Shown: positions 1 to 36,999 of the stretch, one piece after another
Numbering within the stretch: position 1 is the first letter of the stretch
Layout of the letters: every line of letters begins with the position of its first letter
NCBI GenBank assembly: GCA_030625775.1
Contig: DAOUQC010000050.1
Coordinates: forward strand, 1-36,999
Direction: 5' to 3'
Length of the DNA stretch: 36,999 nucleotides
From: Verrucomicrobiota bacterium
Lineage (GTDB): Bacteria > Verrucomicrobiota > Verrucomicrobiia > Verrucomicrobiales > DEV007
Made by a program: the position numbers and the translations under genes
The notes under the pieces: model-generated
Seen by the model: only the letters and a program-made list of their open reading frames with translations
Told to the model about the DNA's origin: nothing
Databases searched by the model: none

Positions 1-1478
1 CCAAGTGTATAAACCAGATCAGGCAACAAGGATGCCGAGCCGTTACTCGTTCCGTGAGCTTCCAGCCAGTCACTCAATTCCGTTGCCGCCATTTTCAGCG
101 ACTCTTCAGAACGGGCCGCAAGCATCAATGGCCATGGGCGATCAAGTTTTGCCGAGCTCTTCTTAACAGCAGCCTTGGCTGGCGGCTCTTCAAGAATAAT
201 GTGGGCGTTGGCTCCACCAAAACCGAAGGAGTTCACTCCAACACGGCGAGGGCCACCATTCGTATCCGGGAAATCTTCCACTTCAACCGGCACCCGGAGT
301 TTGCACTCCTCAAAATCAATGTGCTCACTTGGCTTTTCGAAATGCAGGCTCGGTGGAATTTGCCCACGACTGACCACTAGAGCCGCCTTGATCAAGCCAG
401 CAACACCAGCCGCCGTTTCCAAGTGCCCTAAATTCGACTTCACCGAACCAATCGCCAAAGGCGCATCCGATGGACGATCCTCACACAAAGCTCCGGCAAG
501 AGCGTGAGCTTCGATCGGGTCACCTACAGCGGTTCCCGTTCCGTGTGCTTCCACGTAGCCGATGCTGTTTGGCTCAATGCCGGCATCCTTACAGGCATCT
601 TTCACCAGACGTCTCTGCGCATCTTCACCGGGAAGCGAAATCCCATTGGTATGACCATCCTGGTTCGTGGAGGACCCACTGATAACCGCATGAATCGTAT
701 CACCATCTGCAATCGCCTTTGACAGCGGCTTCAGCAAAACCATGCCTGCACCTTCACCTCGAACGAAACCACTGGCTTTTGCATCAAAGGCTCGGCATTT
801 GCCTTCAGGGGACAACATTCCCGCTTGCGAGAATCCGATAAATCCATCCGGAGTGATCATCACGGTCACTCCGCCGGCAAGTGCCATTTCACAGCGCCCT
901 GCGAGCAATTGTTCACAAGCGACATGAGCCGCACTCAGAGCCGACGAACAGGCCGTGTCCATGGCGATACTTGGCCCGAGAAGATTAAAACAATAAGAGA
1001 TCCGGTTAGCGGCGATACTGTGAGCATTGCCAGTTGGCGAATGAGGACTAATCCCGGTACGGTCAGTTGCACTGCCCTGGATACTCTGATAATCCGTGTG
1101 CGAGATTCCGGCGAACACACCGATGTCCGTTCCATTCTCCAGATCAAGAATGATGCCAGCATCTTCCATGGCCTCATAGGCCGTCTCCAACAACAAGCGC
1201 TGCTGCGGATCAATGTAAGGAGCTTCACGTGGTGAAATCCCGAAAAACTGTGGGTCAAACTGATCAATCCCTTCAATGAATCCACCCCGCTTGGCGACAG
1301 ATTTTCCTGCCAGACCAGGCTCGGCATCGTAAAAACGCTCTATATTCCAACGATCCTCAGGAACCTCCACTACAGCATCCTTGCCCTCGAGCAAAAAATC
1401 CCAGTACGATTCAACGTCATTAAGCTTACCGGGAAAGCGGCAGCCCATTCCAATGATAGCAATTTTTTCCTTGTCCAT
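1..1478 (-). CDS. Type I polyketide synthase, N-terminal ketosynthase part (cut by window edge)
   Basis: The reading frame is open from the ATG at 1476-1478 to the first base, giving about 490 visible residues, so the gene continues outside the window. The N-terminus IAIIGMGCRFPG is typical of modular polyketide synthase ketosynthases. The catalytic triad of the family is visible: Cys177 in DTACSSAL, His312 in EAHGTGT and His352 in SVKSNLGHLE. The motif GVNSFGFGGANAHIILEE closes the ketosynthase, and the following Trp-Pro-rich stretch looks like the linker to an acyltransferase domain. In this family the domain condenses an acyl starter with a malonyl-type extender. The domains beyond the edge, and so the product, cannot be read. 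A start-proximal promoter candidate lies at 1539-1567. It is divergent from the secreted and lipid-modifying genes that follow. The family call is firm; the choice between polyketide and polyunsaturated fatty acid synthase is open. Confidence 0.93.
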   Translation of the reverse strand, partial: MDKEKIAIIGMGCRFPGKLNDVESYWDFLLEGKDAVVEVPEDRWNIERFYDAEPGLAGKSVAKRGGFIEGIDQFDPQFFGISPREAPYIDPQQRLLLETAYEAMEDAGIILDLENGTDIGVFAGISHTDYQSIQGSATDRTGISPHSPTGNAHSIAANRISYCFNLLGPSIAMDTACSSALSAAHVACEQLLAGRCEMALAGGVTVMITPDGFIGFSQAGMLSPEGKCRAFDAKASGFVRGEGAGMVLLKPLSKAIADGDTIHAVISGSSTNQDGHTNGISLPGEDAQRRLVKDACKDAGIEPNSIGYVEAHGTGTAVGDPIEAHALAGALCEDRPSDAPLAIGSVKSNLGHLETAAGVAGLIKAALVVSRGQIPPSLHFEKPSEHIDFEECKLRVPVEVEDFPDTNGGPRRVGVNSFGFGGANAHIILEEPPAKAAVKKSSAKLDRPWPLMLAARSEESLKMAATELSDWLEAHGTSNGSASLLPDLVYTL

Positions 1479-1538
1479 GTAAACCAAGTATCCCTCATCA
1501 TGCGTCCATAGACATTCGATGAATGGTAGATAATTTTA

Positions 1539-1567
1539 ATTTTAGAGCATAATTAAGCAGATTTGAA
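1539..1567 (-). promoter_or_regulatory. Candidate sigma70-type promoter of the polyketide synthase gene
   Basis: On the minus strand TTCAAA (1562-1567) and TAAAAT (1539-1544) are separated by 17 bp. The -10 box matches consensus at five of six bases and the -35 box at four. The predicted start lies roughly 50 nt upstream of the ATG at 1478. The rest of the 1479-1784 gap is AT-rich near 1530-1560 and holds nothing else I can name apart from the promoter candidate of the next gene. Confidence 0.4.
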
Positions 1568-1742
1568 CAGCAGAACTACACAAAACTACGCACCTCTCCC
1601 TTCCAGCTTCAGACTGTTGCGAGAGAAGTCATGGAATTCGCACAAAATATGGCCTTTTGCAAGTGCTGTTTAAGGAAAAGTAGCCCGCACTGGGGCAAGC
1701 TTCACTCCAGCCCTAATTTTTCCAAATGGCAAAGCACTTACC

Positions 1743-1771
1743 TTGACAGACCCCCCTGTTCTACTACTTTA
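1743..1771 (+). promoter_or_regulatory. Candidate promoter of the chalcone-isomerase-like gene
   Basis: A perfect TTGACA lies at 1743-1748. The -10 box is uncertain: TACTTT at 1765-1770 (16 bp spacing) is the best-placed match. The next gene starts at 1785, so the leader would be very short. The gene has no Shine-Dalgarno sequence in front of it. Confidence 0.35.
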
Positions 1772-1784
1772 AAATCTATATTTT

Positions 1785-2381
1785 ATGAAATTTATAAAAA
1801 CCCGTCCCTGGTTCCGCTTACTTGTGTGCGCTGTAATTTTAGGCGTCTTTTGCACCTCTGCCAAAGCTGGCCATGTCAAAGGCATCCTTCTCCCGGAAAT
1901 CATTGCCATCAATAAAAACAAAGTCCTTCTCAACGGAACAGCTGTCAGGGCAAAATGGGGCTTCAACGTCTATGTCGTCGCCCTCTATCTGACTGAAAAG
2001 ACCCGGGATGCTGACACCATAATGCTTAATCGTGACCCGAAACGCATCCACATCACGATGTTGCACAGTGTGAGTGAAAAACGATTCGTATCGACGATCC
2101 AAAAAAACATCGTGATTAACTTCACTGAAGAGGAACGGGTGAAGTTTGCCTCTGGACTCACTGATTTCATGGCGTGTTTTCATGGGGGAACATCACTAAA
2201 AAAATACAGTACCATTAATATTGATTATATCCCAGGCAAAGGCATGCACGTGGAAGTAGATGGAGAAGATTTTGAAATGATTCCAGGTGATGATTTTTAC
2301 CATGCGATTATGCGCCTGTGGATAGGTCAACCGCTTCAGAAATCAATCAGGGAAGGACTTGTCGGCAAAACAGACAAGTAG
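1785..2381 (+). CDS. Secreted chalcone-isomerase-like domain protein
   Basis: This 198-residue protein has an N-terminal signal peptide (basic start, hydrophobic core at residues 9-22, likely cleavage after SAKA), so it should be exported. The mature part follows the bacterial chalcone-isomerase-like pattern: a strand with LLNGTAVRAKWGFNVYVVALYL near the start, and DDFYHAIMRLWIGQPLQKSIREGL near the end, which matches the typical FY..I...WLG....K..L ending. The bacterial members of this fold are generally not demonstrated flavonoid enzymes; some plant relatives bind fatty acids. A lipid- or polyketide-binding role would suit the neighbouring polyketide synthase and lipoprotein hydrolases, but that is inference. 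The gene is followed by a stem-loop with a T-run, so it is probably transcribed alone. Confidence 0.78.
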   Translation: MKFIKTRPWFRLLVCAVILGVFCTSAKAGHVKGILLPEIIAINKNKVLLNGTAVRAKWGFNVYVVALYLTEKTRDADTIMLNRDPKRIHITMLHSVSEKRFVSTIQKNIVINFTEEERVKFASGLTDFMACFHGGTSLKKYSTINIDYIPGKGMHVEVDGEDFEMIPGDDFYHAIMRLWIGQPLQKSIREGLVGKTDK

Positions 2382-2419
2382 CCCAGGCTTGATAAGCATT
2401 TTGTGAGACAGAAAGGTGG

Positions 2420-2445
2420 GACAGAGCTCCGATTCTGTCATTTTT
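2420..2445 (+). terminator. Candidate rho-independent terminator after the chalcone-isomerase-like gene
   Basis: GACAGA (2420-2425) pairs with TCTGTC (2434-2439) around an 8-nt loop, followed by A and five T. The stem is only 6 bp (7 with a G-T pair), so it is modest. The loop and right arm are part of an 18-bp sequence that recurs near the right end of the window. Confidence 0.45.
2426..2443 (+). repeat. 18-bp repeat, copy 1 (gctccgattctgtcattt)
   Basis: This 18-nt sequence occurs exactly again at 36863-36880 in the same orientation, both times in intergenic DNA. Here it forms the loop and right arm of a terminator-like hairpin. Flanking bases differ between copies. Confidence 0.6.
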
Positions 2446-2478
2446 AACTCGGATCCTTTTTAAACCAAACCTTATCCT

Positions 2479-2507
2479 CTTACATGTTTTCTCCTTTATA
2501 ATAAAAT
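2479..2507 (+). promoter_or_regulatory. Candidate promoter directly in front of the first lipoprotein hydrolase gene
   Basis: CTTACA (2479-2484), 17 bp, then TAAAAT (2502-2507), only 4 nt before the ATG at 2512. An overlapping TATAAT sits at 2497-2502. Either would give a transcript that begins at or a few bases before the start codon, and no Shine-Dalgarno sequence is present. Confidence 0.4.
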
Positions 2508-2511
2508 ACTT

Positions 2512-4164
2512 ATGCGCCTTCTTACACAAATAACACGTCATATTTTATGCTTGCTGGCGATTTTACTTTTGCTCCCCGCCTGCAGCTATTATTCCAAAGC
2601 CAGAAAACAATCCGTCTCAGCTGTGGCAGTCACCGCCGGACAAAAGGATTTGTACAAATCGATGAAGCTGCTCAAGAAGCATCCGCTCGCAAAACTGGGA
2701 CTCTATCTGGATTCAGCTAATACCTCACGATTGCAACTGGCAAAAAATCCGTCCAATGCCTCAGCTCAATCCGATTACAACTTTGCGGTCGCCCGAATTG
2801 TTGAGATTATCCATGAGGAAGGACTACGTCCCTGGAACGCTCCACTGACCTGCGTCTCCGGCGATACAAGCAAGTGGAGCCTAAGCCTCAAGCCCGTGAA
2901 CCAGCGACAGAAAAAGAATCTTTCTTACTATGACATCTCTCCAGCTGACCGCTATGACTTCAAGGGCAAGCTGGTGGGAGAACACAAACTGAAAAAAGGT
3001 TTGGGCGCCCCGGTCATCGCCGTTGCCAAAAACGTTGACTTCAAAAAAGTCTCCCGTCCCCCCAAGAACGGAAAACTGAGATTTTATGGCTTGACCGCAG
3101 TGATTCGTTTTCAGGGACAAAAGTGCGTAATTCAGTTGATCGATCCACTATCCACAGAAAATACCTCACTCGACAATCACAGCTACCCGCTGGCTGCTGA
3201 TTTCCAGGCTCCTCTGGCTCTGGCCCTGGCAGAACTCAATTTGAAAAAAGTGGAGCTCGCAGGAATGTTCTCACCCTCCAAAAACAAGGTTACCGCACGT
3301 TTGGCACGCCTCCAACCCTACAGTGCCGAAAAAACCCCGGTTCTTTTCATTCATGGCCTGGGCAATTCCCCCGCCACCTGGGCTCCCATGGTTGATTACC
3401 TGAGAAATGATGCTGCTATCCGAAAACGTTACCAGTTCTGGTTCTTCAGTTACCCCACAGGCCTGCCTTACCCGATGAATGCCGCCGCCTTGAGAACGCA
3501 ACTGGGTGAGATGAAAAAACGTTATCCGAAGCACAAGGATATAATCATCGTCGCCCACAGCCTGGGAGGGAACATCACCCGCCTGTTGGTCACAGACACA
3601 GGAATGACGGTGTGGGACAAATATTATGCCAAGGATCCTGGAGATATACCCTTCAGCGACAAAACACGGAAACTGATGAGCGAAGCGCTTATTTTCAAAG
3701 CCCAACCCAATATTGGCCGGGTCATCTTTGCTTCGGCCTCCCTCCGCGGCAGTAACGATGCGACTAGTTTTACAGGGCGCCTGGGAGTCAAGCTCATTGG
3801 CAACCCCTTCTCGAAAGATCAAAACACCGAAGAAGCATTGGCCTACGTGCGGCCGGAAATAAAGCAGCTGGGCAGAAAACACCTGCCCAACAGCGTCGAA
3901 ATCCTCAATCCTGACAGCATGTTTCTCAATTTGATCAACTCCCTGCCCATCAAAGCCGGAATCCCCTACCACACCCTCATTGGAGACCGCGGCAAAGGAG
4001 GAAACCTTGATCACACCAAACCGGTAAGCAGCGACGGCATCGTGCCCTACTGGAGCAGCCACCTGGATGGCGCTGTGAGTGAAAAAATCATCCCCAGTGA
4101 ACACTGGAGTATTCTCCATCCAATGGGTATGGCTGAAGTGAAGCGTATCCTGCTGAAATACTAA
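2512..4164 (+). CDS. Alpha/beta-hydrolase lipoprotein, paralog 1
   Basis: This 550-residue protein opens with a lipoprotein signal: hydrophobic residues 11-22 and the lipobox LPAC with Cys24, followed by Ser, which favours the outer membrane. The first ~265 residues are an unrecognised N-terminal region. The hydrolase domain starts at PVLFIHGLGNSPATW (oxyanion-loop HG at 281-282). The nucleophile elbow is AHSLGG with Ser350, the likely acid is Asp508 in SDGIVPYW, and the likely catalytic His is His531 in SEHW. The family hydrolyses esters or amides; the SYPTGLPYP stretch and lipase-like elbow suggest lipid esters. It is followed after 163 bp by a paralog with the same layout, so the pair arose by tandem duplication. 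The substrate is unknown; position beside a polyketide synthase suggests a lipid or polyketide ester at the envelope. Confidence 0.85.
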   Translation: MRLLTQITRHILCLLAILLLLPACSYYSKARKQSVSAVAVTAGQKDLYKSMKLLKKHPLAKLGLYLDSANTSRLQLAKNPSNASAQSDYNFAVARIVEIIHEEGLRPWNAPLTCVSGDTSKWSLSLKPVNQRQKKNLSYYDISPADRYDFKGKLVGEHKLKKGLGAPVIAVAKNVDFKKVSRPPKNGKLRFYGLTAVIRFQGQKCVIQLIDPLSTENTSLDNHSYPLAADFQAPLALALAELNLKKVELAGMFSPSKNKVTARLARLQPYSAEKTPVLFIHGLGNSPATWAPMVDYLRNDAAIRKRYQFWFFSYPTGLPYPMNAAALRTQLGEMKKRYPKHKDIIIVAHSLGGNITRLLVTDTGMTVWDKYYAKDPGDIPFSDKTRKLMSEALIFKAQPNIGRVIFASASLRGSNDATSFTGRLGVKLIGNPFSKDQNTEEALAYVRPEIKQLGRKHLPNSVEILNPDSMFLNLINSLPIKAGIPYHTLIGDRGKGGNLDHTKPVSSDGIVPYWSSHLDGAVSEKIIPSEHWSILHPMGMAEVKRILLKY

Positions 4165-4287
4165 CAAAACTATCAGATTGAAGAATCCATCCCAGAAGCA
4201 TAGTTGATATTTTCGTGGGGCACCCAACTCTGGAAGGTTGATAAACGTCCATCGCTTTCATTCACACCCTAAGGCATCACACCAATC

Positions 4288-4316
4288 TTGACTAGCGGGC
4301 TCTTGTCCCTTAAAAA
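4288..4316 (+). promoter_or_regulatory. Candidate promoter of the second lipoprotein hydrolase gene
   Basis: TTGACT (4288-4293), 17 bp, then TAAAAA (4311-4316). The ATG is at 4328, so the leader would be about 5 nt. This suggests the second copy can be transcribed independently of the first. Confidence 0.4.
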
Positions 4317-4327
4317 TGGTGTAAGTT

Positions 4328-5968
4328 ATGCGAACAACACGCCATTTTCTAGGCTTGATGAGCGTCTTGATCTTGCTGGTCGGATGCAGCCAATACGCCA
4401 AGGTTTCGAAGCGCCCAATTTGGGCGATTACAGATAGCCCGCAGCAAAAAGATCTCTACCGATCGACGCGATCATTCTCCAAACAACCCCTGGCACGATT
4501 GGGCCGCTACCTCGACTCAGCAAATGAAGCGCGCTTGAAACTGGCTAAAGACTCAGACGACACCATGGCCCAGTCTGATTATGATTTTGCTGTCGCCCGG
4601 ATCGTGGAAATCATCGAAGACGACAGTTTGAAGCCCTGGGAAAAACCCCTGTCCTGCCCTTCTAAGGACAAGGGCAATTGGAGCTTCACTCTCACCCCTC
4701 CGGATCCACGTCCGGAATACCATCCGTCCAAGTTCCATATGCTGCCGTCGGACCGCTATCGGTTTAAAGGCACACGCGTGGGAGAACGTGTACTACCTGA
4801 GGGAATGGGAGCCCCCGTGATTGTGATTGGCAAAGACTTTGATTACACCAAGATTGACCAATTCGCCCAGGGAAAGCGCGTCTACTATGGCATGACCGCA
4901 ATGCTCCGTTTCAAGGGGCATAAATGTGCGATTGAATTTGTCGATCCGCTGAACAAGGAAACCCTGTCACTCGATGGCCACGACTACCCGCTGGCCACCG
5001 ATTTCCAAGCACCTTTGGCTTTGTCGATGGCGGAATCAAATCCTAAGAAAACACAACGAGGCATGATGTTTTCACCAAAAAAATACGTAAACTCCGCCCG
5101 TTTATCCAGGCTCCAGCCTTACGATCCGAGAAAGGTTCCCGTGATCTTCATTCATGGCCTTGGCGATTCACAGGCCACTTGGATGCCGATGATTAATCAC
5201 CTGAGAAATAACAAAGGCATTCGGCAAAAATACCAGTTTTGGATCTTCAGCTATCCCACCGGCTTACCCTACCCCTTACCCGCATCCCAACTGCGTATGC
5301 AAATGGACCAGATGAATAAAAATTACCCCAATCACAAAGACTTCGTCATCATCGGCCACAGTCTGGGAGGTAATATTACCCGACTGTTGATCAGTAACAG
5401 CGGTATGAAAATTTGGAACACCTACTTCCCCAAACCACCTGAGGAAATCCCCTTCCACGACGAATCGCGCTACATCCTGAGCAAGATGCTCATCTTCAAG
5501 GCGCGGCCCGACGTCTCCCGGGTCATCTTTGCCAACGCATCCCTCCGTGGCAGCGAAACAGCCATCAGTTTTTGGGGGCGACTCGGGGCCAAGCTGATCG
5601 GAAATCCCATCACCATGGACCGGGTCAATAGAGAAGCGCTCGAATATGCTCGCCCGGAGTTTCGCACAGGTAGGAACCGCCTGCCCAACAGCGTTGAAAT
5701 TCTCGATCCCGGCACCACTTTTCTAAGCCTGGCCAATAGCCTGCCAATTGATCCCGGCATCCCCTACCATTCGATCATCGGCGACCAGGGCAAGGGCGGA
5801 AATCTGGACAAAACCAAACCAGTGAGTAGCGACGGCATTGTGCCCTATTGGAGCAGTCACCTGGACGGCGCCCAAAGCGAAACAATCATACCGAGCGAAC
5901 ATTGGGGCATTCAACACACCGCAGGGATGGCCGCAGTCCAGCACCTCCTGCTCAAACACGCCGATTAA
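4328..5968 (+). CDS. Alpha/beta-hydrolase lipoprotein, paralog 2
   Basis: This 546-residue protein is similar along its whole length to the gene before it, including the N-terminal region and both ends. It has its own lipobox, LVGC with Cys20 followed by Ser. The hydrolase core keeps the oxyanion HG (276-277), the elbow GHSLGG with Ser345, Asp502 in SDGIVPYW and His525 in SEHW, so both copies look catalytically intact. The elbow differs slightly (GHSLGG here, AHSLGG in paralog 1), and surface segments such as residues 380-400 have diverged, so the substrates may differ. A methyltransferase-like gene follows 47 bp downstream and may be co-transcribed. The hydrolase class is clear by motif; the chemical role is inferred only from context. 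Confidence 0.85.
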   Translation: MRTTRHFLGLMSVLILLVGCSQYAKVSKRPIWAITDSPQQKDLYRSTRSFSKQPLARLGRYLDSANEARLKLAKDSDDTMAQSDYDFAVARIVEIIEDDSLKPWEKPLSCPSKDKGNWSFTLTPPDPRPEYHPSKFHMLPSDRYRFKGTRVGERVLPEGMGAPVIVIGKDFDYTKIDQFAQGKRVYYGMTAMLRFKGHKCAIEFVDPLNKETLSLDGHDYPLATDFQAPLALSMAESNPKKTQRGMMFSPKKYVNSARLSRLQPYDPRKVPVIFIHGLGDSQATWMPMINHLRNNKGIRQKYQFWIFSYPTGLPYPLPASQLRMQMDQMNKNYPNHKDFVIIGHSLGGNITRLLISNSGMKIWNTYFPKPPEEIPFHDESRYILSKMLIFKARPDVSRVIFANASLRGSETAISFWGRLGAKLIGNPITMDRVNREALEYARPEFRTGRNRLPNSVEILDPGTTFLSLANSLPIDPGIPYHSIIGDQGKGGNLDKTKPVSSDGIVPYWSSHLDGAQSETIIPSEHWGIQHTAGMAAVQHLLLKHAD

Positions 5969-6015
5969 TAGGCAATGCCTGATTCGGGCAACGCTCTAGG
6001 TAGCAAACCACCTTT

Positions 6016-7230
6016 ATGCCAACACCACCTACAGAATCCGCCCCCAAAGAGACATCCTCCGAGCAGGCCAGCCGCAGGGAAACGAGTGCGGCTTCATTGA
6101 AACAAATCGGAGACCCATCCCTGTTGCTCAAACAGCCCGTCACTCCGATGGAGGCGGTGAACCTCTTATATTCACAAGGCAACAGCGAAATCGCTGAAGC
6201 CATTATAGCCAGCCTGCGCCGCGCAATTTTTAATAGCACCCCACCCAAACCCGCCCCCTTTTTCAAGCGCTTGCTCGCGGTGGTCTCATTTCATCTACTG
6301 AAACGAACCACCAGCACCGAAACCAAAACCGGCCATGATGGCCAGGAGTTCATCAGCTATCAGAATTCCATTCTCGAGCGATCCGACCACCCCTACGCTC
6401 AGGCCCTGTTGGAGACTTCAGGTGCCGACAGCGCCTCTTTTGTGGAAGGCGGAGACCCGATGAATGCCCCCTACATGATGATCTCTCCTGAGATCAGCCG
6501 CACTTCCTGCATCTGGGACCGGCTTCTGCTCAACTCCGTTCAGGGCAAGGATGTGCAACTTCGTTTTATCTGTGAAGCGCGGGCCACTTTACAAGCTGCA
6601 AAACAACGCTTGGATAAAGGGCAAGCCGTTCGTCTGAAAGCTGCTGCTGCCGGCACTGGATTGAGCATGATCCTGGTCTTTGATCGCCTGATTCGCGAAG
6701 GGTATGACACCTCCTTGATCACCATGACCATCACTGATCGCTGCCCAACCAACATCACCAAGATCAAACGCCTGCTGGAAAAGCTAACCAGCACCCGGGA
6801 ACACCTCGCCCCGGATAAAAAATCCTCCGGTATCTCTGCCCAGACTGAAGATTTAGTGGAGTCTGACTCCGAGCCGGATGAACCCTACCAAGTTGTAACG
6901 TTGATTGGAATTCTCGAATATTTTCACGGGTTCACCACCACCACCACCGAGGAACATCTCGGCCACCCCAGTTTGAACTTAGAGCCCTGCGCAAAAAAAT
7001 TAGCTCATTCAATAGGTGCAATGACAGCCGAATCAGGCACCTTGATCGCCAACACCTACCGGGTAGAAACAGGAGCACGCATTCTGGAAATTTTTGGCAA
7101 AAAATTCCGCTACCGCAATAGCGAAGACCTGCACGCCCTTGTTGAAATAGCAGGATTTGTTCCCACCAGCACTGCCGGATCAGGACATATCTACGATGTG
7201 GAAGTCTACGAGAAAAAAACCGGACACTAA
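6016..7230 (+). CDS. Putative class I SAM-dependent methyltransferase
   Basis: This 404-residue protein has no signal peptide and a polar, Ser/Thr/Glu-rich first ~35 residues. Around residues 206-215 the stretch LKAAAAGTGLSMIL resembles the glycine-rich S-adenosylmethionine loop (motif I). ITMTITDR some 25 residues later fits the acidic end of strand 2, and a later VTLIGILEYF fits motif IV. These are the features of class I methyltransferases, though the match is not strong enough to name a subfamily. A poorly conserved insert of about 30 residues (275-305) separates the halves. It lies 47 bp after the second lipoprotein hydrolase and converges on the adenylating enzyme gene. A tailoring role on the polyketide or lipid product would fit, but this is inference from position. 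Confidence 0.6.
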   Translation: MPTPPTESAPKETSSEQASRRETSAASLKQIGDPSLLLKQPVTPMEAVNLLYSQGNSEIAEAIIASLRRAIFNSTPPKPAPFFKRLLAVVSFHLLKRTTSTETKTGHDGQEFISYQNSILERSDHPYAQALLETSGADSASFVEGGDPMNAPYMMISPEISRTSCIWDRLLLNSVQGKDVQLRFICEARATLQAAKQRLDKGQAVRLKAAAAGTGLSMILVFDRLIREGYDTSLITMTITDRCPTNITKIKRLLEKLTSTREHLAPDKKSSGISAQTEDLVESDSEPDEPYQVVTLIGILEYFHGFTTTTTEEHLGHPSLNLEPCAKKLAHSIGAMTAESGTLIANTYRVETGARILEIFGKKFRYRNSEDLHALVEIAGFVPTSTAGSGHIYDVEVYEKKTGH

Positions 7231-7266
7231 GCAAGAGCAGGAAAAGAAAAAAGGGGGGGAAGCACC

Positions 7267-8619
7267 TCACAGCTTCACAAAAGGAACAACCAGCCGAAAC
7301 TTGCCCGTTTTCGCATCGTTCCGTATCTCATCTACTAGTTCGACATCAAAGCGAACACTCTGCTCTAACAACTTCCCCGATAGAATTTCATTCATTTTTT
7401 CACGAATTGCTGCCACAACGCTGCTCTTTTCCCCACGGACAATAGCTTTCATAAGCAGGGTATCCGGCGATGACTGAATAAATTGAAAGCGCTCAAGACC
7501 CGGAACAAAAAACTCCGCCAGCACGATGGGATGAATGAAGTCTTCTCCCCCTCCATTTTTGGAAAACCAGAGGAACTCCTCTTGCCGTCCGGCCATACTT
7601 TCAATCACCGGAAAAGACCATCCACAGGGACAAGCCTTGTCACTCATTACGATCTCATCGCTCATCTGGTAGCGAATCAACGGTTGCGTATAATTGTAAA
7701 GATTGGTGACCACTACCTGGCCCGCTTTTGCGGATTTTAAGTCGTCACCAAGCAACTGGACACTGGACCAGTCATTGAACAAATGAAGCCGATGATGACT
7801 CTTACACTCTCCTGCAAGCGTCATGGTTTCCGAACTTCCATACATATTAACCGGATTGATGGCAAAGGCCCTTTCGATCCGTTGCCTAAAGGCTGATGTT
7901 AGAGGGTCACCGGTGCAAAAAGCCTCCCTGGGATTGATACCGATGCGACCTTCAAGCTGTTCCTCCGCAAGAAGATTCAAACCCGAAGCATAACCCGTTA
8001 TGACATCCGGTTGAAAGCGATTGATTTGCTCACGAATCTCCTCAATTGAACTGCTGATGGACAAGGGCAGCAGCTTAAACAATGACCGTGGTAGATTATA
8101 AAATGAAGCAACCGATGCAAAATGCCCACCGGTTGCTGCAATAAAGGCAATCCGCTTTTTCCGGTGCAGCATTAATTCAGCTCCCGTAACCCTTAGACTC
8201 AGAGCCTTACCAAGAGTCCAGTCACTTGGCCCGTAGACAAACAATCCTATGGTTCCGCTTGAACCGGAAGTATGCACCACTGAATATTTGTTTTTGTACT
8301 TGGAGCCAGGGTCAGGAGATTCCTTGATAAAGCGCTCCAAGTCAGCTTGTTTCAGAAGCGGGTCCGTCACCAAATCATCATAATTTTCCATCATGATGTT
8401 TTTATCGATGATAGGTAAATCCCCCGGCAGAATACCATCGATATCAGCCTCGGTGATGCCGTGATCACTGTAATAACTTTTATAGAACCGGGACTTTTGA
8501 AAAGCATGTTTCAGCAACTTTCGAAACCGGTGCGCTTGCAAGCCCAGAACCTGCCGGGTATCGAGGGATTCAGCTTTTTTAACGGCTTGAATTGCCTGCC
8601 ATATACTCAAAATCGACAT
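7267..8619 (-). CDS. PaaK/CoF-synthetase-like adenylate-forming enzyme
   Basis: The family activates a carboxylic acid as acyl-AMP, usually followed by transfer to CoA. Starting from the ATG at 8617-8619 it has 450 residues, close to the usual length of phenylacetate-CoA-ligase relatives. The phosphate-binding loop is SVVHTSGSSGT (residues ~113-123), the second adenylation motif is MYGSSE (~259-264), and TQPLIRYQMSDEI further on matches the family's RY..GD-like segment. A TTG 11 codons upstream is possible, but the ATG has a promoter candidate right behind it. No carrier-protein domain is attached. It converges on the methyltransferase gene with only 36 bp between stops. It could load a starter acid for the nearby polyketide synthase; the true substrate cannot be read from the sequence. 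Confidence 0.82.
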   Translation of the reverse strand: MSILSIWQAIQAVKKAESLDTRQVLGLQAHRFRKLLKHAFQKSRFYKSYYSDHGITEADIDGILPGDLPIIDKNIMMENYDDLVTDPLLKQADLERFIKESPDPGSKYKNKYSVVHTSGSSGTIGLFVYGPSDWTLGKALSLRVTGAELMLHRKKRIAFIAATGGHFASVASFYNLPRSLFKLLPLSISSSIEEIREQINRFQPDVITGYASGLNLLAEEQLEGRIGINPREAFCTGDPLTSAFRQRIERAFAINPVNMYGSSETMTLAGECKSHHRLHLFNDWSSVQLLGDDLKSAKAGQVVVTNLYNYTQPLIRYQMSDEIVMSDKACPCGWSFPVIESMAGRQEEFLWFSKNGGGEDFIHPIVLAEFFVPGLERFQFIQSSPDTLLMKAIVRGEKSSVVAAIREKMNEILSGKLLEQSVRFDVELVDEIRNDAKTGKFRLVVPFVKL

Positions 8620-8623
8620 GTAA

Positions 8624-8652
8624 TTAATATTTTCCCTACAGGTCAGTAACAA
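8624..8652 (-). promoter_or_regulatory. Candidate promoter abutting the adenylating enzyme gene
   Basis: On the minus strand TTGTTA (8647-8652), 17 bp, then TATTAA (8624-8629), with only 4 nt to the ATG. If used, the mRNA would be leaderless. Confidence 0.3.
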
Positions 8653-8796
8653 AACTGAATCATGCCGGAAGCAGCTCTCTCTGTTTTCACCACATCAGAG
8701 ATACTTCGTTCGAACGGCTTCATATAATTAGCTGATGCAGCTGGGAGAATTACCTTGAGGCCCTAGTAAAACCATATTCTTATTCGCACTATACTC

Positions 8797-9603
8797 TTAT
8801 CGGGGAATCCTGAAATCATTAAGAGAAGAAGTGGTGAAATCTTTATCCGTAAATTTCACATCGTGGCGGATGTTCGAACCTTCAATTTCAGTCACCGTGC
8901 TGCCATCAGGGCGACGAACCACAAGACTTGCCGGGATGTAACGTTTGCCGTCATCCCTGGCCACGCGTGTGGTCTCGATTTCCCGGGCTAACTTGCCGGC
9001 GGCATCGTATTTTTCCACCCGAAGGGCAACCAATCGATCCAGGTCAATCCAGCTCTTCACTTTGCTGTAAGGCGTCGAGTCCTTCGTGCCCGGTTTTGAT
9101 TCCAAAATCAGACACTCAACACGATCAATCGTCTCCTTTCCCGAAAGGCTCTGATTCTCCCAACGGAAAAAATTCTCAACCACATCCTGATAAGCCAGAT
9201 CACTGCCAAGCAGAGCATCTTTCATCTGCGCTTTGCCCAAGGGGCTCACTTTTTTCTTGGATGCATCGTAAGCAACTCCTTTAGGTGCCCCCCCGCCTTC
9301 CTGCTGAATAAGAAAGGCCTGCCCCTTGCGTGTCTTCGGCCAAAGCACCTGGTATAACACATCGGTCTTTTTAGCGCTGCGCCGGGCCTTGACCTGTATT
9401 TGAAGAACCACCTTCTCCCCCCCGTCCGTAGGCTTGATATTCAAGCGCAATCGCGTAGCCGATTCCCCGTCTTCAACCACCCCACTGAGACGCGCTGCCA
9501 GATCCGCTGCGGAAGGCGAATCCCCCTCAGCTCCTGCAGGCATCACAATGCAAAACACCCCCAGCCCGACCAGACATATCATTCGTTGATAAAAATTCAG
9601 CAT
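8797..9603 (-). CDS. LolA-like outer-membrane lipoprotein-sorting family protein
   Basis: This 268-residue exported protein has a signal peptide (hydrophobic residues 9-22, cleavage probably near PAGA). The body matches the outer-membrane lipoprotein-sorting family with a LolA-type half-barrel: a strand-rich N-terminal half with VVLQIQVKARR, the LLGSDLAYQDV segment typical of the family, and a C-terminal strand ending near FTTSSLNDFRIPR. In the family, such proteins bind lipidated or hydrophobic cargo in the periplasm, and similar genes occur in aryl-polyene and related lipid clusters. I chose the ATG at 9601-9603 over a TTG two codons upstream. TTGACT on the minus strand ends 28 nt before this ATG, which would again place a promoter against the start. 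It lies behind the adenylating enzyme gene on the same strand. Confidence 0.82.
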   Translation of the reverse strand: MLNFYQRMICLVGLGVFCIVMPAGAEGDSPSAADLAARLSGVVEDGESATRLRLNIKPTDGGEKVVLQIQVKARRSAKKTDVLYQVLWPKTRKGQAFLIQQEGGGAPKGVAYDASKKKVSPLGKAQMKDALLGSDLAYQDVVENFFRWENQSLSGKETIDRVECLILESKPGTKDSTPYSKVKSWIDLDRLVALRVEKYDAAGKLAREIETTRVARDDGKRYIPASLVVRRPDGSTVTEIEGSNIRHDVKFTDKDFTTSSLNDFRIPR

Positions 9604-9685
9604 GAGCAAAAGAAAAGCCTTAGTGCCCTCTAGTCAACCATGAAGAGCTGGCGAAGGAGGGGTAAAACCCTCCTCTTCCAACATG

Positions 9686-9717
9686 AAAATGCAAGCTCTT
9701 GTTCCCGCTGCATTTTT
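9686..9717 (-). terminator. Candidate terminator downstream of the tRNA gene
   Basis: AAAATGCA (9686-9693) and TGCATTTT (9709-9716) form an 8-bp stem around a 15-nt loop, with T-rich ends on either strand. A second perfect stem (7 bp, 6-nt loop) lies just beyond at 9655-9674 (AGGAGGG/CCCTCCT). Both lie between the tRNA and the next minus-strand gene, so they plausibly end the tRNA transcript. Confidence 0.4.
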
Positions 9718-9755
9718 CTGCCAGCCTCTCCTAAAGCACCACCCTGATAATCAAG

Positions 9756-9828
<73 letters not shown>

Positions 9829-9869
9829 GAAACCTCATCAGCCAGCAGGCGATGATCGTCTCGGCGGCG

Positions 9870-9897
9870 AATATAGCGGAGCCCTCACGAGTGGCAA
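9870..9897 (-). promoter_or_regulatory. Promoter of the tRNA gene
   Basis: On the minus strand TTGCCA (9892-9897), 16 bp, then TATATT (9870-9875). The predicted start lies about 35 nt before the mature tRNA 5' end at 9828, a normal distance for RNase P processing. Confidence 0.55.
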
Positions 9898-10102
9898 GTG
9901 CTGTCCCTGCAATACTGAAAATTTTTCTAGTTCTTAAATTTATAGGTCTCTGACAAAAGCAGTTGACCTGAACACAAATTCAGCCTATCCGTGAGCGCCT
10001 TTTCCATCAAGCGCTTCATCCAAGATCAACGATCTCGGAAAAACGATGCCCTTGGTGAAGATAGACTTCACAATCATTTTATTTTCCAACCTTGATAGAA
10101 CC

Positions 10103-10303
10103 ATGCGCACACGCAGAAAATACCTGAAAACGCATTTGACCCGCCCACGCAAAAATGGTGCTGCAAAAACTCGTCGTCGCCTCGAACAGCGTAGACGACT
10201 GGTCGCTCTGGGCATGGATGAAGCCGCTGTCAACCGTCTCAATACCCGGGAGGTTCTCGACAAACTCAAACGCCCGGCTAAAATCGTGGCAGAGTTTGCC
10301 TAG
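10103..10303 (+). CDS. Small strongly basic protein of unknown function
   Basis: This 66-residue protein is extremely rich in Arg and Lys in its first half (MRTRRKYLKTHLTRPRKNG and RRRLEQRRR), followed by LGMDEAAVNRLNTREVLDKL. The second part has the spacing of a short helix-turn-helix-like or SAP-like element. The charge suggests nucleic-acid or ribosome binding, which is inference. An in-frame ATG 19 codons upstream (10046) exists, but its extra residues are hydrophobic and unlike the rest, so I prefer 10103. Neither start has a good Shine-Dalgarno sequence. It is divergent from the tRNA gene. I do not recognise the family. The clean composition shift and lack of a stronger overlapping frame support it being real. 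Confidence 0.6.
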   Translation: MRTRRKYLKTHLTRPRKNGAAKTRRRLEQRRRLVALGMDEAAVNRLNTREVLDKLKRPAKIVAEFA

Positions 10304-10674
10304 TCCATTCCTAGTCCAGTCTGTGGTTGCCCCGCGCTGCCTGATGCTGCAAGGAACAGCGATACCCTTGGCGTAATCGCAGCTTCTGCTATAGAACGGA
10401 ACAACCGGATTACCTATCCGTTTGTTCGTGTACACTGAAAATAGATAGATTGACAGTCCGTCTTACTATCGATTACCGTCACTTCACCGCGGTCGGAATG
10501 CCTGCTTCCATCAGACCTGCAGCCTGAAAATATGCCCCCCTGTGCCGGTGGCAATAGGCCCGGCAATAGACCTCCAACAGCCTTCTGCCTTCGATGAAGC
10601 CCTCCCGCATGCTTTTACTCAGAAATTACTTAATTTTGTTTAAACTTAATTAGCCTTGAGCCTTCTAAAACCTA
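10304..10674. other. 371-bp stretch without a supported gene
   Basis: No convincing gene is visible. A 43-residue frame on the minus strand (10479-10610) has no start signal or recognised motif. The last 60 bp are AT-rich (around 10625-10660) and could once have held the promoter of the DUF1501 gene whose remains follow. Confidence 0.5.
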
Positions 10675-11216
10675 ATGCTGTCGATTCTGAGTTCTGATTC
10701 AGGCAAGTTCTGTAACGGGGTGTCCCGACGGAACTTCCTGCGAATTGGCAGTTTGGGCCTCGGAGGAATGGCTCTACCCGAGCTCCTGCTTACAAGGGTC
10801 ACAAGGCGGTCATCATGATTTTTCTCCCGGGTGGACCTTCCCATCAGGACATGTGGGACATCAAAACCGATGCACCCTCGAAAGTGCGGGGTGAATTTCA
10901 TGCTATCGAAACGAAGGTTCCTGGCATTCAGATCGGTGAGTTGTTTCCAAAAAACGCCGCCACTGCCAGCAAAGGAGCAAAAGCTGAACTGGTAAAAAAA
11001 GTAGCTGCTGCAAAAACCGCTCTGGATACGGCGACGAAAAACGCCGCCACTGCCACCGCCAGAACCACTGCTGCCACCAAGGCAAAAACCTCTGCCATTG
11101 CAGTCACTAAAGCTGCGACCGCCAAGGCCAAGGTCAAGGATCTGAAGTTCGCCGTCTACTCCGCTCCTATCACTATTGAGATCAAGAAGGCGGGAAAAGT
11201 TCCAGCAAAAAAATAG
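10675..11216 (+). pseudogene. Decayed DUF1501 gene, frameshifted and fused to a PPC-protein-like tail
   Basis: The ATG at 10675 opens a typical DUF1501 start with the Tat signal [15 protein letters not shown]. That frame hits TGA at 10816. The expected continuation [20 protein letters not shown] appears in another frame, so one base was lost (or two gained) around 10785-10800. The second frame runs through [17 protein letters not shown] and [13 protein letters not shown], the usual DUF1501 opening. It then leaves the family abruptly. From about 10960 it is an Ala/Lys-rich helix ending [20 protein letters not shown], which parallels the ends of both PPC proteins downstream (FASPSFPVSVEVKPVPKP and FASFSYPISVEVKPDPK). 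About 350 DUF1501 residues and most of a PPC protein are missing. This is a deletion scar from an ancestral cluster copy. Residual expression of the second frame cannot be excluded. Confidence 0.85.
10950..11055 (+). repeat. 19-bp direct repeat at the pseudogene junction (10950-10968 and 11037-11055)
   Basis: The sequence aaaaacgccgccactgcca occurs exactly at 10950-10968, where the DUF1501 part ends, and at 11037-11055 inside the Ala/Lys-rich tail. Both encode KNAATA in the same frame. Its location at the switch point suggests that short homology joined the two genes. Confidence 0.7.
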
Positions 11217-11397
11217 AAATTGTCATTCCCCCGGTCTTTTCGACGTTTTTTGAACTTTTCTCCTGAAATGCCCTCTAAAATGGAGGGTATTGAGTCCTGT
11301 TTATTTTAAACTCTTGATGGCAATGAATGGCCGTAATTTTCCATTTGATACCGTCCACAGTTGCCTTTTTGTAAAATACCCCAAACACCTGCTGAAT

Positions 11398-13980
11398 ATG
11401 GAATTACAAAAAACCATTCAAATCGTTGCCGCCATTTTGCTCATCACTTTTCCGCCCCTGGCAGCTGAAGAAAAAAAAGCAACGACACCCCCTCCTGCTC
11501 CTACCGCAAGCGCTGCCGCAAAACCTGCAACACCTGCCACCTCAAGCAGCCTTTCCATCACCGCTCGATTGGGAGCCAAGGACATTTTTCTGAACGGCCC
11601 TGATTCCCGCCAGCAAATGGTTATCACTTCCACTATCAGTGATAACAGCCGCCCTGTGATCGATGTGACGCCTAAAGCAAAATATACGTCTGCCCCGGCA
11701 GGCATCGTTGCAATTGACTCACACGGTTTCATTACCCCGCTTGCAGACGGAAAAGCCACCATCACGGTCAGCCACAAAAACGACCAGACCACCAGCATCC
11801 CGGTCACGGTCAATCATTTCAAAAGCCCACCCCCGATCAGTTTTCCCAATGACATCGTGCCGATCTTCACCCGCAACCACTGCAATGCAGGAGCATGCCA
11901 CGCCAAGTCCGCCGGGCAAAACGGCTTCCGACTTTCCCTCTTTGGATACAGCCCGGAGATGGATCATGAATACATTGTCAACGAATCCCGTGGACGGCGC
12001 ATCTTCCCCGCTTCGCCGAAACACAGCCTGCTGCTGACCAAATTGACCGGGGAAACCCCTCATGGCGGCGGCGCCCGGATTGACGAGGAATCCGTCGCTT
12101 ACAAAATGATGTTGCGCTGGATCCAGGAAGGCACCCCTTACACCCCCGACAATGATCCGGTAGTCGAACGCATCGAAATTTTCCCCAGGGAAAGAGTCGT
12201 TCAACCCCACAGCAAACAGCAACTGCTGGTCACCGCCTTTTTCAGCAATGGCACAAGCCGCGATATCACCCACTCCGCCCAATTTGAATCCAACCAGGAG
12301 GACATGGCTGAAGTCGACGAAACCGGACTGGTTACTTTTGAAGGGGAAACTGGTAGCACCTCGGTGATGGTTCGTTTCCAGGAACAAATCGATGTCTTCA
12401 TGGCGACCATCCCGCTGGGCATCAAAATGCCGCCCCTGCCCAAGCCCAACAATTTCATCGACGAGCAGATTTTTCACCAACTCACCATTCTCGGACTGCC
12501 CCCCTCGGGCAGCAGCGATGATGGCACCTTCCTGCGCCGGGTCTCACTGGACATCGCCGGGCGGCTTCCTTCTATTGAAGATACCCAAAGTTTTCTAAGC
12601 TCAAAAGATCCCAACAAACGCACCAAAAAGATCGACGAGCTTCTCGATAGCACGGACTATGCCGACTTTTTCGCAGGCAAGTGGGCGGGACTTTTGCGCA
12701 ATAAAAGCGGCGGCAGTCTGGACTGGGTTTCGCGAAACACTTATGCCTTTCACTCCTGGCTTCGTTCCAGCTTGCTCAAGAACAAACCCTACGATCAGAT
12801 AGCCGGCGAACTGATCACCGCCAGCGGCAAAACCAGCGAGAATCCCGCAGTTAGTTGGTACCGGGTGGTCAAGGATCCCAAAGAACAGATGCAGGACATT
12901 GCCCAGGTTTTCCTCGGTATTCGCATGCAATGCGCCCAGTGCCATCACCATCCCTACGAAAAATGGAGCATGGACGATTATTATGGTCTGACTGCTTTTT
13001 TCACCACCATCGGCCGCAAGGAAATTTATAAATTGCCCGAAGAAGACATCATCTACCACAACCGGAAAATCGCCCAGGCCCAAAACCCGAACAGCAAAAA
13101 AACAATCAAACCCACCCCTCTCGGTGGCAAAGCCCTGGACATTCCCGCCGAAGTGGATCCGCGCAGACAACTGGCCGATTGGATCCGCGCCAAGGACAAT
13201 CCTTATTTTGCCAGAATGCTGGTCAACCGCTACTGGAAACATTTTTTCAGTCGCGGACTGGTCGAACCGGAAGACGATATTCGTCCAACCAACCCGGCCA
13301 CCCACCCGAAACTGATGAAACAGCTTTCCAAACACTTTGTCGATAGCGGCTTCGATTTGAAAGATCTCATTCGCACCATCTGCAACAGCCGCACCTACCA
13401 ACTGAGCGCCGAACCCAATGAGCATAACGGGAATGATGCACAGAACTTCGCCCGTTATTACCCCAAACGCCTGCAGGCTGAAGTGCTGCTCGATTCGATC
13501 AATGAAGTGGCTGGAACGGAAAACTCGTTCAACAAACAACCCCTGGGAGTCCGGGCCATCGCTCTGCCTGACGACAACGCCAATAAAGAATCCGAATTCT
13601 TAACCATGTTCGGTCGTCCGCAAATGGACACCGCCAGTGAAAGCGAGCGAACAGGTGATGCCAACCTCGGACAAAGCCTGCACCTGATTAACTCGGAAAA
13701 AATCCAGGCAATCATCGCCAACAGCAAAGGCCGCGCGCATACCCTGGCGAAAGAAAAAGACCGCAGCGACGAAGAGCGTATCACTGAAATCTACCTGCAG
13801 GCTATTTCACGCCAGCCTAATCAAAGCGAACTCAGTATCGCCAAAAACCATCTGAAAAAGAAACGTGCCCTGTCGGCTGCCGATCCCAAAAAATTACCGG
13901 TGACAAAAGCCGAGCAGGAAGGCTTTGAGGACATTCTCTGGGTACTGGTCAATACCAAGGAGTTCCTCTTCAACCACTGA
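11398..13980 (+). CDS. Exported DUF1549/DUF1553 protein with cytochrome-like CX4CH and CXXCH motifs
   Basis: From the ATG at 11398 this is an 860-residue protein with a signal peptide (residues 1-21). A TTG at 11290 would add 36 residues that bury the signal, so I reject it. Domains in order: a Pro/Ala-rich linker, an Ig-like domain (~50-140), the CNAGACH motif (162-168), which is common in planctomycete and verrucomicrobial proteins of this type, a second Ig-like domain (~240-330), then DUF1549 with MQCAQCHHHPYEKW (CXXCH at 512-516) and DUF1553 to the end. These families are abundant in the superphylum, probably periplasmic and possibly heme-binding, but their biochemical role is not established. 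It is the first gene of the four-gene cluster. Its usual partner, DUF1501, is present only as a pseudogene upstream. Confidence 0.9.
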   Translation: MELQKTIQIVAAILLITFPPLAAEEKKATTPPPAPTASAAAKPATPATSSSLSITARLGAKDIFLNGPDSRQQMVITSTISDNSRPVIDVTPKAKYTSAPAGIVAIDSHGFITPLADGKATITVSHKNDQTTSIPVTVNHFKSPPPISFPNDIVPIFTRNHCNAGACHAKSAGQNGFRLSLFGYSPEMDHEYIVNESRGRRIFPASPKHSLLLTKLTGETPHGGGARIDEESVAYKMMLRWIQEGTPYTPDNDPVVERIEIFPRERVVQPHSKQQLLVTAFFSNGTSRDITHSAQFESNQEDMAEVDETGLVTFEGETGSTSVMVRFQEQIDVFMATIPLGIKMPPLPKPNNFIDEQIFHQLTILGLPPSGSSDDGTFLRRVSLDIAGRLPSIEDTQSFLSSKDPNKRTKKIDELLDSTDYADFFAGKWAGLLRNKSGGSLDWVSRNTYAFHSWLRSSLLKNKPYDQIAGELITASGKTSENPAVSWYRVVKDPKEQMQDIAQVFLGIRMQCAQCHHHPYEKWSMDDYYGLTAFFTTIGRKEIYKLPEEDIIYHNRKIAQAQNPNSKKTIKPTPLGGKALDIPAEVDPRRQLADWIRAKDNPYFARMLVNRYWKHFFSRGLVEPEDDIRPTNPATHPKLMKQLSKHFVDSGFDLKDLIRTICNSRTYQLSAEPNEHNGNDAQNFARYYPKRLQAEVLLDSINEVAGTENSFNKQPLGVRAIALPDDNANKESEFLTMFGRPQMDTASESERTGDANLGQSLHLINSEKIQAIIANSKGRAHTLAKEKDRSDEERITEIYLQAISRQPNQSELSIAKNHLKKKRALSAADPKKLPVTKAEQEGFEDILWVLVNTKEFLFNH

Positions 13981-14028
13981 TCTGTCATCAGCTAGCGCTT
14001 GCGCTGCACCCTTTCAAAAACCCCTTCC

Positions 14029-16572
14029 ATGAAAAAAGGTTTATTCTATTTGGTCCTGTTGCAAGTCGCTATTCTAGGCGCACCTGACGGGCATGCTCAA
14101 CTGCCCAACGCCGACCTACTCACAGTCAAGCCGGCTGTCGCCAAAGCCGGATCGGAAGAGCTGGTCACCATAAGCGGATCCAATCTGGATGATGTGAGCA
14201 CCCTGCGTTTTTCCGATACCCGGATTAAAGCGACACCTGAAATGTTACCGGCCGACGAGTTTTACCCGGTTGCACACCCCAAAACAAACAGCTTCAAAGT
14301 CACGATCCCGGCCGGTGTGGCACCCGGCATGTACGAAGTGCGCTCCCTTGGATATTTTGGACTCTCCACGGCACGACCTTTTTTGATACTGCCCAGGGAC
14401 GCGAGTGAGATCAAGGAGGAGGGCGATCACTCCAACCGCGGGACCGCCATGCCGCTCGCCATTGAGACCGGAGTGTTTGCCAATCTGGATAACCGTAAGA
14501 TCGACTGGTATAAAATTCCCGGCAAAAAGGGCGAACGCCTGTTGATCCAACTCTGGGCCGAGCGCCTCGACTCCAAAGTGGATGGTATGCTGGCGATCTA
14601 CGATAGCGCCGGGAGGGAACTTGAAAACAACCGCGAATATTTTGGCCGTGATCCGCTGGTGGATTTCACTCCCCCCGCTGACGGTGATTATTTTATCGCC
14701 GTATCAGACATTCTCTATCGTGGCAGCGCGCAGCACTTCTATCGCCTGATCGCCTCTCGTTCTCCCCACATTGACTTCGTTTTTCCTCCCGCTGGTCTGC
14801 CGGGAAGCAAAACCCGTTTCACTGTTTTTGGGCGCAATCTGCCTGGTGGCAGCCTCAGCAGCAATACCTCTATTAAGGGCAAAGCTCTGGAAACCTTGGA
14901 AATCGATTTGCAAATCCCCCAAAAAAGCGATGCCCCACGAAGCTTCAGTTCTGATACTCCGAGACGTGCACTGCTGCCTGGCTTCGATTATAAAATCGGA
15001 CAATCCAATGCCATTCGCATTGGCTACGCATCGGCCAGCGTGATCAAAGAAGATCCGAAAATCGAAAAACAAAAAATAAGTATTCCCTGTGAAATAGCCG
15101 GCCACTTCGATCAACCCGGTGATGCCGACAGCTTTGTTTTTACCGCAAAAAAAGGCTCTACTTACTGGCTGGAAACCATCAGCGACCAAATGGCCCGCTC
15201 TGCCGATCCTTACATCATGATCGAAAAAATCACCCAGGATGGCAAGGGGGTGGAAAGTCTCAAAAAGGTGGCTGACAACGATGATCCTGTCAGTTTTTTC
15301 AGTAGGGACAACCGCGATGCCACCAATATTGACACTCTGGATGCGAGCCTCAGTTTTACTGCCGATCAAGATGGGGAATATCAAATCACCCTGATCAACC
15401 AGCTCGCCGGAGGCGGCCCCGCCCACCTCTACCGTCTCGCACTTCGTCCCGCCCAGCACGATTTCCAGGTAGTCACCACCACCGAACGCGTGCTCGCCGA
15501 TGGTCGCAACGGTTACCCCGCCGCCCCCCTGCTCCGGCGCGCAGGATCACTTGCTTATCGAGTTCTGGTTCCTCGGCAGGATGGTTTTGAGGGAGACATT
15601 TCGATCACTGCCACCGGCTTGCCAAAAGGAGTATCCGTTCGCCCCCTGATCCTGAGCGGCAAAAGTGATCGCGGCTTGTTGGTGGTCAAAGCCGAAACCA
15701 ACGCGGCTGCCTGGGCGGGGCCAATCAAAATTATTGGCAGCGCCACTATCAATGGCAAAACCGTCACCCATGAATCCCGCAACGCCTCCCTGGTATGGGG
15801 TTATGTTTTTTCTGATAGCATCCGTGTGAGATCCAGGTTGGATCTTGAAACCGTTCTTTCAGTGACTGACAAAGAAACGGCGCCCGCGACTGTGAGTCCG
15901 GTAGAAAACAAAAGCTGGACGGTCGAGCTGAACCAGAAACTAGAGATACCGGTAAAGGTCAAAGACCTTGGAAGCCGCAAAGGAAACCTGACGGTACAAG
16001 TGGAGGGCTTCCCGGGAATGCACCGGAGTAATCCCAAAATAAGCGTCGCCGAGGAAAAAACCGAGGGCAAACTGACGATTGACTTCAAACCCAATGGCAA
16101 CTTCAAGATTGAGCCGGGACATTATCAGTTTGTCATGCAGGGAGTCGGCATTGCCAAATACCGCCACAACCCGGCGGCGGCAGACAAAGCTCTGGCTGAA
16201 AGCAAACGCCTCGCCGAGCTGGTAAAAAAATTCACCGCGAAAGTAGGAAAACAAAAAACCTTGTTGGCTCAGCAACAGACAACTCTTGAGCAGGCAAAAA
16301 AAAGCGCTGCCGCTGCAAGTGACGATGCGGCACGGGCAGAATTGAATAAAAAGAGCACCGAGGCGCAAAATAAACTGGATGCCATCAAAAAAGAATCTGC
16401 AGCCGCAGAGGCCCTGGCAAAAAAAGCAGCCCAGCTCAAAACCAGTGCTGAAAAAACAGCTAAAAGCCTGGAAACAAAAGCCAAAGAAAAAAACACGGAA
16501 TTCGCCAGCCCCTCTTTTCCCGTATCGGTCGAAGTCAAACCCGTCCCCAAACCTGCTGAAAAAAAGAAGTGA
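14029..16572 (+). CDS. Large exported PPC-domain protein, paralog 1
   Basis: From the ATG at 14029 this is an 847-residue protein with a signal peptide (KKGLFYLVLLQVAIL). An upstream TTG at 13999 is less likely. The order is: an IPT/TIG-like domain (~25-120), a first PPC beta-sandwich (~135-245, with DWYKIPGKKGERLLIQLWAER and ending DGDYFIAVSD), a middle region, a second PPC-like domain (~350-475, with DADSFVFTAKKGSTYWLE and QDGEYQITL), a further beta-rich region (~480-700), a long Ala/Lys-rich predicted coiled coil (~715-815) and a short VSVEVKP tail. PPC domains usually accompany secreted enzymes or binding proteins; no catalytic domain is visible here. It follows the DUF1549/DUF1553 gene after 48 bp. 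The coiled coil suggests oligomerisation or pairing with paralog 2, which is inference. Confidence 0.88.
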   Translation: MKKGLFYLVLLQVAILGAPDGHAQLPNADLLTVKPAVAKAGSEELVTISGSNLDDVSTLRFSDTRIKATPEMLPADEFYPVAHPKTNSFKVTIPAGVAPGMYEVRSLGYFGLSTARPFLILPRDASEIKEEGDHSNRGTAMPLAIETGVFANLDNRKIDWYKIPGKKGERLLIQLWAERLDSKVDGMLAIYDSAGRELENNREYFGRDPLVDFTPPADGDYFIAVSDILYRGSAQHFYRLIASRSPHIDFVFPPAGLPGSKTRFTVFGRNLPGGSLSSNTSIKGKALETLEIDLQIPQKSDAPRSFSSDTPRRALLPGFDYKIGQSNAIRIGYASASVIKEDPKIEKQKISIPCEIAGHFDQPGDADSFVFTAKKGSTYWLETISDQMARSADPYIMIEKITQDGKGVESLKKVADNDDPVSFFSRDNRDATNIDTLDASLSFTADQDGEYQITLINQLAGGGPAHLYRLALRPAQHDFQVVTTTERVLADGRNGYPAAPLLRRAGSLAYRVLVPRQDGFEGDISITATGLPKGVSVRPLILSGKSDRGLLVVKAETNAAAWAGPIKIIGSATINGKTVTHESRNASLVWGYVFSDSIRVRSRLDLETVLSVTDKETAPATVSPVENKSWTVELNQKLEIPVKVKDLGSRKGNLTVQVEGFPGMHRSNPKISVAEEKTEGKLTIDFKPNGNFKIEPGHYQFVMQGVGIAKYRHNPAAADKALAESKRLAELVKKFTAKVGKQKTLLAQQQTTLEQAKKSAAAASDDAARAELNKKSTEAQNKLDAIKKESAAAEALAKKAAQLKTSAEKTAKSLETKAKEKNTEFASPSFPVSVEVKPVPKPAEKKK

Positions 16573-16607
16573 ACATCAACCCGCCTTGCTCTCATTTTCC
16601 AACCAAA

Positions 16608-19145
16608 ATGCGCACCTCAGTTCTCATTGTCATCCTCCTGCTCAACCTGGGAAATTTGTATGCCTTTTTACCGGAAACAGATTTATTGACGGTTTCCCCG
16701 GCGATTGCCAAAGCGGGAACTACGGTTGAGGTCAACCTCACTGGAACGAATCTTGAAGAAATTCGTGGACTCTACTTCAGTGATCAACGGATCAAAGCGG
16801 AAGCTGCGATGTACCCGGCTGATGACTTTCACCCTGCTGCGAGACCCATTGCCAATCGTTTCAAAATCACCCTGCCTGCCGATCTCCCACCCGGCATTTA
16901 TGATGTGCGTTCACTAGGTTACTTCGGACTTTCAACCGCCCGGCCTTTCATGGTGATCTCAAAAGGTGCGGATGAAATTTCAGAAACTAAAGACCACTCC
17001 AGCCAGGAAACAGCCATGCCTCTGGCCCTGGAAACCGGTGTGGCCGGCACTACCAATAACAAGGGTATCGACTGGTATAAAATTTCCGGCAAAAAAGGCC
17101 AACGACTAATGATCCAGCTCTGGGCCGAAAGGCTCGATTCCAAAGTTGATGGCCTGATCTCGGTTTACGATTCATCTGGCCGGGAGCTTGAAAGTAATCG
17201 CCGCCATTTCTCCAAGGATCCCTTCATAGATTTCACACCACCGGCTGACGGAGATTATTTCATTACCGTTTCCGATACCCTCTACCAAGGCAGCACCCAG
17301 TATTTTTATCGCCTGAAAGCTTCCACAGATCCTCACATCGATTTTGTATTCCCTCCGGCAGGCAGCGCGGGGAAAAAAGAACAGTTCACCCTCTTCGGCC
17401 GCAACCTGCCCGGTGCCAGTCTGGGGGAGAACCTTTCCCTCAAGGGCAAAGCCCTGGGAGCATTGGAAACCCAAATCGATCTACCTGCGACCGTTTCCGT
17501 TGCTCCTGGTTTCCATTCCGGCACTCCGCGCCAGGCACTGCTTCCCGGCTTTTATTACCGTCATGGAAAATCCAACCAAACGCGCATTGGTTTTGCCACC
17601 GCTCCGGTCATCATCGAAAATCCAAAAATTGAAAAACAAAAAATCACCCTTCCTTGTGAAATAGCCGGACGATTCGACCAGCCGGGAGATGCCGACACTT
17701 TCCGTTTCAGTGCAAAAAAAGGAGATACTTACTGGGTGGAAACCATTTCCGACCGCATTGAATCAAATACCGATACCTACGTGCTCATCCATAAAATCAC
17801 CAAAAATGACAAAGGGGTGGAGACTCTAAGCAAGGTCGTGGAAAATGATGACCCTCAAAGTTATTACGCTCCCACCCAATTTGATGATCTCAATGTCGAT
17901 AGTCTGGATTCAGCCGTCCTGTTCACTGCTGCTCAAGACAGTGAATATCAAATTTCCATCATCAACCAACTCGCCGGTGGCAGCCCGGCGCATCTCTACC
18001 GACTTGCGATTCGCAAACCTCAAGCTGATTTCCAACTCATCTCAGGACACGAACGCACCAAAATCATCAACAATGACGCTTTCCCTGCCGCCCCCTTGCT
18101 GCGACGTAACGGCTCACTGGTTTACCGTATTATCGCACTGAGAAACGATGGTTATGAAGGAGAGATCACCATCACTGCTTCAGGACTACCAAAAGGAGTC
18201 ACGGCAAAACCACTGATACTGAGCGATAAATCCCGTGAAGGATTCATCACCCTCAAAGCGGCCCCCAATGCTCCCGCCTGGACCGGAGCTATCAAAATTA
18301 TCGGCAGCGCCACTATCGCCGACAAAAAAGTTCAACACGAAGCTCGCAGCGCTTCCATTCTATGGGGTCGGCGGGTATTTGCCGGGGCTCACCAGGTTCG
18401 CTCGCGACTCGATAAGGAAATCGTTCTTTCAGTAAGCGACAAGGAAATCGCACCCGCCTCCATCGAACCGGTGGAAAACATAACCTGGCAGGTGGAAATG
18501 AAGCAAAAACTGGAGATCCCTATCAAGGTTGCTGATACCGCTGTAAGAACAGGAAACCTGGCTGTTGAAGTCCACGGCTTCCCCGGCATGCTGCGGGGCC
18601 ATCCCAAAATATCGATCCCCGAGGGAAAGACTGAAGGAAAAATCATTATTGATTTCAAACCGAGTGGCAACTTCAAGGTCAAACCGGGCCACTACCAGTT
18701 TGTTTTACAAGGCATCGGCAACGCAAAATACAAATACAATCCTGGAGCTGTCGTTAAAGCCAAAACTGAAAGCACCCGGCTCGATGCCTTGGTAAAAAAA
18801 TTCACTACTGAAGCTGCTGGCCTCAAGAGCCAGATCACCGAGATCACAAAAGAACTCGCGCAGGCGAAAAAAAATGCGGCGGCGGCAGCGGCAGCGGACG
18901 ATACCGCAAGAAAAAGCCTGACTCAAAAAGTCACCGAAACTCAAAAAAAACTGACATCTCTTACAAAAAAATCAGCTGCTGCTGAAGCTAAAGTCAAAAA
19001 AGCAGGGCAACTCAAAACTCGCGCTGACAAAATAGTGAAAGCCGCTGAAACAAAGGCAAAGGAAAAAAACCTTCCCTTTGCCTCTTTTTCATACCCCATC
19101 TCTGTCGAAGTCAAACCTGACCCCAAATCAGAAAAAAAGAAATGA
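16608..19145 (+). CDS. Large exported PPC-domain protein, paralog 2
   Basis: From the ATG at 16608 this is an 845-residue protein with signal peptide RTSVLIVILLLNLGNLYA. A GTG overlapping the upstream stop (16569) is possible but adds a non-signal-like extension. It aligns with paralog 1 from end to end, sharing long motifs such as YDVRSLGYFGLSTARPF (YEVRSLGYFGLSTARPF in paralog 1), DWYKISGKKGQRL and AGRFDQPGDADTF, with the same two PPC domains. The coiled coil (~712-820) has diverged most and contains an Ala run near 18880-18900. It ends in VEVKPDPKSEKKK. It starts 35 bp after paralog 1 and overlaps the next gene by 4 bp, so translation of the two is probably coupled. The pair arose by tandem duplication. 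Function beyond envelope location is unknown. Confidence 0.88.
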   Translation: MRTSVLIVILLLNLGNLYAFLPETDLLTVSPAIAKAGTTVEVNLTGTNLEEIRGLYFSDQRIKAEAAMYPADDFHPAARPIANRFKITLPADLPPGIYDVRSLGYFGLSTARPFMVISKGADEISETKDHSSQETAMPLALETGVAGTTNNKGIDWYKISGKKGQRLMIQLWAERLDSKVDGLISVYDSSGRELESNRRHFSKDPFIDFTPPADGDYFITVSDTLYQGSTQYFYRLKASTDPHIDFVFPPAGSAGKKEQFTLFGRNLPGASLGENLSLKGKALGALETQIDLPATVSVAPGFHSGTPRQALLPGFYYRHGKSNQTRIGFATAPVIIENPKIEKQKITLPCEIAGRFDQPGDADTFRFSAKKGDTYWVETISDRIESNTDTYVLIHKITKNDKGVETLSKVVENDDPQSYYAPTQFDDLNVDSLDSAVLFTAAQDSEYQISIINQLAGGSPAHLYRLAIRKPQADFQLISGHERTKIINNDAFPAAPLLRRNGSLVYRIIALRNDGYEGEITITASGLPKGVTAKPLILSDKSREGFITLKAAPNAPAWTGAIKIIGSATIADKKVQHEARSASILWGRRVFAGAHQVRSRLDKEIVLSVSDKEIAPASIEPVENITWQVEMKQKLEIPIKVADTAVRTGNLAVEVHGFPGMLRGHPKISIPEGKTEGKIIIDFKPSGNFKVKPGHYQFVLQGIGNAKYKYNPGAVVKAKTESTRLDALVKKFTTEAAGLKSQITEITKELAQAKKNAAAAAAADDTARKSLTQKVTETQKKLTSLTKKSAAAEAKVKKAGQLKTRADKIVKAAETKAKEKNLPFASFSYPISVEVKPDPKSEKKK

Positions 19146-22100
19146 TCCTGAATCACCAAAACTATCCTACCCGCACAAGGCTATTGCCCATGATGCCCCA
19201 AGCCTGTTTGACCTTGCCCCTTGCTCTCGTTTTGAGCGTCAGCGGCCTTTCCCCGGTTTCAGCCGACCCGCTCAAAATAGCAAAAATCAGCGCTGATCGA
19301 AAAGTTGATTTTGGTAAGGAAATCTACCCCTTCCTACGCAAGAACTGCCTGGCCTGTCACAATACCACCAAAGCAAAAGCCAAGCTGAACATTGAAACAC
19401 CTGCTTTGATGATCAAAGGCGGTGACACCGGTTCCTCGGTTGTGCCCGGCAAAGGTGCTGACAGCCTGCTCTTCACCACTTCCGGCCATATGGAAGAACC
19501 GACGATGCCGCCGGACAAAAACAAGTCAAAAGCCAGGAACCTGACTTCCGAGCAACTGGCCTTGCTGAAACTGTGGATTGACCAAGGGGCCATTGGTTCC
19601 CGCGTCATCGCCGAGGCACCCACCAAGTGGACACCCCTCACCGGCATTCAACCTATCTACGCCTCTGCTCTTTCCAGTGACGGTCGTTTCGCAGCTGTCG
19701 GGCGTGGGCATGAAATCCAGCTTTACGACTTGCGTCTCGGCCGCTTGATCAACACGATCAGTGACCCTGCTTTAAAAGACCTTACTCTTTCCTCACGCGG
19801 AGCTGCTCATAAGGACTTTGTCAGCACCCTCGCTTTCAGCCCGAACGGAGATCTTGCTTCCGGAGGTTTCCGCATCGCCAAACTCTGGACTTTTACCCCC
19901 GGCAAAAAAGAAAGTGAAGTCACCCTGCCTGCCGAAACAAAAACAATAGCCACCAGTCCAGACGGCAAATGGATCGCATCAGGCGGAACCGATGGCTCCA
20001 TCACCCTTATTAAGACAAACGATGCAAAAGCCAAGCCTGTCACAGTCAAAGATCACACGGCAGCGGTCACCGCGCTGGCCTTCACCGGTGACAATGCCGC
20101 TCTCATTTCAGCCTCTGCTGACAAAACCCTGCGCCTGCGAACTTTGACAGATCCTACTAAAAGCAAAAAAATTGATGCCGGCATTGCACAAAATGCCCTT
20201 GTTTATCTAAAAACAGGAAATCAGTTAGCCAGTGCCGGCACGGACAGCCATATCCGCCTGTACCCGCTCACCGCCTTTAATTCCCCAGCGGCTCCGAAGC
20301 CAGCCGCAAAACCGGTGCCGGCGAAACCCTCCCCCGCTAAATCGGCTCCAGCCAAAACTGCGGCAAGTCAAACGACAGGCACTCCACAAACGATCGCCAC
20401 CCTTAAGGCCTTTACCGCCATCCTGGTAGCGGCGGAAACGGCAGCCGTAATTACACCCGCCAAGCCCGCTGCGGCTAAAAAACCGGCTACTCCGGCCAAA
20501 CCTGCTCCGGCGAAAAAGCCAGCGAGCAAACCTGCGCCCGCAAAAGCCGCACCCGCAAAAAAAGCCGTGCCAGCTGCTGCAAAAGCAACAGCCAAAGCAC
20601 CGGCACCTGCACCGACAAAACCCGTCGCCCCTCTTTACACTGAACTCAAAGGCCACGGTAAGGCAGTTACAGCCCTGGCTCTGCTTGACCCCGAGGGAAA
20701 GCAAATCATCTCGGCATCGGAGGACGGAAGCATCCGCATCTGGGATATTGCAGGGGAAAAAGCCATCCGCACAATCAACCATGGCGGTGGCGTGGTCGCT
20801 CATCTGGCCGTCAGCGCTAACGGACAATACATTCTCTCTTCAGCCAAAGAAGGGCCCGCCCGTCTCTGGAATGCCAAGGACGGCAAACGCATTGCCGAAC
20901 TGAAAGGAAACCCTGATCTCGTTGCTGACCGGGATACTGTGCAACGACGGATCGATCTGGCAAAACGCCTGGCCGCTGAATTCACCAAGGCATTGCCAGC
21001 AGCAGAGAAAGTCTGGACGGAAGAATCCACCAAAGCGACCGAAGCAGCGACTCAAGCGGTCAGTGCCCGTTTGGAGTCTGAAAAGAAAATGGCTGCCCTC
21101 AATGAAATACGACGCAAAATCCCGGCAGCTAAACCTGACGATCTCAAGAAAGCAGAAGAAGCCGCTGCCAAAGCAAAAAACGCGCTTGCGATCGCAGAGC
21201 GAAATCGGGATTTGTCCATCCGTCTGACATCCCAGGCAGCTGAAAAACATGTCGCTCTGAAAATCAAAAACCAGACCGCAATCAGTACGGAAAAAAACCT
21301 CAGTGAAGAAATCAAAAAACTCAATGAAGGCATCGCCAAAGACGATAAAACAGCCTTACAAGCGCTCGCGTTTGCCCCCGACTCGAGCCAGGCAGCGCTT
21401 GCACTAGCCGACGGTTCACTGCGTTTCTGGAATGCAGCGACAGGAAAATACCTGCACTCCATTCGTCAGGCCAGCTCAAGCCTCGCCATCCGCTATACTC
21501 CTACGGGACGTTTACTGGACGCACGGAAGGATAAAAAACTAGCTCGCTGGAATCCCGATCCCCAGTGGAACTGGACCGCCAACCTTGGGGATGGAGAAAA
21601 CGCCGACATCTTCCCTGATCGGGTGACCGCCCTTGCCTACAGTCGGGATGGCAGCATTCTGGCCACAGGTTCGGGAGTGCCCTCCCGAAGCGGCGAACTG
21701 AGGCTGTGGGATTCATTGACCCACAAAGCGATCATCGCCAACAACGAAGCCCACGATGATACCATCGCAGCTATCGCTTTTTCACCGGATGACGGAAAAA
21801 TCGCCACCGCATCCACGGATCGTTTTGTGAAAACCTTCGATGCCAGTACGGTGGAATTCATCCGCGGTTACGAAGGACACACCTCCCACGTACTCGATGT
21901 CGATTGGAGTCCGGACGGTCGCCACCTCGCTTCCGGCAGTGCCGACAAACAAGTCAAAATCTGGGACTTCGAAACAGGTTCCCAGACCAAAAAAATCGAA
22001 GGTTACGAAAAAGAAGTGACCGCAGTCGCTTACATCTCCAACACTGACCAACTGCTCACCGCTTCCGGAGACAAAAAGGTCAAGCTGAACACTGCTGCCC

Positions 22101-22279
22101 TTCCCGACACTGACAGTTTCATCTACACCGCAGCGATCAATGCCGACGGATCCCTTATTATTGCCGGCGGTCAAGACGGCAAACTTCGAGTCTGGGACGC
22201 CAAGACCAAAAAAATCCTCTATGACTTCCCTTCCCTCAACCAGGCCGACGAGAAAAACAAGACTGCGCAGGTGAAGTAG
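19142..22279 (+). CDS. Exported cytochrome c (planctomycete type) fused to WD40 repeats with coiled coil
   Basis: This 1045-residue protein begins at an ATG overlapping the upstream stop (ATGA). In-frame ATGs at 19190 and 19193 would give a shorter signal peptide and cannot be excluded. A hydrophobic signal (~21-40) precedes a c-type heme domain with KNCLACH (Cys69, Cys72, His73) and a likely axial Met122 in TMPPD. WD40-type repeats follow (~165-375). They are interrupted by a ~120-residue Pro/Ala/Lys-rich segment (~380-498), resume (~500-590), are interrupted again by a coiled coil (~595-735), then continue to the end (for example DVDWSPDGRHLASGSADKQV). The heme domain points to electron transfer and the propeller to protein contacts, both in the periplasm. 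Last gene of the cluster. Its final 17 bp are duplicated after the vapBC pair. Confidence 0.9.
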   Translation: MILNHQNYPTRTRLLPMMPQACLTLPLALVLSVSGLSPVSADPLKIAKISADRKVDFGKEIYPFLRKNCLACHNTTKAKAKLNIETPALMIKGGDTGSSVVPGKGADSLLFTTSGHMEEPTMPPDKNKSKARNLTSEQLALLKLWIDQGAIGSRVIAEAPTKWTPLTGIQPIYASALSSDGRFAAVGRGHEIQLYDLRLGRLINTISDPALKDLTLSSRGAAHKDFVSTLAFSPNGDLASGGFRIAKLWTFTPGKKESEVTLPAETKTIATSPDGKWIASGGTDGSITLIKTNDAKAKPVTVKDHTAAVTALAFTGDNAALISASADKTLRLRTLTDPTKSKKIDAGIAQNALVYLKTGNQLASAGTDSHIRLYPLTAFNSPAAPKPAAKPVPAKPSPAKSAPAKTAASQTTGTPQTIATLKAFTAILVAAETAAVITPAKPAAAKKPATPAKPAPAKKPASKPAPAKAAPAKKAVPAAAKATAKAPAPAPTKPVAPLYTELKGHGKAVTALALLDPEGKQIISASEDGSIRIWDIAGEKAIRTINHGGGVVAHLAVSANGQYILSSAKEGPARLWNAKDGKRIAELKGNPDLVADRDTVQRRIDLAKRLAAEFTKALPAAEKVWTEESTKATEAATQAVSARLESEKKMAALNEIRRKIPAAKPDDLKKAEEAAAKAKNALAIAERNRDLSIRLTSQAAEKHVALKIKNQTAISTEKNLSEEIKKLNEGIAKDDKTALQALAFAPDSSQAALALADGSLRFWNAATGKYLHSIRQASSSLAIRYTPTGRLLDARKDKKLARWNPDPQWNWTANLGDGENADIFPDRVTALAYSRDGSILATGSGVPSRSGELRLWDSLTHKAIIANNEAHDDTIAAIAFSPDDGKIATASTDRFVKTFDASTVEFIRGYEGHTSHVLDVDWSPDGRHLASGSADKQVKIWDFETGSQTKKIEGYEKEVTAVAYISNTDQLLTASGDKKVKLNTAALPDTDSFIYTAAINADGSLIIAGGQDGKLRVWDAKTKKILYDFPSLNQADEKNKTAQVK
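22263..22279 (+). repeat. 17-bp direct repeat, copy 1 (ctgcgcaggtgaagtag), end of the WD40 gene
   Basis: These are the last 17 bases of the cytochrome c-WD40 gene, including its TAG. The identical sequence occurs at 23145-23161. The flanking bases differ on both sides, so the match ends exactly at 17 bp. Together the two copies bracket the toxin-antitoxin module. Confidence 0.85.
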
Positions 22280-22339
22280 GGGGGGAATTCAAATTTGAGA
22301 TCTAAAATTTAAGTTCTCCCTGAAACTACCCCGCCTCGC

Positions 22340-22359
22340 GGGCAAGCAATCGCTTGCCC
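22340..22359 (+). terminator. Perfect stem-loop between the WD40 gene and vapB
   Basis: GGGCAAGC (22340-22347) and GCTTGCCC (22352-22359) form an 8-bp perfect stem with a 4-nt loop. No T-run follows, so it is an atypical terminator or an extragenic palindrome. It lies inside the segment bracketed by the 17-bp repeats and may have come with it. Confidence 0.4.
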
Positions 22360-22383
22360 CTAATCAATCAAGCGTCTACGGGT

Positions 22384-22417
22384 TTGAATATTACCATTTG
22401 AATGGTATCTTAATACC
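22384..22417 (+). promoter_or_regulatory. Promoter and palindromic operator of the vapBC pair
   Basis: TTGAAT (22384-22389), 16 bp, then TATCTT (22406-22411) gives a promoter ending 6 nt before the vapB ATG. Between and overlapping these boxes is a palindrome TACCATT-TG-AATGGTA (22392-22407). A second inverted repeat, GGTAT-CTTA-ATACC (22404-22417), touches the start codon. Such palindromes are typical binding sites for AbrB-type antitoxins that repress their own operon. The assignment is by position and symmetry. Confidence 0.55.
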
Positions 22418-22687
22418 ATGAGTGCTACCATTACTATAGATAAAGCGGGACGGATCGTTTTACCCAAGCCTCTACGAGACCAATTCCGACTCAAGGGCGG
22501 TGCTAAATTACGTATTGAATCGGTGGGAGACCACTTGGAATTGACCCCTGAGCTCCCTATCAAAGCACCTCCGCTAGTACAAAAGAATGGCCTGCTCGTC
22601 GTCGCCTCGAGTGGCGCTTCCTGCGATGCTGTAGCTGCCCTGCAAGCAGATCGAGAAGAACGAGAAAACGCCAATGTTGGATATTGA
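22418..22687 (+). CDS. vapB: AbrB/SpoVT-type antitoxin of a VapBC pair
   Basis: This 89-residue protein has an N-terminal swapped-hairpin AbrB domain: ITIDKAGRIVLPKPLRDQF with the GR and LP residues typical of the fold, then LRIESVGDHLEL. The rest is a flexible C-terminal region, which in this family wraps the toxin. It should bind the palindromes just upstream as a dimer, repress the operon and neutralise the PIN toxin encoded 12 bp downstream. The start codon directly follows an inverted repeat and has no Shine-Dalgarno sequence, so a leaderless transcript is plausible. The pair lies in a segment flanked by 17-bp direct repeats, which suggests it was acquired. Confidence 0.88.
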   Translation: MSATITIDKAGRIVLPKPLRDQFRLKGGAKLRIESVGDHLELTPELPIKAPPLVQKNGLLVVASSGASCDAVAALQADREERENANVGY

Positions 22688-22699
22688 ATTACACTTGGT

Positions 22700-23122
22700 A
22701 TGAAACAATTTTTCGATACCTCGGTTCTCATTTCTGCTTTTGTTGAAGACGAACGGTGCCACGAAGAATGCGCCAATGCTGTTGCCGCGTGTGATAATGG
22801 CCTGGTGTATGCCCATGCTCTAGCAGAGTGCTTTTCCATCCTCACCAGTGGTCGCCTTTCAGTCCAACTTCCTCCACTCGATGCTGCAAAATTGATCGAC
22901 GCCAACATTTTTTCCCGGATGAAAATCATAAACCTCACAGCAAAGGAACACATGAACGTCCTGTCAGGTTGCCATCGTCTTGGAGTCCGGGGCGGCGGCA
23001 TATATGATTGCCTTCACATCGCTGCCGCCAGAAAAGCTAAAGCAGATGAGCTCCTGACTTTAAACATCCGTCATTTCTTAACCTTTGCTCCCGACCTGGC
23101 ATCCAAAATTTCAAGTCCTTGA
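22700..23122 (+). CDS. vapC: PIN-domain ribonuclease toxin of a VapBC pair
   Basis: This 140-residue PIN-domain protein carries the expected acidic residues that bind Mg2+ or Mn2+: Asp6 in FFDTSVLIS, Glu43 in HALAECFSIL and Asp103 in GGIYDCLHIAAA. Asn122 in LTLNIRHF sits in the last motif, where many relatives also have Asn. VapC toxins cut specific RNAs, often tRNA or the sarcin-ricin loop of 23S rRNA; the target here cannot be read. The gene starts 12 bp after the antitoxin stop, so the two form one operon. The length is normal for the family and the reading frame is intact, so it should be active when freed from the antitoxin. Confidence 0.9.
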   Translation: MKQFFDTSVLISAFVEDERCHEECANAVAACDNGLVYAHALAECFSILTSGRLSVQLPPLDAAKLIDANIFSRMKIINLTAKEHMNVLSGCHRLGVRGGGIYDCLHIAAARKAKADELLTLNIRHFLTFAPDLASKISSP

Positions 23123-23144
23123 TACCTCTATCTTCCTCCTTCAT

Positions 23145-23161
23145 CTGCGCAGGTGAAGTAG
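23145..23161 (+). repeat. 17-bp direct repeat, copy 2 (ctgcgcaggtgaagtag)
   Basis: Exact copy of the last 17 bases of the WD40 gene, lying 22 bp after the vapC stop and 55 bp before trpA. It is not part of a gene here, so it reads as the far boundary of an inserted segment or as a remnant of a duplicated WD40 gene end. Confidence 0.85.
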
Positions 23162-23216
23162 TTCTCCAAATCCCCGCTTGCGTTGATCAGGCGATGCCCA
23201 CACTTTGCAGGCGTCT

Positions 23217-24023
23217 ATGAGCAACCGTATCGATCAAGTTTTTAGCCAGCTTCGCAGTGAGAACAAAACCGCCTTTGTCGCTTATGTGGCGGCTGGTGAT
23301 CCCGACATGCCACGCTCGCTCGAAGTCGTCCGGGCTCTCGAACGGGCGGGCGCAGACATCATTGAACTCGGCGTGGCTTTTTCCGATCCCCTGGCCGACG
23401 GCCCGGTTAATCAAATGGCTGCGCAACGAGCCCTCGATGCAGGTGCCACTCTGGCAGGCACTCTCGACTTGGTTCGAGAGCTTCGTAAAACCGGATCGGA
23501 AACTCCCATCGTTTTTTTCACTTACCTCAACCCGGTTTATGTTTACGGATTTTCCCGCTTTCATCAAGATGCCGCCGCCGCAGGAGTTGACGGTGTTCTT
23601 TTCCTCGACCTGCCGCCGGAAGAAAGCCAGTGGAATGAAGAACTCAAGGAAACTGACGAGCTCTGCCATATCCGACTGATCGCCCCCACCTCGCCGGATG
23701 AGCGAATCGAAGCTATCGCCAAAACCAGCGAAGGATTCATTTATTATGTCTGCCGTGAAGGTGTGACCGGTGCCCAGACCGATCTCGCTGACGACATTGA
23801 TGAGCAGGTTGCTAACATTCAAAAACATACTGAAATCCCGGTTGTGGTTGGTTTTGGCATCTCCACCCCGGACCAGGCACAAAGCGTCGCCCAATCCTCT
23901 GACGGAGTGGTCGTCGGATCTGCCATAGTGCGCTGTGTAGAACAATACGGTGAGCAGGCCGATTTGGCTGAACAGGTCGAGGCCTTGGTGAAACCGCTTG
24001 TGGATGCGGTGAAGTCAGTCTAA
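23217..24023 (+). CDS. trpA: Tryptophan synthase alpha subunit
   Basis: This 268-residue cytoplasmic TIM barrel cleaves indole-3-glycerol phosphate to indole, passed to the beta subunit TrpB, and glyceraldehyde 3-phosphate. The two catalytic acids are in IIELGVAFSDPLADGP: the Glu of IELG and the Asp of PLADGP. Further family motifs are AYVAAGDP near the start, YVCREGVTGAQ on strand 6 and VVVGFGIS and VVVGSAIV for phosphate binding. Most family members have Pro where this one has Ala (GVAFSDP), which is unusual but not at a catalytic position. I prefer the ATG at 23217 to a TTG four codons upstream. trpB is not in the window; trpA begins a run of biosynthetic genes. Confidence 0.96.
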   Translation: MSNRIDQVFSQLRSENKTAFVAYVAAGDPDMPRSLEVVRALERAGADIIELGVAFSDPLADGPVNQMAAQRALDAGATLAGTLDLVRELRKTGSETPIVFFTYLNPVYVYGFSRFHQDAAAAGVDGVLFLDLPPEESQWNEELKETDELCHIRLIAPTSPDERIEAIAKTSEGFIYYVCREGVTGAQTDLADDIDEQVANIQKHTEIPVVVGFGISTPDQAQSVAQSSDGVVVGSAIVRCVEQYGEQADLAEQVEALVKPLVDAVKSV

Positions 24024-24076
24024 TTTCCTTTTCTGACAAGACTCCTCGCTATACGGGAGAATTGACCTTCTGACTT

Positions 24077-24886
24077 ATGATCCACTTCTGGAAAATGAAC
24101 GGTGCCGGCAACGATTTTGTCGTTGTGGATAACCGGGAAAATATGCTCTCGCTAAGCGGCGAGGACATCGCCAGACTGTGCCAGCGTCAAAGAGGCATCG
24201 GTGCCGACGGTTTGCTGGCCGTCGAGCCCGCCGAGAACGGTGCAGACTACCGCATGCGCTACTACAATGCCGACGGTGGTGAAGCGGAAATGTGCGGTAA
24301 TGGAGCCCGTTGTTTTGCCCGCTTCGTCAATCGCTTGAACGACAACACTCTCGAGCAAGTCTCTTTCGAAACCATGGCTGGAGTCATCCACGCCGATTTC
24401 CTGGAAGATTCGATCCGTATCAATCTTGGCAGCCCGCATGGGCAACAATTGAACAAACCTCTGGGCGTCAATGGCCTTGAAACCATCGTGCATTCAGTCA
24501 ATACCGGAGTCCCCCACGCCGTTATCTTCGTCGAGGATCTGGAAAATACCGACGTGCGGAGTCTGGGTGCCGCTATTCGTCACCACGAACATTTTTCCCC
24601 GGCGGGCACCAATGTCAATTTCATGCAAGTCAATGCCCCTGATCACATCAGCATTCGCACTTATGAACGCGGTGTCGAAGACGAAACTCTGGCCTGCGGA
24701 ACCGGCATGGTGGCCTGTGCTCTGATTCACCACCAACTCAATGATTGCCCGCTTCCCGTAAAAATCACCGTCCGCGGTGGCGATACCCTGCTGGTCGATT
24801 TTGATCGTATTGCTGAAGGGGGCTTCAAAAATGCCACCCTCACCGGACCAGCTGAATTCACCTTCGAAGGAACTTTTCCAAACTAA
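24077..24886 (+). CDS. dapF: Diaminopimelate epimerase
   Basis: The enzyme interconverts LL- and meso-diaminopimelate, the step before lysine and before peptidoglycan cross-link formation, in the cytoplasm without cofactor. At 269 residues it has the normal length. The two catalytic cysteines that act as acid and base are Cys73 in EMCGNGARCFARF and Cys207 in LACGTGM. The N-terminal KMNGAGNDFVVVDNR and RQRGIGADGLL are also characteristic. The residues after the second Cys read GTGMVA rather than the commoner GTGACA. It is followed 30 bp later by dapA and then dapB, so three diaminopimelate genes are adjacent and almost certainly co-transcribed. Confidence 0.97.
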   Translation: MIHFWKMNGAGNDFVVVDNRENMLSLSGEDIARLCQRQRGIGADGLLAVEPAENGADYRMRYYNADGGEAEMCGNGARCFARFVNRLNDNTLEQVSFETMAGVIHADFLEDSIRINLGSPHGQQLNKPLGVNGLETIVHSVNTGVPHAVIFVEDLENTDVRSLGAAIRHHEHFSPAGTNVNFMQVNAPDHISIRTYERGVEDETLACGTGMVACALIHHQLNDCPLPVKITVRGGDTLLVDFDRIAEGGFKNATLTGPAEFTFEGTFPN

Positions 24887-24916
24887 ATTCACCCACTCTT
24901 TTAACCACCAAACACC

Positions 24917-25795
24917 ATGTTTGCCGGAGTCCATACCGCCCTAGCCACGCCCTTTATCAATCAAGGGATCGATACCAACGCCTTCTGCGCCTTGATTGAT
25001 AGACAATTTGAAAACGGAATCTCAGGAGTCGTGCCCGTGGGTACTACCGGAGAGGCCCCGACACTCTCTCACGAAGAGCACATCCGGGTGATAGAACTCG
25101 CCGTGGAGCACACCGCCAAACGCGGTCTGGTGATTGCGGGAACGGGATCCAATTCGACTGATGAAGCCATTTCCCTAAGCCAGCAGGCCGAAAGTGCTGG
25201 TGCGGATGCCGTCCTGATCGTGGCGCCCTACTACAACAAACCTTCACCGGAAGGCCTGTTCCAGCACTATCAAGCCATTGCCGATTCGACTGAACTGCCA
25301 ATTATCCTCTATTCCATCCCCGGACGCTGCGGGATCGAAATCGACGTGGATACCGTCGCCCGCCTGGCCGAAAATTGCCCTAATATCGTCGCATTAAAAG
25401 AAGCCGGCGGTGCTTCCGAGCGGGTCAATCAACTCAAACAAGCCTTGCCGGAAAAATTTGAGATCCTCTCGGGTGACGACTCACTCACCCTACCTTTCAT
25501 GAGTGTTGGAGCTGTGGGCGTCATCTCCGTGGCATCCAACATCATCCCCGGTGAAATGAGCCAATTGGTTGCCGCAGCGCTGGACAATCGATTCAAAGAA
25601 GCCCTGGTGATCCACCAGAAACATTACCCACTGTTCAATGCCATGTTGAAACTGGCGCCAAATCCAGTGCCCATCAAAACCGCATTGAATCTGGCCGGCC
25701 TCTGCTCTAATGACGTGCGCCTTCCCCTGGTGGAAATGAGCGATGCTGACCGCAGCGCGCTGGAAACTATCCTCAGGGATATGGGAATTATTTAA
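24917..25795 (+). CDS. dapA: 4-hydroxy-tetrahydrodipicolinate synthase
   Basis: It condenses pyruvate with aspartate semialdehyde, the first committed step to diaminopimelate and lysine. The 292-residue length is typical. The Schiff-base lysine is Lys161 in VALKEAGG. Tyr132 in LYSIPGRCG and Thr43-Thr44 in VPVGTTGEAPTL supply the catalytic proton-relay residues, and GRCG holds the Arg that binds the second substrate. LPFMSVGAVGVISVASN near the C-terminus closes the barrel as in the family. The start has no Shine-Dalgarno sequence. It lies between dapF and dapB in one direction with gaps of 30 and 48 bp. Confidence 0.97.
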   Translation: MFAGVHTALATPFINQGIDTNAFCALIDRQFENGISGVVPVGTTGEAPTLSHEEHIRVIELAVEHTAKRGLVIAGTGSNSTDEAISLSQQAESAGADAVLIVAPYYNKPSPEGLFQHYQAIADSTELPIILYSIPGRCGIEIDVDTVARLAENCPNIVALKEAGGASERVNQLKQALPEKFEILSGDDSLTLPFMSVGAVGVISVASNIIPGEMSQLVAAALDNRFKEALVIHQKHYPLFNAMLKLAPNPVPIKTALNLAGLCSNDVRLPLVEMSDADRSALETILRDMGII

Positions 25796-25843
25796 AAATA
25801 TCAATTAACTCACTTACAATAAAAGAGTTACTCTATTTAAGCC

Positions 25844-26578
25844 ATGACAAAACTTCTCGTAACTGGCGCCAGGGGACGCATGGGACAAGCCGTGGTTTGC
25901 TGTGCGGATAAAACTGACGGAATTGAGGTTGCAGCGCAAATTGATCTTGGTGACTCGCTCAACGAAGCCATCGGTAAATGCAATACAGTGATCGATTTCA
26001 GCCATCACAGCTTCACCAGCGAACTTCTCGAAGCCTGCATTGAACAGAACGTGAAAATGGTGACAGGAACCACCGGCCACAGCGACAAAGAACTCGACTT
26101 CATCCAGCAAGCCTCACAATCCATCGCCATCGTCAAAGCTCCCAATTTCAGTGTCGGCGTCAATACGCTCTTCTACCTGACTCGACGCGCCACGGAGATC
26201 CTCGGTGAAAGCTTTGATCTCGAAGTTGTGGAAATGCATCACCGCGACAAAGTGGACTCCCCCAGCGGCACCGCCCGCCGACTGGTTGAGATCCTGGGCG
26301 AAACCCGCGAACTTTCCTACAACGACGATACCATGCATGGACGCCATGGCGATGTTGGTCCCCGTAAAAATACTGAAATAGGCCTTCACGCCGTTCGTGG
26401 CGGCGATGTAGTGGGAGACCACACCGTTATTTACGCCGGATCCGGCGAACGCGTAGAACTCACCCACAAAGCATCGAGCCGCGACACTTTCGCCTGCGGC
26501 GCCGTCAGAGCAGCCCTGTGGCTGCAAGACCAGCCCCATGGCCTGTTCGACATGCAGGACGTGCTTGAGTTGAGATGA
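25844..26578 (+). CDS. dapB: 4-hydroxy-tetrahydrodipicolinate reductase
   Basis: It reduces the DapA product with NAD(P)H to tetrahydrodipicolinate. The nucleotide-binding loop is VTGARGRMGQAV at the N-terminus. The catalytic and substrate-binding segment is EMHHRDKVDSPSGTA (His132, His133, Lys136). VTGTTGHS in the first domain and the EIGLHAVRGGDVVGDHTVIY segment are further signatures. At 244 residues it is somewhat shorter than the Escherichia coli enzyme but within the family range. With dapF and dapA it completes three pathway steps encoded together. Confidence 0.97.
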   Translation: MTKLLVTGARGRMGQAVVCCADKTDGIEVAAQIDLGDSLNEAIGKCNTVIDFSHHSFTSELLEACIEQNVKMVTGTTGHSDKELDFIQQASQSIAIVKAPNFSVGVNTLFYLTRRATEILGESFDLEVVEMHHRDKVDSPSGTARRLVEILGETRELSYNDDTMHGRHGDVGPRKNTEIGLHAVRGGDVVGDHTVIYAGSGERVELTHKASSRDTFACGAVRAALWLQDQPHGLFDMQDVLELR

Positions 26579-26606
26579 CTACAAGAGCCAGTATTCAGGA
26601 GTCAGA

Positions 26607-27137
26607 ATGAAATACGGCATCGGCCTAGGATCCAATCTCGGCAATCGCCTGCAAAATCTGCACCACGCCCTACAGGCTACCGGCAAACTTCATCAGGGTG
26701 AGATCCCGCTACTTTCCTCTCCTGTATACCTAACCCAAGCCGTTGACTGTAAAGAAGGAACACCACCTTTTTACAATATGGCCATCGAACTGGAATGCGA
26801 CCTGGCTGCACCCGTTTTACTCGCTCGACTGAGAGAAATCGAACTTGATCTCGGCCGCCCCACCCTGCGTCAACGCAATGCTTCCCGCAGGATCGACCTG
26901 GACATCCTTTATGCTGGCGACCTGGTGATGGACAGTGAAAATTTAACCCTTCCCCACCCCCGCTTTCACCGGCGCCGCTTTGTGCTCCAGCCTCTGGCTG
27001 ACATTCGTCCCGAGCTCATCCTACCCGGCCAGAAAAGGGATGTTGCCACCTTGCTGGCCGAACTTGGCTCCGACGAAGCTCCTCTCCGGCAAATTTCCAC
27101 CCCTCTCCTCCCTGCACCACCAGAACCTGTCTGTTGA
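26607..27137 (+). CDS. folK: 2-amino-4-hydroxy-6-hydroxymethyldihydropteridine pyrophosphokinase
   Basis: The enzyme transfers pyrophosphate from ATP to the pterin precursor of folate. The N-terminal GIGLGSNLGNRLQNL, the metal-binding ASRRIDLDILYAGD and the LPHPRFHRRRFVLQPLADI segment are diagnostic. At 176 residues it is slightly longer than the single-domain norm because of a Pro-rich C-terminal tail. It is one of few genes here with a clear Shine-Dalgarno sequence (AGGAG about 7 nt before the ATG). Its stop is separated from the panB start by a single base, which suggests translational coupling between folate and pantothenate genes. Confidence 0.95.
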   Translation: MKYGIGLGSNLGNRLQNLHHALQATGKLHQGEIPLLSSPVYLTQAVDCKEGTPPFYNMAIELECDLAAPVLLARLREIELDLGRPTLRQRNASRRIDLDILYAGDLVMDSENLTLPHPRFHRRRFVLQPLADIRPELILPGQKRDVATLLAELGSDEAPLRQISTPLLPAPPEPVC

Positions 27138-27138
27138 T

Positions 27139-27915
27139 ATGCCTGCCATCACATTACCCGAAAGCAGCCCCTTCCTACCTCTGTTTGAAAAAATGGCGGC
27201 TGGAGAGATCATCTCATCGCTCACCGCCTACGATTACCCTACCGCCCGCCTACTCGACGAAGCCAATATTGACTTCATCCTGGTCGGTGACTCCCTTGGC
27301 ATGGTTTTTGCCGGCCAGGATGACACCACCGGGGTCACCATGGATCAAATGGTTTATCACACCCAGGTAGTCGCCCGGGGCGTCAAAAAGGCTCTACTGG
27401 GAGCAGACCTGCCCTATCATAGCTACCAAAGCGCCGATGAAGCGCTCAAGAATGCTCGACGCCTGATGGAGGCCGGTGCGCACGCCGTCAAACTTGAAGG
27501 CGGCACCAGCCAGATTGACAAGGTCAAGCACCTCACCCGGCACGGTATTCCGATGATAGGCCATATCGGCATGCTGCCACAACGTGTCAGGGAGGAAGGC
27601 GGATACAAAAAGAAGGGCAAAACCCAGGACGACGCCGATCGCCTGCTGCGCTCCGCACAGGATCTGGAAAAAGCCGGAGCTGGAGCCATCGTGCTGGAAA
27701 GCGTGGTGCCTGCAGTCGCGGAAAAGATCACCACCAGCCTCGATATTCCCACCATTGGAATCGGGGCCGGTGTCGACTGTGACGGACAGATCCGCGTCAT
27801 TCACGACCTGCTCGGTGCCTACCCCTGGTTTCGCCCCCCCTTTGCAACTGCCTATGCCGATGTCGCTGGCGATACAGTGAAAGCTGCGCGCGCCTATATC
27901 AAAGAAATCCAATAA
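27139..27915 (+). CDS. panB: 3-methyl-2-oxobutanoate hydroxymethyltransferase
   Basis: It makes ketopantoate from 2-oxoisovalerate and methylene-tetrahydrofolate, the first committed step to pantothenate and coenzyme A. The 258-residue length is typical. Signatures include SSLTAYDYPTARLLDEA, ILVGDSLGMVFAGQDDT with metal- and substrate-binding residues, HAVKLEGG, GHIGMLPQ and LESVVPAVAEKI, which holds the catalytic Glu. Earlier in-frame codons lie inside folK, so the ATG one base after the folK stop is the sensible start. It is the last gene of the trpA-panB run. Its folate-linked substrate gives a loose metabolic tie to folK. Confidence 0.97.
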   Translation: MPAITLPESSPFLPLFEKMAAGEIISSLTAYDYPTARLLDEANIDFILVGDSLGMVFAGQDDTTGVTMDQMVYHTQVVARGVKKALLGADLPYHSYQSADEALKNARRLMEAGAHAVKLEGGTSQIDKVKHLTRHGIPMIGHIGMLPQRVREEGGYKKKGKTQDDADRLLRSAQDLEKAGAGAIVLESVVPAVAEKITTSLDIPTIGIGAGVDCDGQIRVIHDLLGAYPWFRPPFATAYADVAGDTVKAARAYIKEIQ

Positions 27916-27923
27916 GCTTCTTC

Positions 27924-27953
27924 AAGCGCTGTCGCGCATTGCTGTCGCTTTTT
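27924..27953 (+). terminator. Weak candidate terminator after panB
   Basis: AAGCG (27924-27928) can pair with CGCTT (27946-27950) ahead of a run of five T. The loop is long (17 nt) and contains the tandem octamer gctgtcgc, so the assignment is weak. The rest of the gap to 28083 holds a short tandem caacagg repeat near 27972 and nothing else I can name. Confidence 0.3.
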
Positions 27954-28082
27954 GTCCCCGCAGCGGCACGGGCAACAGGCAACAGGCAAGTGTTACAAAA
28001 TGACGCCTCATCTGTTTTTTGAAGAACTTGGAGAAAACGGAACAGCCTTCCATTCTACCTTCCGGATCCAGCCCCCTGCCCC

Positions 28083-28721
28083 CTATTTGCAAAAAAACTT
28101 TGCCACAGCTTTGGCATCTTTCAGTTGCGGCAATACGAGTGCTTTTTCCAGCACCTTGCCAATCATCTCTTTACTGCTCACCGAGGATAAATCGAGTTCA
28201 TGATTTTCAGCCTTTACGATCTGTCCCCGCAAAAGTTCCGGTTTTTTTGCAGTGACTTTTTTCTCCAAAATCCGAATACATTTCCCCTTGGAGAAATAAA
28301 ACCGCCGCTCACGCAGGCTATCGATCGTTTCTCCCTCTTTTTTCCCACTGAATTGCCACCATGAATCGGCTCGCAAAACAAAAAATACCTGCCCTTCACG
28401 GTAATAATACATCTCGTCCGACCCACCGTGATCACTCGCCAGGTAGCCCAAATCCAGTCGAACCACTTTACCCGTATCCCGCCGGGATCGACGCGTCAGA
28501 ACCCCCTCCATAGAATCACTGGGACAGTTGAACTCAAGATCCTCTTTTTTCAGCTCCCGCAAAGCTTCAACCTCGACATAATACTGGCGAATACGTGCCA
28601 CCTCCGCTTCGACTGCCGGCTTGTCATCCGCGCACAAACCCACACCTATAAACAGAGCCATTACTAATAAACAGCAAAGGCAGACGGCACCGTAAAAACA
28701 ATCGAGGGAACGAGCAATCAT
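28083..28721 (-). CDS. Hypothetical exported protein downstream of accA
   Basis: This 212-residue protein has a signal peptide or single membrane anchor (hydrophobic residues ~12-30 with several Cys). The rest is a mixed charged domain: residues 35-65 are helical, and EMYYYREGQVFFVLRADSWW in the centre looks like a beta-sheet. I do not recognise the family. The ATG directly abuts the accA stop (TAA then ATG), so translation is coupled to accA. That pairing is reason to look at it in connection with envelope lipid supply, but no function should be assumed. The frame is uninterrupted and codon use resembles its neighbours. Confidence 0.7.
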   Translation of the reverse strand: MIARSLDCFYGAVCLCCLLVMALFIGVGLCADDKPAVEAEVARIRQYYVEVEALRELKKEDLEFNCPSDSMEGVLTRRSRRDTGKVVRLDLGYLASDHGGSDEMYYYREGQVFFVLRADSWWQFSGKKEGETIDSLRERRFYFSKGKCIRILEKKVTAKKPELLRGQIVKAENHELDLSSVSSKEMIGKVLEKALVLPQLKDAKAVAKFFCK

Positions 28722-29678
28722 TTATCCACGAAATTCTCCAAACTTACGAAATTTCTCATAGCGTTTCTGCATCAACTCGTCACTATCCATCTCCCGCAAC
28801 TCAGCGAGATGTTTGATCAGTGCTGCTTTTACACTTCTGCCCACCGCGATGTGATCGTGGTGAGCTCCACCCAGGGGCTCAGGAATAATTTCATCAATCA
28901 CCCCCATGCCCTCCAGATCCCGAGCTGTCAATCTCATCGCCGTCGCTGCATCCTCGGCAAATTTTCTATCTTTCCAAAGAATCGCCGCACAGCCTTCCGG
29001 ACTGATCACCGAGTAATAAGAGTTTTCCAACATCAGCACCCGGTCGGCGATTCCAATCCCCAATGCCCCCCCCGAACCCCCTTCACCAATCACCACCGCA
29101 ACTATAGGAACCTTGATGCGCATCATCTCACGCAAATTGAAGGCAATTGCCTCGGCAATATTGCGTTCCTCTGCGCCAATGCCCGGGTAAGCTCCAGGAG
29201 TATCAATAAAAGTCACAATCGGTTTACCGAATTTGTCAGCCAGACGCATAACCCGAAGCGCTTTGCGATAACCTTCAGGATGAGCGCTGCCAAAATTCCG
29301 CAATAAATTTTCCTTGGTGTCCCTACCCTTTTGATGGCCGACCACCACACATCGCCGTCCCTCAAGCCGGGCAAAACCCGCCGGCATTGCATCATCATCC
29401 CCAATATGACGATCCCCGTGCAATTCCAAAAAATCATCAAAACAATGATCCAGATAATCGAGCGTGAAAGGCCGCTGGGTGTGACGGGCAATCTGCACCC
29501 GCTGCCAGGGTGTCAGCCCCTGGTACACCTCGTATTTCATTTTTGAAATCTTCTCTTCGATTTTCTCGATCTCTTTCTCCGCGCCCACCCCTTGACCAGC
29601 GCTGCGGTCTTTTAAGTCGGCCAACTGCCGCTCCAACTCCACAATGGGTTTTTCAAATTCCAAAGGTTCTACTTGCAT
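28722..29678 (-). CDS. accA: Acetyl-CoA carboxylase carboxyltransferase subunit alpha
   Basis: AccA, with AccD, transfers the carboxyl group from biotin-BCCP to acetyl-CoA to form malonyl-CoA for fatty acid synthesis. The 318-residue length is typical. Diagnostic stretches are LDFLELHGDRHIGDD-like DDFLELHGDRHIGDDDAM, GHQKGRDTKENLLRNFG, IDTPGAYPGIGAEERN and GEGGSGGALGIGIAD, the last forming the oxyanion pocket. The N-terminal helix LEFEKPIVELERQLADL is also typical. No accD, accB or accC is present nearby. It lies 19 bp after a LysM gene and is followed without a gap by a hypothetical exported protein. Malonyl-CoA would also supply the polyketide synthase at the other end of the window. Confidence 0.97.
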   Translation of the reverse strand: MQVEPLEFEKPIVELERQLADLKDRSAGQGVGAEKEIEKIEEKISKMKYEVYQGLTPWQRVQIARHTQRPFTLDYLDHCFDDFLELHGDRHIGDDDAMPAGFARLEGRRCVVVGHQKGRDTKENLLRNFGSAHPEGYRKALRVMRLADKFGKPIVTFIDTPGAYPGIGAEERNIAEAIAFNLREMMRIKVPIVAVVIGEGGSGGALGIGIADRVLMLENSYYSVISPEGCAAILWKDRKFAEDAATAMRLTARDLEGMGVIDEIIPEPLGGAHHDHIAVGRSVKAALIKHLAELREMDSDELMQKRYEKFRKFGEFRG

Positions 29679-29697
29679 GGATAGTTATTGCTAAAAT

Positions 29698-30543
29698 TTA
29701 TTCGACAAAGCGGATCGAGGTAGAAACCCTGAACAGAGTGAACATCTCCTCCAAATCTTCTGGTGCAACGAGAATTCCAAAATCGTCCTTCCCCTTACCA
29801 GAACCATCAAATGCCCTGATGATCAATCCCTGACGGCTGGTTTGCAGCCATTTTCTGCTCTTTAGATAATTTTTATCATTAAAAAGTATCCGATTTTCCC
29901 CAAACCAGGCCACCCGGTCCTTAATCTCTGTTTTTATCGGAGGTTTCACCAGAGGCGGGAGAGCAAAACTGATAACAGGGTATTCCTTGAAAAACACCCC
30001 TTTAAGTTCCATGCGAATCATCTGATCACTCTTGTCGATCACCACATTGAAATCCAAGGGATACACCGTCAGACGATCTCCGGGATGAATCACTGACGAA
30101 GTCCGGCCATTGGCACGCATGATATAATCGATTGTCGTTTTGTGCCGTCTGGCAATAGCCGCAAGGGCATCCCCGCTTTTAACAATATATTCTGTCTTAT
30201 CTTCCAGAGGAATTCTTGAAATCAAAAGATCAGTATTTATCTCCCCTACAATCCGCCGTGCTTCCGGCAGCACCGAAGAATCCGGATAATACTCCATCAG
30301 ATAATACAGCCGTTCACGGGCAGTCATCGATTCCCCTTTTTTGAGCAGATCGACAACCTGCTCAAATTCCCGGATCCCGAGATCTGGAGCTTCCCGCACT
30401 TTCACTTTAACCTCCTTCTTCAGCTCTTTCTCAATCTCCAGATCAGGCTTTACCACATGCTCCCAATAATAAGCCACGAAGATCACCGCTGTCGCGAAAA
30501 TCAACAACGAGAGGAAAATAAAAACCAGTCTTAAGCGCCCCAT
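29698..30543 (-). CDS. Membrane-anchored LysM protein with a degenerate YkuD-like domain
   Basis: From the ATG at 30541-30543 this is a 281-residue protein with one N-terminal transmembrane segment (~5-25). A start 26 codons upstream overlaps the previous gene and hides the anchor, so I reject it. A charged helical region follows, with an alpha-hairpin resembling a tetratricopeptide pair (~55-105). A LysM domain lies at ~118-162 (EYIVKSGDALAAIARRH to GDRLTVYP), which binds peptidoglycan glycan chains. The last ~115 residues resemble an L,D-transpeptidase YkuD fold (FNVVIDKSDQMIRME and EDLEEMFTLFRVSTSI), but the SHGCIR-type catalytic Cys and His are absent. It is probably a cell-wall binding protein without transpeptidase activity. 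Confidence 0.75.
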   Translation of the reverse strand: MGRLRLVFIFLSLLIFATAVIFVAYYWEHVVKPDLEIEKELKKEVKVKVREAPDLGIREFEQVVDLLKKGESMTARERLYYLMEYYPDSSVLPEARRIVGEINTDLLISRIPLEDKTEYIVKSGDALAAIARRHKTTIDYIMRANGRTSSVIHPGDRLTVYPLDFNVVIDKSDQMIRMELKGVFFKEYPVISFALPPLVKPPIKTEIKDRVAWFGENRILFNDKNYLKSRKWLQTSRQGLIIRAFDGSGKGKDDFGILVAPEDLEEMFTLFRVSTSIRFVE

Positions 30544-30586
30544 AGTCTCAAAACATTGATCCAGCTCAATAAAATAACCCTCCCCC

Positions 30587-31111
30587 TTACAACAGTCCCT
30601 TGCGCTTGAAATCAAACACATTGATCCCCTGTGATTGTTGAATCATTTCCAGACTGAATTTCAACAACGAGATCTCCCAGGTATCGTCCACTCCCTGTAT
30701 CACTGCTCTATAAGGGTTACCCGATGAACGAATATCTTCGATCACCCGGTCGCAGACTTCATCTACTCCCTCGTGAACGACACTCTCCGTCACGTTGTGC
30801 TTGGCAAAATTAAACCCATATTTCAAGAATGCCACATCTCCACCACCGCGTTTGAACCACTCCTTGAAGGCTTCAGCCTGTTCGCCAAAACCTTCAAAGC
30901 TAAAGTCTTCGTAACCATCCGGACGGAAAATCCGTGGACGCTCGGCATCAATGGTTCCATTCCTCACCCTGACCTGCGAAACACTGTCCATCAGCTCGGA
31001 AACAAGAATAAATTGAAAGCTGGTTGTCCCAAAGGTCTCAATCCTACGATCCGGTTCGTGCAGAATCTTTGTGGTCTCCAAAGCGTATTGAATATCGTCG
31101 TCTGAATACAT
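30587..31111 (-). CDS. Conserved-looking cytoplasmic protein of unknown function
   Basis: This 174-residue protein has no signal peptide or membrane segment. The sequence is mixed alpha/beta with motifs I cannot place in a family: LHEPDRRIETFGTTSFQF near the start, a central FKEWFKRGGGDVAFLKYGF, and EISLLKFSLEMIQQS near the end. Composition and codon use match the adjacent genes and the start has a good open context, so it is likely real. It is the first gene of a minus-strand run, 43 bp before the LysM gene and after the acpP terminator. Its position suggests a role in the wall or lipid group, which is only inference. Confidence 0.7.
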   Translation of the reverse strand: MYSDDDIQYALETTKILHEPDRRIETFGTTSFQFILVSELMDSVSQVRVRNGTIDAERPRIFRPDGYEDFSFEGFGEQAEAFKEWFKRGGGDVAFLKYGFNFAKHNVTESVVHEGVDEVCDRVIEDIRSSGNPYRAVIQGVDDTWEISLLKFSLEMIQQSQGINVFDFKRKGLL

Positions 31112-31236
31112 CGTTTACTTCGGCATCCTAGCCTAAAATTCCTGGAATAGCCAGACCCTTTGCCAATAGCCTACTGACAACTGAGTTCGGTTTTTCCTAT
31201 TTCCCGATTCGGATCTGGTATCCCCCCGGAGTACAC

Positions 31237-31264
31237 AAAAAACGCGCCCCATTCCAGAGGCGCA
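31237..31264 (-). terminator. Rho-independent terminator of acpP
   Basis: On the minus strand GCGCC (31259-31263) pairs with GGCGC (31244-31248) around a 10-nt loop, followed after one C-G extension by six T (31237-31242). It lies 35 bp past the acpP stop, so acpP is probably a single-gene transcript. Confidence 0.75.
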
Positions 31265-31298
31265 TTAATAAAATTATAATTATCGAATCGAGCCCCGT

Positions 31299-31541
31299 TT
31301 ATTCCTTGTGCTCGGTGATGTATTTGGTCACATCTCCAACCGACATCAGTTTTTCAGCATCTTCATCGGGAACTTCAATATCGAATTCCTCTTCAAATGC
31401 CATCACTAACTCGACCGTATCGAGCGAATCAGCTCCAAGATCTTCAATGAATTTTGCATCGGCAACAACCTGATCGGCATTCACTCCGAGTTGTTCCACA
31501 ATAATATTTTTGACTTTTTCTTCTATACTGTCGTCCGCCAT
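31299..31541 (-). CDS. acpP: Acyl carrier protein of fatty acid synthesis
   Basis: This 80-residue acidic protein carries the 4'-phosphopantetheine attachment motif [10 protein letters not shown] with Ser39, followed by the recognition helix [20 protein letters not shown]. It is about the usual length and composition for AcpP, which shuttles acyl chains in fatty acid synthesis. The other elongation genes (fabF, fabD, fabG) are not beside it, which is unusual but seen elsewhere. It has its own terminator. Whether it also serves the nearby polyketide synthase cannot be told from the sequence. No Shine-Dalgarno sequence is present before the ATG. Confidence 0.96.
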
Positions 31542-31700
31542 GGTAATTTGGATAGTTTATCTGGCAGTAGCAATATCGGTCATCAGCCCTTTTGGCAACT
31601 CTTTTTAATGATTTGACGAGGGAATTTTTTCTTACTTTGCAGTAAGCCTGTTCTCATTGCCGTTGAAATTGCTTCCCTCTCTGTTACCATGGGACGATTT

Positions 31701-31706
31701 TATAAT
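31701..31706 (+). promoter_or_regulatory. Perfect -10 box (TATAAT) just before thiH
   Basis: TATAAT lies 5 nt before the thiH ATG at 31712. No good -35 box is found at 16-18 bp, so the promoter is only a candidate. No thiamin pyrophosphate riboswitch is visible in the 170-bp gap upstream, which otherwise holds a 6-bp hairpin (31631-31646). Confidence 0.35.
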
Positions 31707-31711
31707 CGATC

Positions 31712-32920
31712 ATGTCCTTCGTCCAGACTTTCAACCAACTCTCCCAGCACAAGAAACGAAGTCCGCTACTCACTCGTTTCGAGTCGCTGCTTGCACCCGC
31801 TCGCCCCGAGCAAATTGAGTCTCTGGCCCGGCAATCTGTCGCCCTCACCCGGCAACATTTTGGTAAAACCATGCGGCTTTTTGCCCCGCTTTACCTGTCC
31901 AACGAATGCGTCAACAACTGCAGCTATTGCGGATTCTCACGTGACAACCCTATCCTCCGGGTCACTCTGGATGTGGCTCAAGTCGAAAAAGAAGCACGCC
32001 ATCTGGCCGAACAGGGTTTCCGAAATATTCTTCTGGTCGCTGGGGAACACCCTAAATTTGTCTCTAACGGCTATTTGGAGAATTGCATCGCGGCGCTGCG
32101 CTCCTACATCCCGACGGTTGCCCTCGAAGTCGGCCCAATGGAAAGCCCTGAATACCAACGCATGGTCAACAGCGGGGCTGAAGGTCTCGTCGTCTATCAG
32201 GAGACCTACAACCGGGAAGTCTACCGTGAACTTCACACCGCCGGCCCCAAACGCCATTTTGACTGGCGCCTCGAATGCCCTGAACGCGCCTACGAAGCCG
32301 GCTTCCGCCGCATCGGCATCGGAGCCCTGCTCGGCCTGGCTGACTGGCGAACGGAAGCCCTCGCTCTCGCTGCCCACCTCGAATACCTCTACCGGACCTG
32401 CTGGAAAGCCTCGTTCACCGTCAGCTTTCCCAGAATGCGCCCCGCCGCAGGAGAATTTGAACCCAAATACAGCATCTCTGATGCCGAATTGATCCAACTC
32501 ATCACCGTTTTTCGAATCACCTTCCCCCATCTTGGCATTGTTCTGAGCACCCGGGAGCCCGCCGCTCTACGTGACGCTCTCTTCCCCCTTGGCGTCACCA
32601 GCATCAGCGCTGGAAGCCACACTGAACCTGGTGGATACACGGGTGTCGGTGAAGATGACCTGCACCTCACTGTTCGTGGGCGGCGACAAGAATTGGATCA
32701 GGACCCTGCTACCGAATCTGCCTGCTCGGCTACAGGTCAGTTCGACATTGCCGACCATCGCTCTGCAGCCGAAATCACAACCGTGCTTAAAAAGCTTTCC
32801 CTTGAACCTGTCTGGAAAGACTGGGACAGCTCCATCCTCAGCCCGAATCCACTCGATGCGGCTGAAATCCCAAGCCCTCCCCCCTCTTCACAACTCGCAA
32901 CCACTCCCACTCCGGTATGA
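31712..32920 (+). CDS. thiH: 2-iminoacetate synthase (radical SAM, thiamin thiazole synthesis)
   Basis: ThiH splits L-tyrosine into dehydroglycine (2-iminoacetate) and p-cresol, giving the glycine-derived part of the thiamin thiazole. The [4Fe-4S]/SAM motif is CVNNCSYC (Cys66, Cys70, Cys73). FAPLYLSNEC before it, VALEVGPMESPEYQRM, VYQETYN and SAGSHTEPGGYTG are typical of ThiH. It has 402 residues, about 25 more than usual, because a Pro/Ser-rich tail follows the usual EPVWKDWD end. The stop overlaps the thiS start. thiG, thiF and thiC are not in the window, so the pathway must be completed elsewhere. Radical SAM use implies oxygen sensitivity of this step compared with the ThiO route. Confidence 0.93.
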   Translation: MSFVQTFNQLSQHKKRSPLLTRFESLLAPARPEQIESLARQSVALTRQHFGKTMRLFAPLYLSNECVNNCSYCGFSRDNPILRVTLDVAQVEKEARHLAEQGFRNILLVAGEHPKFVSNGYLENCIAALRSYIPTVALEVGPMESPEYQRMVNSGAEGLVVYQETYNREVYRELHTAGPKRHFDWRLECPERAYEAGFRRIGIGALLGLADWRTEALALAAHLEYLYRTCWKASFTVSFPRMRPAAGEFEPKYSISDAELIQLITVFRITFPHLGIVLSTREPAALRDALFPLGVTSISAGSHTEPGGYTGVGEDDLHLTVRGRRQELDQDPATESACSATGQFDIADHRSAAEITTVLKKLSLEPVWKDWDSSILSPNPLDAAEIPSPPPSSQLATTPTPV

Positions 32921-33120
32921 AGGCCACCATCAATGGCGAAGAGCAGCAGTTTCCCGAAAAACAAATGGCTCTGACTGAATTAATCGAACGCCTCAAGCTA
33001 AGCGGTCAACCGGTAGTCGTGGAGCACAATGGGCAAGCCTTACTGAGCCGGGAGTTTCCGGGCATCCATATCAGCGATGGCGACCGGATCGAAATCATCC
33101 GCATCGTAGCGGGTGGTTAG
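32917..33120 (+). CDS. thiS: Sulfur carrier protein ThiS
   Basis: This 67-residue ubiquitin-like protein ends in AGG, the Gly-Gly tail that is adenylated by ThiF and converted to a thiocarboxylate that donates sulfur to the thiazole ring through ThiG. The beginning MKATINGEE and the end DGDRIEIIRIVAGG match the family. The ATG overlaps the thiH stop (ATGA), so the two are translationally coupled. ThiG, its usual partner, does not follow; the next gene is on the opposite strand with only 14 bp between the stops. Confidence 0.92.
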   Translation: MKATINGEEQQFPEKQMALTELIERLKLSGQPVVVEHNGQALLSREFPGIHISDGDRIEIIRIVAGG

Positions 33121-33134
33121 AGCTCGCTCCCTGC

Positions 33135-33569
33135 TTATTTCAAGGAACGCTTATCCTCACCGCGCTTCCGGGGACTCTGAATCAGATTGGATTTGGCACG
33201 AACTGATTTCAACTTAACGCTGGAGTGGTTTTCACTCAATTCCCGATCAAGTTCAATCCGCACAATCGCCATTCCCAGTTTTCTATAACTCCCCTCCATC
33301 AGGTCACTGGTCTGAAAAAGCACCCCGCCGTCATCCACGATTGTAATTGCCACCCTGCCAACCAGCTCGGTCTGACCCATGTGAACGTATACCTCATGAA
33401 TTTTCGATCCCTTTTTTACCGGGTTGGGATTCAGATAAAACTGAACATATTCACTCAGTTGCTGCCCTGCTTTCAATCTAGGCTTCTGCAATAATATAGC
33501 TGGCTCTGCAGCTTGTACTCCCAATGTGAGCCCTCCGATGACCAGTAATAATAATGCCAGTTTTTTCAT
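33135..33569 (-). CDS. Small exported protein of unknown function
   Basis: This 144-residue protein has a clear signal peptide (KKLALLLLVIGGLTLGVQA), so it is exported. The mature part is strand-rich, with VQFYLNPNPVKKGSKIHEVYVHMG and LVGRVAITIVDDGGVLFQTSDL, followed by a basic C-terminus. I do not recognise the family. The gene converges on thiS. The start codon is preceded by an AT-rich stretch and no Shine-Dalgarno sequence. The ORF is short but the signal peptide and uniform composition make it likely real. Confidence 0.65.
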   Translation of the reverse strand: MKKLALLLLVIGGLTLGVQAAEPAILLQKPRLKAGQQLSEYVQFYLNPNPVKKGSKIHEVYVHMGQTELVGRVAITIVDDGGVLFQTSDLMEGSYRKLGMAIVRIELDRELSENHSSVKLKSVRAKSNLIQSPRKRGEDKRSLK

Positions 33570-33826
33570 ATCAAAAATCGTTCTACTCTTTCGCTAAGCA
33601 ACTAAACCCAAAGTTTGAAGCAAAGTCACGCTGGAATCAAGGCTCATTCCATAAATTTAAAATTGCCTCCAGCCTGTTCCTAACTTCTAGTTCCCTATTC
33701 ACCCCCCATACATCCTCCTTTCAGCCAGGCCATCAATTCGGGATGACTCGCCCCTCACTGATGGAGCCCATCATAACTTCACCACTGCTGAATACCATCC
33801 CTAATTCCTAACCCCTACTGACTTTT

Positions 33827-36469
33827 ATGAACCGTCTAGATCGCTGCGCTCTTCTTACTGTCTGCCTTTGTCTGATTCCCCTGTCTCCATTATCAGCCGC
33901 CGACTCCTGGCTGCAGTTCAAAGGAGATGCCCGCCATTCTGGAAATGCAGCAGATGTGAAAATCTCAACACCCCTCAAACTGGCTGCTGCCCTGCCTTTG
34001 AGCGATGCCGTTTACACCTCTCCCGTCATCAGCGACGGCAAACTGGTCGTACTCGACGGATCGGGACTGCTTTCCTGTTTTGATGCCACTACCTTCAATT
34101 TGCTATGGAAATTCCAAAGTAAGGGAGGCAAATCCAACTGCAACAATGTCTCTTCTCCCGCCATCAGTGGCGAATACCTCCACTTCGGCACCACTGCCGG
34201 TATTTATTACGTTCTTAAACTTAGCGATGGTTCCGTGATTAAGGAAATCGACTGCGGAGAACCTGTTTTTTCCTCACCGGTAGCAGCCAATGACCGGGTC
34301 TATTTTGCCAGTCTCGGCTCCAAAATCCACGCCCTGAAACCCGACGGCACCCTCATCTGGAAATGGGATTACGTCGCCGAAGAAATGGATTTCAAGGGGG
34401 ATCGATGGAACGGAGCCGACTGGGCCAAACACAAAGAGGGCCGCGTCACCTGGCGTGACACTTTCACCTGCTCGCGCAATATCGCTGTTTATAAAAACAA
34501 GGTCATCGTTCCCGTCGGGGGCAAAACCGTCTTCCTTCATGATCAAGGCGATTCCGGAAAATTGCTTGCCGTTGGTCTGGTCGAATCCCTGGCCGGCAAA
34601 GAATACCCCGCCACCTTCGGACAAGCCGTTGGTGAAAACGGCGGTGTCTATCGCCAGTGGCATCGCCGTGACAATTATGGCAGGGTCGAAATTCTCCGCC
34701 TGATGCCGGACAACAAGGTCGAAACCGCCTTTGTTCCCGATACCGCCACCGGCATCAACATGCCCGGCCTGATGGGATTTTCTTCCGTCAGCCTGCGCGG
34801 AACGGATGTTTACCGCACCCGACCGGAAAAGGAATTCGGCCTGACCCGGCACCAGCCCGATAAAGAAAAAGCCGAGCCTTTTGAAGTTTATCCCTCCATC
34901 GCTCCTCCGATCCTCACCGCACAACACGCCATCGTTGGAGGACTCGACGGCAAACTCTACATCACGCCACTGGATGGCAAAACCAAAACCTGGACCTTCA
35001 CCACTCCCTTCGGCAAGGCCATCACCGCCCCGGTTGCGGTCACCGATGAGAAAATCTACTTCGGCGGCGAAGATGCTTATCTCTATGTTCTCAGTCAGGA
35101 CGGTAATGCCAGGCTGCCCGAACAGTCACTCGACCTCACTCAAATCCGCAGCCCCTTGAGCGGGAAATATGCCGCCCCCGAATACGATTGGTTCACCAAC
35201 TACGGGGACTTCGGCAATACCAACCACAATGACCATGAAGTGAAAGCCCCTCTCGAAATCAACTGGATCCATCGTTACAAAGGCAGCCAGAAACACGCGC
35301 CGGTTTGCGGCGGCGGGCGCCTCTACACCCACACTTCCGAAGGCCAGATTTTTGCCGTCGAGCAAAGCACCGGCCGCATCCTGTGGCGGCGCTACTGGCC
35401 CGGCGTACACCTTTCCTTCACCTCCCCCTTATATTATCAGGGAAAACTGCTCGTTCCCCAGGCAGGAATCGAAGGCTCCATGATGCGCTGCCTCGATGCC
35501 GCCACCGGCGAGCTTCTTTGGCAGTCCCCCTTCACCGGTTCGCCCAGTTGGAGCCGTCAGGCCCCTCCTGTCATCCACGGCAAACTTGCCATCTATTCTT
35601 CCGGATCAGGCAATTATGCCCCGCAGGGCACCGAAAAGGCCTACGTGCAAAAAGGCAAACCGGTTCCCCGTGAAGACAATAAAGAAGTGATGAGTTGGGT
35701 TTATACCCACAACAATCCCTACTACCCACGTGACAACAAACCGCTCATCTGGGCCTGGGATCTCAATACTGGAAAACTCGTCTGGCAGAAAGATTTTTCG
35801 GACTACGGTTCTGGCGGAAATGACAGCGGACTCTGCCTGATGGATGGCAAACTCTACTATTCCACCTTTTTTGGTTATGCCGCATCCAAACTTCGGCGTC
35901 GCGGGCTGGCTTCTCCCTGCAACGGCATCACCGCCGAATTAAATCCAGCAAACGGCGAGACCATCTGGGTCACCCGGGATTACTCGGTCACCGCAGGCTG
36001 CACCATCTCAGCCAAAGACGGCCGACTCTACGTTGGCGGGTATAACAAACCCGATGAAAGCACCGATGACCGTTTTGTCTTCTGTCTCGACGCCAAAGAT
36101 GGATCCCTGGTGTGGAAATCCGATCCGGTAAAATCCTCGGTCAACGTCGTCACCATCGCCGACGATTTTATTTTCTCCAACGCCTCCGGCCGTGACGGTC
36201 ATGTGTTCGACAAAAAAACCGGCAAAATCACCTCCCGTTTTAACAAAGGATACGCCTGCACCCGCTTCACCTGCTCCGGCACCTACGTGCTCGGTGCCAA
36301 CATGGACCTGATTGATCTCTCCAAGGAAAACGGCCTTGTCTCCACCGGCCCCGCCATCGATTCAAGGGAATGTGTCGGCTCCACCATCTCCAACGGGCGG
36401 CTTTTCTACACTTCACAGGCGAGCGGCCTGCAGGTATCGCAGGTGGCGAAGGGAGCGAAGGGGAAATAA
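33827..36469 (+). CDS. Exported PQQ-like beta-propeller repeat protein
   Basis: This 880-residue protein has a signal peptide (LLTVCLCLIPLSPLSA). The opening DSWLQFKGDARHSGNA is the usual entry of BamB/PQQ-type propellers in this superphylum. Repeated blades of the pattern PVISDGKLVVLDGSGLLSCFDA, VYFASLGSKIHALKPDGTLIWKW and YYQGKLLVPQAG continue to the end, enough for two propellers (roughly 30-440 and 470-870). Such proteins can bind PQQ as dehydrogenases or act as scaffolds; I see no clear set of PQQ-dehydrogenase catalytic residues, so a binding or scaffold role is more likely. It is monocistronic by its neighbours; no start-proximal Shine-Dalgarno sequence is visible. The 257 bp before it hold nothing else I can name. 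Confidence 0.85.
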   Translation: MNRLDRCALLTVCLCLIPLSPLSAADSWLQFKGDARHSGNAADVKISTPLKLAAALPLSDAVYTSPVISDGKLVVLDGSGLLSCFDATTFNLLWKFQSKGGKSNCNNVSSPAISGEYLHFGTTAGIYYVLKLSDGSVIKEIDCGEPVFSSPVAANDRVYFASLGSKIHALKPDGTLIWKWDYVAEEMDFKGDRWNGADWAKHKEGRVTWRDTFTCSRNIAVYKNKVIVPVGGKTVFLHDQGDSGKLLAVGLVESLAGKEYPATFGQAVGENGGVYRQWHRRDNYGRVEILRLMPDNKVETAFVPDTATGINMPGLMGFSSVSLRGTDVYRTRPEKEFGLTRHQPDKEKAEPFEVYPSIAPPILTAQHAIVGGLDGKLYITPLDGKTKTWTFTTPFGKAITAPVAVTDEKIYFGGEDAYLYVLSQDGNARLPEQSLDLTQIRSPLSGKYAAPEYDWFTNYGDFGNTNHNDHEVKAPLEINWIHRYKGSQKHAPVCGGGRLYTHTSEGQIFAVEQSTGRILWRRYWPGVHLSFTSPLYYQGKLLVPQAGIEGSMMRCLDAATGELLWQSPFTGSPSWSRQAPPVIHGKLAIYSSGSGNYAPQGTEKAYVQKGKPVPREDNKEVMSWVYTHNNPYYPRDNKPLIWAWDLNTGKLVWQKDFSDYGSGGNDSGLCLMDGKLYYSTFFGYAASKLRRRGLASPCNGITAELNPANGETIWVTRDYSVTAGCTISAKDGRLYVGGYNKPDESTDDRFVFCLDAKDGSLVWKSDPVKSSVNVVTIADDFIFSNASGRDGHVFDKKTGKITSRFNKGYACTRFTCSGTYVLGANMDLIDLSKENGLVSTGPAIDSRECVGSTISNGRLFYTSQASGLQVSQVAKGAKGK

Positions 36470-36522
36470 GAAATGATCATGCGGAGACGCGGAGACACAG
36501 AGCGAGGGAATGCAAAAGTAAC

Positions 36523-36540
36523 ACAAATTTCCAAATTTGT
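36523..36540. repeat. Extragenic palindrome (ACAAATTT-CC-AAATTTGT)
   Basis: Perfect 8-bp arms around 2 nt. A related palindrome sharing the GGAAATTTGT or reverse-complement core lies at 36903-36922. Confidence 0.6.
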
Positions 36541-36585
36541 TCTCCTTTCCCCAGCAAAGCACGCACCATTGATTCCATCCCCTTA

Positions 36586-36630
36586 AGCCCAAAGGGCTGT
36601 TCCTATGCCAGCCTAGGGCGCAGCCCTAGG
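36586..36630. repeat. Pair of GC-rich stem-loops, REP-like
   Basis: AGCCC-AAA-GGGCT (36586-36598) is followed 13 bp later by CCTAGGGC-GCA-GCCCTAGG (36612-36630), an 8-bp perfect stem with a 3-nt loop. Two adjacent stem-loops with 3-nt loops in intergenic DNA are typical of repetitive extragenic palindromic elements. Confidence 0.6.
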
Positions 36631-36862
36631 GGAACGACCATACCTGTCCAGCACCATAGGTTCGGCCCTAACCCTAAAGATGGTCAAAAGAGGAATGCCC
36701 TTCGCCAATTTTCGTCTATATAGTAGGGCCTTCGTTTTCAAGCCACCCCTAACGTCAGCAATTTTCTCAACCATGCAGCCGCCCAACTAGTGTCTTGTCA
36801 GGCTTAAGATGGCGGATTCACCGTGGAACAGAATTGCCTCCAGCAGTCTACGTTACACTCCG

Positions 36863-36880
36863 GCTCCGATTCTGTCATTT
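36863..36880 (+). repeat. 18-bp repeat, copy 2 (gctccgattctgtcattt)
   Basis: Exact copy of 2426-2443. Here the left arm that makes a terminator-like hairpin in copy 1 is not adjacent, so this copy is probably not a terminator. Confidence 0.6.
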
Positions 36881-36902
36881 AAGGCCAGCGTAAACCACCC
36901 CC

Positions 36903-36922
36903 GACAAATATGGAAATTTGTC
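36903..36922. repeat. Extragenic palindrome (GACAAAT-ATGGAA-ATTTGTC)
   Basis: Perfect 7-bp arms around a 6-nt loop. It shares the sequence GGAAATTTGT with the complement of the palindrome at 36523-36540, which suggests one repeat family. Confidence 0.6.
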
Positions 36923-36999
36923 CTACGATCCCCATCATTTTAAGGTGGTCGAAGCACTTAGCTTCAATACCGCGTCGGGATCGAATGGCGCGACCAGAA

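Follow-up and report, generated by a model that had tools for sequence, protein, structure and literature searches.

A conserved Verrucomicrobiota gene cluster that seems to build a fat-like polyketide and deliver it to the outer membrane

A conserved gene cluster was identified in Verrucomicrobiota, which seems to build a fat-like polyketide and to deliver it to the outer membrane via its own copy of a lipid shuttle. The genes probably form one conserved cluster that makes a polyketide lipid of the outer membrane and exports it by a Lol-like shuttle of its own, and we infer that the product is an envelope lipid. The core is composed of a polyketide synthase (PKS), a condensation protein, a desaturase, an ABC transporter and LolA, and the hydrolase pair, the chalcone-isomerase-like protein and the ligase are lineage-specific accessories.

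The cluster is apparently undescribed, with no account of it among the papers listed from the open-licence PMC literature; annotations of type I PKS in Verrucomicrobiota are already published, for example in PMC12193912. If the proposal is true, it would add a new outer-membrane lipid class for a widespread, poorly cultured phylum, and a genetically compact example in which a shuttle of LolDE/LolA type is dedicated to a polyketide lipid. In a section of a 2025 Bacteroidota study, specialisation of LolA/LolB-like proteins to one pathway was described as what would be the first example to its authors' knowledge (PMC11885536). The cluster was also found in records not labelled as metagenome bins, namely Brevifollis gellanilyticus NBRC 108608, Verrucomicrobium sp. 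BvORR034 and BvORR106, and Chthoniobacter flavus Ellin428, so the idea is directly testable.

Gene content and conservation of the cluster

The window is the whole stretch of 36,999 nucleotides that was analysed. Every gene listed by an earlier note on this DNA was confirmed within 1-9609 (Table 1). The set was real; however, only about half of the cluster was in view there, and accessory genes had been taken together with the core.

Table 1. Cluster features located in the window
Feature	Position	Strand	Remarks
Type I PKS gene, 5' part (KS domain and start of KS-AT linker)	1..1487	-	Start codon TTG 1487 or ATG 1478; rest on contig C150
Secreted chalcone-isomerase-like protein, 198 aa	1785..2381	+	PF16036; lineage-specific accessory
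Alpha/beta-hydrolase lipoprotein 1, 550 aa	2512..4164	+	Conserved lipobox Cys and Ser/Asp/His
Alpha/beta-hydrolase lipoprotein 2, 546 aa	4328..5968	+	58% identity to lipoprotein 1
Class I SAM-methyltransferase-like protein, cluster-associated family, 404 aa	6016..7230	+	Predicted fold near PKS C-methyltransferases
PaaK/F390-synthetase-like adenylating enzyme	7267..8652	-	ATG at 8619; accessory
LolA-like periplasmic lipid carrier, core gene	8797..9609	-	PF17131; ATG at 9603

The synthase continues from the window onto contig C150 through an exact 141-base overlap, in frame. When it was read leftward, C150 gave its remaining domains and then four nearly contiguous genes (gaps of 17, 22, 65 and -4 bases). 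They encode a condensation protein that stands alone, a fatty-acid desaturase, an ATPase like LolD and a permease like LolE/MacB. A separate complete cluster to the left, which the earlier note had considered, was ruled out: these genes complete the same cluster, since relatives carry them in one run with LolA and often with the methyltransferase and the hydrolase.

It is highly improbable that two unrelated neighbours were met here, with the PKS operon as the left unit and the chalcone-like, hydrolase, methyltransferase and LolA genes as the right one. The opposite strands in this genome and the divergent gap of about 300 bases would suit two units, but core genes, LolA and methyltransferase stand in a single run of the same orientation in relatives L153, L158 (with a hydrolase as well), L086, L102 and L166. 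The reading as two units was rejected on these shared runs.

The single pathway guessed at by the earlier note is supported by conserved gene order and by co-occurrence in other genomes, which show that the clustering is not due to chance. Co-occurrence across relatives, on which that guess depended, was surveyed, and the genes do occur together. All five core partners were present in 27 of the 32 LolA loci having at least 6 kb upstream, which remained after 16 of the 48 examined loci (less than 6 kb upstream of LolA) were set aside. The figure was 23 of 25 when the genomes used to build the models (L082, L083, L098, L099, L102, L103 and L127) were excluded. Among these seven omitted loci, four had all five partners, L082 and L127 lacked all five, and L083 showed the PKS alone, where its stretch ends; the rest is present in its genome, G002.

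At genome level, 16 of 95 genomes, counting the present one, encoded the condensation protein. Each of these also had the LolA gene, which occurred in only 2 of the 79 other genomes. Of the 386 genomes of the order, 21 had the methyltransferase family, and it lay beside cluster genes in 20: 18 with LolA and 2 beside PKS and condensation genes, the remaining one being on an otherwise empty 4.2-kb contig. In G510 the methyltransferase gene is split, with its second half on another contig.

No match to the condensation protein was detected in G076 or in the genomes of L085, L106 and L129 (completeness not established for these three), all of which have the LolA-ABC module; in L127 (genome G075) LolA had no adjacent ABC genes, and again no condensation protein was detected. 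Thus some species may use the carrier for a different cargo. For L087, L088 and L128 the condensation protein was located elsewhere in the genome, away from LolA. Across the phylum, at least 6 of 383 sampled genomes (completeness at least 90) matched the LolA model, a lower bound with at most 6 candidates scored per genome, so the cluster is patchy and not universal. No further core gene was revealed when the unassigned open reading frames of the 48 loci were clustered, with one family common to at least 4 loci. That family, seen in 5 loci, is a response-regulator-like protein by eye and not core.

Polyketide synthase and proposed pathway

The complete synthase is a 2,589-aa type I PKS with KS, AT, DH, cMT, ER, KR and ACP in this order on a single polypeptide, and is thus of the highly reducing type. 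The part in the window matched ketoacyl-synt at E 1.2e-97. Catalytic motifs were located by pattern, and the Ser/Tyr/Asn motif of KR was read from the translation. Among 21 PKS frames longer than 5 kb in relatives, the DH motif was present in 21 and the KR motif in 20, and the internal methyltransferase showed its SAM motif in 16 (unmatched in 5). The AT motif H[AP]FH, which we take to be the malonyl type, occurred in 19/21 and YASH in 0/21. The best solved sequence match of a 2,140-aa PKS part was mycocerosic acid synthase (MAS, E 4.9e-178). Frames are broken in the PKS of G002 (near its end) and of L119, in both the PKS and condensation genes of C. flavus (L110), and in the condensation gene of L101. 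In Brevifollis gellanilyticus NBRC 108608 and Verrucomicrobium sp. BvORR106, by contrast, both frames are open over the stretch examined.

A thioesterase domain was not detected in the PKS, which makes the condensation protein the candidate for transferring the chain. Its HHxxxDG motif was present in all 28 condensation frames scoring above 300 bits. Its solved relatives are C domains of NRPS or PKS-NRPS, the nearest among the matches listed being NRPS condensation domains. No chain named PapA5 was among its 53 solved-structure matches; the condensation fold is common to it and to the PapA-type acyltransferases.

A pathway could be proposed from these genes. The synthase forms one fully reducing module that contains a C-methyltransferase; as the stretches examined show a single PKS gene per cluster, this module is likely used iteratively. 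Acting repeatedly on malonyl-CoA, it would produce a saturated, methyl-branched acyl chain, into which the membrane desaturase may introduce a double bond. The condensation protein would then take the chain off the carrier domain and pass it to an acceptor with an amine or hydroxyl group. The discrete methyltransferase, with its fold like PKS C-methyltransferases, could methylate the product or the chain in trans, and in this genus the PaaK-like ligase could activate an additional carboxylic acid.

As to the discrete methyltransferase-like protein, no Pfam model passed its cut-off (best 11.6 bits against 27), and a solved-structure sequence search with the family gave no confident relative (best E 0.94). 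Methyltransf_20 matched 7 of 12 family members (best E 0.00078). The structure model (pLDDT 74.0) has a Rossmann methyltransferase fold, aligning with 3ocj (Z 17.7, rmsd 3.7, 248 aligned) and with the CurJ C-MT (Z 16.7, rmsd 3.6, 256 aligned), and on this predicted fold the protein is probably a class I methyltransferase. For the adenylating enzyme no Pfam match was found; TIGR02304 matched at E 6e-33, yet under its cut-off. Its gene adjoins LolA in four genomes, G000, G001, G002 and that of L092 (30% identical), and a close relative (69%) is also present in G007.

A divergent pigment cluster of the aryl-polyene or flexirubin type is a very improbable reading. Such clusters too combine synthases, adenylating enzymes, methylation and LolA/LolB, according to parts of PMC8253772 and PMC11885536, and the ligase weakly matched FlxY. 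The synthase, however, is a fully reducing type I PKS, so the expected chain is saturated and not a polyene. Neither a discrete ketosynthase pair nor an RND transporter was present among the annotated genes, and no discrete (type II) KS was found among the scanned proteins of the window and the neighbouring genes. Membership of the aryl-polyene clusters was rejected on the type of synthase.

Lol-like transport and periplasmic proteins

Under the preferred reading of a lipid made and exported by one cluster, the LolD-like ATPase and the LolE/MacB-like permease would extract the lipid from the inner membrane and the LolA-like carrier would ferry it across the periplasm, as suggested by the fold, by the operon and by the separate Lol set that the genome also encodes. 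The ATPase scored best with LolD (242 bits, under the cut-off of 307.75). The permease reached 50.7 bits with LolCE, under the cut-off of 362.45, and matched MacB_PCD and FtsX, with MacB as its best NCBIfam match. The carrier belongs to PF17131 (LolA_like), with 102.7 bits against a cut-off of 30 and a LolA fold at Z 27-28. Its model (pLDDT 90.6) was closest, among the matches listed, to the DUF1329 protein 4z48 (Z 28.3, rmsd 2.6, 233 aligned), and aligned with LolA3 of P. gingivalis (9tp6) at Z 27.3 and rmsd 2.7 over 233 residues. LppX was outside the best 50 VIA-align 2 matches, which is no proof of difference, and ranked 49 in Foldseek.

A separate, stronger LolCE match (297.5 bits, likewise below cut-off) is encoded on contig C91 of the same genome and a classical LolA (PF03548) on contig C82, so the Lol set of the cluster is an extra one. 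A housekeeping Lol identity was rejected on the grounds of this second set. In the general gene annotation, no LolB or outer-membrane pore was recognised. No RND exporter of the MmpL type was matched among the scanned locus proteins, the annotated transporter being the ABC ATPase with the FtsX/MacB permease.

The MacB matches of the permease also fit a secreted small molecule (antibiotic, siderophore-like or signal) leaving by a MacB-type pump, with LolA and the hydrolases merely maturing lipoproteins or detoxifying, and the kinship of the condensation protein with NRPS condensation domains agrees with this. We regard it as unlikely: among the annotated genes neither a membrane-fusion protein nor a pore like TolC was recognised, and a LolD-like ATPase and a LolA (with the core in those 27 of 32 loci) beside the core fit a membrane lipid better.

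The transporter and LolA could also be a second Lol set sorting lipoproteins for the hydrolases of the cluster, with the polyketide taking another route. The hydrolases do look like lipoproteins and the carrier has the LolA fold, and the authors on Bacteroidota LolA2 left the same alternative open in part of PMC11885536. The hydrolase family, however, was present in 8 of the 48 LolA loci (two of them, L101 and L104, distant), against 40 of 48 for ABC and permease, which makes this quite improbable, though the count may have missed hydrolases in loci that are truncated.

With the lipid as cargo, the lipoprotein hydrolases, in the periplasm or at the outer membrane, would trim or transacylate it. 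Their lipobox and catalytic triad were assigned by the analyst, and 9/9 aligned sequences agree in the lipobox Cys and in the motif residues of GHSxGG, SDG and SxHW. PF12697 passed its cut-off for the first hydrolase only, and the solved-structure search gave weak lipase matches (best E 0.00014). The tandem pair was seen only in G000 and G002, and the other cluster loci showing a hydrolase have a single copy. Since 84 of 95 genomes have related hydrolases, the family in general does not mark the cluster. Fairly close relatives with 43-52% identity occurred in G007 (62% complete), G059 and G078, three genomes in which LolA and the condensation protein were both searched for without a match. The hydrolases could be general lipases.

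The chalcone-isomerase-like protein (Chalcone_3, PF16036) scored 113.6 bits against a cut-off of 27, and its signal peptide was judged by eye from the translation. It was seen in few loci, and the solved-structure search gave only weak matches of the chalcone-isomerase fold (best E 0.0016). It may bind the lipid in the periplasm or at the outer membrane.

Comparison with known systems

The layout is parallel to the mycobacterial acyltrehalose (DAT/PAT) and PDIM pathways (Pks3/4 or MAS, FadD, PapA, Chp2, MmpL, DrrABC, LppX), of which the cluster is not a member. Both have a reducing PKS (best solved match MAS), a condensation-fold protein in what would be the acyltransferase role, a transporter, a membrane- or lipid-anchored periplasmic alpha/beta hydrolase and a LolA-fold carrier. 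In the mycobacterial pathways the methyl groups come from methylmalonyl-CoA, whereas here they would derive from the internal C-methyltransferase with a malonyl-type AT. The PKS scored 739 bits (2,140-aa part) and 490 bits (495-aa KS part) with Pks2_ls1_myc, below the cut-off of 2400 for the MAS/Pks2-type synthase. Among the solved matches, the condensation protein is nearest to NRPS C domains; in place of MmpL export the cluster has a LolDE-like ABC transporter, and its host is Gram-negative. The carrier is nearest to DUF1329/LolA3, with LppX far weaker among the Foldseek matches listed. Chp2 transacylates on the periplasmic face, as described in a passage of PMC4183827, and LppX was reported in part of PMC11539658 to be required for PDIM translocation.

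A wider reading is held only tentatively. In Verrucomicrobiota, a Gram-negative counterpart of the complex-lipid machinery of mycobacteria may have arisen independently. It would connect a MAS-like PKS that contains its own methylation domain, an acyltransferase of condensation fold and periplasmic lipoproteins resembling transacylases to a Lol shuttle that was duplicated and given a new use, with a polyketide lipid as cargo in place of lipoproteins.

With Lol lipoprotein sorting (LolCDE-LolA) the cluster shares an ATPase nearest to LolD, a partly LolCE-like permease and a carrier of LolA fold; it differs in that its proteins score under the curated LolD and LolCE cut-offs and are encoded with a PKS. 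With aryl-polyene and flexirubin clusters it shares a LolA-like carrier encoded within a polyketide cluster. Their product, like the one proposed here, is placed in the outer membrane according to PMC8253772 and PMC11885536. The aryl-polyene clusters rely on type II enzymes and have an RND transporter whose partner is LolB-like (PMC8253772), whereas here a type I PKS and a LolDE-like ABC transporter were present and no LolB was recognised.

The domain order with an internal C-methyltransferase and the condensation partner are also like the fungal highly reducing PKS of the LovB type, and LovB (7cpx) was among the matches of both the PKS and the condensation protein. The cluster encodes its condensation unit as a separate protein and has the ER within the PKS, which presumably sets it apart from LovB. 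MAS and several other chains outscored LovB as PKS matches.

Genes of the window and the polyketide synthase

All the genes that the earlier note had combined into a possible undescribed envelope lipid or polyketide pathway were located where it had placed them, by ORF listing and family scans. The genome comprises 4.88 Mb in 158 contigs, the window being contig C89.

Features of the window and their arrangement
Feature	Position	Strand	Remark
Type I PKS, ketosynthase end		minus	
Chalcone_3 protein		plus	secreted
Two alpha/beta-hydrolase lipoproteins		plus	after Chalcone_3 gene
Methyltransferase-like protein	6016-7230	plus	after hydrolases
PaaK/F390-type adenylating enzyme		minus	
LolA_like protein		minus	
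Intergenic element	2408-2443		
tRNA-Met	9755-9828		bounds gene group
DUF1501, PSCyt2/PSD1 (DUF1549/DUF1553), two pre-peptidase C-terminal domain proteins, long WD40-repeat protein	10815-22279	plus	beyond tRNA

The group beyond the tRNA is apparently separate from the cluster. Copies of the short intergenic element (28-35 bases, 91-96% identical) occurred on contigs C56, C133 and C121, and a string resembling it can be seen close to the window's right end.

Window bases 1-141 match the final 141 of contig C150 exactly, as expected from an assembler breaking one path, and the PKS frame is open through this overlap, with a joined length of 2,589 aa. KS, AT, DH, C-methyltransferase, ER, KR and ACP domains were revealed, and the motifs DTACSS, GHSVGE, HPFH (AT), DHKVDSHIVFP (DH), EVGAGTG (methyltransferase), GGVGMA, TGGFGGFG and GLDSL were matched by pattern; the KR Ser/Tyr/Asn motif was read in translation and did not match the pattern used. 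The domain scan revealed no thioesterase in the PKS. Four genes follow 3' on that strand, and their products are a stand-alone condensation protein, a fatty-acid desaturase, an ABC ATPase and a MacB/FtsX permease; successive gaps measure 17, 22, 65 and -4 bases. Among 21 long PKS frames from relatives, H[AP]FH was present in 19 and YASH in none, while the DH motif was kept in 21, the KR motif in 20 and the internal SAM motif in 16. As a general rule, HPFH points to malonyl-CoA. In Chthoniobacter flavus Ellin428 (locus L110) the PKS and condensation genes were broken into several frames, by draft errors or decay.

Distribution among relatives

Four lines of comparison indicate a single cluster. 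In a set of 95 genomes that includes the window's own, the condensation protein was identified in 16 (E 1e-60), all with the LolA-like gene, which occurred in 18 (E 1e-10); the discrete methyltransferase (seven genomes) and the chalcone-like protein (four) stayed within the LolA set. When the genome_contigs collection was scanned by pattern, with the LolA alignment as query, 48 loci emerged, all with record titles that name Verrucomicrobiota groups. PKS, condensation protein, desaturase, ATPase and permease were all present in 27 of the 32 loci whose sequence upstream of LolA reaches 6 kb or more, and in 23 of 25 when seven loci from model-building genomes were left out. The genes normally run PKS, condensation, desaturase, ATPase, permease, LolA; LolA precedes the ATPase in loci L103 and L125 and genomes G474 and G478.

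Of 386 genomes in the order, 21 carry the discrete methyltransferase family, which shares a stretch with LolA in 18 (in G510 via the second half of its split gene; for G000 the stretch is the window itself). It adjoins the PKS and condensation genes in G487 and G497, where the fetched stretch ends, and in G475 lies on a 4,173-base contig from which other cluster genes are absent. With eight genomes left out as alignment sources, it stood beside cluster genes in 12 of 13. Hydrolase-family genes have the methyltransferase or the PKS as a neighbour in loci and genomes such as L103, L125, G671, G474, G478 and G081.

In L162, L163 and L166 (G487, G497 and G510, one genus) the methyltransferase and PKS genes point the same way, with the methyltransferase some 0.9 kb ahead, and in G510 the condensation, desaturase, ATPase, permease and LolA genes extend the run. 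A more distant hydrolase-family member (237-242 bits) lies between desaturase and ATPase in L101 (6548-8143) and L104 (6431-8107). A leucine-rich-repeat protein lies directly downstream of the permease in L006 (6803-8908, minus strand); a 79% identical copy adjoins the permease in G002, with no match in the other loci compared.

The distribution of the cluster is patchy, and the LolA model matched at least 6 of 383 phylum-sampled genomes (E 1e-40). L088 and L128 carry ATPase, permease, LolA and methyltransferase without an adjacent PKS, with a hydrolase in L088 and a desaturase fragment in L128. For L087, L088 and L128 the condensation protein is encoded at another place in the genome; it was not found in the genomes of L085, L089, L106, L127 and L129, whose completeness was not given, and L111 and L113 gave only weak matches within long NRPS-like frames. 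G076 has ATPase, permease and LolA, and G075 has LolA, both without the condensation protein. Given such loci, some lineages may use the shuttle for different cargo. ATPase-permease-LolA-methyltransferase runs, with the PKS absent from the fetched stretch, were observed in L085, L088, L152, L155 and L157.

Lol-like transporter and carrier

The Lol-like features described here speak for a membrane lipid as the putative product. The cluster ATPase matched LolD best (242 bits against a cut-off of 307.75), and the permease scored 63 bits to MacB and 50.7 to LolCE. A second LolCE-like permease (C91, 297.5 bits, likewise short of its curated cut-off) and a classical LolA (C82, which passed) were identified elsewhere in the genome, so the Lol-like set of the cluster is an addition. 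Among the matches listed for the predicted LolA-like structure (pLDDT 90.6), Z was highest for 4z48 (28.3) and P. gingivalis LolA3 (27.3) and much lower, at 13.6 or less, for classical LolA chains. For P. gingivalis LolA3, LolB binding is reported to be only very weak, and a separate function is suggested (PMC13103446). For flexirubin LolA2 and LolB2, a role in moving pigment or locus lipoproteins is proposed, not shown (PMC11885536), and the E. coli aryl-polyene cluster is described as having LolA-like ApeL, RND ApeM and LolB-like ApeN (PMC8253772).

Putative pathway and its known counterparts

The best solved-structure match of the PKS was mycocerosic acid synthase, and the best curated model for its larger part was sulfolipid synthase Pks2, far under cut-off. 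The parts list (PKS, condensation protein, periplasmic hydrolase, transporter and LolA-fold carrier) resembles those of the DAT/PAT and PDIM pathways, but the transporter type, condensation-protein relatives and likely methyl-group source differ; the cluster would thus work like these pathways but is not a member of them. Searches of an open-licence paper collection listed no description of it; T1PKS calls in Verrucomicrobiota already exist in general.

HHxxxDG was present in the condensation protein of all 28 relatives checked and of the window's genome. Because this motif is conserved and no thioesterase domain was recognised in the PKS, the simplest reading is that the condensation protein would release the PKS chain onto an acceptor. 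Judging from motifs, the extender would be malonyl-CoA and methyl branches would come from SAM, given the malonyl-type AT motif and the SAM motif matched in most frames. The discrete methyltransferase has a predicted fold near PKS C-methyltransferases (CurJ Z 16.7, DszA 15.6), although the model reaches only pLDDT 74; the highest-scoring structure was 3ocj (Z 17.7), with further kinds of methyltransferase at similar scores.

Some proteins with the chalcone-isomerase fold bind fatty acids and others heme (PMC9996372), so lipid binding by the chalcone-like protein is only a guess. The cluster hydrolases could act like mycobacterial Chp2, which is described as a membrane-anchored alpha/beta hydrolase transacylating acyltrehaloses on the periplasmic face (PMC4183827).
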